Source: Alphaproteobacteria bacterium (lineage in GTDB: Bacteria > Pseudomonadota > Alphaproteobacteria > Ferrovibrionales > Ferrovibrionaceae). Taken from it: a stretch of DNA of 64,000 bases. Where the stretch lies: assembly GCA_017307375.1 (NCBI GenBank), contig JAFKFH010000006.1:124001-188000 (forward strand). Reading direction: 5' to 3'. The notes beneath the pieces are model-generated. The model did not search any database. It saw nothing but the letters and a program-made list of their open reading frames with translations, and was not told the origin of the DNA. The translations under genes and the position numbers were made by a program. This document shows, in pieces, positions 1 through 64,000 of the stretch (positions are counted from its first letter, which is position 1; each line of letters opens with the position of its first letter).

Positions 1-247
1 CCGCGCCCTGGGCGCTCGCCTGCCCGACGATGCCGTGGCCCGCAACATGGCGTTCGCCCTGAACCGGGCCGATCCCGCGACCCGGTCGTCGATGCTGGAA
101 GACCTCGAGCGCGGCCGGCCGCTGGAACTCGACTCACTGGTCGGGTCGGTGGTGCGCCTGGCGGCCCGTGCCGGGGTGGATGTCCCGTTTCACCGCATGG
201 CGCATGCGGTGCTGGGGGTGCACCGCGACGGGCATCAGTCGCGATAG
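1..247 (+). CDS. 2-dehydropantoate 2-reductase (ketopantoate reductase) family, C-terminal fragment
   Basis: Only the last ~81 codons are in the window; the frame is open from base 2 and stops with TAG at 245-247. The end carries the ketopantoate reductase C-terminal pattern: SSMLEDLERGRPLELDSL followed by VVRLAARAGVDVP. In this family that helix helps form the pantoate site of an NADPH-dependent reductase. The fragment cannot separate true PanE from the many catabolic paralogues of the family. It converges on the class II aldolase gene and overlaps its 3' end by 13 bases. Confidence 0.75.
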   Translation, partial: RALGARLPDDAVARNMAFALNRADPATRSSMLEDLERGRPLELDSLVGSVVRLAARAGVDVPFHRMAHAVLGVHRDGHQSR

Positions 248-1002
248 CCGGGATCGAGCCGGTCGAGCTTGCGGGTGAGTGCCGCGAATTCGCGTTCGCC
301 GGGGGCCCAGCCGAACCCGGCCTTGGCCTGGGCGGCCGCCAGGTCCTGCACCTCGGGCGAGGGCATTTCCAGGGGCTGGTTGCCGGCCAGGGCGGCGACC
401 TGCATGCGGCAGGCGCGGTCCAGGTAGAACATGTAGATGAAGGCTTCCGGGATGGTGCGGCCGACGGTCAGCGTGCCGTGATTGCGCAGGATCATCAGGT
501 TCCTGTCGCCGAGATCGGCGACCAGCCGGGCCTTCTCGCCCTCGCGCAGCGCCAGGCCCTCATAGGCATGATAGGCAATCCTGCCCCAGTACAGCATCGC
601 CGTCTGCGTCAGCGGCAGCAGGCCGTGCTTCTGTGCCGATACCGCCGAACCGGCAATGGTATGCAGGTGGATCACGCAGTGTACGTCCGGCCGCCCGGCG
701 TGAACCGCCGAATGGATGACAAAACCCGCCGGGTTGATCGGGCCTGCGCCCTCGTCGACGATATGGCCGGCCAGATCGACCTTGACGAGGTTCGACGCCG
801 TCACCTCCTCGTAGAGCAGCCCGAAGGGATTGAGCAGGAAATGATCCTCGGGCCCCGGGACGCGGGCGGAGATATGGGTGTAGATCAGGTCGTCCAGCCC
901 CAGCATGGCGAAGATGCGATAGCAGGCGGCGAGTTGCACCCGTACCTGCCATTCCTCGGCACTGATCCCCGCGCGCCGGGTTGCCGTTGCCGTCTGGGCC
1001 AT
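235..1002 (-). CDS. class II aldolase/adducin family protein
   Basis: The 255-residue protein fits the zinc-dependent class II aldolase/adducin fold (fuculose-1-phosphate aldolase type). Visible family features are the THISARVPG segment, the VIHLHT zinc-histidine motif near residue 117 and the ILRNHGTLTVG motif with a third histidine. Many such paralogues decarboxylate or cleave small hydroxy-acids; the substrate cannot be read from sequence. An upstream in-frame ATG at 1071 exists, but the ATG at 1002 follows a purine-rich GGAAAGGAAG site and gives a normal N-terminus, so it was chosen. The gene is divergent from the PhyH oxygenase, with an inverted repeat between them. Confidence 0.85.
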   Translation of the reverse strand: MAQTATATRRAGISAEEWQVRVQLAACYRIFAMLGLDDLIYTHISARVPGPEDHFLLNPFGLLYEEVTASNLVKVDLAGHIVDEGAGPINPAGFVIHSAVHAGRPDVHCVIHLHTIAGSAVSAQKHGLLPLTQTAMLYWGRIAYHAYEGLALREGEKARLVADLGDRNLMILRNHGTLTVGRTIPEAFIYMFYLDRACRMQVAALAGNQPLEMPSPEVQDLAAAQAKAGFGWAPGEREFAALTRKLDRLDPGYRD

Positions 1003-1065
1003 CTGCGCTTCCTTTCCCCGTCTCTTCCGGCCAGGGTCGTACCGTCCCGCTCGATGGTCAACAAA

Positions 1066-1081
1066 AAACAAATACTTGTTT
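1066..1081. promoter_or_regulatory. inverted repeat between divergent genes, possible operator
   Basis: AAACAA-ATAC-TTGTTT has perfect 6-bp arms and lies in the 133-bp gap between the class II aldolase and the PhyH oxygenase. Its position suits a repressor site acting on both promoters. No regulator is encoded next to it, so the assignment is inference. Confidence 0.35.
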
Positions 1082-1135
1082 GGTAAATGGAGCGGCCTAG
1101 ACTGGCCGCCGAGATTTCCATGGGAGGAAATGCCG

Positions 1136-1942
1136 ATGCTGACCGAAACCCAGGTTTCAGCCTACCGCGATCGCGGTTTCGTGCTGATCCCAGGCCTTTT
1201 CGACGCTGCCGAGCTCAGCGTCTTGAACGATGCGGTCGCCGATCTCGGCCGGCATGACGGGCCCGAGGTGATGCGCGAGGCCGATGGGCGGCCGCATGTC
1301 GTCTATGGTATGCACCGCCTGGACGACCGGCTCGCCGCGCTGGCGCGGCACCCGCGGATCGTCGCGATCGCGCAGGCGCTGATCGGCAAGCCGATCTACG
1401 TCCACCAGTCGCGGGTCAACGTGAAGCAGTATCGCGGCGCCGTCGTCGATTGGCATCAGGATTTCGGCACCTACCATCGGGTCGACGGGGTGCCACGGCC
1501 GGACGGCATCATGATCTCGATCTTCCTCGACGACATCTCCGATCTGAACGCGCCGCTGCTGGTGGTACCGGGCACGCATCATTCCGGCATCGTCAGCGAG
1601 GCGCGCATCAACCCGGAAGCCGAGGATGCCGGCCGCGCGGCGAAGTATCGCTACGACATCAGCGAGGAAACGCTCGGCGGCCTGGTCAGGCAGCACGGGC
1701 TGGAATCGGTGACCGGGCCGCGCGGGTCGGTGCTGTTCCTGCACATGAACGTCGTGCACGGCTCGACCGTGAACATCACGCCGTTCCGTCGGATCATCCT
1801 CTATCTCAACGTCTGCGCGACCGACAATCGCGGCGAGACCTTTGCCCGGCCCGAATATCTCGCCGCCCGCGATTTCGGCGCGATCGAACCGCTGGGGCCC
1901 GACTGCCTGACCCGCTTTGCCCGGAGTGGTGCCAATGCGTGA
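1136..1942 (+). CDS. phytanoyl-CoA dioxygenase (PhyH) family Fe(II)/2-oxoglutarate oxygenase
   Basis: The 268-residue protein carries the jelly-roll iron triad: H107-x-D109 in WHQDFGTYHRVDG and the distal H208 in VVHGSTVN, followed by an arginine pair (218-219) that would hold 2-oxoglutarate. The HxD segment resembles ectoine hydroxylase (EctD), but no ectoine genes are nearby, so a small-molecule hydroxylase of unknown substrate is the safer call. The ATG at 1136 is preferred over 1130 because GGGAGG at 1122-1127 sits 8 bases upstream of it. Its 3' end overlaps the HpaI-type aldolase start by 8 bases, so the two are translationally coupled. Confidence 0.85.
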   Translation: MLTETQVSAYRDRGFVLIPGLFDAAELSVLNDAVADLGRHDGPEVMREADGRPHVVYGMHRLDDRLAALARHPRIVAIAQALIGKPIYVHQSRVNVKQYRGAVVDWHQDFGTYHRVDGVPRPDGIMISIFLDDISDLNAPLLVVPGTHHSGIVSEARINPEAEDAGRAAKYRYDISEETLGGLVRQHGLESVTGPRGSVLFLHMNVVHGSTVNITPFRRIILYLNVCATDNRGETFARPEYLAARDFGAIEPLGPDCLTRFARSGANA

Positions 1943-2705
1943 CAATCCGGTCAAGACCCGGCTTGCCGCCGGCGAGGTGGTGCTGGGCACCATGGTGTTC
2001 GAGTTCGCCACGCCCGGCCTGCCGGCGCTGCTCGCCGCGTCGGGGGCGGAATTCGTGCTCTACGACATGGAGCATTCGGGGTTCTCGATTCCCGACATGA
2101 AGGTCCAGTTCGGCCTCTGCCGCGGCGCCGGCATCATCCCGCTGGTGCGGCCGCCCGAGAAGACCTACGAGACCGTCGCGCAGTTGCTCGACTGTGGCGC
2201 CATGGGCCTGATGCTGCAGAAGGTCGAAAGCGGCGCCGAGGCGGCGGAGATCGTTTCCTGGACGCGCTATCCCACCGCCGGCATCCGCGGCGCCTTCTTC
2301 GGCGGCGCCCATGACGATTTCACCGGTGGTTCGCTCGACGACAAGATGCGCAGGGCCGAGGCGCGCACGATCGTCATGCCGATGATCGAATCACGGGCCG
2401 GGGTGGCGGCGGTCGACGAGATCGTCGCGACGCCGGGCGTCGACGGCGTTCATCTCGGCCAGTACGACCTGTCGCTGTCGCTGGGCCTGCCCGGCCAGTT
2501 CGACCATCCCGAGATCCAGGGCGCGATCGACGCGATCCTCGCCGCCTGCCGGCGGCACGGCAAGTTTGCCGCCTGCATGGCGCCCACGGTCGACCTGGCC
2601 CGCGACTGGCGCGGCCGCGGTTTCACCCTGATTTCCTACGGCATGGATTCCGGCCTGCTGGCCGGGGCCCTGTCTGCCGGACTGAACGGCATCCGCGCCG
2701 GGTGA
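1935..2705 (+). CDS. HpcH/HpaI family aldolase (2-oxo-acid aldolase)
   Basis: At 256 residues this matches the metal-dependent class II pyruvate aldolases of the HpaI family (4-hydroxy-2-oxoheptanedioate aldolase type). Recognisable pieces are LGTMVFEFATPGLP at the N-terminus, FVLYDMEHSGFS with the metal-binding acid region, a VRPPEKTYETVAQLLDCGAMGLMLQ core and VDGVHLGQYDLSLSLG near residue 180. These enzymes split 4-hydroxy-2-oxoacids into pyruvate and an aldehyde. The start overlaps the end of the PhyH gene, so hydroxylation followed by retro-aldol cleavage is a plausible pair, though the substrate is unknown. Confidence 0.85.
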   Translation: MRDNPVKTRLAAGEVVLGTMVFEFATPGLPALLAASGAEFVLYDMEHSGFSIPDMKVQFGLCRGAGIIPLVRPPEKTYETVAQLLDCGAMGLMLQKVESGAEAAEIVSWTRYPTAGIRGAFFGGAHDDFTGGSLDDKMRRAEARTIVMPMIESRAGVAAVDEIVATPGVDGVHLGQYDLSLSLGLPGQFDHPEIQGAIDAILAACRRHGKFAACMAPTVDLARDWRGRGFTLISYGMDSGLLAGALSAGLNGIRAG

Positions 2706-2711
2706 TGATTT

Positions 2712-2733
2712 TTAGTCAAATGATTAATTAATC
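2712..2733. promoter_or_regulatory. AT-rich palindromes upstream of the acyl-CoA dehydrogenase pair
   Basis: This AT-rich patch in otherwise GC-rich DNA holds an imperfect repeat (TTAGTCA-AA-TGATTAA) and a perfect 12-bp palindrome GATTAATTAATC at 2722-2733. It lies 50-70 bases before the first dehydrogenase. It probably marks the promoter/operator of that pair; no cognate regulator is identified. Confidence 0.3.
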
Positions 2734-2783
2734 TTGCGGCCGAGGGTTGCGAAGCGCAGACTTGGAAAAAAGGGAGGATCGCG

Positions 2784-3869
2784 ATGAACTTCGATTTTTC
2801 CGACGAACAGCGCGAATTGCGCGACCAGGTCCGCCGCTTTCTCGCCCAGCACGCTAGTCCCCGTTCCGCCATCGCCGCCGGCGGCCATGACCCCGCCCTG
2901 TGGCGCGGCATGGCCGAACTCGGCCTGCTCGGCATCGCCATCCCGGAGGAATACGGCGGTGCGGGGGCGGGATATCTCGAACTGTGCGTCGTGGCCGAGG
3001 AGGTCGGCCGCGCCCTGGCGCCGGTGCCGTTCTCGTCTTCGGCCTGCCTTGCCGCCGAATTCATCCTGCAGGCCGGCAGCGAGGCGCAGAAGCGCGCCTG
3101 GCTGCCCCGGCTGGCGGATGGCACGGCGATCGCGGTGTTCGCCGCGGTCGAAGGCGTCGGCGATGCCGCGCCCGACCGAATCGCTGCGACCGTGTCGGGT
3201 GGACGGCTGACCGGCATCAAGTCGCCGGTACTGGATGGCGGTGTGGCCGATCTCGGCATCGTCGCGGCGCGGGGGGCCGACGGCATCGGTCTCTATCTTG
3301 TCGACCTGCGGGGGGCCGGGGTCGCGCGCAGCGGCCTCGACAGCATGGACCCGACCCGTTCGCTGGTCGAGATCCGCTTCGAGGGCGCACCGGCCGAACC
3401 TCTGGGCGAGGCCGGCTGGGATACCGTCGAACGTATGCTGGACCGTGCCGCGGTGCCGCTGGCCTTCGAGCAGGTCGGCGGTGCCGACCGGGCGCTGGAG
3501 ATGGCCCGCGACTACGCGCTGGAGCGTGTCGCCTTCGGCCGCCCGATCGGGTCGTTCCAGGCGGTCAAGCACATGCTGGCCGACATGTATGTCTCGGCCA
3601 CGCTCGCCCGCTCGAACGCCTACTGGGCGGCCTGGGCGCTGGCGACCGACGCCGCCGAGCTTGGCCAGGCCGCCGCCTCGGCCAGGGTCAGCGCGACCGA
3701 GGCCTTTGGCCATTGCGCCCGCAACAACATCCAGGTCCACGGCGGCATGGGCTTTACCTGGGAGTTCGACTGCCACCTGTTCTATCGCCGCGCCGCGCTG
3801 CTGGCGACCGCGCTGGGCGGGCCGGCGCTATGGGAAGACCGGCTCGTCGCGCAGTTGCGCGCGGCCTGA
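2784..3869 (+). CDS. acyl-CoA dehydrogenase, small-type subunit (FadE28-like)
   Basis: This 361-residue acyl-CoA dehydrogenase begins NFDFSDEQRELRDQVRRFL, followed by the LGLLGIAIPEEYGGAG helical domain. It has the DYALERVAFGRPIGSFQAVKH flavin/acyl helix near residue 250 and a QVHGGMGFTWEFDCHLFYRR C-terminal motif. This degenerate, short subtype is known from heteromeric dehydrogenases in which two unlike subunits share the active sites (the FadE28-FadE29 arrangement of steroid side-chain degradation). It is followed after 12 bases by a larger dehydrogenase, fitting that pattern. GGGAGG lies 7 bases before the ATG. The acyl chain oxidised is unknown. Confidence 0.88.
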   Translation: MNFDFSDEQRELRDQVRRFLAQHASPRSAIAAGGHDPALWRGMAELGLLGIAIPEEYGGAGAGYLELCVVAEEVGRALAPVPFSSSACLAAEFILQAGSEAQKRAWLPRLADGTAIAVFAAVEGVGDAAPDRIAATVSGGRLTGIKSPVLDGGVADLGIVAARGADGIGLYLVDLRGAGVARSGLDSMDPTRSLVEIRFEGAPAEPLGEAGWDTVERMLDRAAVPLAFEQVGGADRALEMARDYALERVAFGRPIGSFQAVKHMLADMYVSATLARSNAYWAAWALATDAAELGQAAASARVSATEAFGHCARNNIQVHGGMGFTWEFDCHLFYRRAALLATALGGPALWEDRLVAQLRAA

Positions 3870-3881
3870 GGGAGGCTCGAG

Positions 3882-5102
3882 ATGGACTTCGACGATACCG
3901 CCGAGGAAGCCGCCTTCCGCGCCGAGGCGCGCGCCTGGCTGCGGGCCAACGTACCGACCGAATACGAAGCCGACCTCAGGTCCTCGCCGTTCGGCCGGAT
4001 CGCGCTACGCAACCGCGACATCGTCGCGGCCTCGAAGGCCTGGCAGAAGCGCAAGGCCGAGGCCGGCTGGGCCTGCCTGCACTGGCCGAAGGACTATGGC
4101 GGCCGCGGTGCCAGCCCGATCGAGCGGGTGATCTGGCAGCAGGAGGAGGGGATCTATTCCAAGCTCTCCTCGCTGTTCATCGTCGGCCACGGCATGTGCG
4201 GCCCGACGGTGATGGCCTATGCCGACGAAGCGCAGAAGCGGCGCTACCTGCCGCCGCTGGCCGCCGGCGAGGAAATCTGGTGCCAGCTGTTTTCCGAGCC
4301 GGCCTGCGGCTCCGACCTCGCGGGCCTGCGCACGCGGGCCGAGCCCGACGGCGACGACTGGGTCGTCAACGGCCAGAAAATCTGGACCAGCCACGCCCAT
4401 CTTTCCGACTATGGCATCCTGCTGACCCGTACCGATCCCACAGTGCCCAAGCACAAGGGACTGACCATGTTCTTCCTGGACATGCGCAGCCCGGGGGTCG
4501 AGATCAGGCCGATCCGCCAGGGCGACGGCCAGGCCGAATTCAACGAGGTCTACTTCACCGACGTCCGCATCCCGGACGCCCAGCGGCTCGGCCGGCCGGG
4601 CGAGGGCTGGTCGGTGGCGCTGACGACGCTGATGAACGAGCGGCTGTCGATCGGCGCGGTGATGCCGACGGGCTTCCCCGAAATGCTCGCCTTCTGCTGC
4701 ACGCCCGGGCCCGACGGCCGCGCCCCGGTCGACGACAGCGCGGTGCGCAAGCGCCTGGCCCGCTGGGCTGCGCGCAGCTCGGGGCTGCGCTTCACCGCGC
4801 AGCGCTCGATCTCGGCGATGTCGCGCGGCAACATGCCGGGACCGGAGAATTCGATCGGCAAGCTGGTCGCCGGCACCATGATGCAGGAGATCGCCGGCTA
4901 CGCGCTCGAACTGATGGGGCCCGCCGGCATGATCGCGGGTGGCCAGTTCCAGGCGATGATGCTGCGCTCGCCCGCCACCCGGGTCGAGGGCGGTACCGAC
5001 GAGATCCTGCGCAACATCATCGCCGAACGCGTGCTGGGCCTGCCCGCCGACATCCGCGTCGACAAGGACGTGCCGTTCAATCAGATCGCACGGACCGGCT
5101 AG
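3882..5102 (+). CDS. acyl-CoA dehydrogenase, large-type subunit (FadE29-like)
   Basis: This 406-residue acyl-CoA dehydrogenase has the middle-domain flavin motif CQLFSEPACGSDLAGL near residue 138, the NGQKIWTSHAH segment and the C-terminal EGGTDEILRNIIAERVLGLP. The usual YEGT glutamate is replaced in EGGTDE, as in subtypes that take the catalytic glutamate from another position. It is probably one half of a heteromeric enzyme with the preceding gene. The ATG follows GGGAGG by 8 bases. It converges on the TetR gene with only 12 bases between, without an obvious terminator. Confidence 0.9.
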   Translation: MDFDDTAEEAAFRAEARAWLRANVPTEYEADLRSSPFGRIALRNRDIVAASKAWQKRKAEAGWACLHWPKDYGGRGASPIERVIWQQEEGIYSKLSSLFIVGHGMCGPTVMAYADEAQKRRYLPPLAAGEEIWCQLFSEPACGSDLAGLRTRAEPDGDDWVVNGQKIWTSHAHLSDYGILLTRTDPTVPKHKGLTMFFLDMRSPGVEIRPIRQGDGQAEFNEVYFTDVRIPDAQRLGRPGEGWSVALTTLMNERLSIGAVMPTGFPEMLAFCCTPGPDGRAPVDDSAVRKRLARWAARSSGLRFTAQRSISAMSRGNMPGPENSIGKLVAGTMMQEIAGYALELMGPAGMIAGGQFQAMMLRSPATRVEGGTDEILRNIIAERVLGLPADIRVDKDVPFNQIARTG

Positions 5103-5114
5103 GCGTCGCCGATG

Positions 5115-5741
5115 TCAGGGGCGGCGGGTCAGGGTTTCCAGCGCCCGCTTGAAGAACTCGCGCCGCGATTCCTTGTCGAAGACCAGCAGCGGCGCGACAT
5201 TGACCGACAGCAGGATGCGGGCACGCACCTCGGCCTCGCCGGCCTCGAAACCCAGGTCGCGGAAGGCCTGCGCCAGGAACGGCAGCACCAGGCTCTCCGA
5301 TTCGCTGACCGTGGCCGCGGCGCGGGGGTCCATCGTCGCCCAGATGCGCATGGCGTGGTCGAGCTCGAAGGTACGTTCCTGCAGCGACAGCTTGGCCAGG
5401 CGCTGGATGCGGGTGATCGGGTCGGGGTTGCCGACCATCGTCTGCTCCAGGACCCGCCGCACCCGGTCGGCCGAGAAATGCCGGGCAACGGCGCCGAGGT
5501 AATCCTCGAAATCGCTGAAATGGTGATAGAAGCTGCCGGTCGAGACGCCCAGTCGCGCCGTCAGTGCCGAAAGCTTGACCCCGGCGATACCCTGTTCGCG
5601 CAGGATGTCCTGGCCGGCCTCGATCCAGTCGACGCCGCTCAGCCGGCGATCGGCCGGCACCCGCTCGGCGGTCTTGGCCGTTTTCTTCGACGTGCTGGCG
5701 GCGCGGGCCGACTGGCGCCTGACTGTGCTTCGCAACGACAT
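5115..5741 (-). CDS. TetR family transcriptional regulator (probable local regulon repressor)
   Basis: The 208-residue protein has a lysine/arginine-rich N-terminal arm and then a TetR helix-turn-helix near residues 40-85 (AGVKLSALTARLGVSTGSFYHHFSDF, shown by its core LTARLGVSTGSFYHHF). A helical C-terminal ligand domain follows. It is divergent from the ABC operon and separated from it by a 189-bp region holding one copy of a 19-bp palindrome. The same palindrome occurs three more times in the next 16 kb, upstream of related catabolic genes. The simplest reading is that this protein represses itself and that regulon and is released by a pathway intermediate, often an acyl-CoA in such systems. 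Ligand and binding are inferred. Confidence 0.88.
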   Translation of the reverse strand: MSLRSTVRRQSARAASTSKKTAKTAERVPADRRLSGVDWIEAGQDILREQGIAGVKLSALTARLGVSTGSFYHHFSDFEDYLGAVARHFSADRVRRVLEQTMVGNPDPITRIQRLAKLSLQERTFELDHAMRIWATMDPRAAATVSESESLVLPFLAQAFRDLGFEAGEAEVRARILLSVNVAPLLVFDKESRREFFKRALETLTRRP

Positions 5742-5822
5742 CCCCGTATCCGACGCTCCCGTTTTGCAGGGTGGAACGATCTATATCACCACCGTCACGC
5801 AGAAGCGATGGACAGCTCGATC

Positions 5823-5841
5823 ATAACATAATATATGTTAT
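5823..5841. promoter_or_regulatory. ATAACAT palindrome, copy 1 (regulon operator)
   Basis: ATAACAT-AATAT-ATGTTAT has perfect 7-bp arms. It lies in the divergent region between the TetR gene (82 bases away) and the ABC operon (90 bases away). It is one of four copies of the same 19-bp motif in the window. Confidence 0.75.
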
Positions 5842-5930
5842 TGAAATGATGATTTGCCGGTCAGCCTAATGCGGGCCGGACGAGACGCCGGAAAACACGG
5901 TGCCGAAGAATCAGCTTGGGAGAGGAAACC

Positions 5931-7151
5931 ATGAACGACGACCACAGCGGCATCAGCCGCCGACGGCTGCTGCGCCACGCGGCTGCGGGATCGCTCCTGC
6001 TGCCGATGCCCTTCATCGCCCGCCGCGGCCTGGCCGACGAGGTGTTCCGCGTCGGCTGGATCCGGCCGACCACCGGCCGTCTCGCCTCGTCGTTCGCGCC
6101 GCTTTATGCCGGCGGGCTGATCGCGATCGACGAGATCAACGCCGCCGGCGGCATTCTCGGGCGCAAAGTCGTGATCCAGGAAGAGGATGACGAGGCCTCG
6201 CCGGCCAAGCAGCCGGCGGTGATCAAGCGGCTGAAGGATGCCGGCGTCTCCTACGTCGTCGGCCCGACCGGCTCGCCGCAGGTGCTGTCCTCGCTGGCCT
6301 TCACGACCCCGGCGCAGATGATCCAGTGCGGCATCGCCAATGCCGCCGACCAGGGCGACGCGGTCAAGTATCCCTACAACTACATGTGCGTCTGGTCGAC
6401 CGAGCAGGAGGGCGAGGCGGCCGCCGCCTACATGGCCAGCCAGCTCAAGATCCGCAAGATCGGCCTGCTGCAGGAATCGACGGCGTTCGGCGAACAGGCC
6501 GGCAATGCGACCCGGCGCAAGTTCAAGGAACTCACCGGCCAGGATCCGGCCTCGGTCCAGGTCTATCCGGCGACCGCGACCGACCTCGCCCCCTATGTGA
6601 AGAACCTGCAGGCGGCGGGCTGCGAAGGCGTGATCGTCTGGATGGCCAACACCGTGCATATCGGCATGGCCTTCAACGCGATGGCCCAGCAGAAATGGCT
6701 GCCGCCGGTCATCGGCCACGTCAACCTGTTCAACGACTCGCTGTTCGACCTGGTGCCGCTCGACGCGCTGAAGAACGTCTATGGCGTCTACTATCGGAAC
6801 TGGACCTATACCGACAAGGAACAGGTGCCGCAGCGCAACCAGGAACTGGCCAGGAAGCTTGCGGCGGTCGACCAGGCCAAGGGCATCAATGCCTTCATCG
6901 CCGGTTGCCCGCATTACGACTTCCTCTATCTGCTCAAGGCCGCGGTCGAGCAGGCCAAGTCGACCGAGGTGGCCGCGGTCAAGAAGGCACTGGACGGGGT
7001 GCGCGGCTACAAGGCCGTCCTGGGCACGATCAATTTCAGCGAGACCAGCCATGCCGGCATCGGCATGGAGGACGTGACCCTGGCCAGCGTCGCGTCGGCC
7101 AAGGATCCGCGTTCGTTCGGTGCCCTGCGCGAGCGTGCGCCGGGAGCCTGA
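5931..7151 (+). CDS. branched-chain-amino-acid-type ABC transporter substrate-binding protein
   Basis: The 406-residue periplasmic protein begins with a Tat-type leader (SRRRLLRHAAAGSLLLPMPF) and continues with a type I periplasmic binding fold: FRVGWIRPTTGRLAS, then DEINAAGGILGRKVVIQEEDDE and a KRLKDAGVSYVVGPTGS segment. It belongs to the LivK/HAAT family, which in soil bacteria also binds aromatic and other carboxylates. GAGAGGAAA precedes the chosen ATG. It heads an operon with permease, fused permease-ATPase, second ATPase and an acyl-CoA ligase, so the ligand is probably a carboxylic acid that is CoA-activated on entry. Confidence 0.9.
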   Translation: MNDDHSGISRRRLLRHAAAGSLLLPMPFIARRGLADEVFRVGWIRPTTGRLASSFAPLYAGGLIAIDEINAAGGILGRKVVIQEEDDEASPAKQPAVIKRLKDAGVSYVVGPTGSPQVLSSLAFTTPAQMIQCGIANAADQGDAVKYPYNYMCVWSTEQEGEAAAAYMASQLKIRKIGLLQESTAFGEQAGNATRRKFKELTGQDPASVQVYPATATDLAPYVKNLQAAGCEGVIVWMANTVHIGMAFNAMAQQKWLPPVIGHVNLFNDSLFDLVPLDALKNVYGVYYRNWTYTDKEQVPQRNQELARKLAAVDQAKGINAFIAGCPHYDFLYLLKAAVEQAKSTEVAAVKKALDGVRGYKAVLGTINFSETSHAGIGMEDVTLASVASAKDPRSFGALRERAPGA

Positions 7152-7175
7152 CACTCCTTACCGGGGAGGTAGCCG

Positions 7176-8048
7176 TTGTACCTCGATGTGCTGGTTCAGG
7201 CCCTGACCGCGGGCAGCATCTATGCCCTGGTCGGGGTCAGCGTGAACGTGATCTACCGCCCGACCAATACGTTCAATCTGGCCCAGGGCAACCTGGTGAT
7301 GCTCGGCGCGATCCTCTGCGCGACGATCCTGGGGCAGCTCAAGCTGCCCTGGTATCTCGCCGCCGGGATCACGGTCGTCGTCATCTCCGGGATCGCCTGG
7401 CTGACGCATCTGGTCGCGGTCGCGCCGATCCTGTCGCGGCCGGGCGGTGGCGGGCATGGCTGGCTGGTCTCTACGCTCGCCGTCGGCATCCTGATCGAGG
7501 ATGCGGTCGGCAAGATCGTCGGGCCGGACCCGCAGCGACTGCCGCCGCCGCCACCGCTGTCGACCGAGCTCGGCGCGCTGGGCGTATCCTCCTACCAGGT
7601 CGCGCTGGTCGCAGGCGTCGTCGCGATCGTCGCGGCCCTGGAAATCTTCTACCGCTCGCGGACCGGCCGCGCGATCCTCGCCATTGCCGAGGATCGCGAC
7701 GCCAGCCTGCTCTGGGGCATCGATCCGACCCGGCTGGCGCGGATGTCGTTCGTGCTGTCCGGTGTCGTCGCGGCGCTTGCCGGCATCCTCGCCGGGCCGG
7801 TGTTCTACGCGTCGGTCGGCCTGGGCGGTTCGCTGCTGATCAAGGGGTTCGAGGCTGCGGCGGCGGGCGGGATCGGCAGCAATCGCGGCGTGATCCTGGC
7901 TGGATTCTTCATCGCCCTGCTCGATGCGATCACCGCGCGGGCACTGGCGCCCGGCTACCAGGATGCGGTGAGCTTCGTTGCCGTCCTGCTGCTGCTGCTC
8001 GTCCGGCCGCAGGGGCTGATGGGGCGTACCAATCTGAGGACGGTGTGA
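7176..8048 (+). CDS. livH: ABC transporter permease, LivH type
   Basis: This 290-residue membrane protein has about eight hydrophobic segments and the LivH pattern: LTAGSIYALVGVSVNVIYR and TNTFNLAQGNLVMLGA at the N-terminus, and a cytoplasmic EAA-like loop around the RAILAIAEDRDAS segment near residue 170. The start is a TTG codon, supported by GGGGAGG 7 bases upstream and the expected N-terminal alignment. It would form half of the channel with the LivM domain of the next gene, which follows after one base. Confidence 0.9.
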   Translation: MYLDVLVQALTAGSIYALVGVSVNVIYRPTNTFNLAQGNLVMLGAILCATILGQLKLPWYLAAGITVVVISGIAWLTHLVAVAPILSRPGGGGHGWLVSTLAVGILIEDAVGKIVGPDPQRLPPPPPLSTELGALGVSSYQVALVAGVVAIVAALEIFYRSRTGRAILAIAEDRDASLLWGIDPTRLARMSFVLSGVVAALAGILAGPVFYASVGLGGSLLIKGFEAAAAGGIGSNRGVILAGFFIALLDAITARALAPGYQDAVSFVAVLLLLLVRPQGLMGRTNLRTV

Positions 8049-8049
8049 C

Positions 8050-9807
8050 ATGCGCTGGATGATCGCCGTCACCGCGGTCGCCGCGCTGCTGCCGTTCGGT
8101 CTGTCCGGCGAATACGCGCTGCTGGTCGCGACCCAGCTGTGGGTGTTCTATATGGTGGTGGTCGGTCTCAACCTGCTGACCGGCTATGGCGGGCAGACCT
8201 CGATCGGTCACGGCGCGCTGGTCGCGGTCGGCGCCTATGTCGCCGCGATCGGCATGGTCGACTACAAGCTGTCGTTCTGGCTGGCCCTGCCGCTGGCCAT
8301 GCTCGGTACCGGCGCCGCCGGCGCCTTGATGGCCTTGCCGACCTTCCGGCTGTCGACCTGGTACTTCGCGCTGATCACGCTGGGTTTCGCGCGGGTGATT
8401 TCCGGCCTGCTGGTCGAGCTGGAGCCGATCACCCACGGCTTCAGCGGCGTGATCGGCGTGCCGATGCCGCGTGTCGGGGGGTACGAGTTTTCCGGCCGCG
8501 CCTTCTACTGGCTGGTCCTGGCGCTGGCCTTTCTCGCCTATCTCGTCACCTCGAACCTGATCGGTTCGCGCTACGGCCGGGCGCTAATGGCGCTGCGCGA
8601 CAATCCGCTGGCCGGGATCGGCGCGGGCATCTCGCTCGGTCGGCTGAAGATCATGGCCTTCGTCTACTCGGCGGCGCTGGCCGGGGCGGGCGGGGCGATG
8701 TTTGCGGTCCAGAAGACGGTGATCACGCCGGAGGATTTCACCACCGACCTGTCGATCTTCTTCCTGCTGGTCGTCGTGCTCGGCGGGCTCGGCCGCAGGC
8801 ACGGCCCGCTGATCGGGGCGCTGGCCTTCTTCCTGCTGCCCGAACTGCTGACCGACCTGCAGAAATGGCGGATGCTGATCTATGGTGCCGGCCTGCTGCT
8901 GCTGACCATCTATGCTCCCGACGGTATCGCCGGGGCGCTGGAAGGCTGGTTCGGCCGGTTTCGCCCTCGCAAGGCCGCGGCGTCGGCGCCGGTCTCGGCG
9001 TTGCCGCAGTTGGCCGGCGCCGAGCTTGCGGTGGCCGCGGTCACCAAGACCTTCGGCGGCGTCACCGCAGTCGCCGATCTCAGCCTGCAGGTACCGGCCG
9101 GTACCGTGCATGCCGTGGTCGGGCCGAACGGGTCGGGCAAGACCACGCTGCTGAACCTGATCACCGGCTTCTATCCGGTCGACGGCGGTCGCATCCTGGT
9201 CGCCGGGACCGACGTCGTCGGCCGCGGCGCCACCGCGATCGCCCGCGGCGGTGTCCGCCGCACCTTCCAGACGCCCAAGCTGATCCCCGGGCTTTCGGTG
9301 ATCGAGAACGTGATGCTCGGCGCCTTCACCGCCGAAACCGCCAGTCTGGCGGAAGTCGCGCTGAACCTGCCGCGTGCCCGGCGCGAGGCGGCCGAGCGGC
9401 GGGCCGAGGCGATGTCCTATCTGCGCTTCGTCGGGCTCGACGTGCGGGCCGACGACCCGGCGGGCGACATCCCGCATGGCCAGCAGCGGCTGATCGAAAT
9501 CGCGCGCGCGCTGGTCGGACGGCCCAGCCTGCTGTTGCTCGACGAACCCGCGGCGGGGCTGTCGCTGGCCGAACTGGACGGGCTCTGCGCACTGATCAAG
9601 GCGATCGCCGCTCTCGGCACCACGGTCGTCATCGTCGAACATCACCTCGATCTCGTGGCCAGCCTGGCCCAGTCGGTCACGGTGCTTGATCGCGGCCACC
9701 TGCTCGCCGCCGGCACGCCCGAGGCGGTGTTCCGCGATCCCGGCGTCATCGCGGCTTACATGGGCGCCCGGGCGCTGAGCGGAACGGAGGCCAGCCATGC
9801 TGCTTGA
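8050..9807 (+). CDS. LivM-LivG fusion: ABC permease joined to ATPase
   Basis: One 585-residue chain holds a LivM permease (about residues 1-300, with LNLLTGYGGQTSIGHGALV and about eight membrane segments). A short alanine-rich linker near 305-320 joins it to a LivG ATPase (about 323-575). The ATPase has Walker A GPNGSGKTT, the signature IPHGQQRLIEIARAL and Walker B LLLLDEPAAGLS followed by the switch histidine in EHHLD. LivM and LivG are usually separate genes, as in the second operon at 58-60 kb. Its last bases overlap the start of livF. Confidence 0.92.
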   Translation: MRWMIAVTAVAALLPFGLSGEYALLVATQLWVFYMVVVGLNLLTGYGGQTSIGHGALVAVGAYVAAIGMVDYKLSFWLALPLAMLGTGAAGALMALPTFRLSTWYFALITLGFARVISGLLVELEPITHGFSGVIGVPMPRVGGYEFSGRAFYWLVLALAFLAYLVTSNLIGSRYGRALMALRDNPLAGIGAGISLGRLKIMAFVYSAALAGAGGAMFAVQKTVITPEDFTTDLSIFFLLVVVLGGLGRRHGPLIGALAFFLLPELLTDLQKWRMLIYGAGLLLLTIYAPDGIAGALEGWFGRFRPRKAAASAPVSALPQLAGAELAVAAVTKTFGGVTAVADLSLQVPAGTVHAVVGPNGSGKTTLLNLITGFYPVDGGRILVAGTDVVGRGATAIARGGVRRTFQTPKLIPGLSVIENVMLGAFTAETASLAEVALNLPRARREAAERRAEAMSYLRFVGLDVRADDPAGDIPHGQQRLIEIARALVGRPSLLLLDEPAAGLSLAELDGLCALIKAIAALGTTVVIVEHHLDLVASLAQSVTVLDRGHLLAAGTPEAVFRDPGVIAAYMGARALSGTEASHAA

Positions 9808-10504
9808 GGTCGACGGGCTGGTCTCGGGCTATGGCAAGGTCGCGATCCTCGACCGCGTGGCACTGACCGTGGCGCCCGGCGAGCTTGTCGCCATCGTCGG
9901 CGGCAACGGCGCGGGCAAGAGCACGCTGCTGCGGACGATTTCCGGCCTGCTGCCGGTGATGGCGGGCACGATCCGCTGGGAAGGGCGCGACGTCACCCGC
10001 GCCAGCCCCCGGACGATGCTGGCCTTCGGCCTGCTGCACATCGCCGAGGGGCGGCGGCTGTTTCGCCAGCAATCGGTGCAGAGCAATCTCGACCTCGCCT
10101 TCTACGGTGCCGGGCTGTCGCGCGAGGAGGAACGGCGGCGGATCGACGATGCCTTCGCGCGCTTTCCCATTCTGCACGAGAAGCGCGGCGAACCGGCCGG
10201 GGCGCTGTCGGGCGGCCAGCAGCAGATCCTGACCGTGGCGCAGGCCTGGCTGCGGCGGCCGCGGCTGCTGATGCTCGACGAACCCTCGCTCGGCCTGGCG
10301 CCGGTCATCGTCGACCAGGTGCTCGACCTGGTGCTGCGGCTGCGATCCGAGGGATGCGCGATCATCCTGGTCGAACAGTTGGTCGAGCGGGCGATGGAAA
10401 TCGCCGATACCGCCTATGTGATGCAGAACGGTCGGATCATGGGCTCGGGCCCCGCCCGCGAGATGATCGGCAGCGAACTGCTCCAGCATGCCTATCTCGC
10501 CTGA
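9797..10504 (+). CDS. livF: ABC transporter ATP-binding protein, LivF type
   Basis: The 235-residue ATPase has Walker A GGNGAGKST, the LivF-typical HIAEGRRLFRQQSVQSNLDL segment, the signature LSGGQQQILTVAQAW (usually ending IARAL) and Walker B LLMLDEPSLGL. It starts inside the end of the LivM-LivG gene (11-base overlap), so its translation is coupled. It is the second ATPase of the HAAT-type importer. Confidence 0.92.
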   Translation: MLLEVDGLVSGYGKVAILDRVALTVAPGELVAIVGGNGAGKSTLLRTISGLLPVMAGTIRWEGRDVTRASPRTMLAFGLLHIAEGRRLFRQQSVQSNLDLAFYGAGLSREEERRRIDDAFARFPILHEKRGEPAGALSGGQQQILTVAQAWLRRPRLLMLDEPSLGLAPVIVDQVLDLVLRLRSEGCAIILVEQLVERAMEIADTAYVMQNGRIMGSGPAREMIGSELLQHAYLA

Positions 10505-10516
10505 AGGGAGGAACGG

Positions 10517-12046
<1,530 letters not shown>

Positions 12047-12067
12047 GACGATGCGTTGCCCCTTAAG

Positions 12068-12086
12068 ATAACATAGATTATGTTAT
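12068..12086. promoter_or_regulatory. ATAACAT palindrome, copy 2 (regulon operator)
   Basis: ATAACAT-AGATT-ATGTTAT is identical in both 7-bp arms to copy 1. It lies 29 bases before the HpaB-type monooxygenase gene, so that operon would start a new transcription unit under the same regulator. Confidence 0.75.
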
Positions 12087-12114
12087 GTAAATCGAAGATC
12101 TGGTGGAGGAAGCC

Positions 12115-13524
12115 ATGGCCCTGAAGACCCCTGAGGAATACGTCGCCAGCCTGCGCGACGGCCGCGTCACCTACTGGGACGGCGAGCGCATCGACGACAT
12201 CACCACCCACCCGCGGTTTCAGGTGCCCATCGCCCTGACGGCGAAGGACTACGAATACGAGTCGCCGGAATACGGCGCGTTGCGCCGCTACGAGACCGAG
12301 GACGGTGCCGCGGCCCACCGCATCTACCAGATTCCGCGTGACGAGAAGGATCTGGCGACGCGGGTCGAGATGATGGCCCATACCTCGATCGGCACGCTGG
12401 TCGCGGGGGTCTACATGGCGCTGATGAGCGTCAAGGACCAGGTGGCGCAGGTCAATCCGCGATATGCGGAAAACATCGAGCGGATGTATCGCTATTGCCG
12501 CGACAACGACCTGCGTGCCGCCGAGGTGATCACCGATCCGAAGGGCGACCGCAAGCGCCGCGCCCACGAGCAGGACGACCCCGACCTCTATGTCCGCATC
12601 GTCGAGCGCAACGACAAGGGTATCGTCGTGCGTGGCGCCAAGCTGCATATCACCGCCGCCTCGCTGGTCCACGAACTGGTGGTCATGCCGACCAAGGGCA
12701 TGCGCCAGGACGAGACCGACTATGCCGTCTCGTTCTCGATCCCCGTCAACACCAAGGGCGTCACCATCATCAACCGCAGCTTCGCGCCGGCCGAGCTGAA
12801 CGCCTTCGACTATCCGGCGTCGTCGCATCATTCGATGCCGGAAGGCTTCGTCGTGTTCGACGACGTCTTCGTGCCCTGGGACCGCGTCTTCCTTGCCGGC
12901 GAGGTGCAGCTGGCCTCCAAGCTGGCGCAATCGCTTGGCCTGTGGGAGCGCACCGGCGGCGTGGTCGAGGCGGTGCGGATGTCGGAACTGTTCGTCGGCC
13001 TGGGGCAGCTCGTTTCCGAGATGCAGGGCAAGGACCAGGACCCGATGGTCCAGGCCTCGATCGCCGAACTGATCACCTATGCCGAGACGTTGCGCATGGG
13101 CCTCGATTATGCCTGCCGGCACTACGAGAAGACGCCGTCGGGCATGGTCTTTCCCAACATGCTCGCCATCAACGTCGCGAAGTACTACTACGCCGCCAAC
13201 TATCACCAGACGGTGCGCTACCTGCATGATCTCGGCGGCGGCCTCGTCCTGACGCTGCCGCTGGAGAGCGACCTGCGCAATCCGGAATCGGGCAAGTACA
13301 TCCGCAAGTACCTGCACACGAAGAAGGATGTCGACGTCGAGCAGCGCATGCGCGTCTACAACCTGATCCGCGACCTGACGGCCGATGCCTATGGCGGCTG
13401 GCAGTTCGTGGTGGCATTGCAGGCCGGCGGCGGGCTGCCGGCGCAGCGCATCATGATGAACCGTACCTACGACCTCGCCCGCGCGCGCAAGCGGGCGCTG
13501 GCGGCGGCGGGCGCGAAGGTCTGA
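12115..13524 (+). CDS. 4-hydroxyphenylacetate 3-monooxygenase (HpaB) family flavin-dependent oxygenase
   Basis: The 469-residue protein has the HpaB family layout: an N-terminal TPEEYVASLRDGR and YWDGERID region, the AAEVITDPKGDR segment, the THxT-like AHTSIG region and the VVFDDVFVPWDRVFLAGE motif near residue 250. The family is an acyl-CoA-dehydrogenase relative that hydroxylates phenolics using FADH2 from a separate reductase. The [4Fe-4S] cysteines of the related 4-hydroxybutyryl-CoA dehydratase are absent, favouring an oxygenase. GGAGGA lies 4 bases before the ATG at 12115. It is followed by a fused acyl-CoA dehydrogenase and a CoA ligase, so the substrate may be an acid or CoA ester rather than free phenol. 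Confidence 0.85.
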   Translation: MALKTPEEYVASLRDGRVTYWDGERIDDITTHPRFQVPIALTAKDYEYESPEYGALRRYETEDGAAAHRIYQIPRDEKDLATRVEMMAHTSIGTLVAGVYMALMSVKDQVAQVNPRYAENIERMYRYCRDNDLRAAEVITDPKGDRKRRAHEQDDPDLYVRIVERNDKGIVVRGAKLHITAASLVHELVVMPTKGMRQDETDYAVSFSIPVNTKGVTIINRSFAPAELNAFDYPASSHHSMPEGFVVFDDVFVPWDRVFLAGEVQLASKLAQSLGLWERTGGVVEAVRMSELFVGLGQLVSEMQGKDQDPMVQASIAELITYAETLRMGLDYACRHYEKTPSGMVFPNMLAINVAKYYYAANYHQTVRYLHDLGGGLVLTLPLESDLRNPESGKYIRKYLHTKKDVDVEQRMRVYNLIRDLTADAYGGWQFVVALQAGGGLPAQRIMMNRTYDLARARKRALAAAGAKV

Positions 13525-13528
13525 ACCG

Positions 13529-15712
13529 ATGACGGCGGCTGCGATGACGGACGACGATTTCCGCGCCGAGGTACGCGACTTCCTCAGGCACCATCTGCCG
13601 GCGGACATGGCCGCCCGCAATCGCACCGCCGTTCATCCGACCCGCGAGGACACGCTGGGATGGCAGGCTATCCTGGCCCGCCGCGGCTGGTCGGTGCCGT
13701 CCTGGCCGGCCGAGCATGGCGGGCCCGGCTGGACGCCGTTGCAGCGCTACATCTTCGAGGAGGAGCAGGCGCTGGCCGGCGCGCCGGCCAACAACATCCA
13801 GGGCGTGTCGCTGGTCGGACCGGTGATCTACACCTTCGGCAACGCCGCCCAGCGGGCGCGTCACCTGCCCGGGATCATCGAAGGCAAGGTCTTCTGGTCG
13901 CAGGGTTTCTCCGAGCCCAATGCCGGTTCCGACCTGGCGTCGCTGCGGACCCGCGCGGTGCGCGACGGCGATCACTATATCGTCACCGGCCAGAAGATCT
14001 GGACATCGCAGTCGATGATGGCCGACTGGATCTTCTGCCTGGTGCGGACCAACCCGTCGGCCAAGCCCCAGCGCGGCATTTCGTTCCTGCTGGTGCCGGC
14101 CGACGCGCCCGGCATCACCATCCGGCCGATCCGCTCGATCGACGAAGGCGAAAGCCTCTGCGAAGTCTTCTTCGACGCTGTCCGGGTCGCCGCCGAGAAC
14201 CTGATCGGCGAGGAGGGCAGGGGCTGGGACTACGCCAAGTTCCTGCTGGGGCTGGAGCGCGCGACCACGGCCGAGGTGCCGCGCAACAAGCGTTATCTGG
14301 CGACGCTCAAGGAGATCCTGGGGTCAGCCGACGATGCCTGGCGCCGTCGGGTCGCCAGGATCGAGGTCGACCTGCGGACGCTCGAGGCCGGGGCGCTGCG
14401 GGCGATCGGGGCCGACCAGGACGACATGCTGCTGCCGTCGGCACTCAAGCTGCATGGCTGCGACCTGATGCAGACCACCCTGAAGGCGCAGGTCGAGGCG
14501 CTGGGGCCGCACGGGCTTGCCTACTGGCCGCAAGGCCACGACGACGCGCCCGTGCCGCCGGTGGCCGCGCATGGCCGCGATGTCGCGGCGGAATTCCTGT
14601 TTCGCCGCGCGGCCACCATCTACGGCGGATCGAGCGAGGTGCAGAAGAACATCATCGCCAAGGTCTTCGTCGACGGCGACATGCCGGCAAAGGGCCTGGC
14701 GACCGACGAGCAGCGGATGATGCAGGATTCGGTCGCCCGCTTCGTCGCGCGCGATTATGCCTTCGATGCGCGGCGCCGGATGCCCGCGGGGGGCACCCGG
14801 GCGATGTGGCGGCAATTCGCCGAACTCGGCTGGCTCGGCGCCGGGCTGCCCGAGGAGACCGGCGGGTTCGGCGGCGGCATTGCCGATGCGGCCGTGATCG
14901 CCGAGGGCCTGGGCCGCGCGCTGGTCCTGGAACCCTATGTCGGCTGCGCGGTGATGCCCGGCCGTGCCCTGGCCGCGGCCGGCGGCCAGCAGGCACTGCT
15001 TGCCGTCCTGGCTTCCGGCGAGACGATCTTCGCCTTCGCCCACGATGGCGACGTGCGTGCCGACCGCGATCTCGTCCTCACCGGCCGCAAGGTCGTGGTG
15101 ATGGGCGGTGCGATGGCCGACCGGTTCCTCGTCTCGGCCTACACGGCCGAAGGGCCGACCCTGTTCCTGGTCGACCGCGGCACCCCGGGTCTCGCGGTCC
15201 TGCCGTACCGGACGCTCGATGCCCGCATGGTCGCCGATATCGAGCTTGCCGGGGTCCAGCCGGCCGCGGTGATCGGCCGGGTCGGCGATGCCGGGCCGGC
15301 GATCGAGGCGGCGGTCGCCGATGGCCTCCTGGCGCTCTGTGCCGAATCCTACGGCGCGATGGATCAGGCGATGCGGATCACCCGCGACTACCTGCGTCTG
15401 CGCCAGCAGTTCGGTGCCCCCCTCAGCACCTTCCAGGCCCTGCGCCACCGCCTGGCCGAGATGTATGTCGCCGTCGATCTCTCGGGCGCTTTCCTCCGGC
15501 AGGCACTGGCTTCCGGCGACGTGGCGCTGGCCCCGTCGGTCAAGATCCGCTTCGGCCAAGCCGGCTTCTTCGTCGGCGCGCAGGCGGTACAGCTGCATGG
15601 CGGGATCGGCATGACCGAGGAATGCCAGGCCGGTCACTTCTTCAAGCGGCTTTGCGTCAACGACCTGCTTCTCGGCACGGCCGAGCAGCATGTCGGGCGG
15701 ATGGCGTCATGA
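13529..15712 (+). CDS. two-domain fused acyl-CoA dehydrogenase (FadE34-like)
   Basis: This 727-residue protein is two acyl-CoA dehydrogenase domains in tandem. Domain 1 (about 5-390) is the large type, with SQGFSEPNAGSDLASL, GQKIWTSQS and IYGGSSEVQKNIIAK. Domain 2 (about 395-725) is the short type, with LGWLGAGLPEETGGFGGG, a degenerate middle domain and LHGGIGMTEECQAGHFFKR. It corresponds to the separate pair at 2784-5102 joined in the opposite order, as in actinobacterial FadE34/ChsE3. It starts 4 bases after the monooxygenase gene and overlaps the following ligase as ATGA. The role is desaturation of a CoA ester; chain identity is unknown. Confidence 0.92.
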   Translation: MTAAAMTDDDFRAEVRDFLRHHLPADMAARNRTAVHPTREDTLGWQAILARRGWSVPSWPAEHGGPGWTPLQRYIFEEEQALAGAPANNIQGVSLVGPVIYTFGNAAQRARHLPGIIEGKVFWSQGFSEPNAGSDLASLRTRAVRDGDHYIVTGQKIWTSQSMMADWIFCLVRTNPSAKPQRGISFLLVPADAPGITIRPIRSIDEGESLCEVFFDAVRVAAENLIGEEGRGWDYAKFLLGLERATTAEVPRNKRYLATLKEILGSADDAWRRRVARIEVDLRTLEAGALRAIGADQDDMLLPSALKLHGCDLMQTTLKAQVEALGPHGLAYWPQGHDDAPVPPVAAHGRDVAAEFLFRRAATIYGGSSEVQKNIIAKVFVDGDMPAKGLATDEQRMMQDSVARFVARDYAFDARRRMPAGGTRAMWRQFAELGWLGAGLPEETGGFGGGIADAAVIAEGLGRALVLEPYVGCAVMPGRALAAAGGQQALLAVLASGETIFAFAHDGDVRADRDLVLTGRKVVVMGGAMADRFLVSAYTAEGPTLFLVDRGTPGLAVLPYRTLDARMVADIELAGVQPAAVIGRVGDAGPAIEAAVADGLLALCAESYGAMDQAMRITRDYLRLRQQFGAPLSTFQALRHRLAEMYVAVDLSGAFLRQALASGDVALAPSVKIRFGQAGFFVGAQAVQLHGGIGMTEECQAGHFFKRLCVNDLLLGTAEQHVGRMAS

Positions 15713-17220
15713 CCTTCGTCGATATCAGCACCCGCATCAGGCGGCATGCAGCCGACCGGCCGGACGACGAGGCCCTGGTCGTCGACAATGAGCGCATTCG
15801 CTGGTCGGCCTTCGATCGCCTCGTCAATCGCTGCGCCAATGCGCTGATCGGCCAGGGCGTGCAGCCGGGCGACCGGGTGGCCGTTCTCGCGCCGACCTCG
15901 GCGGCCTATCTCGTCGCCTTCCTCGGCATCCTGCGGGCCGGGGCCGTCGTCGTGCCGCTGTCGCCGATGGCGGGCAGCGAGGCGCTCGGCGCGATGGTCG
16001 CGGACAGCGGCGCGGTGGCCGTGTTCGCGGGGCAGGAGACGCGGACGTTGGCCGAGGCATGTGCCGCGACCGTCCGTTGCCGCATCGCCTTCGACTTTGC
16101 CGCCCCGGGCTGGCTCGACTATGCCGCGCTCGCAACCGACGACACGGCACCCGACGTCACGCTAACACCGGCGCTCGGCTTCAACCTGATCTATTCCTCC
16201 GGCACCACCGGGACACCGAAGGGCATCGTCCACGACCATGCCACGCGCACCGTCACGCTCGATGCCCTGGTCGGCCTGGGATTCGGGCCGGACTGCCGCA
16301 CGCTGGTCGCGACGCCGCTCTATTCCAACACCACCCTTGCCGCCTGGCTGCCGACGCTCGGCCTTGGCGGTACCGTCGTGCTGATGACCAAGTTCGACGC
16401 GCGGCGCTATCTGGAGCTGGCGCAGGGCGAGCGCATCACCCATTCGATCCTGGTGCCGGTGCAGTACCAGCGTATCCTGGCAGACCCCGAATTCGACCGC
16501 TTCGATCTCTCGGCCTTCCGTTTCAAGATGGTCACCTCGGCGCCGATCCGCGCGGCGGCCAAGCGCGAGATCGTCGAACGCTGGCCCGGTCCGCTGCTCG
16601 AGATGTATGGCCTGACCGAAGGGGGCGGCATCTGCACGCTGGATGTCGGTGCCAATCCCGACAAGCTCGATACCGTCGGCAAGCCGGCCTGGGGCTGCGA
16701 CGTCAGGATCATCGACGAACGCGGCGTCGAACTGCTGCGCGGTCAGGTCGGCGAAATCGTCGGGCGCGGGCCGGTGATGATGTCGGGCTACCACAACCAG
16801 CCCGACCGTACGGCCGAGATCATCTGGCGCAACCCCGACGGCGATGTCTTCTTCCGGTCGGGCGACCTCGGCTGGTTCGACGACGACGGCTTCCTGCACC
16901 TGTCCGACCGCAAGAAGGACATGATCATCTCCGGCGGCTTCAACATCTACGCCACCGACCTGGAAGTTGTGCTGGCCGCCCATCCGGCGGTACGCGACGT
17001 GGCCGTCATCGGCATTCCCAGCCGCGAGTGGGGCGAGACGCCGCTGGCGCTCGTCGTCCTGCGCGATGGCGCGTCGCCGACGGCCGAGGACTTGCGCGGC
17101 TGGGCCAACGAGCGGCTGGGCAAGGCCCAGCGCCTCGCAGCCGTCGAATTCCGCGAGGCGCTGCCGCGCAACGCGCTGGGCAAGATTCTGAAACGCGAGC
17201 TGCGCCAGCCTTATTGGTGA
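15709..17220 (+). CDS. AMP-dependent acyl-CoA ligase, second copy
   Basis: This 503-residue class I adenylate-forming ligase has A3 IYSSGTTGTPKGIVHDH (about residue 160), A5 MYGLTEGGG, A8 SGDLGWFDDDGFLHLSDRKKDMIISGGFNIY and the catalytic lysine in NALGKILKREL near the C-terminus. Its ATG overlaps the stop of the fused dehydrogenase (ATGA), marking it as the third gene of this operon. It differs clearly from the ligase at 10517, so two acids or two stages may be activated. The end overlaps the convergent MDR oxidoreductase by 10 bases. Confidence 0.92.
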   Translation: MTFVDISTRIRRHAADRPDDEALVVDNERIRWSAFDRLVNRCANALIGQGVQPGDRVAVLAPTSAAYLVAFLGILRAGAVVVPLSPMAGSEALGAMVADSGAVAVFAGQETRTLAEACAATVRCRIAFDFAAPGWLDYAALATDDTAPDVTLTPALGFNLIYSSGTTGTPKGIVHDHATRTVTLDALVGLGFGPDCRTLVATPLYSNTTLAAWLPTLGLGGTVVLMTKFDARRYLELAQGERITHSILVPVQYQRILADPEFDRFDLSAFRFKMVTSAPIRAAAKREIVERWPGPLLEMYGLTEGGGICTLDVGANPDKLDTVGKPAWGCDVRIIDERGVELLRGQVGEIVGRGPVMMSGYHNQPDRTAEIIWRNPDGDVFFRSGDLGWFDDDGFLHLSDRKKDMIISGGFNIYATDLEVVLAAHPAVRDVAVIGIPSREWGETPLALVVLRDGASPTAEDLRGWANERLGKAQRLAAVEFREALPRNALGKILKRELRQPYW

Positions 17221-18140
17221 AACACCGTCCGCCGCCTGCTGTCGTCGCGCGGCCAGGCCTGTTCGACCTCCGCCAGCGGTGCCGGCGTGAAGGCAATGTG
17301 CAGGCCGGCCGGAACGGCGGCCTGCAGCACCGCCCCGGCTGCCGCGACGAGGCGGTCGAACCGGATGCTGCCGATGCCGCTGCCCATCAGTTCGATGGCG
17401 GACGAACGCAGCACGCCGCTCGGCAGTGCGATGTCGGCCGCGCTGACCGAGCCGACCTGGACAAAGCGGATGGGTACGGCGTCGCGCCCGGCCCTGGCCC
17501 CGGCGATCAGCAGCGCGCGGGCGCTGTCGCCCCACAGATAGTCGATGACGACGTCGACGCCTTCCGCGAACGGCGCCAGGAAGGCTTCGGGCTGGTCGAG
17601 CGGTAGGGTGACATCGGCGCCGACCTCGCGCAGTGCCTGCGCATTGCGACCGGTGGCGATGATCCTGCCCGCGCCGAGATGTCGGGCGATCTGCACGGCG
17701 AGCCGACCTGAGGTACCCGTGGCGCCGTTGACGAGGACGGTCTCGCCCGGCTTCAGCCGCGCCCGTTCGACATAGGCGGCCCAGGACGACATGCCGGGAT
17801 TGGCGATCGCTGCGGCGGCAAGATCGTCGAGGTCGTCGGGCAGGTCGACGCACTGTGCCGCCGGTACCGCCACCCGCTCGGCCATCGCGCCATGGGGCGG
17901 CCTCGGCATGACAAAATAGACGCGTCGGCCGTCGCTGGTTCGCCCGACGCCGTCGATCCCGGCAACGAAGGGGAAGGCGTTGGTCGCGCTGTAATGTGCC
18001 CCGGACGCGCGGGCCTTCACCACCTGGCTGATTGCCGCGGCCGTGACGTCGATGAGAATTTCCCCCGCCGCCGGTACCGGCTCGGCGAAATCGGCGAAGA
18101 CCGGCACCTGGCCGGGACCCTGGACGACGGCGGCCTTCAT
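17211..18140 (-). CDS. MDR family zinc-type alcohol dehydrogenase / quinone oxidoreductase-like protein
   Basis: The 309-residue medium-chain dehydrogenase/reductase has an N-terminal GroES-like domain (MKAAVVQGPGQVPVF start) and a Rossmann NADP site LVNGATGTSGRLAVQIARHLGA near residue 140. The structural zinc cysteines are absent, as in quinone-oxidoreductase types. The ATG at 18140 follows a GAGGG site; longer upstream frames add only non-homologous sequence. It is divergent from a MarR gene that probably controls it through the inverted repeat between them. It is not preceded by the 19-bp regulon palindrome. Confidence 0.85.
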   Translation of the reverse strand: MKAAVVQGPGQVPVFADFAEPVPAAGEILIDVTAAAISQVVKARASGAHYSATNAFPFVAGIDGVGRTSDGRRVYFVMPRPPHGAMAERVAVPAAQCVDLPDDLDDLAAAAIANPGMSSWAAYVERARLKPGETVLVNGATGTSGRLAVQIARHLGAGRIIATGRNAQALREVGADVTLPLDQPEAFLAPFAEGVDVVIDYLWGDSARALLIAGARAGRDAVPIRFVQVGSVSAADIALPSGVLRSSAIELMGSGIGSIRFDRLVAAAGAVLQAAVPAGLHIAFTPAPLAEVEQAWPRDDSRRRTVFHQ

Positions 18141-18156
18141 GGCGCATCCCTCAATA

Positions 18157-18173
18157 ATGTGTATGATGCACAT
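18157..18173. promoter_or_regulatory. MarR-type operator candidate
   Basis: ATGTG-TATGATG-CACAT lies in the 49-bp gap between the divergent MDR oxidoreductase and MarR genes. Its size and placement fit a MarR dimer site. An ACATATGT palindrome inside the start of the MarR gene may be a second contact. Confidence 0.45.
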
Positions 18174-18189
18174 ATATCGGAGGTCCGGA

Positions 18190-18663
18190 ATGGCGTCAAA
18201 GAAGAAAGTGCAAAATACACATATGTCGCTGCGGCACCGGGCATTGCACGGCGCGTTGCTCGACATCGTCGGGGCGATGAACCGGCCCCAGCGCGATGCG
18301 ATGCTGATCGCGGCGGCGGGCATTCCGCTCGATCGGGCGCTGTTCCCGCTGCTGGTCGGGATCGAGCGCTTCGGCCCGATCGGCATCGTGGAGATGGCCG
18401 ACCGGGTGGGGCGCGACTACACGACGGTCAGTCGGCAGGTATCGAAACTGGAAAGCCTCGGGCTGGTCGTTCGCCGCGACGGGGCGGCCGATCGCCGGGT
18501 GCGCGAAGCCGTCGTCACGCCCGCGGGCAAGGCAATGACCGACCGGGTCGACGCGGCGCGCGAACGCATCTTCAGCGAGGTCTTCGCGGGTTGGGACGAC
18601 GAGGATGTCGAGACGCTGGTCCGGCTGATGCGGCGCCTCGCCGACGCGATGACCGGTCAGTAG
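18190..18663 (+). CDS. MarR family transcriptional regulator
   Basis: The 157-residue protein has a winged helix with VEMADRVGRDYTTVSRQVSKLESLGLVVRR (core GRDYTTVSRQVSKLE) and the wing DGAADRRVREAVVTPAGK. The ATG at 18190 follows GGAGG by 6 bases. Its place opposite the MDR oxidoreductase suggests that it regulates that gene and itself. The stop overlaps the convergent RibB-like gene by 7 bases. Confidence 0.88.
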   Translation: MASKKKVQNTHMSLRHRALHGALLDIVGAMNRPQRDAMLIAAAGIPLDRALFPLLVGIERFGPIGIVEMADRVGRDYTTVSRQVSKLESLGLVVRRDGAADRRVREAVVTPAGKAMTDRVDAARERIFSEVFAGWDDEDVETLVRLMRRLADAMTGQ

Positions 18664-19199
18664 ACCGCGATATCGTGGCGGAAGCCGAGTTCGCGGCAGT
18701 ACGCCGCCGTCGCCAGGTCGCCGTCCTCGCCGAGGATGTCGCACCAGGCCACCGCTTCGTGCGGCAGCATGGCGGCGGCGATCTCGGGCAGCGTGGTGCC
18801 GGCGGGGCGGCGGATCAATAGCGGCATGATATGGCCGGGCATCACCACGGCGCCGGCCCGCGCGTTCGGATCGGCCGCGGTGCGGATCGTCAGCGCCCGG
18901 TCGGCGGCCGAAATGCCGCTGCCCGGGCAGTCGGCGACCTCGATCGAGGCGAGATAGACCGGCGACCCGTCGTCAGGCAGCTGCGTGCCCGCCATCGGCT
19001 GGATACCCAGGCGGAAGGCCGCGGCGAGGTCCAACGTGACCGAGAGCAGGCCGCGGCCGAGGCTGGCCATGCGGTTGGCCTGTGTCTCGGTCAGGGTCGC
19101 GGCGCGCGCAGCGAAGATGCCGCGATCGCCGCCGGTGAGGATCGCCAGTTCCCCGGCGGGCAAGGCCGAAGTCTGGGCTTGTCTGAGGGCACGGGGCAT
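18657..19199 (-). CDS. RibB-like (3,4-dihydroxy-2-butanone-4-phosphate synthase fold) protein lacking the acidic metal loop
   Basis: The 180-residue sequence aligns with DHBP synthase over most of its length: SGISAADRALTIRTAADP (residues ~94-111) and MPGHIMPLLIRRPAG with H123 match the RibB TGxSAxDR and RPGHxFPL motifs. The catalytic DxxDRENEGD loop is replaced by ILTGGDRGIF (residues 20-29), removing the Mg-binding glutamates, and the later CE(L/I) motif reads WCDI. It is probably not a normal riboflavin enzyme. It lies 23 bases downstream of a solute-binding protein gene, in a region rich in flavin-dependent enzymes. GGGAGG precedes the ATG at 19199. Function unknown. Confidence 0.7.
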   Translation of the reverse strand: MPRALRQAQTSALPAGELAILTGGDRGIFAARAATLTETQANRMASLGRGLLSVTLDLAAAFRLGIQPMAGTQLPDDGSPVYLASIEVADCPGSGISAADRALTIRTAADPNARAGAVVMPGHIMPLLIRRPAGTTLPEIAAAMLPHEAVAWCDILGEDGDLATAAYCRELGFRHDIAVY

Positions 19200-19222
19200 G
19201 GCGATCCTCCCTTCTCGCTTGG

Positions 19223-20464
19223 CTACTGGGCCGCGACCATCGCGCAGGTCGCCGCGCTCATCGGACGGAACGCCTTCTCGGGCTCGACCGTCTCGACCGC
19301 CTGCACGTAGTCCCACTCGCCGGTCGACTGGCCGGGCTGCTTGACCTGGAACAGGTACATCCGGTTCATCAGGCGGCCGTTGGCCCGGATCGTCGCCGGA
19401 CCGAACAGCGGGTCCTCGACCTTCAGTTCCTTCATCTTGGCGACCACGGCGGCACCGTTGGCCTTGGCGGTTTCCTGGCCGACCGCCGCGGCGGCCTTCA
19501 GATAGTGCAGCGTTGCCGAATAGGTGCCGGCGACGTTCTGGCAGGGGCGGATGCCGTTGGTCAGCGGCATCATCCGCTCGGTGAATTTGCGCGCCGCATC
19601 GTTCTGCGCCCAGTAGAATGCGTTCGAATAGAACATGCCCTGCGAATCCTTCAGGCCGATCGCATGCACCGTCGGCACATCCATCAGCATCGCGGTCAGC
19701 ACCGACCCGTTCGAGGTGATGCGGAACTCGGCCGCCTGCTTGATGCAGGTGGCGAGATCGTCGCCGGCATTGGCAAAGCAGATCACCTTGGCGCCGGACG
19801 CCTGCGCCTGCAGCAGCAGGCTGGAGAAGTCGCCGGTCGACGGGAACGGGTGGCGGACCGAGCCCAGCACCTTGCCGCCGGCGGCGGTGATGATCGCAGT
19901 GGCGTCGCGTACGACCGACGCGCCCATCGCGTAGTCGGCCGCGATGAAGAACCAGGTGTCGAGCTTGCGGCGCAGCAGCGCCTCGGCCACCGTGGTCGCC
20001 ATCGCGTAGCTGTCATAGGTCCAGTGGACGTGGTTCGGACCGCAATATTTCGAGGTCAGGTCCTCGGTCGCGGTGCCGGAGAACAGGGCGACCTTGTTCT
20101 TCTCCTTGACCAGCGTCGACAGCCCCAGGGCCAGCGCCGACATCGGGATGTCGGCGACCGCGTCGACGCCTTCGGAATCGAACCATTTGCGCGAGATGGC
20201 GAGGCCGACATCGGGCTTCAGCTGGAAATCGGCATAGACCACCTCGGCCGGCAAGGTCGGGTTCATCGCCTTGAAATCCTCGACCGCAAGCCGGGCGGCG
20301 GATACTGCGCTGATGCCCGACAGGGTCGCGTAGGGGCCGTTCATGTCGGCCAGCACCGCGACCCGGATCGGCGTCGCGGCCCGGGCCGGCCGGATGAACG
20401 GCATGGCCAGCGGGCTCAGGGCGCCGGCGGCGGCCGTGGCAGCAAGAAGCTTGCGGCGGTTCAT
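19223..20464 (-). CDS. branched-chain-amino-acid-type ABC substrate-binding protein, second copy
   Basis: The 413-residue type I periplasmic binding protein has a signal NRRKLLAATAAAGALSPLAM with a twin-arginine, cut near the ARAATPIR region. The body shows VAVLADMNGPYATLSG and a KWFDSEGVDAVADIP segment. GAGAGGAAA precedes the ATG. No permease or ATPase lies beside it, yet a copy of the regulon palindrome sits upstream. It may feed the LivH/LivMG/LivF system at 7.2-10.5 kb with a second ligand. Confidence 0.9.
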   Translation of the reverse strand: MNRRKLLAATAAAGALSPLAMPFIRPARAATPIRVAVLADMNGPYATLSGISAVSAARLAVEDFKAMNPTLPAEVVYADFQLKPDVGLAISRKWFDSEGVDAVADIPMSALALGLSTLVKEKNKVALFSGTATEDLTSKYCGPNHVHWTYDSYAMATTVAEALLRRKLDTWFFIAADYAMGASVVRDATAIITAAGGKVLGSVRHPFPSTGDFSSLLLQAQASGAKVICFANAGDDLATCIKQAAEFRITSNGSVLTAMLMDVPTVHAIGLKDSQGMFYSNAFYWAQNDAARKFTERMMPLTNGIRPCQNVAGTYSATLHYLKAAAAVGQETAKANGAAVVAKMKELKVEDPLFGPATIRANGRLMNRMYLFQVKQPGQSTGEWDYVQAVETVEPEKAFRPMSAATCAMVAAQ

Positions 20465-20532
20465 GGTTTCCTCTCCTCTGGACGGCGGCCCTGGTTGTCG
20501 CCCGGCCCCCGGCCGCCTGGGGGCGAGGATTG

Positions 20533-20551
20533 GTAACATAAATTATGTTAT
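20533..20551. promoter_or_regulatory. ATAACAT palindrome, copy 3 (regulon operator)
   Basis: GTAACAT-AAATT-ATGTTAT differs from the other copies by one outer base. It lies 69 bases before the second binding-protein gene and overlaps the TAA stop of the FMN reductase gene, so one site may serve the downstream pair as a separate promoter. Confidence 0.7.
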
Positions 20552-21126
20552 TGAAGTGTCCGGCCGGCTAGGCGCCAGCCGGCGAACGAAACCACCTGTT
20601 CGGCGACGATCCGCAACTGGTTGAGCACGGCCGGGCTGGTGGCGCCGCCGCTGCCGTCGAACTTGGTTTCGGTCGCGTTGATGCCGGCGCCCATCGGCGT
20701 CGGCCAGCCGCGCAGCGCGTGGGCGATCGAGCGCAGCGCGACCAGCGTCGTGCCCGCGGCCTGCCAGCCATAGGCGCAGGCGATGCAGCCGATCGCCCGG
20801 CCGTCGAGATAGGGCGTCTCGTCGCGCGCCAGGTCCTCTACGTAGTCCAGGGCATTCTTGAGCAGACCGGAAACCGTGCCGTGATAGGCGGGTGAGGCGA
20901 GAATGACGCCATCGCAGGCGCGTAGCGCCCCGACCAGGCGGTCGGCCTCCGGCGAGCGTTCGGCCCCGACGCCATAGAGCGGCAGGACCAGTGCGTCGCC
21001 GGTGAAGGCTTCGGTCCGTGCCCCCAGGCTTTCGGCAAAGCCCATGCAGGTGCGCAGCGCCATTTCGGTCGACGAGCCGGCACGCGGCGTGCCGCCGATA
21101 CCCACGATGAGAGGTTGCCTGGCCAT
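20548..21126 (-). CDS. NADPH-dependent FMN reductase (flavodoxin fold)
   Basis: The 192-residue protein has the flavodoxin-like phosphate loop GGTPRAGSSTEMAL and the FMN/dimer motif SPAYHGTVSGLLKNALDYVEDL of the SsuE/EmoB-type reductases. The ATG at 21126 is preferred over 21132 because GGAGGG sits 7 bases before it and directly abuts the other. It is divergent from an LLM monooxygenase, with one palindrome between. The likely role is supplying FMNH2 to that enzyme and perhaps reduced flavin to the HpaB-type oxygenase. Confidence 0.88.
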   Translation of the reverse strand: MARQPLIVGIGGTPRAGSSTEMALRTCMGFAESLGARTEAFTGDALVLPLYGVGAERSPEADRLVGALRACDGVILASPAYHGTVSGLLKNALDYVEDLARDETPYLDGRAIGCIACAYGWQAAGTTLVALRSIAHALRGWPTPMGAGINATETKFDGSGGATSPAVLNQLRIVAEQVVSFAGWRLAGRTLQ

Positions 21127-21159
21127 CGTCATCCCTCCGCCTTGCCGCCATCGACCGTA

Positions 21160-21182
21160 CAATAACATAATATATGTTATTG
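21160..21182. promoter_or_regulatory. ATAACAT palindrome, copy 4 (regulon operator, extended arms)
   Basis: This is the most extended copy: CAATAACAT-AATAT-ATGTTATTG, with perfect 9-bp arms. It lies between the divergent FMN reductase (34 bases away) and the LLM monooxygenase (97 bases away), so it could control both halves of a two-component oxygenase. Confidence 0.78.
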
Positions 21183-21278
21183 TCAAAGCCGGCAATCCGT
21201 CGGATGGGCGCGAGCGCGCTTGCATTTCATCTGGATATTTTTATCTACTGGAAAAGTAGATTTATATGGAGCATCACG

Positions 21279-22610
21279 ATGCCTGCATCACGCCAGCTCA
21301 AGCTGGGGGCCTTCATGCGTCCGGTCGGCATCCATACCGCCTGGTGGCGCTATCCCGGTGCGTTTCCTGATGCAAATTTCAACTTCACCCATCTGAAGCG
21401 TTTTGCCCAGACCTTGGAACGGGGCAAGTTCGATGCCTTCTTCATGGCCGATCATCTGGCGGTGCTGAACATGCCGATGGCCGCGCTCAGGCGTAGCGCG
21501 ACGGTGACGTCGTTCGATCCGGCGACGCTGCTGCCGGCACTGGCGGCGGTGACCGAGAATATCGGCCTGATCGGTACCGGTTCGACCACCTTCGAACAGC
21601 CCTACCATCTCGCTCGCCGGTTTGCCGCGCTGGACCATCTGAGCGGCGGGCGTGCCGGGTGGAACCTCGTCACCACCTCAAACCCCGAGGCGGCGCTGAA
21701 CTTCGGCCTCGATGAACATGTCGAGCATGACGAACGCTACCGCCGCGCCCGGGAATTCTACGACGTGGTGACCGGGCTTTGGGACAGCTGGGCCGACGAC
21801 GCCTTCCGCCGCGACGTCGAAAGTGGCCTGTTCTTCGATCCAGAGCGCCTGCATGTGCTGAACCACGAGGGCAAATACTACAAGGTGCGCGGGCCGCTGA
21901 ACGTCGCGCGGCCGGTCCAGGGCTGGCCCGTCGTGGTCCAGGCCGGCGCTTCCGAAGCCGGCTTGCAGATCGCGGCCGAAACCGCGGAGGTCGTCTTCGC
22001 CTCGGCCTCCAATCTCGCCGTGGGGCGCAGGATCTATGCCGACATCAAGGGCCGGATGGACAAGATCGGCCGTAACCGCGACCACCTGAAGATCCTGCCC
22101 GGCGTGCTGGTGGTGGTCGGCGACACTGTCGAGGAGGCGCAGGCCAAGCGCGCCCTGCTTGACAGCCTCGTCCATCCCGACAGCGGACTGGCCTCCCTGT
22201 CGGTCATCCTGGGCGTCGACGCCTCCGCATTCGATCTCGACGGCCCGTTGCCGCCGCTGCCGCCGAGCAATGCGAGCCAGTCCGGCCAGAAGCATCTGGT
22301 CGAGCGCGCCAGGGCCGAGAACCTGACGGTCCGGGATCTGGCCCGGATCGCGGGCAGCTTCGCAGGGCTGTCGCTGGTCGGCACGCCTGCAACGATCGCC
22401 GATCAGATGGAGGAGTGGCTGATGTCGGAAGGCTGCGACGGGTTCAATGTGATGTTCCCCTACGTGCCCGGCGGGCTCGACGATTTCGTCGATCGCGTGG
22501 TGCCCGAACTGCAGCGGCGCGGTCTCTTCCGGCGGGAATACGAAGGACGCACGCTGCGCGACAATCTCGGCCTGCCGCGTCCGGCCAACCGCTTCTTTCC
22601 CGGAACCTGA
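21279..22610 (+). CDS. LLM-class flavin-dependent monooxygenase (NtaA/SnaA/DszA family)
   Basis: The 443-residue protein has the features of FMNH2-dependent monooxygenases of the nitrilotriacetate/EDTA/dibenzothiophene-sulfone group. These are LKLGAFMRPVGIHTAWWRYP at the N-terminus, GKFDAFFMADHLAV, the HLSGGRAGWNLVTTSNPEAALNFG core (GRAGWNLVTT) near residue 125 and GTPATIADQMEEW near the C-terminus. Such enzymes need a separate reductase, here the divergent FMN reductase. GGAG precedes the ATG by 7 bases. They attack C-N, C-S or carbonyl positions; the substrate is unknown. It is a probable member of the 19-bp-palindrome regulon. Confidence 0.9.
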   Translation: MPASRQLKLGAFMRPVGIHTAWWRYPGAFPDANFNFTHLKRFAQTLERGKFDAFFMADHLAVLNMPMAALRRSATVTSFDPATLLPALAAVTENIGLIGTGSTTFEQPYHLARRFAALDHLSGGRAGWNLVTTSNPEAALNFGLDEHVEHDERYRRAREFYDVVTGLWDSWADDAFRRDVESGLFFDPERLHVLNHEGKYYKVRGPLNVARPVQGWPVVVQAGASEAGLQIAAETAEVVFASASNLAVGRRIYADIKGRMDKIGRNRDHLKILPGVLVVVGDTVEEAQAKRALLDSLVHPDSGLASLSVILGVDASAFDLDGPLPPLPPSNASQSGQKHLVERARAENLTVRDLARIAGSFAGLSLVGTPATIADQMEEWLMSEGCDGFNVMFPYVPGGLDDFVDRVVPELQRRGLFRREYEGRTLRDNLGLPRPANRFFPGT

Positions 22611-22677
22611 CGCAGTCGACAACTGCCCGCCGAGCGATCAGGGCTGGACTGAGCTCCACGGTGCACGGACGACGCCG

Positions 22678-22706
22678 GATCGGGTGTCCAGGCGGCTGAC
22701 CCGATC
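22678..22706. terminator. weak hairpin downstream of the LLM monooxygenase
   Basis: GATCGGGT pairs with ACCCGATC across a 13-base loop in the 189-bp gap after the monooxygenase gene. There is no T-tract, so this is at most a weak terminator. Nothing else was seen in the gap apart from the start of the ABC gene. Confidence 0.25.
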
Positions 22707-22799
22707 GCCGATTTGCCTGGCCGCACCAACTGCTGCTTTTCCCTGATCCGTGCCTGCCCTAAATCCATGCTGCGGACGTTGCACAACCAGGGAATCGGC

Positions 22800-24656
22800 A
22801 TGTCACCGTTGGAAGGCCCCGGCGCGAGATCGTTGAGGGAACGCGTCGGCGCGTTGCGCAACCTGCCGCCCTTCGTCGTGATGGTCTGGCAGACCAGCCC
22901 CTGGCTCACTTGCGCCGCGCTGCTTCTGCGCCTGATGCGCGCCTTGCTGCCGGTCGCGGCGCTCTATGTCGGCAAACTGATCATCGACGACGTCGTGCTG
23001 CTGCTGCAGGCGCCGGACCGGCCTGGGTCTGCCGCGGACTGGCTGGCCGGCGGCCGGCTCGGCCCGCTGGCCTCCTATCTCGCGGCCGAATTCCTGCTGG
23101 CCGTGCTGGCCGACCTGCTTTCGCGGGCGACGGTGCTGATCGACGGTGTGCTGGGCGACGAGTTCAGCATGGCGTCGTCGATCCGGCTGATGCGGCATGC
23201 GGCGCGGCTTGATCTTGCGGATTTCGAGGATGCCGAATTCCAGGACCGCCTCGAGCGGGCCCGGCGCCAGACCAGCGGCCGTCTCGGGCTGATGGGGCAA
23301 TTGTTCGGCCAGGCCCAGGACATCGTCACGGTGGCCAGCCTGGTCGTGGGCCTTGCCGTCTACGCCCCCTGGCTGATCGTGTTGCTGGTCGCAGCCTTGC
23401 TGCCCGCCTTCGTCGGCGAGGCCCATTTCAACGCACAGGCCTATTCCCTCGATTTCCGCCGCACGCCGGAACGGCGCGAACTCGACTATCTGCGCCAGAC
23501 CGCGGCTTCGGCGGAAACCGTCAAGGAGGTCAAGATCTTCGGCCTCAACGATTTCCTGATCGGCCGCTATGCGCGCCTGGCCGGTGACTTCAACGCCGCC
23601 AACCGCCGCCTGGGGCTGCGGCGGGCCGGCTGGGGCGGGCTGTTCTCGGCGATCGGCACGCTCGGCTATTATCTCGCCTACGCCTATATCGTCTGGCGCA
23701 CGCTGGGCGGCGATTTCACGGTCGGCGACCTGACGTTCCTTGCCGGATCGTTCCTGCGCCTGCGCGGATTGCTCGCCGGCCTGCTGACCGGTTTCTCGAC
23801 CACGGCGGCACAGGCGCTCTATCTCGACGACCTCTTCTCGTTCTTCGAGGCTCGCCCGCGAATCCTGTCGCGACCGGGCGCGTTGCCGGTACCGCGCCCG
23901 ATCACGCGAGGCTTCGTGTTCGAGGATGTCGGCTTCATCTATCCGGGCGCCGACCGCTGGGCCGTGCGGCATCTGAGCTTCACGCTGAACGCCGGCGAGG
24001 TCCTGGCCCTGGTCGGCGAGAACGGTGCCGGCAAGACGACGCTGGTCAAGCTGCTGACCCGTCTCTACGACCCGGTCGAAGGGCGCATCCTGCTCGACGG
24101 TCGCGACCTGCGCGACTACGATCTCGATTCCCTGCGCGCCTCGATCGGCGTCATCTTCCAGGACTTCGTCCGCTACAACCTGACGGCGGGCGAGAACATC
24201 GCGGTCGGACGCATCGATGCACGCGACGATGCCGGCCGCATCGCCCAGGCCGCTGCGCGCGCGCAGGCCGACGACGTCGTGGCCCGCCTGCGTGGCGGCT
24301 ACGACCAGATGATCGGCAAGCGCTTTCGCAACGGGGTCGAACTGTCGGGCGGCGAATGGCAGAAGGTCGCGATCGCGCGGGCCTACATGCGTCAGGCCGA
24401 CGTGCTGATCCTCGACGAGCCGACCGCCGCGCTCGATGCACGGGCCGAGTTCGAGGTGTTCCAGCGCTTCAAGGAGCTGAGCCGGACCCGCACCGCCATC
24501 CTGATCTCGCACCGCTTCTCCAGCGTGCGCATGGCCGATCGCATCCTCGTCCTGGCCGACGGCCGGGTCGAGGCATCGGGCACGCATGAGGAACTGATGC
24601 GACAGGCCGGCCGCTATGCCGAATTGTTCGAGTTGCAGGCCGCCGGCTATCGCTGA
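22800..24656 (+). CDS. ABC exporter, fused membrane and ATPase domains
   Basis: The 618-residue half-transporter has an N-terminal exporter-type membrane domain (about residues 25-345, up to six hydrophobic segments) and an ATPase domain (about 375-610). The ATPase has Walker A GENGAGKTT, Q-loop VIFQDFVRYNLT, signature LSGGEWQKVAIARA, Walker B VLILDEPTAALDA and the H-loop in LISHRFSSV. It is likely to work as a homodimer. The ATG at 22800 is chosen from domain fit, though its Shine-Dalgarno is weak; another ATG at 22767 is possible. No neighbouring gene indicates a cargo. Confidence 0.88.
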   Translation: MSPLEGPGARSLRERVGALRNLPPFVVMVWQTSPWLTCAALLLRLMRALLPVAALYVGKLIIDDVVLLLQAPDRPGSAADWLAGGRLGPLASYLAAEFLLAVLADLLSRATVLIDGVLGDEFSMASSIRLMRHAARLDLADFEDAEFQDRLERARRQTSGRLGLMGQLFGQAQDIVTVASLVVGLAVYAPWLIVLLVAALLPAFVGEAHFNAQAYSLDFRRTPERRELDYLRQTAASAETVKEVKIFGLNDFLIGRYARLAGDFNAANRRLGLRRAGWGGLFSAIGTLGYYLAYAYIVWRTLGGDFTVGDLTFLAGSFLRLRGLLAGLLTGFSTTAAQALYLDDLFSFFEARPRILSRPGALPVPRPITRGFVFEDVGFIYPGADRWAVRHLSFTLNAGEVLALVGENGAGKTTLVKLLTRLYDPVEGRILLDGRDLRDYDLDSLRASIGVIFQDFVRYNLTAGENIAVGRIDARDDAGRIAQAAARAQADDVVARLRGGYDQMIGKRFRNGVELSGGEWQKVAIARAYMRQADVLILDEPTAALDARAEFEVFQRFKELSRTRTAILISHRFSSVRMADRILVLADGRVEASGTHEELMRQAGRYAELFELQAAGYR

Positions 24657-24669
24657 AGCTGGCCGCCGG

Positions 24670-25455
24670 TCATGGCTCGGGCCGGAGATGCCGGCTCGCC
24701 TCCTCCTCGACACGCTGCCAGATCTCGATCGCCATCGGTTGTTCCGATTCCTCGAGGATATGGCCGACCAGCCCGATCGCCCTTGCCATCACGCCGAAGC
24801 CGCGCACGATCTTCCAGGGAAACCCCATTTCGCAGCAGATCGCGCCGATCGCGCCCGTGGCGTTGATCGGCAGCACTTTGCCCGACACGCGCTCGGCCTC
24901 GGCCGCCACCTTGGTCATCAACGAAATGTAGCGGCCGCCATGCCCGTTGGCGGCGGCGAGCGCAAACAGGCGCGGTGTGCGCGGATCGATCGGCTTGTGC
25001 AGCGGATGGCCCAGCCCGGGCACGATCTTTCCGGCGGCCTTGTGCTCGGCAACGATGCGGACGGCGAGGGCATCGAGATCCACGTCGGGGGCGCCGTAGG
25101 GCAGGGCGTCGCCGAGCATGCGCGCGGCACCCTCCATCGAGCCGACGAAGACGCTGCCCAGGCCGCACAGTCCGGCAGCGACCGCCGCCTGCAGCGATTC
25201 GGGTGCGCCGGCATAGGTCAGCCGCGCGGCCAGGGCTGACGGGGTGATGCCGTGTTCCACCAGGGTCACGACGATCGCGTTGAACAGGATCGACTGTCCG
25301 GCCGTGGGCATGCGGCCCGTAAGCTGCAGGAAAGCCATGTCGCCGAGGTTGAGATGGCCGAGGATCTCGTCGGGCAGGCTCTTGCCGCGGACCGCGATGC
25401 GATCGGGCGTGCTCCAGGCGATGTCGGAACGGATCTGCTTCTGCTTGCGCGCCAT
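24670..25455 (-). CDS. short citrate-synthase-fold protein, citryl-CoA lyase type
   Basis: The 261-residue protein retains the catalytic core of the citrate synthase family: GLGHPLHKPIDPRTPRLF with the GHxxHK histidines, and GFPWKIVRGFGVMARAIGLVGHILEE near the C-terminus. It is far shorter than citrate synthase (~430 residues) and matches proteins annotated as citryl-CoA lyase in alphaproteobacteria. AGGAGAAG precedes the ATG at 25455. It is divergent from an enoyl-CoA hydratase-family gene 49 bases away. The reaction, splitting or making a citryl-CoA-like ester, is family inference. Confidence 0.8.
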   Translation of the reverse strand: MARKQKQIRSDIAWSTPDRIAVRGKSLPDEILGHLNLGDMAFLQLTGRMPTAGQSILFNAIVVTLVEHGITPSALAARLTYAGAPESLQAAVAAGLCGLGSVFVGSMEGAARMLGDALPYGAPDVDLDALAVRIVAEHKAAGKIVPGLGHPLHKPIDPRTPRLFALAAANGHGGRYISLMTKVAAEAERVSGKVLPINATGAIGAICCEMGFPWKIVRGFGVMARAIGLVGHILEESEQPMAIEIWQRVEEEASRHLRPEP

Positions 25456-25504
25456 GACGGCTTCTCCTGCTACGATGTCGGCGACATTAGGATTGGAGAA
25501 AACG

Positions 25505-26284
25505 ATGTCGGACAAGCCCCTGTGTTACCAGGAGCGCGAAGGCGCCACTGCGATCATCTGGATGAACGAGCCGAAGCGGCGCAATCCGCTGTCGCTCGAG
25601 ATGCGGCAGGCGATGCTCGACGAGATGACGCGCGCGATGGACGATGCCGCCGTGCGGGCCGTGGTGCTGACCGGCGCGGAGGGCTGCTTCTCGGCCGGCG
25701 GCGATATCGCCGGCATGACCGGGCTGACGCCGGCCAAGGCCCGGCAGCGCCTGCGCAACGTTCACCGGCTGGTGCGGCTGATCCATGGCGGGGCAAAGCC
25801 CGTGATCGCCGCCGTGGAAGGGTGGGCGGTTGGTGCCGGGCTCTCGCTCGCCGCGCTCTGCGACCTGGTCGTGGCCTCGTCGGAGGCCCGCTTCTCGCTG
25901 CCTTTCGCCAGGCTCGGCCTGGCCCCCGACCTCGGCGCGCTGCATGCCTTGCCGGCGCGCATCGGCATCGGCCGCACGCGGTGGCTGGCCCTTACCGGCA
26001 AGACCATCGATGCGCCGACGGCGCAGCAATGGGGATTGGTCGAGGAGATGGTCGATCCCGGCACGGCGCTGGCCCGTGCGCTTGCCACCGCCGACGCGAT
26101 CGGCCAGGGGGCGCCGCTGGCGCAAGGCATGACCAAGCAGATGCTGGCGCGGCTGCCGATGGCATTCGGCGACCTGCTCGACGCCGAGGCCGACATGCAG
26201 GCCTTGCTGATGCTGACCCGCGATTTTCAGGAAGGACGGAATGCCTTTCTCGAGAAGCGCGCGCCGACTTTCACGGGCGAATGA
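25505..26284 (+). CDS. enoyl-CoA hydratase/isomerase family protein
   Basis: The 259-residue crotonase-fold protein has the oxyanion-hole segments AEGCFSAGGDIAGM (residue ~60) and VEGWAVGAGLSLAALCDLVVAS (residue ~105). Where a classical hydratase has the second catalytic glutamate, this sequence reads PDLGALHALPARIGIGRTRWLALTG (core LGLAPDLGALHALP), so isomerase, hydrolase or other crotonase chemistry cannot be excluded. The ATG follows GGAGA. Its divergent pairing with the citryl-CoA lyase suggests a shared CoA-ester route. Confidence 0.85.
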   Translation: MSDKPLCYQEREGATAIIWMNEPKRRNPLSLEMRQAMLDEMTRAMDDAAVRAVVLTGAEGCFSAGGDIAGMTGLTPAKARQRLRNVHRLVRLIHGGAKPVIAAVEGWAVGAGLSLAALCDLVVASSEARFSLPFARLGLAPDLGALHALPARIGIGRTRWLALTGKTIDAPTAQQWGLVEEMVDPGTALARALATADAIGQGAPLAQGMTKQMLARLPMAFGDLLDAEADMQALLMLTRDFQEGRNAFLEKRAPTFTGE

Positions 26285-26307
26285 GGCCTCGGTAGCGACT
26301 GGAATCT

Positions 26308-26322
26308 TGACAACTTCTGTCA
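26308..26322. repeat. short inverted repeat between enoyl-CoA hydratase and GST genes
   Basis: TGACA-ACTTC-TGTCA lies 24 bases after the hydratase stop and 117 bases before the GST gene. It could be an operator for the GST gene or a weak hairpin. Nothing else stands out in this 154-bp gap. Confidence 0.2.
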
Positions 26323-26438
26323 GCAACGAGGCTCGCCGTTGCAGTCGGCATTTTTTGCGGCGGGCCGCTTCCCTTCCGTCGACGGAACGTGCAGGGTTCG
26401 GCGCTCGATCATGATCGCCACGACGGAGGAACGCCCGA

Positions 26439-27026
26439 ATGAAACTCTATCTCGCGCCCGGCGCCTGCAGCCTTGCCGACCACATTGCCCTGCACGAAGC
26501 TGGACTGGCGTTCGAACACGTCAAGGTCGATCTCAGGTCGCACACCACGGCGGACGGGGACGACTATTACGAAATCAATCCCAAGGGCTACGTGCCCGCG
26601 CTGGTGCTGGACGACGATGAAATCCTTACCGAGAACATCGCCATCCTGACCTGGATCGCCGACAAGCTGCCGTCGCTGGCGCCGGAGGGGCCGCTCGGCC
26701 GCTATCGCCTGCTGGAAATGCTCGCCTTCATCTCCACCGAGATCCACAAGCAGTTCAAGCCGCTGTTCCGTCCCGATTCGACCGAGGAGGCGCGGGCCGC
26801 CGCGCGCGAGACGGTCGCCAGGCGCCTCGCCTATCTCGCCGGGAACCTGGAAGACGATTTTCTCTTCGGCGACAACTTCACCACGGCGGACGCCTACCTG
26901 TTCGTGATGCTGTTGTGGTCGGGCAGAATGGGGATAACGATACCGGAGGCGCTTGCGGCCTACGTCGAGCGCGCTCGCGAACGCCCGTCGGTTCGTCTGG
27001 CGCTCCAGGACGAAGGCCTGGCCTAA
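26439..27026 (+). CDS. glutathione S-transferase, beta-class-like
   Basis: The 195-residue protein has the bacterial beta-class start LYLAPGACSLADHIAL with C10 in the active-site position. The thioredoxin-fold NPKGYVPALVLDDDEILTENIAIL (cis-proline VPAL and ENIAIL) follows, then the C-terminal helical domain ending near FTTADAYLFVMLLW. It would conjugate or shield with glutathione in the cytoplasm. ACGGAGG precedes the ATG. It stands alone and is followed by a strong palindrome that may end its transcript. Confidence 0.88.
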   Translation: MKLYLAPGACSLADHIALHEAGLAFEHVKVDLRSHTTADGDDYYEINPKGYVPALVLDDDEILTENIAILTWIADKLPSLAPEGPLGRYRLLEMLAFISTEIHKQFKPLFRPDSTEEARAAARETVARRLAYLAGNLEDDFLFGDNFTTADAYLFVMLLWSGRMGITIPEALAAYVERARERPSVRLALQDEGLA

Positions 27027-27033
27027 TCTGCTG

Positions 27034-27069
27034 CTGCGGGACGAGGCGTCCGGACGCCTCGTCCCGCAG
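27034..27069 (+). terminator. 36-bp perfect palindrome after the GST gene
   Basis: The arms CTGCGGGACGAGGCGTCC and GGACGCCTCGTCCCGCAG are exact reverse complements, giving an 18-bp GC-rich stem with a minimal loop 8 bases after the GST stop. It has no T-tract. It most likely acts as a strong hairpin terminator or RNA-stabilising structure. The rest of the gap to 27227 has no evident gene. Confidence 0.55.
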
Positions 27070-27227
27070 GGCTGCGGTCATCCGACGGCTGCGCGTAACC
27101 AAAGAGGAACCAACGATCGGAGAACGATGCGCCGGATCCGCAGGGGCCGCGACGGCGCGGCCCGGTCATCTTCAATCGCGCTGCACGTTCGTATATTCTC
27201 GCCCGGAAATTGAGCGAGGCCCCGCCC

Positions 27228-27944
27228 ATGCCCACGTCCTTCAAGGCCATTCGTGCCCGTGCCGCTCAGCGTAAGGGGGGCGAGGCGACGCTGGGCAAGC
27301 TGCTGCCCAAGGTGCCGGCGGCCCGGCAACTCGCCAGGCTCACCGACGACCGGTGTCTGGCCGAGATGTCCAGGCGCATATTCTGTTCGGGCTTCGTCTG
27401 GTCGGTCATCGACAAGAAGTGGCCAGGTTTCGAAGATGCATTCCTTGGTTTCGTGCCGGAACGGCTGATCTTCGAACCCGACGAGTTCTGGTCGGACCGG
27501 GCGGGCGATGCCCGCATCGTGCGCAACCCGCAGAAGGTCATGGCCGTGCGCGAGAATGCGCGCTTCGTCGCCGATATCGCCGCCGAGCACGGCTCGTTCG
27601 GCAGGTTCCTCGCCGGCTGGCCGCTCGACGACCAGGTCGGCTTGCTGGCGCTGCTGGCCAGGCGCGGTGCCCGCCTCGGCGGCAATACCGGCCAGTACTT
27701 CCTGCGCTTCATCGGCCGCGACGGCTTCGTGCTGTCGCGCGACGTGATCGTCTGTCTACGTGATGCCGGGCTCGAGATTGCGCAGGCGCCCTCGTCCAAA
27801 AAAGACATGGCCGCGATCCAGGCCCAGTTCAACGCCTGGGCTGCGGAAACGGGACTGCCGTACACTCATCTGTCGCGCATCTGCGCAATGTCGATCGGCG
27901 AGAACTACCCGGCGGAGCAACTGCTGGAAATGCACGGCGATTAG
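27228..27944 (+). CDS. DNA-3-methyladenine glycosylase I (Tag) family protein
   Basis: The 238-residue protein resembles Tag-type base-excision glycosylases. It has a FCSGFVWSVIDKKWPGFEDAF segment in the position of the Tag glycosylase fold, the RNPQKVMAVRENARFV helix and a conserved acidic/histidine-bearing core. It would remove alkylated purines from DNA. It is longer at the N-terminus than E. coli Tag (187 residues) and the zinc ligands were not confirmed, so a variant subfamily is likely. GAGG lies 8 bases before the ATG at 27228. The stop overlaps the convergent EamA permease by 4 bases. Confidence 0.72.
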   Translation: MPTSFKAIRARAAQRKGGEATLGKLLPKVPAARQLARLTDDRCLAEMSRRIFCSGFVWSVIDKKWPGFEDAFLGFVPERLIFEPDEFWSDRAGDARIVRNPQKVMAVRENARFVADIAAEHGSFGRFLAGWPLDDQVGLLALLARRGARLGGNTGQYFLRFIGRDGFVLSRDVIVCLRDAGLEIAQAPSSKKDMAAIQAQFNAWAAETGLPYTHLSRICAMSIGENYPAEQLLEMHGD

Positions 27945-28858
27945 GGGCGGCCGGCCTGTTCCTGCCCAGCCATCGCGAGCCAAGCGGCCACGAGCATGAC
28001 GATCATGGCGGCGATATCGATCGGGCCTGCGGTTTCGCCGAAGACGGCGATACCCAGCGCGACGGCGATGACCGGCGACACGAACGCATAGGCGCCCGAT
28101 CGCGTCGGCCCGATATCGCGCAGCAGGCGCATGTAGACCGAATAGCCGATCAGCGATCCGAACAGGACCAGGAACAGCCAGCCGTTCCAGGCGGCCCAGC
28201 CCCAACGCCCGGACAAGGCCTCGATCGCGCCGGGTTCGAGGGCGAGCGACAGGACCATGAGAACGAGACCGCCGATCAGCGTGGTGGCGCCGGCAATGAC
28301 CCCGGAGGGGTAGCGGCGCAGCAGCGGGCGCGCCAGCACCGCACCCCAGCCATAAGCCAGGGCCGCGCCCGATACTGCCGCGGCGCCGGCCACGGCCAGC
28401 CAGCCCCCGGCCGTTGTCCAGGCCGCCCAGGCGGTTGGCCCGAACAGCGCAAGAAGGCCCAGCACGCCCAGTGCGATCGCCCCGGCCCGCCGGCGATCGA
28501 AGCGTTCCTCGCCCAGTAACAGGGCGAAGCCCATCAGCGCGATGGGTGTCAGCGACATTTCCAGCACCGCGGCAGTCCCTGAATCCACGTGCTGCATGCC
28601 CCAGAACAGCGCGCCATAGCACAGCGTGATCATCAGCAGGCTGGCAATTGCCGTGCGTGGCAGGTCGGCGCCGGCGATGCGGCAACCGCCCGCGCCGCGA
28701 TGCGCGATCAGCCACAGCACCGCCCCGGCGGTGGTGAACCGGGTGCCGGCGAACATCAGCGGCGGGACCGTCGCGATCCCTGCCTTGATGCCGATCCAGG
28801 TCGTACCCCAGATCGCACACAGCAACATGAACATCAGCGTGTTGCGGTTCAGTCCCAT
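27941..28858 (-). CDS. EamA/DMT family permease
   Basis: The 305-residue protein has about ten hydrophobic segments arranged as two EamA repeats (about residues 5-135 and 150-295). Family features include LCAIWGTTWIGIKAG in the first helix and SPVIAVALGIAVFGET in the ninth/tenth-helix region. These drug/metabolite transporters often export amino acids or small metabolites; the cargo is unknown. The ATG at 28858 gives the normal N-terminus, although its ribosome site is weak. Confidence 0.88.
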   Translation of the reverse strand: MGLNRNTLMFMLLCAIWGTTWIGIKAGIATVPPLMFAGTRFTTAGAVLWLIAHRGAGGCRIAGADLPRTAIASLLMITLCYGALFWGMQHVDSGTAAVLEMSLTPIALMGFALLLGEERFDRRRAGAIALGVLGLLALFGPTAWAAWTTAGGWLAVAGAAAVSGAALAYGWGAVLARPLLRRYPSGVIAGATTLIGGLVLMVLSLALEPGAIEALSGRWGWAAWNGWLFLVLFGSLIGYSVYMRLLRDIGPTRSGAYAFVSPVIAVALGIAVFGETAGPIDIAAMIVMLVAAWLAMAGQEQAGRP

Positions 28859-28907
28859 GCCTGAAGAACACCGGCCACGGAGGCGACGTTCCAGCTTCAG
28901 CCGCGGT

Positions 28908-28932
28908 GGAACCCCGTCGCCGACATGCCGTT
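28908..28932 (+). promoter_or_regulatory. EcfG-type general stress promoter for the DJ-1/PfpI gene
   Basis: GGAAC (28908-28912), 16 bases, then CGTT (28929-28932) matches exactly the alphaproteobacterial EcfG/SigT consensus. It ends 38 bases before the DJ-1/PfpI ATG. Confidence 0.68.
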
Positions 28933-28970
28933 GGGCTGGCATGTCAACGCTGATGAAAGGAAAAAATGCC

Positions 28971-29537
28971 ATGCCGAGCATTGCCGATGCCCGCATCCTG
29001 ATCATTGCCACCAACGGTTTCGAGCAGTCCGAGCTCGAAGTGCCGCGCGATCGTCTGCGTGCTGCCGGCGCCAAGGTCGAGGTGGCCTCGCTCGACGGGC
29101 GGGCGATCAAGGGATGGGACAAGAAGGACTGGGGTCGCAGTGTCGATGTCGACTTGCGGATCGGCGACGCCGACCCGTCGGCCTACGACGCCCTGGTGAT
29201 TCCCGGCGGCCAGATCAATCCCGACCTACTGCGCGTCGAGGACGACGTCCTGAAGCTCGTGCGCCGGTTCCTCGCGGACGGGCGGGTCGTCGCCGCGATC
29301 TGCCACGGTCCTTGGCTGCTGGTCGAGGCGGATGCCCTGCGGGGCCGCAAGGCCACTTCCTATCATTCGATCCGGCGCGACGTCGAAAATGCCGGTGCCA
29401 CCTGGATCGATCAGGAAGTCGTGGCGGATCGCGGCATCGTCACCAGCCGGTCGCCGGCGGATCTCGGCGCGTTCGTCACGAAGATCGTCGAGGAGATTCG
29501 CGAAGGCCGCCATCGCAATCGTTCCGACGCCGCCTGA
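28971..29537 (+). CDS. DJ-1/PfpI family protein (general stress, deglycase/protease-like)
   Basis: The 188-residue protein has the DJ-1/PfpI fold: IIATNGFEQSELEVPRDRL with the conserved glutamate, YDALVIPGGQINPDLLR, and the nucleophile elbow VAAICHGPWLLVEA containing the reactive cysteine before histidine-glycine. Family members act on glycated or damaged proteins or work as chaperones under stress. The ATG at 28971 follows an AAAGGA site. An EcfG-like promoter lies just upstream and a strong hairpin follows the stop. Confidence 0.9.
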   Translation: MPSIADARILIIATNGFEQSELEVPRDRLRAAGAKVEVASLDGRAIKGWDKKDWGRSVDVDLRIGDADPSAYDALVIPGGQINPDLLRVEDDVLKLVRRFLADGRVVAAICHGPWLLVEADALRGRKATSYHSIRRDVENAGATWIDQEVVADRGIVTSRSPADLGAFVTKIVEEIREGRHRNRSDAA

Positions 29538-29558
29538 CCTCGCTCGATGCGGCCGACA

Positions 29559-29587
29559 AACCCGAGCGGCGTCACGCCGCTCGGGTT
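29559..29587. terminator. bidirectional hairpin terminator
   Basis: AACCCGAGCGGC and GCCGCTCGGGTT pair perfectly around GTCAC. The hairpin lies between the convergent ends of the DJ-1/PfpI gene (22 bases away) and the small basic protein gene (25 bases away). The T-run is very short. Confidence 0.65.
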
Positions 29588-29612
29588 CCAGTCCGGGGTA
29601 TTCCAGCCCTGG

Positions 29613-29933
29613 TCAATGATGGGCCTGATGCTCGGCGTTGCGCTTGCGGGTCTGTGCCGCCTTCCGCGCCGATGCCGACCTTTCCGCGGCGGGCCGCGAG
29701 GCGGCCGCGCGCCCGCCCGCCTTGCCGCCCTTGTGGGCTGCGGGATGTCCGGTGTGGGCGCCCCGCCCCGATCCACCGGCCTTCTTGCCGCCGCCGTCGT
29801 CCTTGTTGACCGTGGCCCAGGCCCGGCGCTCGGCTTCTGCTTCGGATACGCCTCGCGCTTCGTAGCTTTCCGCGATGTGGTCGGCCTTGCGTTCCTGCTT
29901 GTCGGTGTATTTCGACTTGTCGCCGCGTGGCAT
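29613..29933 (-). CDS. small basic stress-associated protein of unknown function
   Basis: This 106-residue protein starts PRGDKSKYTDKQERKADHI and runs through YEARGVSEAEAERRAWATVN into a glycine-, alanine- and lysine-rich basic tail. The N-terminal block recurs in small proteins of rhizobia and relatives that are often labelled plasmid stabilization, a label with no support here. GGAGA lies 8 bases before the ATG. An exact EcfG-type promoter upstream suggests a role in the general stress response; the charged, disordered-looking tail could bind nucleic acid. Confidence 0.75.
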   Translation of the reverse strand: MPRGDKSKYTDKQERKADHIAESYEARGVSEAEAERRAWATVNKDDGGGKKAGGSGRGAHTGHPAAHKGGKAGGRAAASRPAAERSASARKAAQTRKRNAEHQAHH

Positions 29934-29963
29934 CGGATTTCTCCTTCGCTGTTGCGCAGGCAA

Positions 29964-29988
29964 AACGACGGGGCGGGTGCGAGGTTCC
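29964..29988 (-). promoter_or_regulatory. EcfG-type general stress promoter for the small basic protein
   Basis: On the minus strand GGAAC (29988-29984), 16 bases, CGTT (29967-29964) matches the EcfG consensus exactly. It ends 30 bases before the ATG at 29933. Confidence 0.68.
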
Positions 29989-30013
29989 GGGCCGGGGCCG
30001 GCCCGGCCGCGGC

Positions 30014-30871
30014 CTACAGGATCGGCTTGCCGCCGGTGACGGCGATGGTGGCGCCGGATACGTAGGAAGACAGCGGATCGGCCAGCATGACATAGGCGGT
30101 GGCGAGTTCCGCGGGCTGGCCGGGCCGTTTCATCGGTACCTGCTGGCCGAACTTCGCGACCGTCTCTTCCGGCATGGTTGCCGGAATGAGCGGGGTCCAG
30201 ATCGGTCCGGGTGCCACGGTGTTCGCGCGGATGCCTTTCCCGGCGAGCAGCTGCGCCAGGCCGCCGGTGAAGTTCTGGATGGCGCCCTTGGTCGTGGCAT
30301 AGGCAAGCAAGGTCGGATTCGGGACGTCTGCGTTGATCGAGGCGGTGTTGATGATCGCGCTGCCCGGTTTCATGTGGGGCACCGCCGCCTTGGTCAGATA
30401 GAACATCGCATGGATGTTGACCTTGAAGGTCATTTCCCATTCATCGTCGCTGATCTCGGCAATATCGTCGAACGTTGCCTGATGGGCGGCATTGTTGACC
30501 AGGATATCCAGGCCGCCGAGTTCCTTGACCGCGCGATCGACGATCGCCCGGCAATGCGCGGGATCGGCAATGTCTCCCGGCATCAGGATCGCCTTGCGCC
30601 CGGCTTCCTCGACGAGGCGCCGGGTCTCCTGCGCGTCCTCGTCCTCGTTGTAATAGGAGATCAGCAGATCGGCGCCTTCGCGCGCGAAGGCAATCGCGAC
30701 GGCCCGGCCGATGCCGCTGTCGCCGCCGGTGATGACGGCCCGGCGCCCGGACAGGCGGCCCGAACCCTTGTAAGTCGCCTCGCCGTGATCGGGCACCGGC
30801 GTCATCTTGGCCGTGTGGCCCGGCATCGGCTGCTTCTGCGCAGGGAAGGGCGGCTTCTCATGATCGTTCAT
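30014..30871 (-). CDS. short-chain dehydrogenase/reductase, YghA/YhdN type
   Basis: The 285-residue SDR has the N-terminal extension typical of the YghA subgroup (PPFPAQKQPMPGHTAKMTPVP), the NAD(P) site ITGGDSGIGRAVAIAFAREGAD, the NNAAHQ motif and the catalytic serine with YATTK (Y-x3-K) near residue 195. Members are often stress-induced and reduce aldehydes or sugars. AGGAG precedes the ATG at 30871. It lies upstream of the small basic protein on the same strand but has its own stress-type promoter. Confidence 0.9.
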   Translation of the reverse strand: MNDHEKPPFPAQKQPMPGHTAKMTPVPDHGEATYKGSGRLSGRRAVITGGDSGIGRAVAIAFAREGADLLISYYNEDEDAQETRRLVEEAGRKAILMPGDIADPAHCRAIVDRAVKELGGLDILVNNAAHQATFDDIAEISDDEWEMTFKVNIHAMFYLTKAAVPHMKPGSAIINTASINADVPNPTLLAYATTKGAIQNFTGGLAQLLAGKGIRANTVAPGPIWTPLIPATMPEETVAKFGQQVPMKRPGQPAELATAYVMLADPLSSYVSGATIAVTGGKPIL

Positions 30872-30902
30872 CGGACATCTCCTGTGGCGGGGGATGTCGG
30901 AG

Positions 30903-30927
30903 AACCGGTCGGCCCGGGCGTTGTTCC
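30903..30927 (-). promoter_or_regulatory. EcfG-like promoter for the YghA-type SDR
   Basis: On the minus strand GGAAC (30927-30923), 16 bases, GGTT (30906-30903) is one base from the EcfG consensus and ends 31 bases before the ATG. Its spacing matches the two exact sites nearby. Confidence 0.5.
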
Positions 30928-31004
30928 CGGCCCCGCCGCAGATCGGCGGGCCTTGTCGGCGTGCGCCGCCGCCCCGACCGGTCGCGGGGCGGCGGCCGGC
31001 CTTG

Positions 31005-33146
31005 TCAGGCGGCGTCGAGCAGCGCGGCGACCTCATCCTCCTGGGCGCCGCGCAGCGTGAAGTGCAGATGCACCCCTTCGGGTGTGGCGGCGACCACCCG
31101 CGCCGTGATCGGCGCGATCCCGGCCAGTGTCAGCACCGCGCGGTCTCCCGGCCGCGCATCGATCCCCGGGGCGAAATGGGCGCCGCCGACCGACAGATCG
31201 ACCAGCCGGCCCTGCATCGCGCGGCCGCCGATGTCGATGCCCGCGGCGATCGAGACAGCGACGCGCTCGATGGCACGCCGATCGCCGGCGGTCTTGATCG
31301 CCTCGAGAAAGTGGACGACCTCGTCGCGCATGGCCGTGGCTGAATCGGAGACATGGGCCGAGGCGGTGCCGACGATGCCGGCCGCTGCCTTCGTGCCCAG
31401 CGCGGCCTCGCGCATCCGGCGGGCGCTTTCGAGCACGTCGGCGACACTGGTCGATGCCTCGTTGACGTTGCGGGCGATTTCGCCGGTCGCAGCCGACTGC
31501 TCCTCGACCGCCGAGGCGATGGCGAGCGAGACTTCATGCAGCCGCGCGATCATCGCGCTGATGCCCTCGATGAAACGGACGGCCTCGGTGACCGATCCCT
31601 GGACGGCCGAGATCTGGCTGCCGATCTCCTCGGTCGCCCGGGCGGTCTGCCCGGCCAGGTTCTTGACCTCGGTCGCCACCACGGCGAAACCTTTGCCGGC
31701 GTCGCCGGCACGCGCGGCCTCGATGGTCGCGTTCAGTGCCAGCAGGTTCGTCTGTCCGGCGATCCCCTGGATCAGCTCGACCACCTTGCCGATGGCTTGG
31801 GCCGTCTGGGCCAGATCGCGGATCTTGCCCTGCGCACCCTCGCCCTGGGCCACGGCTTCCGCCGCCATGCCCGCCGAGGCGGCGACCTGGGCACTGATCT
31901 CGGCGATCGCCGCCGACAATTCCTCGCTGGCCGACGCTACCGTCTGCAGCTTCGAGGATGCCTGATCGGAGGCGCCGGTCACGGCCGAGGCCTGCACCTC
32001 GGTTTCCGTGGCCGAGCTGTCGATCGTGCTCGACGAGGAAGCCATCTCGTCGGCCGAGCGGCCGAGCAGGTCGAGCACCCCGGCCATCGCGCCCTGGAAA
32101 TCGCCGATCAGCCGTTCCATCGCCTGGGCGCGGCGATCCTTGGCCGCGCGTTCCTGGGCCTCGGCGGCTTCGCGCTCCGCCCGCAGCCGCTCGCGCTCGG
32201 CGGCCATGGCCTGTTCGCGCTCGGCTTCGGCAGCCTGGCGCCGCCGTTCGGCCTCGGCCTGGGCGTGTTCGTCGGCCAGGCGGCGCTCCATCGCCTCGTT
32301 GTCCAGCCGGCGCTGTTCCTCGGCCAGCTTGCGGGCCATTTCCTCGCCCTGCAGCCGTCCCCTCTCGATGCCGTGCTCGCGCAGCGCCAGCACGGCGCGG
32401 GCGATCTCGCCGAATTCGTGGCGCGCTTCGACCATGTCGATTCGCGTGGCGTTGTCGTCCGCGGTCATCGCCTGCAGCGAAACCAGGATCGACCTGACCG
32501 GACCGGTGATCGAACGGCCGATCAGCCAGGCCAGCAGGATCAGTGCCGCGGCGATCCCGCCGTCGATCGCGGCGGTCTTCATGATGCGGTCGCGGAACGC
32601 CTTCTCGACGTCATCGACATAGATGCCCGAGCCGATGATCCAGCCCCAGGGTCTGTAGGCTTCCACATAGGAAATCTTGGGCTGCGGTTCGGCGGCGCCG
32701 GGTTTGGGCCACATGTAGTCGACGAAGCCTGCGCCCTTGGTCGTCGCCACCCGCGCGAACTCGATGAACAGTTTCTTGCCGGTCGGGTCGGCATAGGCCG
32801 ACTGATCGCGCCCGATCATGTCGGGGGCGAAGGGATGCATCAAGAGCTTGGGCGAGGCATCCGACACGAAGAAGTATTCCTGCCCGTCATAGCGCAGCGC
32901 CGCCAGGGCGCCGAGGGCCATGGCCTTGGCCTGGTCCTCGGTGATCCGACCGGCCTTGGCTTCGGCGGCGTAGTGGCCGACCAGGCTCATCGCCGATTCC
33001 ACCAGGTTGCGCGTCTTGGCCTGGCGGTCTGCCATCAACGCCTCGCGCAGTGTACGCGCGCCGTCGATGGAAACCGCGACCAGCGCGATCAGCGACAACA
33101 CGATGATCACCCACATCCGGGTGGTCAGCTTCACGCCCGACAACAT
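31005..33146 (-). CDS. methyl-accepting chemotaxis protein with single Cache domain and C-terminal PilZ domain
   Basis: This 713-residue receptor has a membrane helix at ~10-30 and a periplasmic single-Cache domain at ~35-185 ([40 protein letters not shown]). A second membrane helix (~190-212), HAMP, a long charged coiled coil (~265-350) and the MCP signalling domain (~375-590, hairpin tip [20 protein letters not shown]) follow. After it, residues ~623-713 form a PilZ domain with R624-x3-R628 and D650-x-S652-x-x-G655, the c-di-GMP-binding signature. Ligand sensing and c-di-GMP would meet in one receptor. No che genes are nearby. Confidence 0.9.
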
Positions 33147-33221
33147 GTCGATAAGTCCTTCTACCGATTGTTGGGCGGAAGTCTAATCTATGCCTGGGAT
33201 ACCGCCGGCCGGGCAAATTGC

Positions 33222-33235
33222 CGCACGATCGTGCG
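33222..33235. repeat. 14-bp palindrome upstream of the small hydrophilic gene
   Basis: CGCACGATCGTGCG is a perfect palindrome between the divergent chemoreceptor gene (ATG at 33146) and the small gene (ATG at 33300). An operator role is possible but unsupported. No EcfG-type promoter was found in this 153-bp gap. Confidence 0.25.
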
Positions 33236-33299
33236 TATAGCGGGCGGATCCTTCGGCATGGCAACGCGTTGGCATCCCATTATCGAAATGGAGGTGACC

Positions 33300-33485
33300 A
33301 TGAATCGCGAGACGGATCGCCAGCGCCAGCAGGAACAGCGCCATACCGGTCATGGCGTCGATCACACCGACGGCCAGCAGAACACCGGCAACCACAAGAA
33401 GCCCGATGCGCCCGAAAAGGGCGGCCCGGACCGCTTCGGCGGCACGCGGGCCGGGGCAGCGAATTTGGAACGTAAGCAGGACTGA
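33300..33485 (+). CDS. small hydrophilic protein of unknown function
   Basis: This 61-codon frame has an excellent GGAGGTG ribosome site 3 bases before its ATG. It encodes a very polar peptide rich in Gln, His, Asp, Gly and Lys (for example RQQEQRHTGHGVDHTDGQQ), with no hydrophobic stretch. Such composition suits a disordered stress-type protein. It sits near the stress-gene cluster but lacks the stress promoter. No family is recognised. Confidence 0.55.
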   Translation: MNRETDRQRQQEQRHTGHGVDHTDGQQNTGNHKKPDAPEKGGPDRFGGTRAGAANLERKQD

Positions 33486-33521
33486 CGCCTGCGGCGCTCT
33501 ACGGCTTTTCTTTGACTATAG

Positions 33522-33538
33522 GGCCGACGAGTTCGGCC
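33522..33538. terminator. short hairpin between convergent genes
   Basis: GGCCGA-CGAGT-TCGGCC lies between the small gene stop (33485) and the dienelactone hydrolase end (33543). The stem is 6 bp; a TTTTCTTT run lies just before it on the plus strand, which could serve minus-strand termination only poorly. Confidence 0.3.
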
Positions 33539-33542
33539 GCAG

Positions 33543-34280
33543 TCAGCCTAGGTTTCGCCCGAACAGGGCGAACAGCCGTTCCCAGTGCCTTTCCGCCGCG
33601 TCGCGGTCATAGGTGCGGCGCTGCGGAAAGGCGAAGCCGTGATCGGCAGCCTTGTAGAGTTCGACCTCGTGGCGCAGCCCCGCCGCGGCCAGGGCCTGGT
33701 CGAGCGGTTCGATCCAGTCGACCGGCACGTAGGGGTCGGTCTCGGCGAACGCCACGTATATCTCGGCATCCGCGTCCTTCACCGTCAGATGCGGGCTGTC
33801 CGGCTTGTCGGTGACGAGCCAGGTGCCGTAGAACGACGCGGCCGCCTTGACCCTGCCGGGATAGCGGGCCGCAGCGCCCAGCGCATGCTGGCCGCTCATG
33901 CAATAGCCGACGGCGCCGACGCGGGCCGCGTCGGCGGCCGGATCGGTTTCGGCGAAGGCGAGCAGGGCATCGCTGTCGGCCATCACCAGCGGCACGTTCA
34001 GGCTGTACATCAATTCGGTCATGCGCTTGCGCATCGGGCTTTCCGGATCGGGCGACAGCGGCCCCAGATCCTCGACGCCGCCACGATAGTAGAGATTTGG
34101 CAGCATCACGTAATAGCCGGCCGCGGCCAGGCGGCGGGCCATGTCGCGCAATTCCTCGCGAATGCCCGGCGCGTCCATGTAGAACAGGACGACCGGATGG
34201 GGCCCGCCGCGTTCGGGGTGGCAGACGAAGGTGTTCATGGCCCCGGCAGCCGTGGCGATTCCGATCTGGCGTTCGATCAT
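33543..34280 (-). CDS. dienelactone hydrolase family protein
   Basis: The 245-residue alpha/beta hydrolase has the dienelactone hydrolase triad: C127 in [15 protein letters not shown]182 in AETDPYVP and H214 in AADHGF. The N-terminal [25 protein letters not shown] segment (core [11 protein letters not shown]) is characteristic. These enzymes open lactones or act on small esters. There are no chlorocatechol genes nearby, so a general role is likely. The ATG at 34280 was chosen because a longer frame adds only 17 unrelated residues. Confidence 0.9.
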
Positions 34281-34372
34281 CTGAAGCGTTCCCCCGCTTG
34301 ATTGCGCGGCGCACTCTACACGAAGCCCCACGCCCGTGGCACGACGGCGCGCACCGGTCTAGGATCGTTGGC

Positions 34373-35833
34373 ATGACCCTGCATTTCCCGTTCGACAACA
34401 GCTATGCCCGGTTGCCCGACCGGTTCTTCGCCCGTCTCGCGCCGACCCCGGTCGCCGAACCGCGGCTGATCCGCGTCAATCACGCGCTGGCGGTCAGGCT
34501 CGGCCTCGACCCCGCCGCGCTCGAATCGCCGGAAGGGGTCGCGGTGCTGGCAGGCAATGCGGTACCGGCCGGCGCCGAGGTGCTGGCGATGGCCTATGCG
34601 GGGCATCAGTTCGGCAATTTCGTGCCGCAACTCGGCGATGGCCGGGCGCTGCTGCTGGGCGAGGTCGTGGGCAGCGACGGCCGGCGCTACGACATCCAGC
34701 TCAAGGGTTCCGGACCGACGCCGTTTTCGCGGCGCGGCGACGGACGGGCCGCCCTGGGGCCGGTGCTGCGCGAATATCTGGTCAGCGAGGCCATGGCCGC
34801 GCTGGGCATTCCGACGACCCGGGCCCTGGCGGCGGTCACCACCGGCGATAGGGTGTTCCGCGACCGGCCGCTGCCCGGGGCGGTCATCGCGCGGGTCGCG
34901 ACGAGCTTCGTGCGCGTCGGCACGTTCCAGTACTTTGCCGCGCGCGGCGATGTCGAGGGTATCCGGCTTCTGGCCGACCACGTCATCGCCCGCAACTATC
35001 CCGATCTCGTCGGCGCGCCGTATCGGGCCTTGCTCGATTCCGTCGTGGCCGGCCAGGCCGAGCTGGTCGCCCGCTGGCTGCTGGTCGGCTTTGTCCACGG
35101 CGTCATGAATACCGACAACATGTCGATCGCCGGCGAGACCATCGATTACGGCCCCTGCGCCTTCATGGACGGCTACGACCCCGGCATGGTGCTGTCGTCG
35201 ATCGACCATGGCGGGCGTTATGCCTACGGCAACCAGCCGCGTATCGCCCAGTGGAACCTGGCCAGGCTGGCCGAATGCCTGCTGCCGCTGCTGGCCGACG
35301 CCGAGGATGCGCAACTGGCCGAGGCTCAGGCGGCGCTCGACGGTTTTGCCCCGCGTTTCGAGGCCGCCTATCACCGCGGGCTGCGCGCCAAGTTCGGCCT
35401 GGAAACGGCGGAAGACGACGATCTCGCCCTCGCCCGCGACCTGATGCAGGCGATGGCGGCGCAGGGCGCGGATTTCACGCTGACCTTCCGCCGGCTGGCC
35501 GATGCCGTGACGCCCGAGGGGGAATGGCGGCTGCGCGCGCTGTTTGCCGAGCCGGAGGCGGTCGATGCCTGGCTGCCGCGCTGGCGCGCAAGGCTGGCGC
35601 GCGAAGACGGCGACCGGGCGGCGGCCTTGCGGTCGGTCAACCCGGCGTTCATCCCGCGCAACCACCGGATCGAGGAAGCGATCGCCGCCGCAATCGAGCT
35701 TGGCGATTTTAGTCCATTCGCAACGCTGCACGAGGTTCTGGCGCGGCCGTTCGACGATCAGCCGGGCCGCGAGGCTTATGCCGAGCCGCCGCAGGATTTC
35801 GAGCGGGTGACGGCGACCTTCTGCGGCACCTGA
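34373..35833 (+). CDS. selO: SelO (YdiU) protein adenylyltransferase
   Basis: The 486-residue protein shows the pseudokinase-fold AMPylase signatures: [24 protein letters not shown] near residue 75 (core [16 protein letters not shown]), the [19 protein letters not shown] segment with the nucleotide-binding lysine, and [23 protein letters not shown] with the catalytic/metal N-D residues. SelO transfers AMP to Ser/Thr/Tyr residues of redox proteins. The chain ends FCGT, so a single near-terminal cysteine is kept. The ATG at 34373 gives the normal [13 protein letters not shown] start. Confidence 0.95.
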
Positions 35834-35860
35834 TCGGCCGCCCGGCAGCGATGGACCGGA

Positions 35861-37039
35861 TCAGCGAGACCGGCGCGGCCCCTCCGTCCTGATCAGCGGC
35901 AGGCAAGTCAGGTAGAGCGCCGCGCCGGCGATCCAGACAAGGCCGGGGAAGACGTCGCGGCTGGCGAAATAGCCGATGCCGATCGCCGGTGGCCCGATGA
36001 TGCTGGCGAGGCTCGCCATGCTGGCCATCACCCCCTGCAGCCGGCCCTGGTGGTCTTCGCCGGCCTGGCGCGAGGCCAGCGCCTGCAGGGCGGGGGCGCC
36101 GATGCCGCCGAGGCAGAACAGCGGGAACAGCAGGAACGCCATCCACCCCTGTGTGGCCAGCGCGATCAGCACGTAGGCGGCGGAATCGGCGGCGATGCCG
36201 ATGACGATCGCCCCGCGTTCGCCGAACCGCTCGGCGATCGGCCCGGCGACGAAGGCCTGGGCGATGGCATGGAAGAAGCCGAACCCGGCCAGCGACAGCC
36301 CGACCATCAGGCCGTTCCAGGCGAACTTGTCCTCGCCATACATCACCCAGACCGTGGCGCCGATCTCGCCCACCAGGGTCAGCACGACATGCGCGGTGAT
36401 GAGCGGCAGCAGGGCCGGGAAGGCGAAAGCCCAGCGCAGCGGCGCGAGCGGGTTCAGCGCCGCCCGGTCGAACGCCGCCGCCCCGCCCCGGCGCGATTCC
36501 GGCAGCAGGAACAGCGCCAGGGCCAGGTTCAGCGCATTGAGGCCCGCCGCGGCCAGGAACGGCGCGCGGATCCAGACGTCGCCGAGCAAGCCGCCCAGCG
36601 CGGGGCCGAGGATGAACCCGGCGCCGAAACAGGCGCTGAGCTGGCCGAAGCGGCGGGCGCGCTGGTCGGGCGGAGTCACGTCGGCGACATAGGCATTGGC
36701 CACCGCGACCGAGGCGCCGGTAATGCCGGCGACGGCGCGGCCGACGAACAGCAGGCCAAGCGTCGGCGCAGCTGCCATGAACAGGTAGTCGACCGCCGCC
36801 CCGGCCAGCGAGGCGAGCAGCACCGGGCGCCGACCGTAGCGGTCGGAAAGTGCCCCCAGCACCGGGGCGCAGACAAACTGCATCGCGGCAAACAGCCCGA
36901 GGAACAGGCCCATCTGCCAGCCGATATCGGCGGCATGGCCGACGTCGCGCAACAGCCGCGGAATGATCGGCAGAACCAGGCCGACGCCCGCGGCGTCCAG
37001 CACCACGGTTGCCATGATGATCTTGTAATTCCAGGTCAT
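35861..37039 (-). CDS. TetA-type major facilitator efflux pump
   Basis: The 392-residue transporter has about twelve hydrophobic segments. It keeps the functional residues of TetA(B): D15 in LLDAAGVGL-like helix 1 (VVLDAAGVGLVLP), motif A with G62, D66 and R70 (GALSDRYGRRPVLL), D84 in AAVDYL and D284 (ADSAAY, equivalent to D285). It is divergent from a TetR gene across two tet-operator-like sites. The family exports tetracycline-Mg in exchange for protons. Drug export by this copy is inferred, not shown; no transposon signs flank it. Confidence 0.88.
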   Translation of the reverse strand: MTWNYKIIMATVVLDAAGVGLVLPIIPRLLRDVGHAADIGWQMGLFLGLFAAMQFVCAPVLGALSDRYGRRPVLLASLAGAAVDYLFMAAAPTLGLLFVGRAVAGITGASVAVANAYVADVTPPDQRARRFGQLSACFGAGFILGPALGGLLGDVWIRAPFLAAAGLNALNLALALFLLPESRRGGAAAFDRAALNPLAPLRWAFAFPALLPLITAHVVLTLVGEIGATVWVMYGEDKFAWNGLMVGLSLAGFGFFHAIAQAFVAGPIAERFGERGAIVIGIAADSAAYVLIALATQGWMAFLLFPLFCLGGIGAPALQALASRQAGEDHQGRLQGVMASMASLASIIGPPAIGIGYFASRDVFPGLVWIAGAALYLTCLPLIRTEGPRRSR

Positions 37040-37050
37040 CCTCGACCTAT

Positions 37051-37063
37051 TTATCGGTGATAA
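37051..37063. promoter_or_regulatory. tet operator-like site 1
   Basis: TTATC-GGT-GATAA lies 12 bases before the TetA-type pump gene. It matches the TATCANTGATA core of the classical tet operator except at one position. Confidence 0.75.
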
Positions 37064-37069
37064 ATTAAC

Positions 37070-37082
37070 TTATCAATGATAA
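37070..37082. promoter_or_regulatory. tet operator-like site 2
   Basis: TTATC-AAT-GATAA contains an exact TATCANTGATA core. It lies 9 bases before the TetR ATG and 19 bases centre-to-centre from site 1. Tandem sites between divergent pump and repressor reproduce the known tetA/tetR arrangement. Confidence 0.8.
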
Positions 37083-37091
37083 AGAAGCGAC

Positions 37092-37739
37092 ATGAAGGTG
37101 GATCGGCAGCGAATCGTCGCGGCAGCACTCGACCTGCTCGACGAAGCAGGGATCGACGGCTTGACCACGCGGGCGCTGGCCCGGCGGCTCGGGGTGCAGC
37201 AACCGGCCCTGTACTGGCATTTCCGATCCAAGCGCTTGCTGCTCGATGCGCTGAACCAGGAAATCCTTGCTCGTGGCCACAAGGTGCGGCTGCCCGGACC
37301 GGGCCAGGATTGGCGCGAATTCCTGATCGCCAATGCCCGCAGCTTTCGTGGCGCGCTGCTCAGCCATCGCGATGGCGCCCGCGTCCACGCGGGCACCGAG
37401 GCCGATCCCGGCGCCCTGCCGCAGGTCGAGACCCAGTTGGCCTTCCTGGGCCGGGCCGGCTTCACGCCGGAACTGGCGATGGACCTGCTGGTGGCGATCG
37501 GCCGCTATGTCGTCGGCTGCGTGCTGGAGGAGCAGGCGGAATACCCGGCGAATTCGGGCCGCGGCCCCGATCTCGATGCGGCTGCGGCAAGCCATCCGCT
37601 GACTGCCGCCGCCGTCGGCCACTATCGCCGCAGCGGCGCCGATGGCCTGTTCGAAGCCGGCCTGGCGCTGATGATCGCCGGCGCCGAGGCGCGTTTGCGC
37701 GATCGCGGGGCAGGCCCGGCCGGGCCGGCCTGCCCCTGA
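37092..37739 (+). CDS. tetR: tetracycline repressor (TetR proper) homologue
   Basis: The 215-residue protein aligns along its length with class B/D TetR: HTH GLTTRALARRLGVQQPALYWH and core NARSFRGALLSHRDGARVHAGT. The tetracycline-contacting residues of TetR are all kept at positions shifted by one: H63, N81, F85, H99, T102, Q115 and E146 (H64, N82, F86, H100, T103, Q116 and E147 in class D). It should therefore bind a tetracycline-like ligand and release the tandem operators upstream. A short alanine/proline-rich tail ends the chain, and the stop is 3 bases from the convergent C45 hydrolase gene. Confidence 0.92.
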   Translation: MKVDRQRIVAAALDLLDEAGIDGLTTRALARRLGVQQPALYWHFRSKRLLLDALNQEILARGHKVRLPGPGQDWREFLIANARSFRGALLSHRDGARVHAGTEADPGALPQVETQLAFLGRAGFTPELAMDLLVAIGRYVVGCVLEEQAEYPANSGRGPDLDAAAASHPLTAAAVGHYRRSGADGLFEAGLALMIAGAEARLRDRGAGPAGPACP

Positions 37740-37742
37740 CCG

Positions 37743-38843
37743 TCAGAGAGTGAAGCTGGCGAACGGCGTCTCGCAGGGCGGGCCGTCGGCCACCCACAGG
37801 CGGCGGTCGTCCAGGTCGATCAGCACCGCGATCGCGGTCACCGTGCGCTTGGCGTCGATGACATCGGGGTCGGGATGCCGGCAGATGCCCAGCGGATGGC
37901 TGACATGGTCGCCGAGACAGGCGCGCAGGTGGTCGTGGCCGAGGCGCGGGCCGCCCTGCGCCAGCAGCCGGCGTAGCCGGTTGCTGCGGAACAGCGTGCT
38001 GGCCGATATCGTCTCCATGCGCGAGCCGATGCCGGGCAGCGCCTCGAAATGATTGGCATGGGTGACCACGCCATCGACCGGGTAGAGGCAGGCATGGTCG
38101 TCGGGCGCGGTCTCGATATCGATGATCTCGCCTTCGGCCGTGCCGACCAGGAAGTTCGCCGACCCCATGCGCGCGCCCGACACGATCGCCAGCAGCGCCT
38201 GGTCGTAGCGGCGGGCATCGATGATGTCGCGGCAGCGGACATGGAAGGGCCTGGCGCCATCGTTGGCACCGTCGCGGGCCGAAACCAGGCCGTTGACGCA
38301 CAGGCCGATGCCGTGTTCGTTCACCGCCATCTTGGCGCCGACGATGCCCGCTTCCATGACGGCGAGGAAATCGGGCAGGCCCTCGCGCCGGGCGCGCATC
38401 ACGAAGCTTCTGCCCCGCAGCCGCTCGAGCCAGTCCCAGTTCTGGCCCAGCACGACATGCCCGCTGTCGGTGCGTTCGGGCAGCAGGCCGAACGCCGTGC
38501 AGCCGTCCGGTTCCGGCATCGCCGTCGTCCGGGCCCTGGCCTCGGCCCCGAACACGCCGTAGGTCAGCTCGTAGCGGACGTTGAGCAGCGAGACGACGCG
38601 CAGCGGCAGATCGGCACCGGCCGCGATGCCGACCATCTCCTCGTGATAGGCGGGGCTGAGGCGGGCCAGCCGCGGAATCCAGCCTTCCGCCGCGGCCAGC
38701 GCCGTAGCGCGGTCCAGCCCGCCGGCGGCGAAGCGGTCGAGATAGGTTTCGACATTGGCGGCGATGGCCGCGGCCATCAGCACACCGTGCTGACGGCCGC
38801 GCTCATGCGCCGATCCGCGGGCGTCGAGGATCGCAATCGACAT
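37743..38843 (-). CDS. C45 family Ntn-hydrolase/acyltransferase (isopenicillin N acyltransferase-like)
   Basis: The 366-residue protein belongs to the acyl-CoA:6-aminopenicillanate acyltransferase-like peptidases. Self-cleavage would expose C115 in PDGCTAFGLL as the N-terminal nucleophile; QNWDWLERLRGRSFVM, NEHGIGLCVNGL and the VTHANHF segment are further family features. Members hydrolyse or form amide bonds on small acylated amines and peptides. It is the last gene of the IclR-polyamine-transporter operon, starting 1 base after the binding-protein gene, so it may deacylate an imported N-acyl amine. The substrate is unknown. Confidence 0.88.
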   Translation of the reverse strand: MSIAILDARGSAHERGRQHGVLMAAAIAANVETYLDRFAAGGLDRATALAAAEGWIPRLARLSPAYHEEMVGIAAGADLPLRVVSLLNVRYELTYGVFGAEARARTTAMPEPDGCTAFGLLPERTDSGHVVLGQNWDWLERLRGRSFVMRARREGLPDFLAVMEAGIVGAKMAVNEHGIGLCVNGLVSARDGANDGARPFHVRCRDIIDARRYDQALLAIVSGARMGSANFLVGTAEGEIIDIETAPDDHACLYPVDGVVTHANHFEALPGIGSRMETISASTLFRSNRLRRLLAQGGPRLGHDHLRACLGDHVSHPLGICRHPDPDVIDAKRTVTAIAVLIDLDDRRLWVADGPPCETPFASFTL

Positions 38844-38844
38844 G

Positions 38845-39891
38845 TCAGCGACGCAGCCGCGTCCAGACGCCGTCGCGCAGCTCGCGATTCTTCAGCGAGC
38901 AATCCTTGACCGGCCGGAAGCGCGCCTTCATCGCCTCCGGCGGATTGATCGCCGGGTCGTCGCGCATCTCGGGCTTCATGAAGGCGGCCGAACCCTTGAT
39001 GGCGTTGTTGTAGCCCGAGAAGTTCGAGGCCTCGCCGGCGTTCTTCGGGTCCATCATCCAGTTCATGAAGGTCTTGGCGTTCTCGACGTTCTTGGCGCCC
39101 TTCGGCACCGCGAAATTGTCGCCCCACAGGTTCATGCCCTCGGCCGGATAGACGAAGACGGCGGTGGGCAGCTTGAGACGGGCGCGATAGGCCGCGCCGT
39201 TCCACTGCTGGTGCAGCGCGACCTCGCCGGCCGCGACACGGTCGATCGTGCCGGTCGACGAGTAGATCTTGACCGCCGGCTTCTGCTTCAGCAGCAGGTC
39301 GAGGATCTTCTGCGCGTCCTCGGGGTTCTCGGTGCAGGTATCGATGCCGAGATAGAGGGCGCCGGCGGTGAACATCTCGCCCTGATCGCCCAGCGCCGCG
39401 ATCTTGCCGACAAGCTCGGGGCGCGGGTCGAAGAATTCCTTCCAGCTTTCCGCAAGCTTGCCGCCCGGTACCTTCGCCGAATCGTAGGTGAAGCCGGTCG
39501 AACCCCACATGTAGGGTACCGAGTATTCGCGGGCGGGATCGACGTCGGGCTTGTCGAACGGCTGGTCGACATTGGCGAAGTTCGCGAGCTTGGCGGCCTC
39601 GACCTTCTGCAGCAGGCCGGTCTTGATCATCGTGCCGAGGATCGAGTTGGTCGGCACGACGATGTCGTAGCCGCCGCCGCCGGCCTGCAGCTTGGCCAGC
39701 ATCGTGTCGTTGGAGTCGTAGACGTCGACATTCACCTTGATGCCGGTCTCGGCTTCGAACCGCTTCAGCAGGTCGGGCGGCACGTAGTTCGCCCAGGAGT
39801 AGAGTTGCAGCACCTTGCCCTGCGCCTGGGCGAGGGTGGGGGCGCAGACCAGGGCCACCGCGGTGGCGAGCAGGCGGGCATAACGTGTCAT
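38845..39891 (-). CDS. polyamine-type ABC transporter substrate-binding protein (PotD/PotF-like)
   Basis: The 348-residue periplasmic protein has a Sec-type signal (ARLLATAVALVCAPTLAQAQ) followed by LQLYSWANYVPPDLLKRFE, the standard start of the PotD/PotF group, and GYDIVVPTNSIL and YMWGSTGFTYD segments. The acidic polyamine-contact residues cannot be confirmed by eye. It follows the PotC-like permease gene directly (first base 39891, permease end 39892). The ligand is an amine by family; exact identity unknown. Confidence 0.9.
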   Translation of the reverse strand: MTRYARLLATAVALVCAPTLAQAQGKVLQLYSWANYVPPDLLKRFEAETGIKVNVDVYDSNDTMLAKLQAGGGGYDIVVPTNSILGTMIKTGLLQKVEAAKLANFANVDQPFDKPDVDPAREYSVPYMWGSTGFTYDSAKVPGGKLAESWKEFFDPRPELVGKIAALGDQGEMFTAGALYLGIDTCTENPEDAQKILDLLLKQKPAVKIYSSTGTIDRVAAGEVALHQQWNGAAYRARLKLPTAVFVYPAEGMNLWGDNFAVPKGAKNVENAKTFMNWMMDPKNAGEASNFSGYNNAIKGSAAFMKPEMRDDPAINPPEAMKARFRPVKDCSLKNRELRDGVWTRLRR

Positions 39892-40695
39892 TCAACCATT
39901 CCCCTTGTCGGATTGTTTGTCGGAGTGTCGTCCCAGCAGAAAAGCGATGGTGATCAGCAGGATCGAGGCGAGCAGCATGACCGCCGACAGCGCATTGACC
40001 TCGGGCGTGATGCCGATGCGGATCATGCCGAAGATGTAGACGGGCAGGGTCGTTGCGCCCGGCCCGGCGACGAAATAGGTGATGACGAAATCGCCGAGCG
40101 ACGAGATGAAGGCGAGCATCGCCCCGGCCGCGATCCCGGGCGAAAGCAGCGGCAGCTCGATGCGCAGGAAGCGCCGGGCCGGATCGGCGTAGAGATCGGC
40201 GGCCGCTTCCGACAGCGCCGGATCGAGGCCGGCGAGGCGGGCGCGGATCGGATAGTAGGCGAAGGGGATGCAGAACACCGTATGCGCGATGACGACGGTG
40301 AGCAGGCCGAGTTCGAAGCCGACGAACACGAACAGCAGCAGCAGCGCGACCGCGGTAACGATCTCGGGCACCAGGATCGGCAGGCCGAGCAGCCCTTCCA
40401 CCGCGGCCTTCCAGGCGGCGCGCGCCCGCGCCACGCCGAGCGTGGCGGCGGTGGCCGCCGCGGTGCCGAAAAGGGTCGCGCAGGCGGCGACGATCAACGA
40501 GTTGCGCGCCGCCTGCAGCATGTCGGCATTGGTGAATACGGCCCGGTACCAGCGCGCCGAGAAACCGGTCCAGATCGTGATCAGGTCGTTCTCGTTGAAC
40601 GACAGGATCAGCAGCGCCAGAATCGGCAGATAGAGGAAGGCGAGGCCGAGGGCCGCGACCGTCGCCGTGCCGGGAAAGCGGAACAGCGACTTCAT
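39892..40695 (-). CDS. ABC permease, PotC type
   Basis: The 267-residue permease has about six membrane helices, a first helix FLYLPILALLILSFNEND typical of PotC, and the EAA loop AAADLYADPARRFLRIELPLLSPGI near residue 165 that contacts the ATPase. Its ATG overlaps the stop of the PotB-like gene (ATGA), so the two permeases are co-translated. Confidence 0.92.
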   Translation of the reverse strand: MKSLFRFPGTATVAALGLAFLYLPILALLILSFNENDLITIWTGFSARWYRAVFTNADMLQAARNSLIVAACATLFGTAAATAATLGVARARAAWKAAVEGLLGLPILVPEIVTAVALLLLFVFVGFELGLLTVVIAHTVFCIPFAYYPIRARLAGLDPALSEAAADLYADPARRFLRIELPLLSPGIAAGAMLAFISSLGDFVITYFVAGPGATTLPVYIFGMIRIGITPEVNALSAVMLLASILLITIAFLLGRHSDKQSDKGNG

Positions 40696-41564
40696 GCCGA
40701 CTTCCTCCGCCGGCCGGCGAGCGCCAGCAGGCCCAGCCCCATCAGCAGGATGACCAGCAGCACCATGGCCAGCGCCGCCCCGAACGGCCAGTTGCGCGAG
40801 GCGCCGAACTGCGCCTGGATCAGGTTGCCGATCATCATCGACTTGGCGCCGCCGAGCAGTTCCGGGCTGACATAGGCGCCGAGGCAGGGCACGAAGACCA
40901 GCACGCCGCCGGCGACGATGCCGGGCATGGCCAGGGGCATGACGACGCGGGTCAGCACCCGCAGGCGATTGGCGCCGAGGTCGAATGCCGCTTCGATCAG
41001 CCGGCGGTCGATCCGTTCCATGGCCACGAAGATCGGCAGGATCATGTAGGGCAGGAACGAATAGACCAGGCCGATGCCGGTCGCGAACGGCGTGTAGAGA
41101 ATGTCGATCGGCCCGGATACCAGGCCCAGGCGGTTCAGCATGCCGTCGATCGGCCCGCCGTTCCTGAGCAGCAGGATCCAGGCGAAGTTGCGGACCAGCA
41201 GGTTGGTCCAGAACGGCACGGTGATCAGGAACAGCAGCTGCGCCGCACGGCGCGGCGGCAGCATCGTCATGTAGAGGGCGGTGGGAATGCCGATCGCCAG
41301 CGTCACCGTCGTGGTGATCGCCGCCAGCTGGAACGAGCGCGCGAAGATCGCGAGGTAATCGGGATTGAGGGCGAGGCGGCCGACGAGGTCGCGCTCGAAC
41401 ACCAGCTTCTCGTAGGCCGCAAGCGAATGCGCATCCCAGACCACACCGCCGAAGGCGCCGCGCTCCAGCGTCGAGACATAAAGCATCAGCAGCAGCGGTC
41501 CGACCATGAAGGCCAGCAGGAACAGCGCTGCCGGTGCCGCCGGGGCGAGGCCGCGCCGTCTCAC
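40692..41564 (-). CDS. ABC permease, PotB type
   Basis: The 290-residue permease has six predicted helices, the large periplasmic segment between helices 1 and 2 typical of PotB, and the EAA loop [26 protein letters not shown]. The start overlaps the 3' end of the ATPase gene by 4 bases. It pairs with the PotC-type permease. Confidence 0.92.
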
Positions 41565-42619
41565 GGCGTGAAGACCCGCACGGCATCCGGCGCCACGCCG
41601 AAGCCTACCGCCGTGCCTTCGGCCGGCGGACTGACGCCGCCGGCGCGCAGGCGTGCGCGAAGCACGCTGCCATCCGGCAGTCCGGCATGCAGCAGTGCAT
41701 CGGTCCCGAGATAGACCGCATGGCGCATGACCGCGGTCAGCGACCCGCCGAGGGTCACTCGCTCTGGGCGGAAGGCGAGCGTCACCTCAGTCCCCGGGGC
41801 GACGGCGGCCGCGTCGCCGGCGACTATTTCCGCGCCGCCCGCCAGCGCGAAGCGGCCGGCCGCGCCGTCGCGGGCGATGCAGGTGGCAGCGACCAGGTTG
41901 GTATCGCCGATGAATTCGGCAACGAAGCGGTTGGCCGGGTATTCGTAGATGTCGACGGGCGCCCCGATCTGCATCACCTCGCCGCGCGCCATCACCGCGA
42001 TGCGATCCGACATCGTCAGCGCTTCTTCCTGGTCGTGGGTGACGAAGACGAAGGTGATGCCGGTTTCCTGCTGCAGCCGCTTCAGCTCGATCTGCATCTC
42101 CTTGCGCAGCTTGAGATCCAGCGCCGACAGCGGTTCGTCGAGCAGCAGCACCTTGGGCGCCGCGGCGAGCGCACGGCCGAGCGCCACGCGCTGCTGCTGG
42201 CCGCCGGAAAGTTCGCGGGGCTTGCGATCGGCCATGCCGTCGAGGCGCAGCAGCGCAACCATGCGCGCCACCCGCTCGCGGATTTCGGCGCGCTTCAGGC
42301 CCAGCATTTCCGGCCCGAAGGCGATGTTCTCGGCGACCGTCATATGCGGGAACAGCGCATAGCTCTGGAACACCGTGTTGACCGGCCGACGATTGGGATT
42401 GAGGCCGAGCACCGAGCGGCCGTCGAGCAGGATGTCGCCCTCGTCCGGTTCCTCGAAGCCCGCGATCATCCGCAGCAGCGTGGTCTTGCCGCAGCCGGAT
42501 GGTCCGAGCAGCGTGAAGAACTCGTTGCGGCGGATGGCAAACGAGACGCCGCCCAGCGCCGGATGCGCACTGCCCTCGAACTGCTTGCGGACGGCCGCGA
42601 TGGTGATGGCGTCGGTCAT
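41561..42619 (-). CDS. ABC transporter ATP-binding protein, PotA type
   Basis: The 352-residue ATPase has Walker [11 protein letters not shown]-loop [12 protein letters not shown], signature [15 protein letters not shown], Walker [13 protein letters not shown] and the switch THDQEEA. A C-terminal TOBE regulatory domain (about residues 265-350) follows. This architecture is that of PotA/PotG. The start overlaps the stop of the FAD oxidoreductase gene (ATGA). Confidence 0.93.
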
Positions 42620-43905
42620 GCGGCGGCCTCGTGGCGGAAACGGCTGATGCGGTCTTCGAGCTGATGGCGCCAGTAGATCGCCTGGAAGGCGATGCGGCCG
42701 AGGCTGCCGCCGGCAAACACGGGCGCGAACGGGGCGAAATGGTGATGGCGGTCGTCGCCGTCGGCGATCGCGGCCGCGATCAGGTCGCCAGCCAGTGTCG
42801 TCGAGGTCAGGCCGAGGCCGCCGAAGCACGCCGCGGCCCAGACCCCCGGGCCCAGCGGACCGATGATCGGCATGCGATGGCGCGCATAGGGCATCACCCC
42901 GCCCCAGGCCGTCTCGATCTCGATGTCGCCCAGTTGCGGATAGATGCCGGCGACGTCGCGGCGCAGCAGCGCGGCCAGCCGTTCCGGCCCCGGCTCGCAG
43001 GCGCTGGCCCGGCCACCCCACAGCAGGCGCCCGTCGGGCAGCCGGCGGTAGTAGTCGGTGGCGACGCGCGTGTCCGACACGGCCGCGGTGGTCCTGATCA
43101 CCTGGGACAACCGGTCGGCCATCGGCGGCGTCGTCATCACGAAGGTCGCCACCGGCACGGTCGCGAGGCCCAGCCGCGGGTGCAGCAGGCCCATGTAGGC
43201 GCCGCCGGCAAGGACGACGTGCCGGGCGTGGATGTCGGCCGCGTCGGTGCGGATCCGCCGGCCGGCCCCGCCGAGATCGAGTTCCACGACGGCGCTGTTC
43301 TCGTGCAGGCGGGCGCCCAGCCGCGCGGCTTCGCCGGCCATGGCGCGCGCCAGGTTCAGCGGCTGGAGCTGCAGGGTCGAGGGATTGAGATAGCCGTCGG
43401 CATAGCGGTCGCTGACCAGCATGTCGCGCAGTTCGGCCTGCGGCAGCATGACGAGGCCGGCGTCGTAATCGCGGTTCAGCGTCTCGACCAGCCCCGGCAG
43501 GGTATCGGGATGTTCCGCCATGCGGCAGCGCAGGGCGCCGCGGCCCTGGATGATGTCGGGACCCAGCCGGCCGGCGCGTTCGCCCACCTTCGCCAGTGCC
43601 GCGCCGGACAATTGCCAAAGCGCCAATGCCCTGTCGCGCCCATAGCGGGCGGCCAAGTCGAGAATGCCGACCGGATAGCCCCGGCTGGCGAAGCCGCCGT
43701 TACGGCCCGATGCGCCCCAGCCGATCCGATGGCTTTCGACCAGGCAGACCGACCGGCCGCGCTCGGCCAGTTCCAAGGCGGTGGCGACCCCGGCGAGGCC
43801 GCCGCCGATCACGCAGGTCTCGACCTCGATCCTGCCGGCGGCCCGCGGCCAGCGGCGATCGTCGCTGCGTGTCGCCGCGTAATGGGTGGCGGTGTAGTCG
43901 CCCAT
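42616..43905 (-). CDS. FAD-dependent amine oxidoreductase (PuuB/DAO family)
   Basis: The 429-residue flavoprotein has the N-terminal dinucleotide motif [20 protein letters not shown] (about residues 31-50), then [16 protein letters not shown] and the YGxPW-like N-terminal arm typical of gamma-glutamylputrescine oxidase. [17 protein letters not shown] near the C-terminus closes the FAD site. The DAO family oxidises secondary or acylated amines. It lies between the regulator and the polyamine-type ATPase gene, so it would oxidise the imported amine. The substrate is unproven. Confidence 0.88.
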
Positions 43906-43915
43906 GGCGCCGGCG

Positions 43916-44734
43916 TCAGTTGGTGTCGCCGCCGGCGATCAGCCGGGCGGTGGCGCGGGCCAGCGGGGCGAAGTGCTCGCGCACGGCCGCCTCGTCATGA
44001 TCGTCGAGGCTCGAGGCGATGTGGACGGCGGCGACGGGGCGGCCGTTCCGCCCGACGACCGGCGCGGACACCACGATCTCGCCGATCAGGCATTCCTGCA
44101 GCGACAGGGCATAGCCCTGGGCGCGCGTCTCGGCGATCGAAGCCATGATCCGGTCGGGATCGGTCAGGGTGAACGGGGTCAGCGCCCGGCGGTTCGAGCG
44201 TTCGACGATCGCCCGGGCCTCGGCTTCGTCCAGCACCGACAGCATCGCCCGACCGCCCGACGAGCAGAAGGCCGGCATGCGGCGGCCAAGCAGCGTGGCC
44301 CCGAAGGCCTCGCGCCGGCTTTGCAGCCGCACCGCATAGACGATCTCGGTATCGTCGAGCAGGCTGAGATCGACGCGGGCCCGGCATTGCCGGCGCAGAT
44401 CGGCGAGGTAGGGCGTCGCCCGCTCGATCAGCGGGTTGGCGCGCAGATAGGCGTAGGACAGGCCGAGCGATTTCAGCGACAGGCGGTACTTGCGCGTCGA
44501 CGGGTTCTTTTCAAGGTAGCCCAGCGCATGCAGCGTGAAGGCGAAACGCTGCGCGGCGGACTTGTCGAACCCCGTCGCCTGCGCGATCTCGGTCAGGCCG
44601 AGTTCGGCGGCGTCGGGCCCGAAGGCCTCGAGAATGGCGAAGCCCCGCTGCAGCGATCCGACGAACAGCGGGTTGTCCTCGACCGCCGACAACTCGGCTT
44701 CGCCTGTGTTTTTCTTCCTGCCTGCCAACGCCAA
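43916..44734 (-). CDS. IclR family transcriptional regulator
   Basis: The 272-residue protein has an N-terminal winged helix (LTEIAQATGFDKSAAQRFAFTLHALGYLE, core GFDKSAAQRFAFTL) and the IclR effector domain with LLGRRMPAFCSSGGRAMLS and the YALSLQECLIGEIVVSAPV segment. It is the first gene of the operon that runs through the FAD enzyme, ABC transporter and C45 hydrolase. The start is probably a TTG (44734) after a GGGGG stretch; a second TTG two codons later is possible. Three alternating half-sites lie just upstream, suggesting autoregulation and operon control. Confidence 0.88.
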   Translation of the reverse strand: MALAGRKKNTGEAELSAVEDNPLFVGSLQRGFAILEAFGPDAAELGLTEIAQATGFDKSAAQRFAFTLHALGYLEKNPSTRKYRLSLKSLGLSYAYLRANPLIERATPYLADLRRQCRARVDLSLLDDTEIVYAVRLQSRREAFGATLLGRRMPAFCSSGGRAMLSVLDEAEARAIVERSNRRALTPFTLTDPDRIMASIAETRAQGYALSLQECLIGEIVVSAPVVGRNGRPVAAVHIASSLDDHDEAAVREHFAPLARATARLIAGGDTN

Positions 44735-44784
44735 CGCCCCCAGGAGATGACCTGGGGTGACGCTAGCAAGCCTGCCTCAATATC

Positions 44785-44817
44785 GCAATACAGTTTTATG
44801 TATTGCTATGCAATACA
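44785..44817. promoter_or_regulatory. IclR operator candidate: three alternating half-sites
   Basis: GCAATACA (44785-44792), TGTATTGC (44799-44806) and GCAATACA (44810-44817) form two overlapping inverted repeats with 6- and 3-base spacers. They begin 51 bases upstream of the IclR start. The flanking DNA is AT-rich, unlike the neighbours, which suits a promoter. Confidence 0.5.
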
Positions 44818-44830
44818 AAGGGTGGCGCGT

Positions 44831-46567
44831 TCAGGTCTGCAGCACGTAGGTACCCGGGGCGTCGCACACGGCCTCGTAACCCTTCGCGGCATTGCCCGTC
44901 TCAGGTGCGGCGACCCGCTTGGGCGCGGAATGGGCGTCGAGCCAGCCGAACCATTCGTCCCACCACGATCCGTTCTTCTGCGGCGCCGTCGCCTGCCATT
45001 CGTCGGCGGACTGGCACAGCCCGCGGGCTTCGCGGGTGGCGACACGGTAATGCCGCCCGCCGTGGCCAGGCTCGCTGACGATGCCGGCGTTGTGGCCGCC
45101 GCTGGTCAGCACGAAGGTGATGTCGGTGTCGGTGAGGTAGTGGATCTTGTAGACGGATTTCCAGGGCGCCACGTGGTCGCGCTCGGTCCCGACGACGAAC
45201 AGTGGCAAGCGGATGTTCTGCAGCGCCGCCGGCCGGCCTTCGACGATGAACCGCCCGGTAGCCAGGTCGTTCTCAAGATAGAGCCGGCGCAGATAGTCGG
45301 CATGCATGCGGTAGGGCATGCGCGTGGCATCGGCGTTCCAGGCCATCAGATCGTTCATCGGCGTGCGTTCGCCCATCAGGTAGTCGTGGACCAGATGGGA
45401 CCAGACCAGGTCGTTGGTGCGCAACAACTGGAAGGCGCCCGCCATCTGGCCGCCCGACAGGTAGCCGCGCTGCCACATCAGGCTTTCCAGCACCTGCATC
45501 TGGCTGTCGTCGATGAACAGTGCCAGTTCGCCCGGCTCGCTGAAATCGGTCTGCGCGGCAAGCAGGGTCAGCGAGGCCAGCCGGTCGTCGCCCGTGGCCG
45601 CCATGGCGGCGGCGGCGATCGACATCAGCGTGCCGCCCAGGCAGTAGCCGGTCGCATGCACCTTGCGGCCGGGCATGATCGCGTTGATTGCGGCCAGCGC
45701 CGCCATCACCCCCTCGCGCCGATAGTCGTCGAAGGTGACCTCGCTATCCTCCGCGCCGGGATTCGCCCAGGAAATGCAGAAGACGGTCTTGCCCTGGCCG
45801 ACCAGGTGACGGATCAGCGAATTCTGCGGCGACAGGTCAAGGATATAATACTTCATGATCCAGGCCGGCACGATCAGCACCGGCTCGGCCGTGACCGTCT
45901 CGGTCGCCGGCGCATACTGGATCAGTTCGATCAGCCGGTTGCGGTAGACGACCTTGCCCGGTGTGATCGCCACGTCGCGCCCGACCGCAAAATTCTCGGT
46001 ACCGGCCGGCGGCTCGCCGCTGATCTGGCGCCGGGCATCATCCTGCCAGTTGCGCATGCCCTGCAGGAAGTTCGCGCCGCCGGTCTCGATCGACCGGCGG
46101 ATCACCTCGGGGTTGGTGAACGGGTTGTTCGACGGCGAGAAGACGTCGAGCACCTGGCGGGCGGTGAATGCGACGATGTCGCGATTATGCGGATTCATGC
46201 CCGGGATTTCGGCCGTGGCGTTGTGCCACCACTGCTGCTGCATCAGGAAGGCCTGGGCCAGCAGGCTGTAGGGCGGGCGGGACCAGCCGGCCCCGCGGAA
46301 ACGGTTGTCGCCCGGCAGCGGCTCGATCGCCGGCGGGGCCTCGGGATCGAACATCGCGGCGGCGGCATGGGCGATCAGCCGCGCGGCCTTGCGCCCGGCC
46401 TTCGAGGCCAGTTCCAGCCGCTTGCCCGGCGCCCCGGCGAGATGCAGCGACCAGTCGGTCAGGCCGAGCAGGAGAGCCGCGGGCGACAGACCGCCCGAGA
46501 GCTGCGCCACGCCGGCCTGTCTCGCCCGATCGAGCGAGCGATAGAGGTCGATACCGGTTTCACCCAT
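44831..46567 (-). CDS. phaC: class I poly(3-hydroxyalkanoate) synthase
   Basis: The 578-residue protein has the PHA synthase triad: C309 in the lipase-like box TGYCLGGTLM, D464 in GTERDHVAPWKSVYK and H492 in TSGGHNAGI. The N-terminal domain has FLMQQQWWHNATAEIPGM and PSNNPFTNPEV, standard for class I. It polymerises 3-hydroxyacyl-CoA into cytoplasmic storage granules. No phaA, phaB or phasin gene lies beside it. It is upstream of, but 96 bases from, the IclR gene and is probably transcribed separately. Confidence 0.95.
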   Translation of the reverse strand: MGETGIDLYRSLDRARQAGVAQLSGGLSPAALLLGLTDWSLHLAGAPGKRLELASKAGRKAARLIAHAAAAMFDPEAPPAIEPLPGDNRFRGAGWSRPPYSLLAQAFLMQQQWWHNATAEIPGMNPHNRDIVAFTARQVLDVFSPSNNPFTNPEVIRRSIETGGANFLQGMRNWQDDARRQISGEPPAGTENFAVGRDVAITPGKVVYRNRLIELIQYAPATETVTAEPVLIVPAWIMKYYILDLSPQNSLIRHLVGQGKTVFCISWANPGAEDSEVTFDDYRREGVMAALAAINAIMPGRKVHATGYCLGGTLMSIAAAAMAATGDDRLASLTLLAAQTDFSEPGELALFIDDSQMQVLESLMWQRGYLSGGQMAGAFQLLRTNDLVWSHLVHDYLMGERTPMNDLMAWNADATRMPYRMHADYLRRLYLENDLATGRFIVEGRPAALQNIRLPLFVVGTERDHVAPWKSVYKIHYLTDTDITFVLTSGGHNAGIVSEPGHGGRHYRVATREARGLCQSADEWQATAPQKNGSWWDEWFGWLDAHSAPKRVAAPETGNAAKGYEAVCDAPGTYVLQT

Positions 46568-46598
46568 GGACAGTCTCCTTGCACGCCGTTTGCAGCCG

Positions 46599-46628
46599 AT
46601 AAGTCGGTCGCCCGGCCGGAAACGTCAA
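46599..46628 (-). promoter_or_regulatory. weak sigma-70-like promoter candidate for phaC
   Basis: On the minus strand TTGACG (46628-46623) is followed after 18 bases by ACTTAT (46604-46599), 32 bases before the phaC ATG. The -35 is good and the -10 poor, so this is tentative. The rest of the 104-bp gap shows nothing. Confidence 0.25.
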
Positions 46629-46671
46629 TGCGACGAAACGAACCAGCCCGATCGGATGAGGTCCGCCGCCG

Positions 46672-47061
46672 CTATCCCCGGCGCCGGACCTTGGATCTGT
46701 TGTGGGCAATGGCCGCGCGGACGAGCGCTTTCAGCGCTCTCTCGTCGATGTCGTCGCCCTCGTGGAGGTCGATGGCGCGCCGGGTATTGCCGTCCAGGCT
46801 GGCATTGAACAGCCCGGCCGGATCGTCGAGCGATGCGCCCCGGGCAAAGGTCAGCTTGACCGTCGCCTTGTAGGTCTCGCCGGTGCAGATGATGCCGGCG
46901 TTCGACCAGACCGGCACGCCCCGCCATTTCCATTCCTCGACGATATCCGGATCGGCCTGCCTGATGAGGCTGCGCAGCCGGGCAAGCATCTCGCCCCGCC
47001 AGTCGCCCAGCTCCTGGATGCGACCATCGATCAGGTCGGATGCGGATTTTGGCTCGACCAT
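46672..47061 (-). CDS. DUF1801 domain protein
   Basis: The 129-residue protein has the DUF1801/YdhG-like pattern: RLRSLIRQADPDIVEEWKWRGVPVWS near residue 30 (core EEWKWRGVPVW), then KLTFARGASLDDP and a conserved GNTRRAIDLHEGDDIDERALKALVRAAI end. The biochemical role of the family is not established. A GGAGA site lies before the ATG at 47061. It is divergent from the TRAP small permease with 122 bases between. Confidence 0.85.
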   Translation of the reverse strand: MVEPKSASDLIDGRIQELGDWRGEMLARLRSLIRQADPDIVEEWKWRGVPVWSNAGIICTGETYKATVKLTFARGASLDDPAGLFNASLDGNTRRAIDLHEGDDIDERALKALVRAAIAHNRSKVRRRG

Positions 47062-47183
47062 GGCGATCTCCTTCCGGTGGGGACGACATGCTACGGGACC
47101 GTGCGCCCGGAACCCAGCACGCCCCGCTTGCATCTTCCATTCGACTATGGGTTGAATACGCCGTCGCCCGCCGGAGAAACTCG

Positions 47184-47696
47184 ATGGGATCTGCCCACCG
47201 CAACGACGCCTTTCCCCGGCCGCTCGCGTTGCTCGACAGGGGCATCGGCCGCCTGCTGGCCGCCGGTCGCTGGCTGGTGCTGCCGGTCACGCTGTTGCTG
47301 TTCCTGCAATGGCCGTTGCGGGACTTGATCCAGGCATGGTCGCGCGATGCCAACGATCTTGCCCAATGGCTGTTTGCGCTCTACGTCAGCATGGCGATGA
47401 CCTTCGCCTCGCGCGAGGGCAGCCATCTCGCCGCGGATGCCTTGGCCCAGCGCTACGGTGCACGCACGCGCGACCGTCTGCGGCGTATCGGCAATCTCGT
47501 CGCGGTGCTGCCCTGGGCGTTGTTCGTGCTGGTCGCCGGCGCGCCGTTCGTCTGGCAATCGCTGCGCCAGCTCGAAGGTTTTCCCGATACCTACAATCCC
47601 GGCTATTTCCTGATCAAGGTGGCCGCCTGGCTGATGGCGTTGCTGGCCGGGGCGCAAGCCCTGCTCGACCTCTCCCGGCCGCGGACGGAGGGTTGA
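47184..47696 (+). CDS. TRAP transporter small permease subunit (DctQ type)
   Basis: The 170-residue protein has four hydrophobic helices and the DctQ-type REGSHLAADALAQRYGARTRDRLRRIG loop (core EGSHLAADALAQ) between helices 2 and 3. CGGAGA lies 6 bases before the ATG at 47184. It is followed after 3 bases by the large subunit. No DctP binding protein lies on either side. Confidence 0.85.
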   Translation: MGSAHRNDAFPRPLALLDRGIGRLLAAGRWLVLPVTLLLFLQWPLRDLIQAWSRDANDLAQWLFALYVSMAMTFASREGSHLAADALAQRYGARTRDRLRRIGNLVAVLPWALFVLVAGAPFVWQSLRQLEGFPDTYNPGYFLIKVAAWLMALLAGAQALLDLSRPRTEG

Positions 47697-47699
47697 GCG

Positions 47700-49130
47700 A
47701 TGGCGTATGCTGGCCTCGCCATGCTCGTCCTGGTCGCCGCGCTGATGGCCTTGACCGGCCTGCCGGCCTTCATGGTCCTGACCGGTGTGGCGGTCGGCTT
47801 CTCGGGCCTGGGCCTCGCCGTCGGCGCCTTCGATGCCGGCTGGCTGGGCGCCTTGCCAGGCCGGATCGTCGGCCTGCTGGAGCAGGACCTGCTGCAGGCC
47901 CTGCCGCTCTACGTGCTGATGGGGGCGCTGCTCAATGCCTTGCCGCTGATCGACCGCCTGTTTCGAGCGGTCGGCGCCGTCGCCGGGCGCTCGGGCGCCG
48001 GGCCGCGCCTGGCGGCGCTCGGCGTCGGCGCGATGCTGGCGCCGATGAACGGCTCGGTCGGGGCGAGCGTCGCGGCCCTGTCGCGTATCGTCCAGCCGCG
48101 GCTGGTCGCCCGCGGCGTGGCCGCCGGTCCGGGGCTTGCCACGATCTGCGTCGCCGCCACGCTCGGTGTCGTCGTGCCGCCGTCGCTGGTACTGATCCTG
48201 CTGTCCGACGCAATGATGCGCGCCCATACCGAGGCGCTGAACGCCACCGGACGGTTCGAACGGGTGATCAACACCCAGGACATGTTTCGGGGCGCGCTCG
48301 GCCCGGCCTTGCTGCTGATCGTGCTGCTGCTGGCCTGGACCTGGTGGCAGGGCCGGCGCCTGCCCGCCATCGCCGAACGCGAAGCGCTGGCGCGGCGCGA
48401 CTGGTGGACGGCCGGGATCACCCTGGCCGCCATCGTGGCTTTGCTGGCGGCGGTCGCCATCGGCTATCTCTATGCCGTCGAGGCGGCGGCCTTCGGGGCC
48501 GTCGCGCTGCTGGTCTTCGGCCTTGCCGGCGGCAGTCTCGACCGCCGAGGCCTGGCCGATCTATTGCGCGCCACCATGGCGATCACCGGCGCCCTGTTCG
48601 CATTGTTCGTCGCCGCGACGACCTTCACGCTGGTGCTGCGCGGCTTCGGGACCGACCGTCTGCTCGACCAGGCGATCGCGGCGATACCGGGCGGCGCTGC
48701 CGGCAAGACGGTCGCGGTACTTGCCGCCATTGCCGTGTCGGCCTTCGTGCTCGACGCCTTCGAGATCATTTTCGTGATCGTGCCGATCGTCATGCCGCCG
48801 CTGCTGGCGGCGGCGCCCGATGCGGTCTGGATCGCCGTGCTGACGCTGCTGGTGCTGCAGGCGAGTTTCCTGATCCCGCCATTCGGCTATGCCGTGATGG
48901 CCGCGCGCAGCGCGATGGCGCGGCCGGTGCCTTTACGGCAACTCGCCCCGGCGCTGCTGCCGATGCTGGCGCTGCAGCTGCTGGTGCTGGCCGCGACGGC
49001 GGCGATCCCGGCAATCGCGCATCTGTTCGTGCCGGAGATCGCGGCCACTGCCCCCGGCTCGGCGACCGACGGCGATGCCGAGCTGCGCCGCCAGCTCGAC
49101 AGCCTGACGCCTGCCGATCAGGAGGAGTGA
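47700..49130 (+). CDS. TRAP transporter large permease subunit (DctM type)
   Basis: The 476-residue protein has about twelve or more membrane helices and DctM signatures: LPLYVLMGALLNALPLIDRLFRA near residue 70, NGSVGASVAALSRIVQP and ATLGVVVPPSLVLILL. A longer central loop (about residues 170-215) suits the larger-type DctM subgroup. With the small subunit it would form a sodium-driven carboxylate or related importer. Its last bases overlap the convergent FAD protein gene by 13 bases. Confidence 0.92.
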   Translation: MAYAGLAMLVLVAALMALTGLPAFMVLTGVAVGFSGLGLAVGAFDAGWLGALPGRIVGLLEQDLLQALPLYVLMGALLNALPLIDRLFRAVGAVAGRSGAGPRLAALGVGAMLAPMNGSVGASVAALSRIVQPRLVARGVAAGPGLATICVAATLGVVVPPSLVLILLSDAMMRAHTEALNATGRFERVINTQDMFRGALGPALLLIVLLLAWTWWQGRRLPAIAEREALARRDWWTAGITLAAIVALLAAVAIGYLYAVEAAAFGAVALLVFGLAGGSLDRRGLADLLRATMAITGALFALFVAATTFTLVLRGFGTDRLLDQAIAAIPGGAAGKTVAVLAAIAVSAFVLDAFEIIFVIVPIVMPPLLAAAPDAVWIAVLTLLVLQASFLIPPFGYAVMAARSAMARPVPLRQLAPALLPMLALQLLVLAATAAIPAIAHLFVPEIAATAPGSATDGDAELRRQLDSLTPADQEE

Positions 49131-50518
49131 ACGACCAGCCGGCCCGCCGCCGCCCCGGCCAACCGGCCGAGCGTGACGGCACTGGCAAGCCCGTTGCCCG
49201 AAAGATAGCCGGCAACCCCGTCGCCCGAGATGCCGCGCGCCGCGCCGCCGCCGGCAAACAGGTTGGGCAGCGGCCGGCCGGCCTGATCGAGAACCCTGGT
49301 CTCCCGGTCGATGGCGAGGCCACCCTGGGTATGGAACAGCGCGCCGGTGACGCGCACGGCATGGAAAGGCGCGGCCAGCCTGGGCACCCCGGCAAAATTG
49401 CGCCCGAACGGATCGGCGGCGCCCTCCTTGGCGCGATCGACGGCGGCGAAGGTCGCGGCCAACGCGTCGGGATCGAGATCGAGCAGGGCGGCAAGCCCGG
49501 CGACGCTGTCTGCCTGGCGTATCGCTCCCTGCGCCTCGGCCTCGCGGAAATCCTCGAACTGCCGGGCCACGGCGGCGATGCGCGCGTCGAAGATCGAATA
49601 GGCCATGGCCCCGGGCTGGGCCAGCACCTTGACCGCCTGTTCGGAATAGCCGTGCGCCTCGTCCGAGAACCGGTGGCCACCGGTGTTCACCTGGAAGCCG
49701 CCTTCCATGATCACCGCCCAGGTGATCAGGATGCCGTGCGGCGAGGCGACCGAGCCATGGCCCTGATAGGCGCCGAGATCGGCCGCCCGGGCGCCGAGGC
49801 CGGCCCCCCATCTGATCGCATCGCCCTGATTGCCGGGATGGCCGAAATAGAGCGCCCCGGCCATCTCGGGGATATGGGTCGCCACCAGGTCCCGGGCGCC
49901 GCCATAGCCGTTGCAGGCGAGGACGAGGGCGCGACAGGCCAGCCGTTCCTCGCGTCCGTCGGGCCGGCGGAACGCCAGGCCATGGACCCGTCGCTCATCG
50001 TCGGCGAACAGCGTGGTGACGACGGCGTCGGCGATCAGCGGGATGTCGGCCCGCTCGACCGCGGCGCGCAGCTGGTCGATCAGTTCGGCCCCGGCGCGCC
50101 GCGGCGTGCCGTGCATGCGCAGGCGGGAATGGCCGGGATAGCGGAAGCCTTCGACGATGTCGAGCTGCAGCCCGTGGCGATCGGCCAGCCATTCGATCGC
50201 CGGTCCCCCCTCGCGCGCGATCAGCGCGACCTGCTCGGGATCGGCGCGGCCGTGGTTCTTGGCCATGATGTCGGCGGCGAACAGCGCCGGATCGTCGTCG
50301 ATGTCGCGGGCGCGCTGGAACCGCGTGCCCGCCGCCGGGATCAGCCCGGCCGACAAGGCGGTTGAGCCGGAGGGGACCGCGTCGCGCTCCAGCACGACGA
50401 CCTCGGCGCCCAGTTCATGCGCGGCAAGCGCGGCGGTCAGGCCGCAGGCGCCGGCACCGACGATGGCGACGGCGATTTCCTCGGCCGGGCCCAGCTCGGA
50501 TGCCGGCCGGATGCTCAC
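49118..50518 (-). CDS. FAD-dependent oxidoreductase, FrdA/KstD-like
   Basis: The 466-residue flavoprotein has the FAD motif VAIVGAGACGLTAALAAHELGA (start near residue 16), the STALSAGLIPAAGTRFQ segment, LACNGYGG, and an FAD-binding C-terminus NLFAGGGAARGISGDGVAGYLSGNG. The fold is that of the fumarate-reductase/3-ketosteroid-dehydrogenase group, which reduces or introduces C=C bonds next to carbonyls. It is the last gene of the GntR-led operon and overlaps the hydrolase gene start-to-stop (ATGA). It would adjust saturation of the pathway intermediate; substrate unknown. Confidence 0.88.
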   Translation of the reverse strand: MSIRPASELGPAEEIAVAIVGAGACGLTAALAAHELGAEVVVLERDAVPSGSTALSAGLIPAAGTRFQRARDIDDDPALFAADIMAKNHGRADPEQVALIAREGGPAIEWLADRHGLQLDIVEGFRYPGHSRLRMHGTPRRAGAELIDQLRAAVERADIPLIADAVVTTLFADDERRVHGLAFRRPDGREERLACRALVLACNGYGGARDLVATHIPEMAGALYFGHPGNQGDAIRWGAGLGARAADLGAYQGHGSVASPHGILITWAVIMEGGFQVNTGGHRFSDEAHGYSEQAVKVLAQPGAMAYSIFDARIAAVARQFEDFREAEAQGAIRQADSVAGLAALLDLDPDALAATFAAVDRAKEGAADPFGRNFAGVPRLAAPFHAVRVTGALFHTQGGLAIDRETRVLDQAGRPLPNLFAGGGAARGISGDGVAGYLSGNGLASAVTLGRLAGAAAGRLVVHSS

Positions 50519-51117
50519 GCCGCGACCTGGGCGATGAACTCGGCGCAGGTCATAACCGGGCTGACTGCGCCCAGCGAGGCGACGGTGACGTCGTGCGTCT
50601 CGCGCTTGAAGGCGGCGCAGCCGTCGGACAACAGGATCGTCTCGAACTCGCGGACATGGGCGTCGCGCAACGTCGCGGCTACCCCGCCATTGGTGACGAT
50701 GCCGGCAAAGACCAGCCGGTCGATGCCGGCCCGCCGCAGCACGAATTCGAGGCGCGACATGTAGAAGGCCGAATAGGCGACCTTCTCGACCGAGAATTCC
50801 GCCGGCGCCAGGTCGTCGACCAGCGCCTGGCCCCAGCTGCCCGGGGCGAAGTCACCGCGGGCCAGGAACGGTCGCAGGGCCTTCAGGTGCCTGGCGATCA
50901 GCGGTTCGCCGTCGCGGTCGGGCACCAGGGTGAACAGGGTCGAGACCACGACGCCGCCGGCGGCGCGCAAGGCGGCGATGACCGGCTTCAGCCGACCCGG
51001 CAGGGCGGCGATATCCGCCGCCCCCTGGCCGCCGCGGGCATAGGCGCCGTCGGGATGGATGAAGTCGTTCTGCAGGTCGACCAGCACCAGGGCGGTGCGC
51101 GTCCAGTCTTGGCTCAT
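50515..51117 (-). CDS. isochorismatase-fold hydrolase lacking the nucleophilic cysteine
   Basis: The 200-residue protein keeps the family aspartate (D14 in LVDLQNDF) and lysine (K112 in VEKVAYSAF). The motif that normally reads TN-x-C-V is GIVTNGGVAAT, with G145 where the cysteine nucleophile should be. True isochorismatases (EntB/PhzD) also lack this cysteine, so a non-amidase reaction or a changed mechanism is possible. Its start overlaps hyuA (ATGA). The context implies it acts on the ring-opened product, but the missing cysteine weakens an amidase call. Confidence 0.82.
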   Translation of the reverse strand: MSQDWTRTALVLVDLQNDFIHPDGAYARGGQGAADIAALPGRLKPVIAALRAAGGVVVSTLFTLVPDRDGEPLIARHLKALRPFLARGDFAPGSWGQALVDDLAPAEFSVEKVAYSAFYMSRLEFVLRRAGIDRLVFAGIVTNGGVAATLRDAHVREFETILLSDGCAAFKRETHDVTVASLGAVSPVMTCAEFIAQVAA

Positions 51118-53153
51118 GACAGCACCACATTGCCGAAGTCGTCGACGCGGGCGGTCTGGCCCGGTTCGACGATGATGGTCGTGTCGAGCTGTTCCAGCAC
51201 CGCCGGGCCGGCGATCTCGGCCCCGACCGGCAGGGCCAGGCGGTCATAGACCGGGGTGTCGGCCCAGGCACCCGCCGCAAACATCGGCCGGCTGCCGGTC
51301 CGGGCTGCCGCGATGCTGCCCGTCCCCGTCGGCGCCAGGCGCTTCAGGTCGAGCTTGGGCCGTCGGCCGATCACCGCGAGGCGCAGGTTCAGGAGGCGGA
51401 CGGCAATGCCGTCGAGCAGCCGGCCATAGGCCTTCAGGTAGGCTCGTTCGAACGCGCCGCGCAACGTCCCGGCATCGTCCAGGTCGGCTGCCTCCAGTGC
51501 CACGGCGAGCGTATGAGTCTGGCCGACATAGGACATGTCGGCCTCGATCACCACGTCCTCGGCGGTGAACATCACCTCGGCCCTGGCGAGCAGCCGCCGG
51601 CCCTGGGCGGTCAGTTCCGCGGCCCGTGCCGCCAGCGCGGCGGCGTCGAGCTGGCCGAGCTGGCGGTTGATCGTGTGGACGAAGTCGTAGCGCATGTCGG
51701 CGATGACGCAGCCCAAAGCCGAGGTGACGCCGGGGTAGCGCGGCACCAGGGCGCTTTTCAGGCCGACATCCCGGATCAGGGCGCCGGCATGCAGGGCGCC
51801 ACCGCCGCCGAAGGGCAGGGCGGCGAAATCGCGCGGGTCGTAGCCACGCTCGATCGAGACGAGGCGCAGGGCGCCGGCCATGCGCGCATTGGCGACGCGC
51901 AGGATGGCATCGGCGGCCGCGACGGCGTCGAGCCCGAGCGGCTTGCCCACATGCTTCTCGATCGCGGCGCGCGCCGCCTCGACGTCCAGCCGCTTCAGCT
52001 TGCCGCCGATCGGGCGCTCGGCATTGATGCGGCCGAGCACGACGTTGGCATCGGTCACGGTCGGCCGGTCGTTGCCCTGGCCGTAGGCGACCGGGCCAGG
52101 GATCGAACCTGCGCTTTCCGGGCCGATCTGGAGGATGCCGCCGTCGTCGACCCAGGCGATCGAGCCGCCGCCGGCGCCGATCGTGGTGATCTCGATCATC
52201 GGCGACCGCACGACCAGGCCGAAATCGACCGCCGTCTGGGCCGCCAGGGCGATGTCGCCGCCGGCGATCAGCGAGACGTCGAAGCTGGTGCCGCCCATGT
52301 CGCAGGTGATGACGTTGGGATAGCCGGCCGAGGCCGCGATATGGGCCGAGGCGATGACCCCGGCCGCGGGTCCCGACAGTGCGGTGCGGACAGGGCGCTC
52401 CTTGGCGGTATCGACGGTCATCACCCCGCCGTTCGACTGGACGATCAGCAGGTCGCCGGCAAAGCCGTCCTCGCGCAGGCCGGCGTCTAGCCGCTCCAGA
52501 TAGCTCGCGACGACCGGTTGCAGGTAGCCGTTCAGCGCGGCGGTCGAGGTGCGCTCGAATTCGCGGATTTCCGGCAGCAGGTCGGAGGCGACGGTGACAT
52601 GCGGGTTGGGCCAGACCTCGCGCAGCGCGGCCAGCGCGGCCTGCTCGTTGGCCGGATTGGCATAGGCGTTGACGAAGGCGATGGCGACGGCCTGCGCACC
52701 CTTGGCCAGCAGGTCGCGGGCGGCGGCCTTGACCGCCTCGGTATCGACCGGTTCCAGCACCGTGCCGTCGGCCAGCGTGCGCTCGGCCACCTCGACGCGC
52801 AGGTCGCGCGGGATCGGGGGCACGAAGCTGCCCTTCAGGCCCCAGGTCTCGGGCCGGTCGCGCCGGCGCATTTCCAGCACGTCGCGGAAGCCGGCCGTGG
52901 TGATCAGGCCGCAAGGCGCGCCCTTGCGTTCGAGCAGTGCGTTGGTGCCGACCGTTGTGCCATGCACGACGGTCGCGACGGTGTCCAGCCGGTCGAGCTT
53001 GCGGCCCAGCCCGTCGCGGAATCCCGCCGCCTCGTTGCCGCGGGTCGAGGGCACCTTGACCACGTCGCAGGCGCCCGAGGCTTCGTCGAGAAAGAACAGA
53101 TCGGTGAAAGTGCCGCCGACATCGACGCCGACGATGAAACGCTGCTCGCTCAT
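51114..53153 (-). CDS. hyuA: hydantoinase/oxoprolinase A-type subunit
   Basis: The 679-residue protein has the sugar-kinase-like ATPase motifs of the family: VGVDVGGTFTDLFFLDEASG at residue 8, VVHGTTVGTNALLERKGA, CDMGGTSFDVSLI near residue 290 and GYDPRDFAALPFGGGGALHA. HyuA works with HyuB to cleave cyclic amides (hydantoins, 5-oxoproline, lactams) with ATP; acetone-carboxylase-like relatives activate ketones. Its first base touches the hyuB stop. It is the central enzyme of this operon. Confidence 0.92.
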   Translation of the reverse strand: MSEQRFIVGVDVGGTFTDLFFLDEASGACDVVKVPSTRGNEAAGFRDGLGRKLDRLDTVATVVHGTTVGTNALLERKGAPCGLITTAGFRDVLEMRRRDRPETWGLKGSFVPPIPRDLRVEVAERTLADGTVLEPVDTEAVKAAARDLLAKGAQAVAIAFVNAYANPANEQAALAALREVWPNPHVTVASDLLPEIREFERTSTAALNGYLQPVVASYLERLDAGLREDGFAGDLLIVQSNGGVMTVDTAKERPVRTALSGPAAGVIASAHIAASAGYPNVITCDMGGTSFDVSLIAGGDIALAAQTAVDFGLVVRSPMIEITTIGAGGGSIAWVDDGGILQIGPESAGSIPGPVAYGQGNDRPTVTDANVVLGRINAERPIGGKLKRLDVEAARAAIEKHVGKPLGLDAVAAADAILRVANARMAGALRLVSIERGYDPRDFAALPFGGGGALHAGALIRDVGLKSALVPRYPGVTSALGCVIADMRYDFVHTINRQLGQLDAAALAARAAELTAQGRRLLARAEVMFTAEDVVIEADMSYVGQTHTLAVALEAADLDDAGTLRGAFERAYLKAYGRLLDGIAVRLLNLRLAVIGRRPKLDLKRLAPTGTGSIAAARTGSRPMFAAGAWADTPVYDRLALPVGAEIAGPAVLEQLDTTIIVEPGQTARVDDFGNVVLS

Positions 53154-54802
53154 TACGCCTGAACCTTCGTCACGTACCCCAGGGCCCGGTCGCGCGCGAC
53201 CGCGGCTTCGCTGCGCTCGGCCGGCGACCCCCAGCCGCCGCCGCCCGGCGTCTCCAGCCGCAGCCGCTGGCCGCGGCTGATCTTCAGCCCGTTCAGCTTG
53301 GAGACCAGCGCCGGCTCGGCCATGCCCTCGCCATCCGGGTAGAAGAAGCGGTTGCGCGCGGCCGCGCCGCCACCCAGCACGCCCGGCGGGGCCGCGGTGC
53401 CGCGCTCGCCGAACAGGAAGACCTGGGCCTCTTCCTCCAGCAGTTCGATCTCGTAGACCGCGCCGAGGCCGCCGCGATGCTTGCCGGCGCCACCGGAATC
53501 GGGGCGCAGGGCCCATTGCCGGAACATCACGGGATAGGCCGCCTCGAGGATTTCCAGCGGCGGGATGGTGGCGGTCGAGATCGGCGCGTTGCCGTGATTG
53601 AGGCCGTCGCCGCCGGCATGCGCGCCGTGGCCGCCGCCGAAGAACGAGAACATCACCCAGCGCTGGCCGTCCTTGCGGTGGCCGGCCAGCGACAGCGCAT
53701 TGATCGTGCCGTAGGCCGGCGCCGGCGCGCGTTCGGGCGCGATGCGCGAGAAGACCTGGAAGACCACGTCGATCACCCGCAGGATCGTCTCGGTATAGCC
53801 GCCGACCGGCTTGGGCGCCTTGACGTTCAGCAGCGTCGTGTCGGGAATGACGAAGCGGATCGGGTCGAGCACGCCGGCATTGGCCGGGACATCGGGGAAC
53901 AGATGCTTCAGCGCGACATAGCAGGAGGCGACGGCGGTGGCATACGAGATATTCAGCGGCCCGGCGCAAGGCGCCGACGAGCGCGAGAAATCGAGGGTCA
54001 ACGTCTCGCCGGCGATCTCGACGTCGAGGGCGATGGTCAGTTTGCGATCGCTGATGCCGTCGTTGTCGAGGATGTCCTCGGCCGACCAGCGGCCGTCCGG
54101 CAGGTCGGCCAGGCGGGCCCGCATCAGCCGGGCGGCGCGGTCGCGCAGTTCGGCCAGGCCTTCCGCCACCACCGCGTCGCCATAGTCGGCCAGCAGCGCG
54201 TCGAGCCGGCGGATGCCCAGGTCGAGCGCGTTGACCTGGCCGTTGAGATCGCCATAGAGGCTGCCCGGCAGGCGGCTGTTCGACTGCAGGATCGCGACGA
54301 TGTCGGGGCGGTACTGGCCGGCGGCGTAGAGCTTCACCGGCGGGATCAGCATGCCTTCCTGGAAGCATTCGGTGGCGACCGGGTTGTAGTTGCCCGGCAC
54401 GTTGCCGCCGACGTCGTGCCAATGCCCGACCGAGGCCAGCCAGCAGAACAGCTTGCCCTGGCGGAAATAGGGCCGCACCAGCTTGAAGTCCGAAAGATGG
54501 GTGCCGCCGTCATAGGGATCGTTGAAGATGTAGACGTCGCCGTCGGCCAGGTCGCCGTCGCGCGCCGCCTTGTCGATCACGGCCTTCACCGCGAAGGCCA
54601 TGGCACCGACGAAGATCGGCAGCCCGGCCTTGCCCTGGATCAGGGTTTCGCCCGACGTCGCGTGATAGAGGCCATGGCTGGCGTCATGAGCTTCGGCGAT
54701 GATCGGGTTGAAGGCCGAGCGGAACAACGTGGCGTCCATCTCGTCGGCGATCTGCTCCAGCCGGCCCTTGAGGACGGCGAGCGTGACGGGGTCGATACTC
54801 AT
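53153..54802 (-). CDS. hyuB: hydantoinase/oxoprolinase B-type subunit
   Basis: The 549-residue protein shows the HyuB pattern: DPVTLAVLKGRLEQIADEM at the start, FNDPYDGGTHLSDFKLVRP near residue 95, GHWHDVGGNVPGNYNP with the likely metal histidines, and a glycine-rich end LETPGGGGWGSPAER. It forms the catalytic partner of HyuA. The start overlaps the stop of the lyase gene (ATGA). Confidence 0.93.
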   Translation of the reverse strand: MSIDPVTLAVLKGRLEQIADEMDATLFRSAFNPIIAEAHDASHGLYHATSGETLIQGKAGLPIFVGAMAFAVKAVIDKAARDGDLADGDVYIFNDPYDGGTHLSDFKLVRPYFRQGKLFCWLASVGHWHDVGGNVPGNYNPVATECFQEGMLIPPVKLYAAGQYRPDIVAILQSNSRLPGSLYGDLNGQVNALDLGIRRLDALLADYGDAVVAEGLAELRDRAARLMRARLADLPDGRWSAEDILDNDGISDRKLTIALDVEIAGETLTLDFSRSSAPCAGPLNISYATAVASCYVALKHLFPDVPANAGVLDPIRFVIPDTTLLNVKAPKPVGGYTETILRVIDVVFQVFSRIAPERAPAPAYGTINALSLAGHRKDGQRWVMFSFFGGGHGAHAGGDGLNHGNAPISTATIPPLEILEAAYPVMFRQWALRPDSGGAGKHRGGLGAVYEIELLEEEAQVFLFGERGTAAPPGVLGGGAAARNRFFYPDGEGMAEPALVSKLNGLKISRGQRLRLETPGGGGWGSPAERSEAAVARDRALGYVTKVQA

Positions 54803-55674
54803 TCCATACCCTCCGGGCTCGGATCGTAGCGGCGGCCCTGCGCCAGGAACGACGGGGTTTCCAGGACGTCGTTCAGCGCGGCGAAATCGTGCATGCGGTC
54901 GGCGAAAGGCTTTGTCGTGCCGTGCTGCTTCAGGCTGGCGAGATAGTCCTGCGCCATGCGGGTCAGCGCGCGCACCAGCCCGCCGGGGAAGATCACCAGC
55001 GAGAACCCGATCGCCTCGAGATCGGCGGCCGACGACAGCGGCGTCTTGCCGCCTTCGACCATGTTGGCCATCAGCGGCACCCGGCCGCCGAAGCGCGCGA
55101 CCACGGCGGCAAGCTCGTCGGTCGAGCGCGGCGCCTCGACGAACAGCAGGTCGGCCCCGGCCTCGACATAGGCCGCGGCGCGATCGAAGGCGGCTTCCAG
55201 GCCCTCGACCGCGACGGCGTCGGTCCGGGCGATGACGAGGAAGTCGGGCGACGGCCGCGCATCGACCGCCGCCTTGATCTTGCCGGTCATTTCCGCGGTC
55301 GAGACCACCGTCTTGTCGCCGAGATGGCCGCAGCGCTTCGGGAAGGTCTGGTCCTCGAGCTGGATCGCGTCGGCCCCGGCCCGGGCATAGGCGCGCACGG
55401 TGCGCTGCACGTTCAGCGCATTGCCAAAGCCGGTATCGCCATCGACGACCAGCGGCAGGGCCACGCGGTCGCGGATGGCGCGGATGACCTCGGCCATCTC
55501 GCTCATCCCGACGAGGCCGATATCGGGCAGGCCGAAGCGGGTGTAGGAGACGGATGCGCCGGACAGATAGGCCGCTTCGAACCCGGCCTGCTCGATCAGC
55601 AGGGCCGACAGGGCATCGTAGCAACCGGGGGCCAACAGGATGGGCGCCCGCCCGAGACGCTGGCGGAGACTCAT
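54799..55674 (-). CDS. isocitrate lyase/PEP mutase family C-C lyase
   Basis: The 291-residue protein has the active-site loop K113-R-C115-G-H117 (DQTFPKRCGHLGDK), diagnostic of true lyases such as methylisocitrate lyase and 2,3-dimethylmalate lyase. The Mg-binding VVDGDTGFGNALNVQRTV near residue 78 and the VIARTDAVAVEGLEAA segment are also present. It would split a substituted malate- or citrate-like acid into a 2-oxoacid and a carboxylate. It overlaps LeuD at its start and HyuB at its end (4 bases each), directly coupling it to the hydratase genes. Confidence 0.9.
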   Translation of the reverse strand: MSLRQRLGRAPILLAPGCYDALSALLIEQAGFEAAYLSGASVSYTRFGLPDIGLVGMSEMAEVIRAIRDRVALPLVVDGDTGFGNALNVQRTVRAYARAGADAIQLEDQTFPKRCGHLGDKTVVSTAEMTGKIKAAVDARPSPDFLVIARTDAVAVEGLEAAFDRAAAYVEAGADLLFVEAPRSTDELAAVVARFGGRVPLMANMVEGGKTPLSSAADLEAIGFSLVIFPGGLVRALTRMAQDYLASLKQHGTTKPFADRMHDFAALNDVLETPSFLAQGRRYDPSPEGME

Positions 55675-56162
55675 GGCGTCCTCCCAGAACGTTGTTCCAA
55701 ATAGGGTAGCAGCCCGCCGGCACCGATCATGGCCATCAGATGCGGCGGAATGGGTTCGCAGTCGTGCCGGCGCCCGGTCGCGACCTCGATCGCGACCCCG
55801 GCGACCGGATCGACCGACAGTTCGATGCCCGGCGCGATTTCCCGCGCCGTCGGGCAGGTCAGGGCCGGCAGGCCGAGATTGAGGGCATTGCGGTAGAAGA
55901 TGCGCGCGAACGATACCGCCAGCACGCAGGCGACGCCGTTCAGCAGCAGTGCGTAGGCTGCCTGTTCGCGCGACGATCCCGCCCCGAACTGGCTGCCGCC
56001 GACGACGATGTCGCCCGGCTTGACGCGGGTGACGAATTTGGGATCGACCGCCTCCAGGCAGTGCCTGGCCAGCTCGGCGATCGGCTTCTTCATGTAGGCA
56101 CCGGGGGCGAGCAGATCGGTATCGATCCGGTCGCCGTAGACATGGGTCAACCCGGCGATCAT
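55671..56162 (-). CDS. aconitase-family hydratase small subunit (LeuD-like)
   Basis: The 163-residue swivelling domain begins GLTHVYGDRIDTDLLAPGAY and contains the substrate-binding VGGSQFGAGSSREQAAYAL loop and FARIFYRNALNLGLP. It pairs with the LeuC-like subunit, with which it overlaps by one base. Leucine synthesis is unlikely because no leuB or leuA is nearby and it sits inside a catabolic operon. A maleate- or dimethylmaleate-hydratase role is favoured. Confidence 0.88.
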   Translation of the reverse strand: MIAGLTHVYGDRIDTDLLAPGAYMKKPIAELARHCLEAVDPKFVTRVKPGDIVVGGSQFGAGSSREQAAYALLLNGVACVLAVSFARIFYRNALNLGLPALTCPTAREIAPGIELSVDPVAGVAIEVATGRRHDCEPIPPHLMAMIGAGGLLPYLEQRSGRTP

Positions 56163-57430
56163 CACAGCATCTCCCGCGGGTCGGCGATCTGGCCGGCGAC
56201 GGCGGCCGCGGCGACCGAGTAGGGCGAGCCGAGCCAGACCGCGGCGGTGCCCGACCCCATGCGGCCCTTGAAGTTGCGCGCGGTCGAGGCGATGCAGACC
56301 TCGCCGTCGGCCAGCAGCCCGGCACCGAGGCCGGCGCAGGCGCCGCAGCCCGATGGCAGCAGGATCGCGCCGGCCTCGGTCAGCGTGGCCAGCGTGCCGT
56401 CCTTGATCGCCTGCTCGGTCGTCCGCGTGGTTGCCGGGGCGATCAGGAGGCGCGTGCCGGGGGCCACCTTGCGGCCCTTCAGCACCCGGGCGGCCATCTG
56501 CAGGTCGTCGAGCTTGGCGCCGGTGCAGGCGCCGATATAGGCCTGATCGACGCGCTGGCCGAGATGTCGGCCGATATCGCCCGAATTGGCCGGGTTGTGC
56601 GGCGCGGCGACCTGGGGGCCCAGGGCGGAGGCATCGTAGCGATGCACTGCCTCGACCGGCGCGTCCCGATCGCCCTGCCAGGCGGCGACCAGGGCGTGGG
56701 CCTCGGGAACGCCGGTACGCGCCAGCCACTCGGCCGTCGTCGCATCGGGCTCGATCAGCCCGGTCTTGGCGCCGAGTTCGGCGGTCATGTTGCAGAGGGT
56801 CATCCGCTCGGGCATGCCCAGCGCCGTGATGGCGGGGCCGGCCAGTTCGGCGACGCGATAGTTCATGTCGTCGGGATCGACCTCGGCGCAGAGGCGCAGG
56901 ATCATGTCCTTGGCCGACACGCCGGGCTGCAGCCGGCCATCCCAGTGGAAGCGGCGGGTCGCGGGCACCTTGAGCCAGATTTCGCCGGTCACCAGCACGC
57001 CGAGCATCTCGGTCGCGCCGATGCCGACCATGAAGGCCCCGAAGGCGCCGCCGGTGGGCGAATGGCTGTCGCCGCCCACCGCCATCATGCCCGGATGGAT
57101 CAGGCCGTTCTCGGGCAGCACGACATGGCAGATGCCGCGCATGTCGAAGAACCGGGCGATGCCGGCCGACTTGACCCATTTGCGGGTGAGGTCGAGGATC
57201 TCGGCGCTTTCGGCGTCGATCGCCGGCACGTAGTGGTCGGACACGACGACGACCTTGTCCGGGTTCCAGACCTTGGCGCCGAGACGCTCCAGCATCGGCT
57301 TGACCCGGCGGGGGCCACCCGAATCGTGCATCATCGCCAGGTCGACGCCGACGGTGACGATCTCGCCGGGCAAGACGGTCGCGGCCCCCGCGGCGCGGGC
57401 CAGGATCTTTTCGGTCAGTGTGGCGGACAT
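56162..57430 (-). CDS. aconitase-family hydratase large subunit (LeuC-like)
   Basis: The 422-residue protein has the three [4Fe-4S] cysteines at C302 (GACTGAKLDD) and C362/C365 (PSGCGACAG), the DSGGPRRVKPM segment, GGDSHSPTGGAFGAFMVGIGATEM (core GDSHSPTGGAFGA) and the STARNFKGRMG motif. It would add or remove water on an unsaturated dicarboxylate, together with the LeuD-like subunit. It follows LivF after 5 bases, so transport and catabolism are on one message. Confidence 0.92.
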   Translation of the reverse strand: MSATLTEKILARAAGAATVLPGEIVTVGVDLAMMHDSGGPRRVKPMLERLGAKVWNPDKVVVVSDHYVPAIDAESAEILDLTRKWVKSAGIARFFDMRGICHVVLPENGLIHPGMMAVGGDSHSPTGGAFGAFMVGIGATEMLGVLVTGEIWLKVPATRRFHWDGRLQPGVSAKDMILRLCAEVDPDDMNYRVAELAGPAITALGMPERMTLCNMTAELGAKTGLIEPDATTAEWLARTGVPEAHALVAAWQGDRDAPVEAVHRYDASALGPQVAAPHNPANSGDIGRHLGQRVDQAYIGACTGAKLDDLQMAARVLKGRKVAPGTRLLIAPATTRTTEQAIKDGTLATLTEAGAILLPSGCGACAGLGAGLLADGEVCIASTARNFKGRMGSGTAAVWLGSPYSVAAAAVAGQIADPREML

Positions 57431-57435
57431 GATGA

Positions 57436-58140
57436 TCAGAGCCCCAGATAGCTGCGGCGGAGACCGGGATCGTCGGCCAGTTCGGCCGATGGCCCGGCCA
57501 TGACGAAGCGGCCCTGTTCCAGCACATAGGCGCGATGCGCGATCTCCAGCGTCTGGGCCACGTTCTGTTCGACCAGCAGGATCGACAGGCCCTCGGCGTT
57601 GATCGCGCCGATCAGCGCGAACATCTCCTCGACCAGCAACGGCGACAGGCCGAGCGAGGGTTCGTCGAGGATCAGCAGGCGCGGCTCGGCCATCAGCCCC
57701 CGGCCGATCGCCAGCATCTGCTGTTCGCCGCCCGACAGCGTGCCGGCGGCCTGGCCGAAGCGCTCGCGCAGCCGCGGGAACACCGTGCAGATCCGCTCGA
57801 CATTCGCGTCGCGCCGGGCGCGGCCGCGGCGATAGCTGCCGAGCAGCAGGTTTTCGCGCACGCTGAGATCGGGGAACACCCGGCGGCCTTCCGGCACCTG
57901 GATCAGCCCGGCGGAGACCACCTGGGCGGGACGTGCGGCGGTGATGTCGGTGCCGTCGAACAGGATCTGGCCGCCGGTCGGCCGGATCAGCGCCGACAGG
58001 GTGTTGTTCAGCGTCGACTTGCCGACGCCGTTGGCACCGAGCACGGCGACGATCTCGCCACTGGCGACCGTCATCGACAGGCCGCGCAGCACGGTGACCT
58101 CGCCATAGCCGGCCTCGAGATCGCGGACCTCAAGAAGCAT
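57436..58140 (-). CDS. livF: ABC transporter ATP-binding protein, LivF type
   Basis: The 234-residue ATPase has Walker A GANGVGKST, LIQVPEGRRVFPDLSVRENL, signature LSGGEQQMLAIGRGL and Walker B LLILDEPSLGLSPLL. It overlaps LivG by 11 bases. It is the second ATPase of the downstream-operon importer and belongs to a different set from the LivF at 9797. Confidence 0.93.
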   Translation of the reverse strand: MLLEVRDLEAGYGEVTVLRGLSMTVASGEIVAVLGANGVGKSTLNNTLSALIRPTGGQILFDGTDITAARPAQVVSAGLIQVPEGRRVFPDLSVRENLLLGSYRRGRARRDANVERICTVFPRLRERFGQAAGTLSGGEQQMLAIGRGLMAEPRLLILDEPSLGLSPLLVEEMFALIGAINAEGLSILLVEQNVAQTLEIAHRAYVLEQGRFVMAGPSAELADDPGLRRSYLGL

Positions 58141-58876
58141 GGCGCGACCCCGCTTCGATCCGCCCCGCCGCGGCGCGGCCGAGATAGGCCTCGACCACCT
58201 TGGGGTCGGTGACCAGCAGCGACGGTGCGCCGGCGGCGATGACGCGACCCTGGTTCAGCACGTGGATATGCTCGCACAGGCTCATCACCGCCTGCATCAC
58301 ATGCTCGGTCAGCAGCACGGTGACCCCGGAATCGCGGATGCCGCGGATGACGCCGATGATTTCGCCGATCTCGGTCGGGTTCAGCCCGGCCATCACCTCG
58401 TCGAGCAGCAGCAGCCGCGGCCGCGTCGCCAGCGCCCGCGCCAGTTCCAGGCGCTTGCGACCGGCGACCGTCAGCGAGGCTGCCGGACGGTCGAGCAGGC
58501 CGGCCATGCCGACCAGCTTTGCGACCTCGGCCGCCGCCGCCAGCGCATCGGCCCGGCGGCGGTGATGGAGATGGGCGCCGACCGCGATGTTCTCGCGCAC
58601 GCTCAGCCCCGCGAACGGCTGGGTGATCTGGAAGGTCCGGCCGATGCCGCGATGGCAGACTTCATGCGACTTCAGCCCGTCGATGCGCTGTCCGGCAAAG
58701 CTGATCTCGCCGGCCGTGGGCGGCACCGCACCGGCGATCATCGAGAACAGCGTGGTCTTGCCGGCACCGTTGGGGCCGATCAGACCGGCGATCGAGCCCT
58801 CGGCGACCTTGAGCGAGGCGCCGTCGACTGCCAGCAGCCCGCCGAAGCGTTTGGAGACGTTCGCGACCTCAAGCAT
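58130..58876 (-). CDS. livG: ABC transporter ATP-binding protein, LivG type
   Basis: The 248-residue ATPase has Walker A GPNGAGKTT, the LivG-typical GIGRTFQITQPFAGLSVREN, a degenerate signature LTVAGRKRLELARAL and Walker B LLLLDEVMAGLNPTE. It is separate from LivM here, unlike the fused protein at 8050. The start overlaps the LivM stop by 8 bases. Confidence 0.93.
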   Translation of the reverse strand: MLEVANVSKRFGGLLAVDGASLKVAEGSIAGLIGPNGAGKTTLFSMIAGAVPPTAGEISFAGQRIDGLKSHEVCHRGIGRTFQITQPFAGLSVRENIAVGAHLHHRRRADALAAAAEVAKLVGMAGLLDRPAASLTVAGRKRLELARALATRPRLLLLDEVMAGLNPTEIGEIIGVIRGIRDSGVTVLLTEHVMQAVMSLCEHIHVLNQGRVIAAGAPSLLVTDPKVVEAYLGRAAAGRIEAGSRHAS

Positions 58877-59828
58877 GGCGGCGCCCCAGCCGACCGATCA
58901 GCCCGACGATGCCGTCGGGCAGGAAGCGCAGCACGATGATCAGCAGCAGGCCGAACAGGGCGAGATTCAGCCCCGGCGCCCCGTCGGTCCAGACATTGGC
59001 CACCTCGCCCAGCGCGCGCATGACGATCGCCCCGATCAGCGGGCCGAACAGCGTGCCGATGCCGCCGATGATCGGTGCCAGCAGCGCCTCGACCGAGACG
59101 CCCGAGCCATAGGCGATATGCGGGTCGAGATAGAGGAAGAACTGGGCATAGAAGACGCCGGAGAGGGCGGCCAGCGCCCCCGACAGCGTGATCGCGCCGA
59201 GCTTGACCCGGAAAATGTCGATGCCGAGTGCGGCGGCGGCCGCCTCGTTCTCGCGCACCGCGACGAGATAGGCGCCGAAGCGCGACCGTTCGACCGCCAG
59301 GGTGACGATCAGGCTGACCGCGAAAAGGATCAGCATGGCATAATAGAACCCGGCCTTGTCGGCGAACTGGAAGTTTGCCGGCGAAACCTTCAGCGGGATC
59401 AGGATGCCGGCACCCCCGCCGGTGAACGGTACCGACGTGGCCAGGATGCGGAAGACCTCGGCGAAGGCGAGCGTCACCAGGGCGAAATAGGATCCCTTGA
59501 GGCCATAGCGGAAGGACAGCGCCCCGCAGAACGCACCGATCGCACCGCCGGCGATCGTGCCGGCGATCAGGCCGGTCCAGGGGTCGAGGCCCAGCCGCAC
59601 CTGCAGGACGGCGGTGACATAGGCGCCTGTGCCGAAGAACAGCGCGTGGCCGTAGGAGAACTGCCCGCCATAGCCGCCCAGGAGGTTCCAGGCCTGCGCC
59701 AGGCAGGCGAACATCAGGGTGGTGGTGGCCAGGCCCAGCCAGTAGCCGGTGCCGAGGGCCAGCGGGGCCGCGGCCAGCGCGGCCAGCACCACGGGCACGG
59801 CGATCAGCTTGATGCGATCGGGATTCAT
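58869..59828 (-). CDS. livM: ABC transporter permease, LivM type
   Basis: The 319-residue permease has about eight to ten helices and the LivM motif AQAWNLLGGYGGQFSYGHALFFG near residue 45 (core GGYGGQFSYGHA), with the cytoplasmic AVRENEAAAAALGID loop near residue 200. Its ATG overlaps the LivH stop (ATGA). Confidence 0.93.
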   Translation of the reverse strand: MNPDRIKLIAVPVVLAALAAAPLALGTGYWLGLATTTLMFACLAQAWNLLGGYGGQFSYGHALFFGTGAYVTAVLQVRLGLDPWTGLIAGTIAGGAIGAFCGALSFRYGLKGSYFALVTLAFAEVFRILATSVPFTGGGAGILIPLKVSPANFQFADKAGFYYAMLILFAVSLIVTLAVERSRFGAYLVAVRENEAAAAALGIDIFRVKLGAITLSGALAALSGVFYAQFFLYLDPHIAYGSGVSVEALLAPIIGGIGTLFGPLIGAIVMRALGEVANVWTDGAPGLNLALFGLLLIIVLRFLPDGIVGLIGRLGRRHA

Positions 59829-60697
59829 GCCGGCTTGCCCCCGAACAGCCCGGTCGGCCGGAACAGCAATACCAGGATGAAGATGATGAAGATGCCGATC
59901 TGGCCGAGGCTTTCGCCGAGGATCAGCCCGCCGGCCGATTCGACGAGGCCGAGGATCAGCCCGCCGACCAGCGCGCCGGTGAAGCTGCCCATGCCGCCGA
60001 GCACGACGGTGGTGAAGGCGACCAGCACGAAGGCATGGCCGACCTGGGGCGTCACGTAGAACGACGGCAGCAGCAGGCAGGCGGCGGCCGCCAGCGTCGC
60101 GGTGCCGATGCCGAAGCACAGGCCGTAGATATGCTCGACATCGATGCCCATCAGTCGCGCGCCCTGGCGCTCGCGCGCGACGGCGCGGATGGCGCGGCCG
60201 AGATCTGTCCGCCCGATCAGGAACCACAGCAGCGCGGCGATGCCGAGCGCGGCGCCGAAGGCGACGGCGCGCGGCACCGGGATCAGCGCGACGCCGATAT
60301 CGATGACGTCGAAGCCGTAGGGCACATCGATCGTGCGGGTGTCCGAGCGCCAGAAATAGAGCGCCAGGTTGTCCAGAATGATCGACAGGCCGAGCGTGAC
60401 CAGAAGGATGTTCTGGTCGCGACCGTGGGCGGTATGCTCGATCACGCCGCGTTGCAGGAAATAGCCCAGGATGAAGAAGGCGGGTACCGCGATGGGCAGC
60501 GCCAGATAGGGATCGATCCCCAGCCCGGTGTTCAGGAAATACACGCCGTAAAGCGCCACCATCAGCAGCGAGCCGTGAGCGAAGTTGATGATGTGCAGGA
60601 CGCCGTAGATCAAGGTAAGGCCGAGCGCCACCAGCGCGTAGATCGCGCCGGTGGTGAGCCCGTTGACCAGGGCCGGTACGAGAAGTGAGGCAGTCAT
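59825..60697 (-). CDS. livH: ABC transporter permease, LivH type
   Basis: The 290-residue permease starts LVNGLTTGAIYALVALGLTLIYG and has GVLHIINFAHGSLLMV, the LivH signature, with the loop AIRAVARERQGARLMGID near residue 180. It follows the binding-protein gene by 23 bases. It would import the operon substrate with LivM, LivG and LivF. Confidence 0.93.
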   Translation of the reverse strand: MTASLLVPALVNGLTTGAIYALVALGLTLIYGVLHIINFAHGSLLMVALYGVYFLNTGLGIDPYLALPIAVPAFFILGYFLQRGVIEHTAHGRDQNILLVTLGLSIILDNLALYFWRSDTRTIDVPYGFDVIDIGVALIPVPRAVAFGAALGIAALLWFLIGRTDLGRAIRAVARERQGARLMGIDVEHIYGLCFGIGTATLAAAACLLLPSFYVTPQVGHAFVLVAFTTVVLGGMGSFTGALVGGLILGLVESAGGLILGESLGQIGIFIIFILVLLFRPTGLFGGKPA

Positions 60698-60720
60698 CGC
60701 CGTCAGGCCCCGGTTCCTCG

Positions 60721-61941
60721 TTATGCCCGCGGGATCGGATAGACCGCCTTGGCCGACGCGAAGGTGTCGGGGAAGATCACCTCGATGTTCTTGCCCAGGA
60801 TCTGGGTGTTGACCGGCTGGGCCCCCTCGTTCTGGCCGTTGACGAACAGCGTCGGGCCGTAGGGCATGATATGGCCGTCGAACTTCGACGCGGCCAAGGC
60901 CTCGGTGACCTTCTTGCGATCGCGCGAGGCGGCATGTTCCAGGGCGTCGCCGATCACCTGCATGCAGGCGTAGTTCAGCATGGCCTCGTAGGTCAGGTCG
61001 ATCTTCTTGGCGGCGCAGGCTTTGGCAAAGGCCTGGGCGACCGGTTTGCGCGGGTCGTACCAATGATTGCAGTCCATGATGTACTGCGCGGCTTCGTTAT
61101 GTTCGTTGGCGAACTTGATGTTGGAGGCCGCGCCGCCGAGGATGGCGTAGATGCCCTTGGGCCGGACGCGCTGCTGCTGCAGCGTGCGTGCCATCAGGAT
61201 GAATTCGTTCAGGTAGTTCGACGGGATCACCAGGTCGGGATTGGCCGACTTGATCTTCAGCGCGATGTTGGTGAAGTCGCGGGTGGGCGTGGCGTGCGAG
61301 ATGGTGTCGACCACCTCGAAGCCGCGGGCCGGCAGCTCGGTGTTGAGCAGCTTGGCCATGCCGGCGCCGAAGGCCGAATCCTCGTGCACGATCAGCACGG
61401 TCTTGGCCGGCTTGCCGGCAGCGTCGTTGATCTTGACCAGGTTCTCCAGCGCGGTCGAGGTGATCTTGCCGAAGCCCGGGCCGAAGCGGAAGGTGTTGGT
61501 CAGTCCGCGGCTGACGATCTGGTCGACCACGCCGACATCGACGACATGCGGCAGGTCGTAGCGCGCGGCCGCCTGGGTGGTGGCGAGCGCGATGCCGGAG
61601 GCGAACGGCCCCAGCACCAGCGAGACGCCGGCCTCGTTCAGCTTGTCGATCTCGGCGGCACCGACTTCGGGCTTGGACTGGGCATCGGCCAGCACCGGCT
61701 CGATCTTGGCGCCGCCCAGCGCCTTGATCCCGCCGGTGGCATTGATGTGCTCGACGGCGAGCAGCGCGCCGGCGCGGGCCTGCGTGCCGGAATAGGCGAG
61801 CGGCCCGGTCACCGGATGCAGCACGCCGACCTTGATCGTTCCGGCCTGGGCACGCAGCACCGCGGGCGCGCCGATCGCGGCCATGGCCGCACCGACACCC
61901 GCCATCTGCAATGCCTGCCGGCGATTGATACGCTTGTTCAT
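60721..61941 (-). CDS. ABC transporter substrate-binding protein, branched-chain-amino-acid type
   Basis: The 406-residue protein has a Tat-like leader (NRRQALQMAGVGAAMAAIGAP) and the type I binding fold: KVGVLHPVTGPLAYSGTQARAG, EHINATGGIKALGGAKIEPV and LVLGPFASGIALATTQAA. It defines the specificity of the LivHMGF set below it. Its ATG overlaps the GntR regulator stop (ATGA), so the regulator and transporter form one transcript. Confidence 0.92.
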   Translation of the reverse strand: MNKRINRRQALQMAGVGAAMAAIGAPAVLRAQAGTIKVGVLHPVTGPLAYSGTQARAGALLAVEHINATGGIKALGGAKIEPVLADAQSKPEVGAAEIDKLNEAGVSLVLGPFASGIALATTQAAARYDLPHVVDVGVVDQIVSRGLTNTFRFGPGFGKITSTALENLVKINDAAGKPAKTVLIVHEDSAFGAGMAKLLNTELPARGFEVVDTISHATPTRDFTNIALKIKSANPDLVIPSNYLNEFILMARTLQQQRVRPKGIYAILGGAASNIKFANEHNEAAQYIMDCNHWYDPRKPVAQAFAKACAAKKIDLTYEAMLNYACMQVIGDALEHAASRDRKKVTEALAASKFDGHIMPYGPTLFVNGQNEGAQPVNTQILGKNIEVIFPDTFASAKAVYPIPRA

Positions 61942-62759
61942 TGGTCTTGCTCTCCCCTGATGCGGCCGTTGCCCGACCGTTTGCTGCCTGAAGCCCAGAC
62001 ATGGCCTTTGCCCTTGCGCTCCCGTTCCAGGGTCATCCGGTACTGGTAGCGGTCGGGGCGATAAAGGATGCGGATATACTCGACCGGCTGCTGGTCGCGG
62101 TCGTAGACGGTGCGCACGATCGACAGCAGCGGCGCGCCCACGGCAACACCCAGCGCTGCGGCAACCTTCGGGTCGGCCAGCACCGCGCCGAACGACTGGC
62201 GGGCCGAGGCGACCTTGACGCCATTCTGCTCCAGCAGGCTGAGCAGCGGCCGGGTGCCGAGGTCCTCGGCCCCGAAATGGCGGCCGAGATGGCCGGGGAT
62301 GAACGAGGTGAGATAGGAAAACGGCGCACCCTCGTGGCTGCGCACCCGCACTGCGCGCTGCACCAGCTCGTTCTGGCCGACCTGCAATTCGCGCTGGACA
62401 TCCTCGGTCGGCAACACGAAGCCGAACTCGAGCAGCGCAACCTGGGTCTTGAGGCCCATCTCGAGCAGGTTTTCCAGCAGGCCGTCGATATCGGCCGCCA
62501 CCGGCGGCGGCAGGCTGCGCGGCTTGACCCGGGTGCCGGCGCCGCGCCGCCGTTCGACCAGGCCCTGCGCCGCCAGTTCGTTGACCGCGCGCGCGACAGT
62601 GATGCGCGAGACACCGAATTCGCGGCTGATTTCCTGTTCGCTCGGCAGCAGGCCGTCGCGTCCGTAATAGCCATGCTCGACCCGCTCGCGCAGCACCAGT
62701 TGGATCTGGTGATACAGCGGGGTTGGCAGATCCTGGCTCAGCGGGGCGTCGTCGGTCAT
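61938..62759 (-). CDS. GntR family regulator, HutC/UTRA type
   Basis: The 273-residue protein has the GntR winged helix (LPSEQEISREFGVSRITVARAVNELAAQG, core EFGVSRITVARAVNEL) and a UTRA ligand domain with SYLTSFIPGHLGRHF and the C-terminal PVEYIRILYRPDRYQY motif. Two upstream in-frame ATGs (62783, 62771) exist. The ATG at 62759 is preferred because GGAAAC precedes it and a promoter-like -10 lies almost on the 62783 start. It heads the long catabolic operon and should repress it until a pathway metabolite binds. Confidence 0.88.
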   Translation of the reverse strand: MTDDAPLSQDLPTPLYHQIQLVLRERVEHGYYGRDGLLPSEQEISREFGVSRITVARAVNELAAQGLVERRRGAGTRVKPRSLPPPVAADIDGLLENLLEMGLKTQVALLEFGFVLPTEDVQRELQVGQNELVQRAVRVRSHEGAPFSYLTSFIPGHLGRHFGAEDLGTRPLLSLLEQNGVKVASARQSFGAVLADPKVAAALGVAVGAPLLSIVRTVYDRDQQPVEYIRILYRPDRYQYRMTLERERKGKGHVWASGSKRSGNGRIRGEQDQ

Positions 62760-62786
62760 CAATGTTTCCATCTCGAATGACATAGA

Positions 62787-62814
62787 GATATAGCAAATAA
62801 AGTCGTTCCGTCCA
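62787..62814 (-). promoter_or_regulatory. promoter candidate for the GntR-led operon
   Basis: On the minus strand TGGACG (62814-62809), 16 bases, TATATC (62792-62787) gives a moderate sigma-70-like promoter 28 bases before the chosen GntR start. Each hexamer matches consensus at four positions. Confidence 0.3.
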
Positions 62815-62848
62815 GCGCAATCAGCCTAGTTTGCAGCCTGCTGCTGGC

Positions 62849-62867
62849 TTGGGCAAACCCTGCCCAA
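62849..62867. promoter_or_regulatory. inverted repeat in the GntR/binding-protein divergent region
   Basis: TTGGGCA-AACCC-TGCCCAA has perfect 7-bp arms and lies upstream of the promoter-like element of the GntR-led operon. It may be the GntR operator or a hairpin. Confidence 0.3.
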
Positions 62868-62940
62868 AATCCAGGATTTCTGCCTATCACGGCGCCACCC
62901 TGGGCGACGCTATGATACTGCCGAACGACAGCGAGAATGT

Positions 62941-62958
62941 CGGGTTGACTCAAACCCG
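62941..62958. promoter_or_regulatory. second inverted repeat upstream of the NitT/TauT-type binding protein
   Basis: CGGGTT-GACTCA-AACCCG has 6-bp arms and lies 70 bases before the binding-protein ATG, near a TATAAA sequence at 62972 that could be its -10. The remaining gap holds no recognisable gene. Confidence 0.25.
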
Positions 62959-63027
62959 GTGATCAATAAGCTATAAAGACAAGACATTATGGTGTTTCCC
63001 GTAACGGACATTCACAGGGGGTTGACG

Positions 63028-64000
63028 ATGGGTAGGCTTACTCGGCGCGAATTGTTGGCGGGGGCGGCGGGGCTGGCGGCGGGGATGGCCGTTTCCGATC
63101 TTGCCCTGGCGCAGGCCAAGGAGAAGGTGACGATCCTGACGCCCTTCACCTTCCTGATCGGTTTTGCCGAGCTGCTCTACCCGCTGTCGGCGGGGTACTA
63201 TGCCGAACAGGGGCTCGACGCCACGGTGCTGCCGGCCGGCGGCTCGGCCGCCGCGGTCACCCAGGTGCTGGCCGGCCAGGCCCAGTTCTGCCGTACCGGT
63301 GCCATCGACCTGATGACCGCGGTGTCGCGCGGCGCCCCGCTGGTCGCGATCGCGACCATCGCCCAGGCCTCGACGATCTGGATGATTTCGCCGGCCAAGG
63401 CGCCGATCAACAGCCCGGAGGATTTCAAGGGCAAGACGATCGGCATCATCTCCAAGGCGGGTCTCGCCGAAAACCTGCTCGACATGATGCTGGCGGGTGC
63501 CAAGATCGATCCGAAATCGGTGCCGCGCGAGGCGGTCGGCAACGCCCCCGGCGCCTACAGCCTGATCGAGCAGGGGCGTATCGCGGGCTATCTCGCCTCG
63601 ACCTCGACGGTCCTGGCGCTGAAGGCCGCGGGCACGCCGATCGTCGCCTGGAACACCGACCAGTTCGCGAAGATCCCGGGGCAGGTGCTGGTGACCACTC
63701 GCGAGATGGTCGAGAAGCGGCCGGAGACCTGCCAGAAGTTCCTAAACGCGGTCAACATGGCGGTCACCGAGTTGCTCGATCCCAACAAGATCGACGCGGC
63801 GATCGCCAAGATGAAGCCGCTGGAGATTTCCGACGCCAAGGACCCCGTCGCGGCCAAGGCGGCGTTGCTGGCCGAGCAGAGCTCGTGGTCGCCCGGCGGC
63901 ATCAAGCCCCTGCGCAACGTGCCGGATCGCTTCTCGGTCTGTCGCTTCCTGATGGTGGGGGCGGGCCTGTTGCCGCAAGGGGCGAGCGACCAGGTCTATA
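63028..64000 (+). CDS. NitT/TauT-type ABC transporter substrate-binding protein, 3' truncated by window
   Basis: The frame is open from the ATG at 63028 to the window edge (324 codons, no stop). It starts with a twin-arginine leader (GRLTRRELLAGAAGLAAGMA), then VTILTPFTFLIGFAELLYPLSAGYYAEQGLDATVLPAGGSAAAV (core YYAEQGLDATVLPAGG), the NMT1/THI5-like fold of NitT/TauT binding proteins, with EDFKGKTIGIIS near residue 130. AGGGGG precedes the ATG by 8 bases. It is divergent from the GntR-led operon. A permease and ATPase are expected beyond the edge; the ligand is unknown. Confidence 0.9.
   Translation, partial: MGRLTRRELLAGAAGLAAGMAVSDLALAQAKEKVTILTPFTFLIGFAELLYPLSAGYYAEQGLDATVLPAGGSAAAVTQVLAGQAQFCRTGAIDLMTAVSRGAPLVAIATIAQASTIWMISPAKAPINSPEDFKGKTIGIISKAGLAENLLDMMLAGAKIDPKSVPREAVGNAPGAYSLIEQGRIAGYLASTSTVLALKAAGTPIVAWNTDQFAKIPGQVLVTTREMVEKRPETCQKFLNAVNMAVTELLDPNKIDAAIAKMKPLEISDAKDPVAAKAALLAEQSSWSPGGIKPLRNVPDRFSVCRFLMVGAGLLPQGASDQVY

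What the first reader, a model, noticed from the sequence alone, without database searches (positions are those of the whole stretch)
5823..21182. Four copies of one 19-bp palindrome define a catabolic regulon
ATAACAT-N5-ATGTTAT occurs at 5823, 12068, 20533 (one outer mismatch) and 21160 (extended to 9-bp arms), always between or just before transcription units and never inside a gene core. The units are a TetR gene and HAAT-type importer with CoA ligase, an HpaB-type oxygenase with fused dehydrogenase and ligase, a second binding protein with a RibB-like protein, and an FMN reductase with an LLM monooxygenase. One regulator, most simply the TetR protein at 5115, would switch on uptake, CoA activation, beta-oxidation and two flavin oxygenases together. 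The substrate of such a set is not recognisable, so this may be an undescribed degradation route.
Basis: partly seen in the sequence, partly recalled or inferred. Interest (0 to 1): 0.78.

Follow-up and report, generated by a model that had tools for sequence, protein, structure and literature searches.

The report
TetR-controlled local catabolic regulon
Four copies of one DNA palindrome mark the likely binding sites of a TetR-family repressor that controls a local set of uptake, CoA-activation and flavin-oxygenase genes for an unidentified carbon source; the same regulator, site and core genes recur together in several other alphaproteobacteria.

Summary
The four palindromes are real. In the whole 7.54-Mb genome the motif with at most one mismatch occurs only at these four places. 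The TetR protein at 5115-5741 is very probably the cognate regulator. In Bradyrhizobium, Chelatococcus, Camelimonas and two groups of unnamed relatives, its orthologue sits near an HpaB orthologue (79-86% identical) and a matching site precedes one or both genes. All 12 HpaB loci with this TetR carry a site; none of 14 without it does. The MarR gene inside the cluster has a different, unique palindrome.

The 19-mer can be read as two copies of a simpler operator, CATAAC-N4-GTTATG, overlapped with a 5-bp shift; distant TetR relatives carry the single copy. This suggests two dimers on opposite DNA faces, as for QacR or CprB.

The oxygenase is not a standard HpaB: it lacks two of three 4-HPA catalytic residues and the dehydratase's Fe-S ligands. 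The substrate is unknown.

Verdict: a well-supported local TetR regulon of a known kind, serving a possibly undescribed pathway. All evidence is comparative; no binding or expression experiment was possible.

The parts
5115..5741 (-). TetR-family regulator, proposed cognate repressor of the regulon
   Evidence: TetR_N, 32.4 bits vs cut-off 24; predicted TetR fold, pLDDT 81.7; co-occurs with the site in relatives
5823..5841 (.). Operator 1, between TetR (-) and the importer operon (+)
   Evidence: exact motif
5931..7151 (+). Substrate-binding protein 1 of a HAAT-type importer
   Evidence: Peripla_BP_6
7176..8048 (+). Importer permease
   Evidence: BPD_transp_2
8050..9807 (+). Importer permease fused to ATPase
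   Evidence: BPD_transp_2 + ABC_tran + BCA_ABC_TP_C
9797..10504 (+). Importer second ATPase
   Evidence: ABC_tran
10517..12046 (+). Acyl-CoA ligase 1
   Evidence: AMP-binding; 60-61% identical copies beside HpaB in Camelimonas
12068..12086 (.). Operator 2, upstream of the HpaB operon
   Evidence: exact motif
12103..13524 (+). HpaB-fold flavin-dependent enzyme of an unassigned clade (likely start ATG 12115)
   Evidence: HpaB_N and HpaB domains; key residues differ from HpaB and AbfD; 79-86% identical orthologues with the TetR
13529..15712 (+). Fused double acyl-CoA dehydrogenase (PimC-like + PimD-like halves)
   Evidence: Pfam and NCBIfam
15709..17220 (+). Acyl-CoA ligase 2
   Evidence: AMP-binding, NCBIfam ligases
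18657..19202 (-). RibB-like protein, downstream of binding protein 2
   Evidence: DHBP_synthase, 74 bits
19223..20464 (-). Substrate-binding protein 2
   Evidence: Peripla_BP_6; 63-68% identical copies behind a site in relatives
20533..20551 (.). Operator 3, upstream of binding protein 2, one mismatch
20548..21132 (-). FMN reductase
   Evidence: FMN_red; 58-60% identical copies between the site and HpaB in relatives
21162..21180 (.). Operator 4, between FMN reductase (-) and LLM monooxygenase (+)
   Evidence: exact motif; lies within promoter-like matches
21282..22610 (+). NtaA/DmoA-family FMN-dependent (LLM) monooxygenase
   Evidence: TIGR03860, 567 bits vs cut-off 279.7
18157..18173 (.). Separate palindrome of the MarR/zinc-dehydrogenase pair (ATGTGTATGATGCACAT); not part of the TetR regulon
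   Evidence: only exact match in the genome

Best explanation
A TetR-family repressor (5115-5741) binds four operators and silences its own gene, an importer-ligase operon, an oxygenase-dehydrogenase-ligase operon, a second binding protein with a RibB-like gene, and a divergent FMN reductase/LLM monooxygenase pair. When the substrate or its CoA thioester binds the repressor, it leaves the DNA and the cell takes up, CoA-activates and oxidises the substrate. Shown here: the sites, their uniqueness in the genome, and their co-occurrence with this TetR and with HpaB in relatives. Inferred: physical binding, repression rather than activation, and the nature of the ligand. Also inferred: each 19-bp site is two 16-bp operators (CATAAC-N4-GTTATG) overlapped with a 5-bp shift and occupied by two dimers on opposite DNA faces.
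For: Only four sites with 0-1 mismatch in 7.54 Mb, all within 15.4 kb. A TetR only 38% identical has an exact site just upstream. Bradyrhizobium, Chelatococcus and Camelimonas loci carry TetR, FMN reductase, HpaB, double dehydrogenase, ligase and binding protein with sites at TetR and before a binding-protein gene. Site present in 12 of 12 HpaB loci with the TetR and 0 of 14 without, counting 12/14 letters for the long motif or 11/12 for the short one. Recognition-helix segment GSFYHHF is invariant in 19 aligned TetR proteins. Operator 4 fills the 16-bp spacer of TTGACA-16-TATTGT. Single and double operator forms separate cleanly by score. The MarR has its own palindrome.
Against: No experimental binding or expression data. 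The 26 loci are not independent, several are short contigs, and three of those without TetR are only 43-47% HpaB homologues. Promoter calls are weak: 3 found against 1.6 expected. Distant TetR relatives with the short operator lack HpaB nearby, so shared specificity does not prove a shared ligand. The short and long motifs overlap in letters, so the double-dimer reading is not independent evidence of stoichiometry.
Confidence: 0.82

Rival explanations
1. The sites belong to another regulator, most simply the MarR protein at 18190-18663 inside the cluster, and the TetR is a bystander.
For: A MarR gene lies between sites 2 and 3, and MarR proteins also use palindromes of this size.
Against: The MarR/dehydrogenase intergenic region has its own palindrome, exact only once in the genome. 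MarR gave no match in the relatives that keep TetR and the site. Sites track TetR, even at 38% identity.
Confidence: 0.06
2. TetR is an activator, or a mixed regulator, rather than a repressor.
For: Site positions relative to start codons vary, and promoters are not mapped for sites 1-3.
Against: Most characterised TetR proteins repress (general knowledge); operator 4 fills the promoter spacer, and operator 1 lies between divergent genes including TetR itself.
Confidence: 0.1
3. The pathway is a known aromatic route of the 4-hydroxyphenylacetate or chlorophenol type under local TetR control, so nothing metabolic is new.
For: HpaB-fold protein with an FMN reductase; TtHpaB is among the closest solved structures.
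Against: Arg100 and His142 of TtHpaB are Ala101 and Glu141 here, and Glu141 is invariant in 18 relatives. NCBIfam HpaB models score far below cut-off: 226 vs 480 bits for HpaB-1 and 140 vs 885 for HpaB-2.
Confidence: 0.12
4. The 19-bp site binds a single TetR dimer, and the short form in distant relatives is a different specificity.
For: DesT and SimR bind 17-bp sites as single dimers (PMC4150764).
Against: Long sites score 8-11 of 12 in both 5-bp-shifted registers, short sites only 3-6 at the shifted ones apart from L061; recognition-helix residues are the same.
Confidence: 0.35

Closest known systems
TetR-family regulators of lipid and steroid catabolism (KstR, KstR2)
   Same: Local or pathway-wide control of CoA-dependent catabolic genes from palindromic operators; both appear among the structural matches of the predicted TetR.
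   Different: Low sequence identity (13-23%), different operator, and the ligand is unknown here.
QacR and CprB (dimer-of-dimers TetR proteins)
   Same: The operator fits two dimers on opposite faces; CprB uses 22 bp, QacR 28 bp (PMC4150764).
   Different: Stoichiometry is not measured here, and relatives of this TetR seem to use a single short operator.
RolR (resorcinol regulator, 3aqs/3aqt; identity of these entries from memory)
   Same: Best sequence match among solved structures, E = 6.5e-6.
   Different: A match of this strength may reflect only the DNA-binding domain; the gene set differs.
HpaB / 4-hydroxybutyryl-CoA dehydratase (AbfD) superfamily
   Same: Full-length HpaB_N and HpaB domains; TDPKGDR and QDDPDL segments shared with AbfD-type proteins.
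   Different: Lacks two of three 4-HPA catalytic residues and the Cys/His residues at the AbfD Fe-S ligand positions.
PimC/PimD pimeloyl-CoA dehydrogenase
   Same: The two halves of 13529-15712 match PimC (347 bits) and PimD (265 bits) models best.
   Different: Both are well below the curated cut-offs (624 and 653), and the two subunits are fused.

Membership tests
TetR family of transcriptional regulators | N-terminal TetR helix-turn-helix domain and all-helical TetR fold | tested here: met
   TetR_N above cut-off; predicted fold matches TetR structures
TetR family of transcriptional regulators | Binds the palindrome as operator | not testable with these tools
   Only comparative support
Dimer-of-dimers TetR proteins (QacR/CprB type) | Two dimers per operator | not testable with these tools
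   Sequence registers only
4-HPA 3-hydroxylase (HpaB) | Arg100-Tyr104-His142 triad | tested here: not met
   Ala101, Tyr104, Glu141 at these positions
4-hydroxybutyryl-CoA dehydratase (AbfD) | Fe-S cluster ligands, three Cys and one His | tested here: not met
   Cys/His of 6vjr at 97, 101, 289 and 295 align with L, G, E and V (that these are the ligands is from general knowledge)
NtaA/DmoA-family FMN-dependent monooxygenases | Above curated cut-off over full length | tested here: met
   TIGR03860, 567.1 vs 279.7 bits
Pimeloyl-CoA dehydrogenase PimC/PimD | Above curated equivalog cut-off | tested here: not met
   347 vs 624 and 265 vs 653 bits

The most novel reading that the evidence does not exclude
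The regulon encodes an undescribed degradation route in which an HpaB-fold enzyme of a new clade, lacking both the phenol-hydroxylase residues and the dehydratase Fe-S ligands, carries out a new flavin-dependent reaction, perhaps on a CoA thioester; and its TetR operator exists in single-dimer and half-turn-overlapped double forms among relatives.
Probability: 0.4. Interest if true: 0.55.

Novelty: new member of a known kind. Interest (0 to 1): 0.4.

Why it matters
It gives a concrete regulator, operator and gene list for a pathway that occurs in several alphaproteobacteria but has no known substrate, so a reporter or a TetR-deletion strain could reveal that substrate directly. The single and double operator forms in related TetR proteins could show how a dimer-of-dimers site arises from half-sites at a 5-bp shift. 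The oxygenase points to an uncharacterised branch of the HpaB/AbfD fold.

Tried and rejected
MarR as the cognate regulator: rejected, it has its own unique palindrome. HpaB-fold protein as a 4-hydroxybutyryl-CoA dehydratase or as a 4-HPA hydroxylase: rejected on residues. Plasmid search for HpaB gave only matches below 60% identity. Literature searches for this gene set and operator found nothing relevant; a search for the dehydratase ligands found nothing usable. A TetR search in the order of G021 gave no match. A TetR search in 385 class genomes, meant as an out-of-sample test, returned only genomes already seen. The HpaB-fold model is only moderate (pLDDT 70.7, C-terminus under 50), so no fold search was run on it.

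Full report
Observation. The motif ATAACAT-N5-ATGTTAT is present four times, at 5823, 12068, 20533 (one mismatch) and 21162. Shuffled versions of the window gave 0.16 matches on average with up to three mismatches. In the complete 7.54-Mb assembly these four are the only places with zero or one mismatch; two more have two mismatches and the remaining places have three.

Gene content. Around the sites lie a TetR protein, a HAAT-type importer with a permease-ATPase fusion, an acyl-CoA ligase, an HpaB-fold protein, a double acyl-CoA dehydrogenase (PimC-like and PimD-like halves), a second ligase, a zinc-type dehydrogenase divergent from a MarR protein, a RibB-like protein, a second binding protein, an FMN reductase and an NtaA/DmoA-family monooxygenase.

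Which regulator. The TetR homologue in genome G108 is only 38% identical, yet an exact copy of the motif stands just upstream of its gene. One scan of named genomes gave orthologues in a Bradyrhizobium MAG (67%), Chelatococcus reniformis, Camelimonas lactis and Camelimonas fluminis (57-58%), and more distant ones in Caulobacter and Sphingomonas. In the first four loci the TetR gene sits beside FMN reductase, HpaB (79-85%), the double dehydrogenase, a ligase and the second binding protein; a site lies between TetR and FMN reductase, and another lies before a binding-protein gene. HpaB orthologues from the order of G083 split cleanly: loci with the TetR have a site, loci without it do not. Taking 12 of 14 letters for the long form or 11 of 12 for the short form, 12 of 12 loci with the TetR carry a site and 0 of 14 without it do. 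These loci come from about six TetR-bearing lineages and include short contigs, so the counts are not independent. The MarR gene has its own palindrome, ATGTGTATGATGCACAT, exact only once in the genome, and MarR gave no match in the orthologous loci.

Operator anatomy. Upstream of HpaB in L048, L101 and L103, and at the Caulobacter and Sphingomonas TetR loci, stands CATAAC-N4-GTTATG with 11 or 12 of 12 letters. In 728 kb of loci about 0.4 hits at 11 or better are expected by chance. The 19-bp motif can be read as two copies of this operator shifted by 5 bp: every double site scores 8-11 in both registers, while single sites drop to 3-6 at the shifted registers, except L061 with 9 on one side. 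A 5-bp shift is half a helical turn, so two dimers on opposite faces is the natural reading, as in CprB and QacR (PMC4150764). This is inference, not measurement. The recognition-helix segment GSFYHHF is invariant in 19 aligned proteins, while more distant homologues with TKGSFYWHF carry a different palindrome.

Mode of action. Operator 4 fills the 16-bp spacer of TTGACA-16-TATTGT on the strand of the FMN reductase gene, the best promoter-like match in the region. That placement fits occlusion of RNA polymerase, hence repression. The promoter scan as a whole is weak evidence, with three matches against 1.6 expected. The predicted TetR fold has good confidence, with KstR, KstR2 and FasR among its structural matches. 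A CoA thioester or acid ligand is therefore plausible but untested.

Metabolism. The HpaB-fold protein has Ala101 and Glu141 where 4-HPA hydroxylases have Arg100 and His142 (residue roles from PMC10537072; mapping). It also lacks the Cys/His residues found at the Fe-S ligand positions of a vinylacetyl-CoA isomerase of the AbfD type. Glu141 and the TD-x-KGDR segment are invariant in 18 relatives, 44-86% identical to it. It is therefore a separate clade of this fold with unknown reaction. Neighbourhoods in relatives suggest that the pathway extends beyond the operator-bearing units. L081 has HpaB next to homologues (53-57%) of the window's acyl-CoA dehydrogenases at 2784-5102. L107-L110 and L113 have a dienelactone hydrolase next to HpaB that is 53-55% identical to the one at 33543-34331 in the window. 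Literature searches found no described pathway.

Conclusion. This is a real, local, TetR-controlled catabolic regulon, supported by comparative evidence and not by experiment. As regulation it is a new member of a known kind. The substrate and the reaction of the HpaB-fold enzyme are the open and more interesting part.

Noticed in passing
window 18157-18173 and 18206-18222: The MarR/zinc-type dehydrogenase pair has its own palindrome, ATGTGTATGATGCACAT, exact only once in the genome, plus a weaker copy 49 bp further on: a second, separate regulator nested in the cluster.
   Followed up: partly
window 33543-34331: A dienelactone hydrolase gene without a site is 53-55% identical to the one directly next to HpaB in L107-L110 and L113, so it may belong to the same pathway.
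   Followed up: partly
window 1076-5102: PhyH, HpcH/HpaI and two acyl-CoA dehydrogenase genes lie next to TetR without a palindrome; homologues of both dehydrogenases neighbour a 65% HpaB homologue in L081.
   Followed up: partly
window 18657-19202; L059 2471-3019: Flavin-biosynthesis-like genes recur near these flavin enzymes: a RibB-like protein here and a lumazine synthase (RibH) beside the double dehydrogenase in Camelimonas. The RibB-like protein seems to lack the usual acidic metal motif near its N-terminus (read from the sequence, not tested).
   Followed up: no
L021, L023, L024 upstream of TetR homologues: Related TetR proteins with recognition helix TKGSFYWHF carry a different palindrome of the type TCCATACG-N4-CGTATGGA, a possible specificity code within this TetR group.
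   Followed up: no
L048, L101-L106, L079: In relatives in the order of G083, HpaB with the TetR is found near a ketoacyl-synthase-like protein, a carboxyltransferase, an MFS transporter and a different CoA ligase rather than the HAAT importer set, so the pathway context varies.
   Followed up: no
window 35861-37739: An MFS transporter gene divergent from a second TetR gene with a TetR_C_1 domain, arranged like a drug-efflux pair.
   Followed up: no
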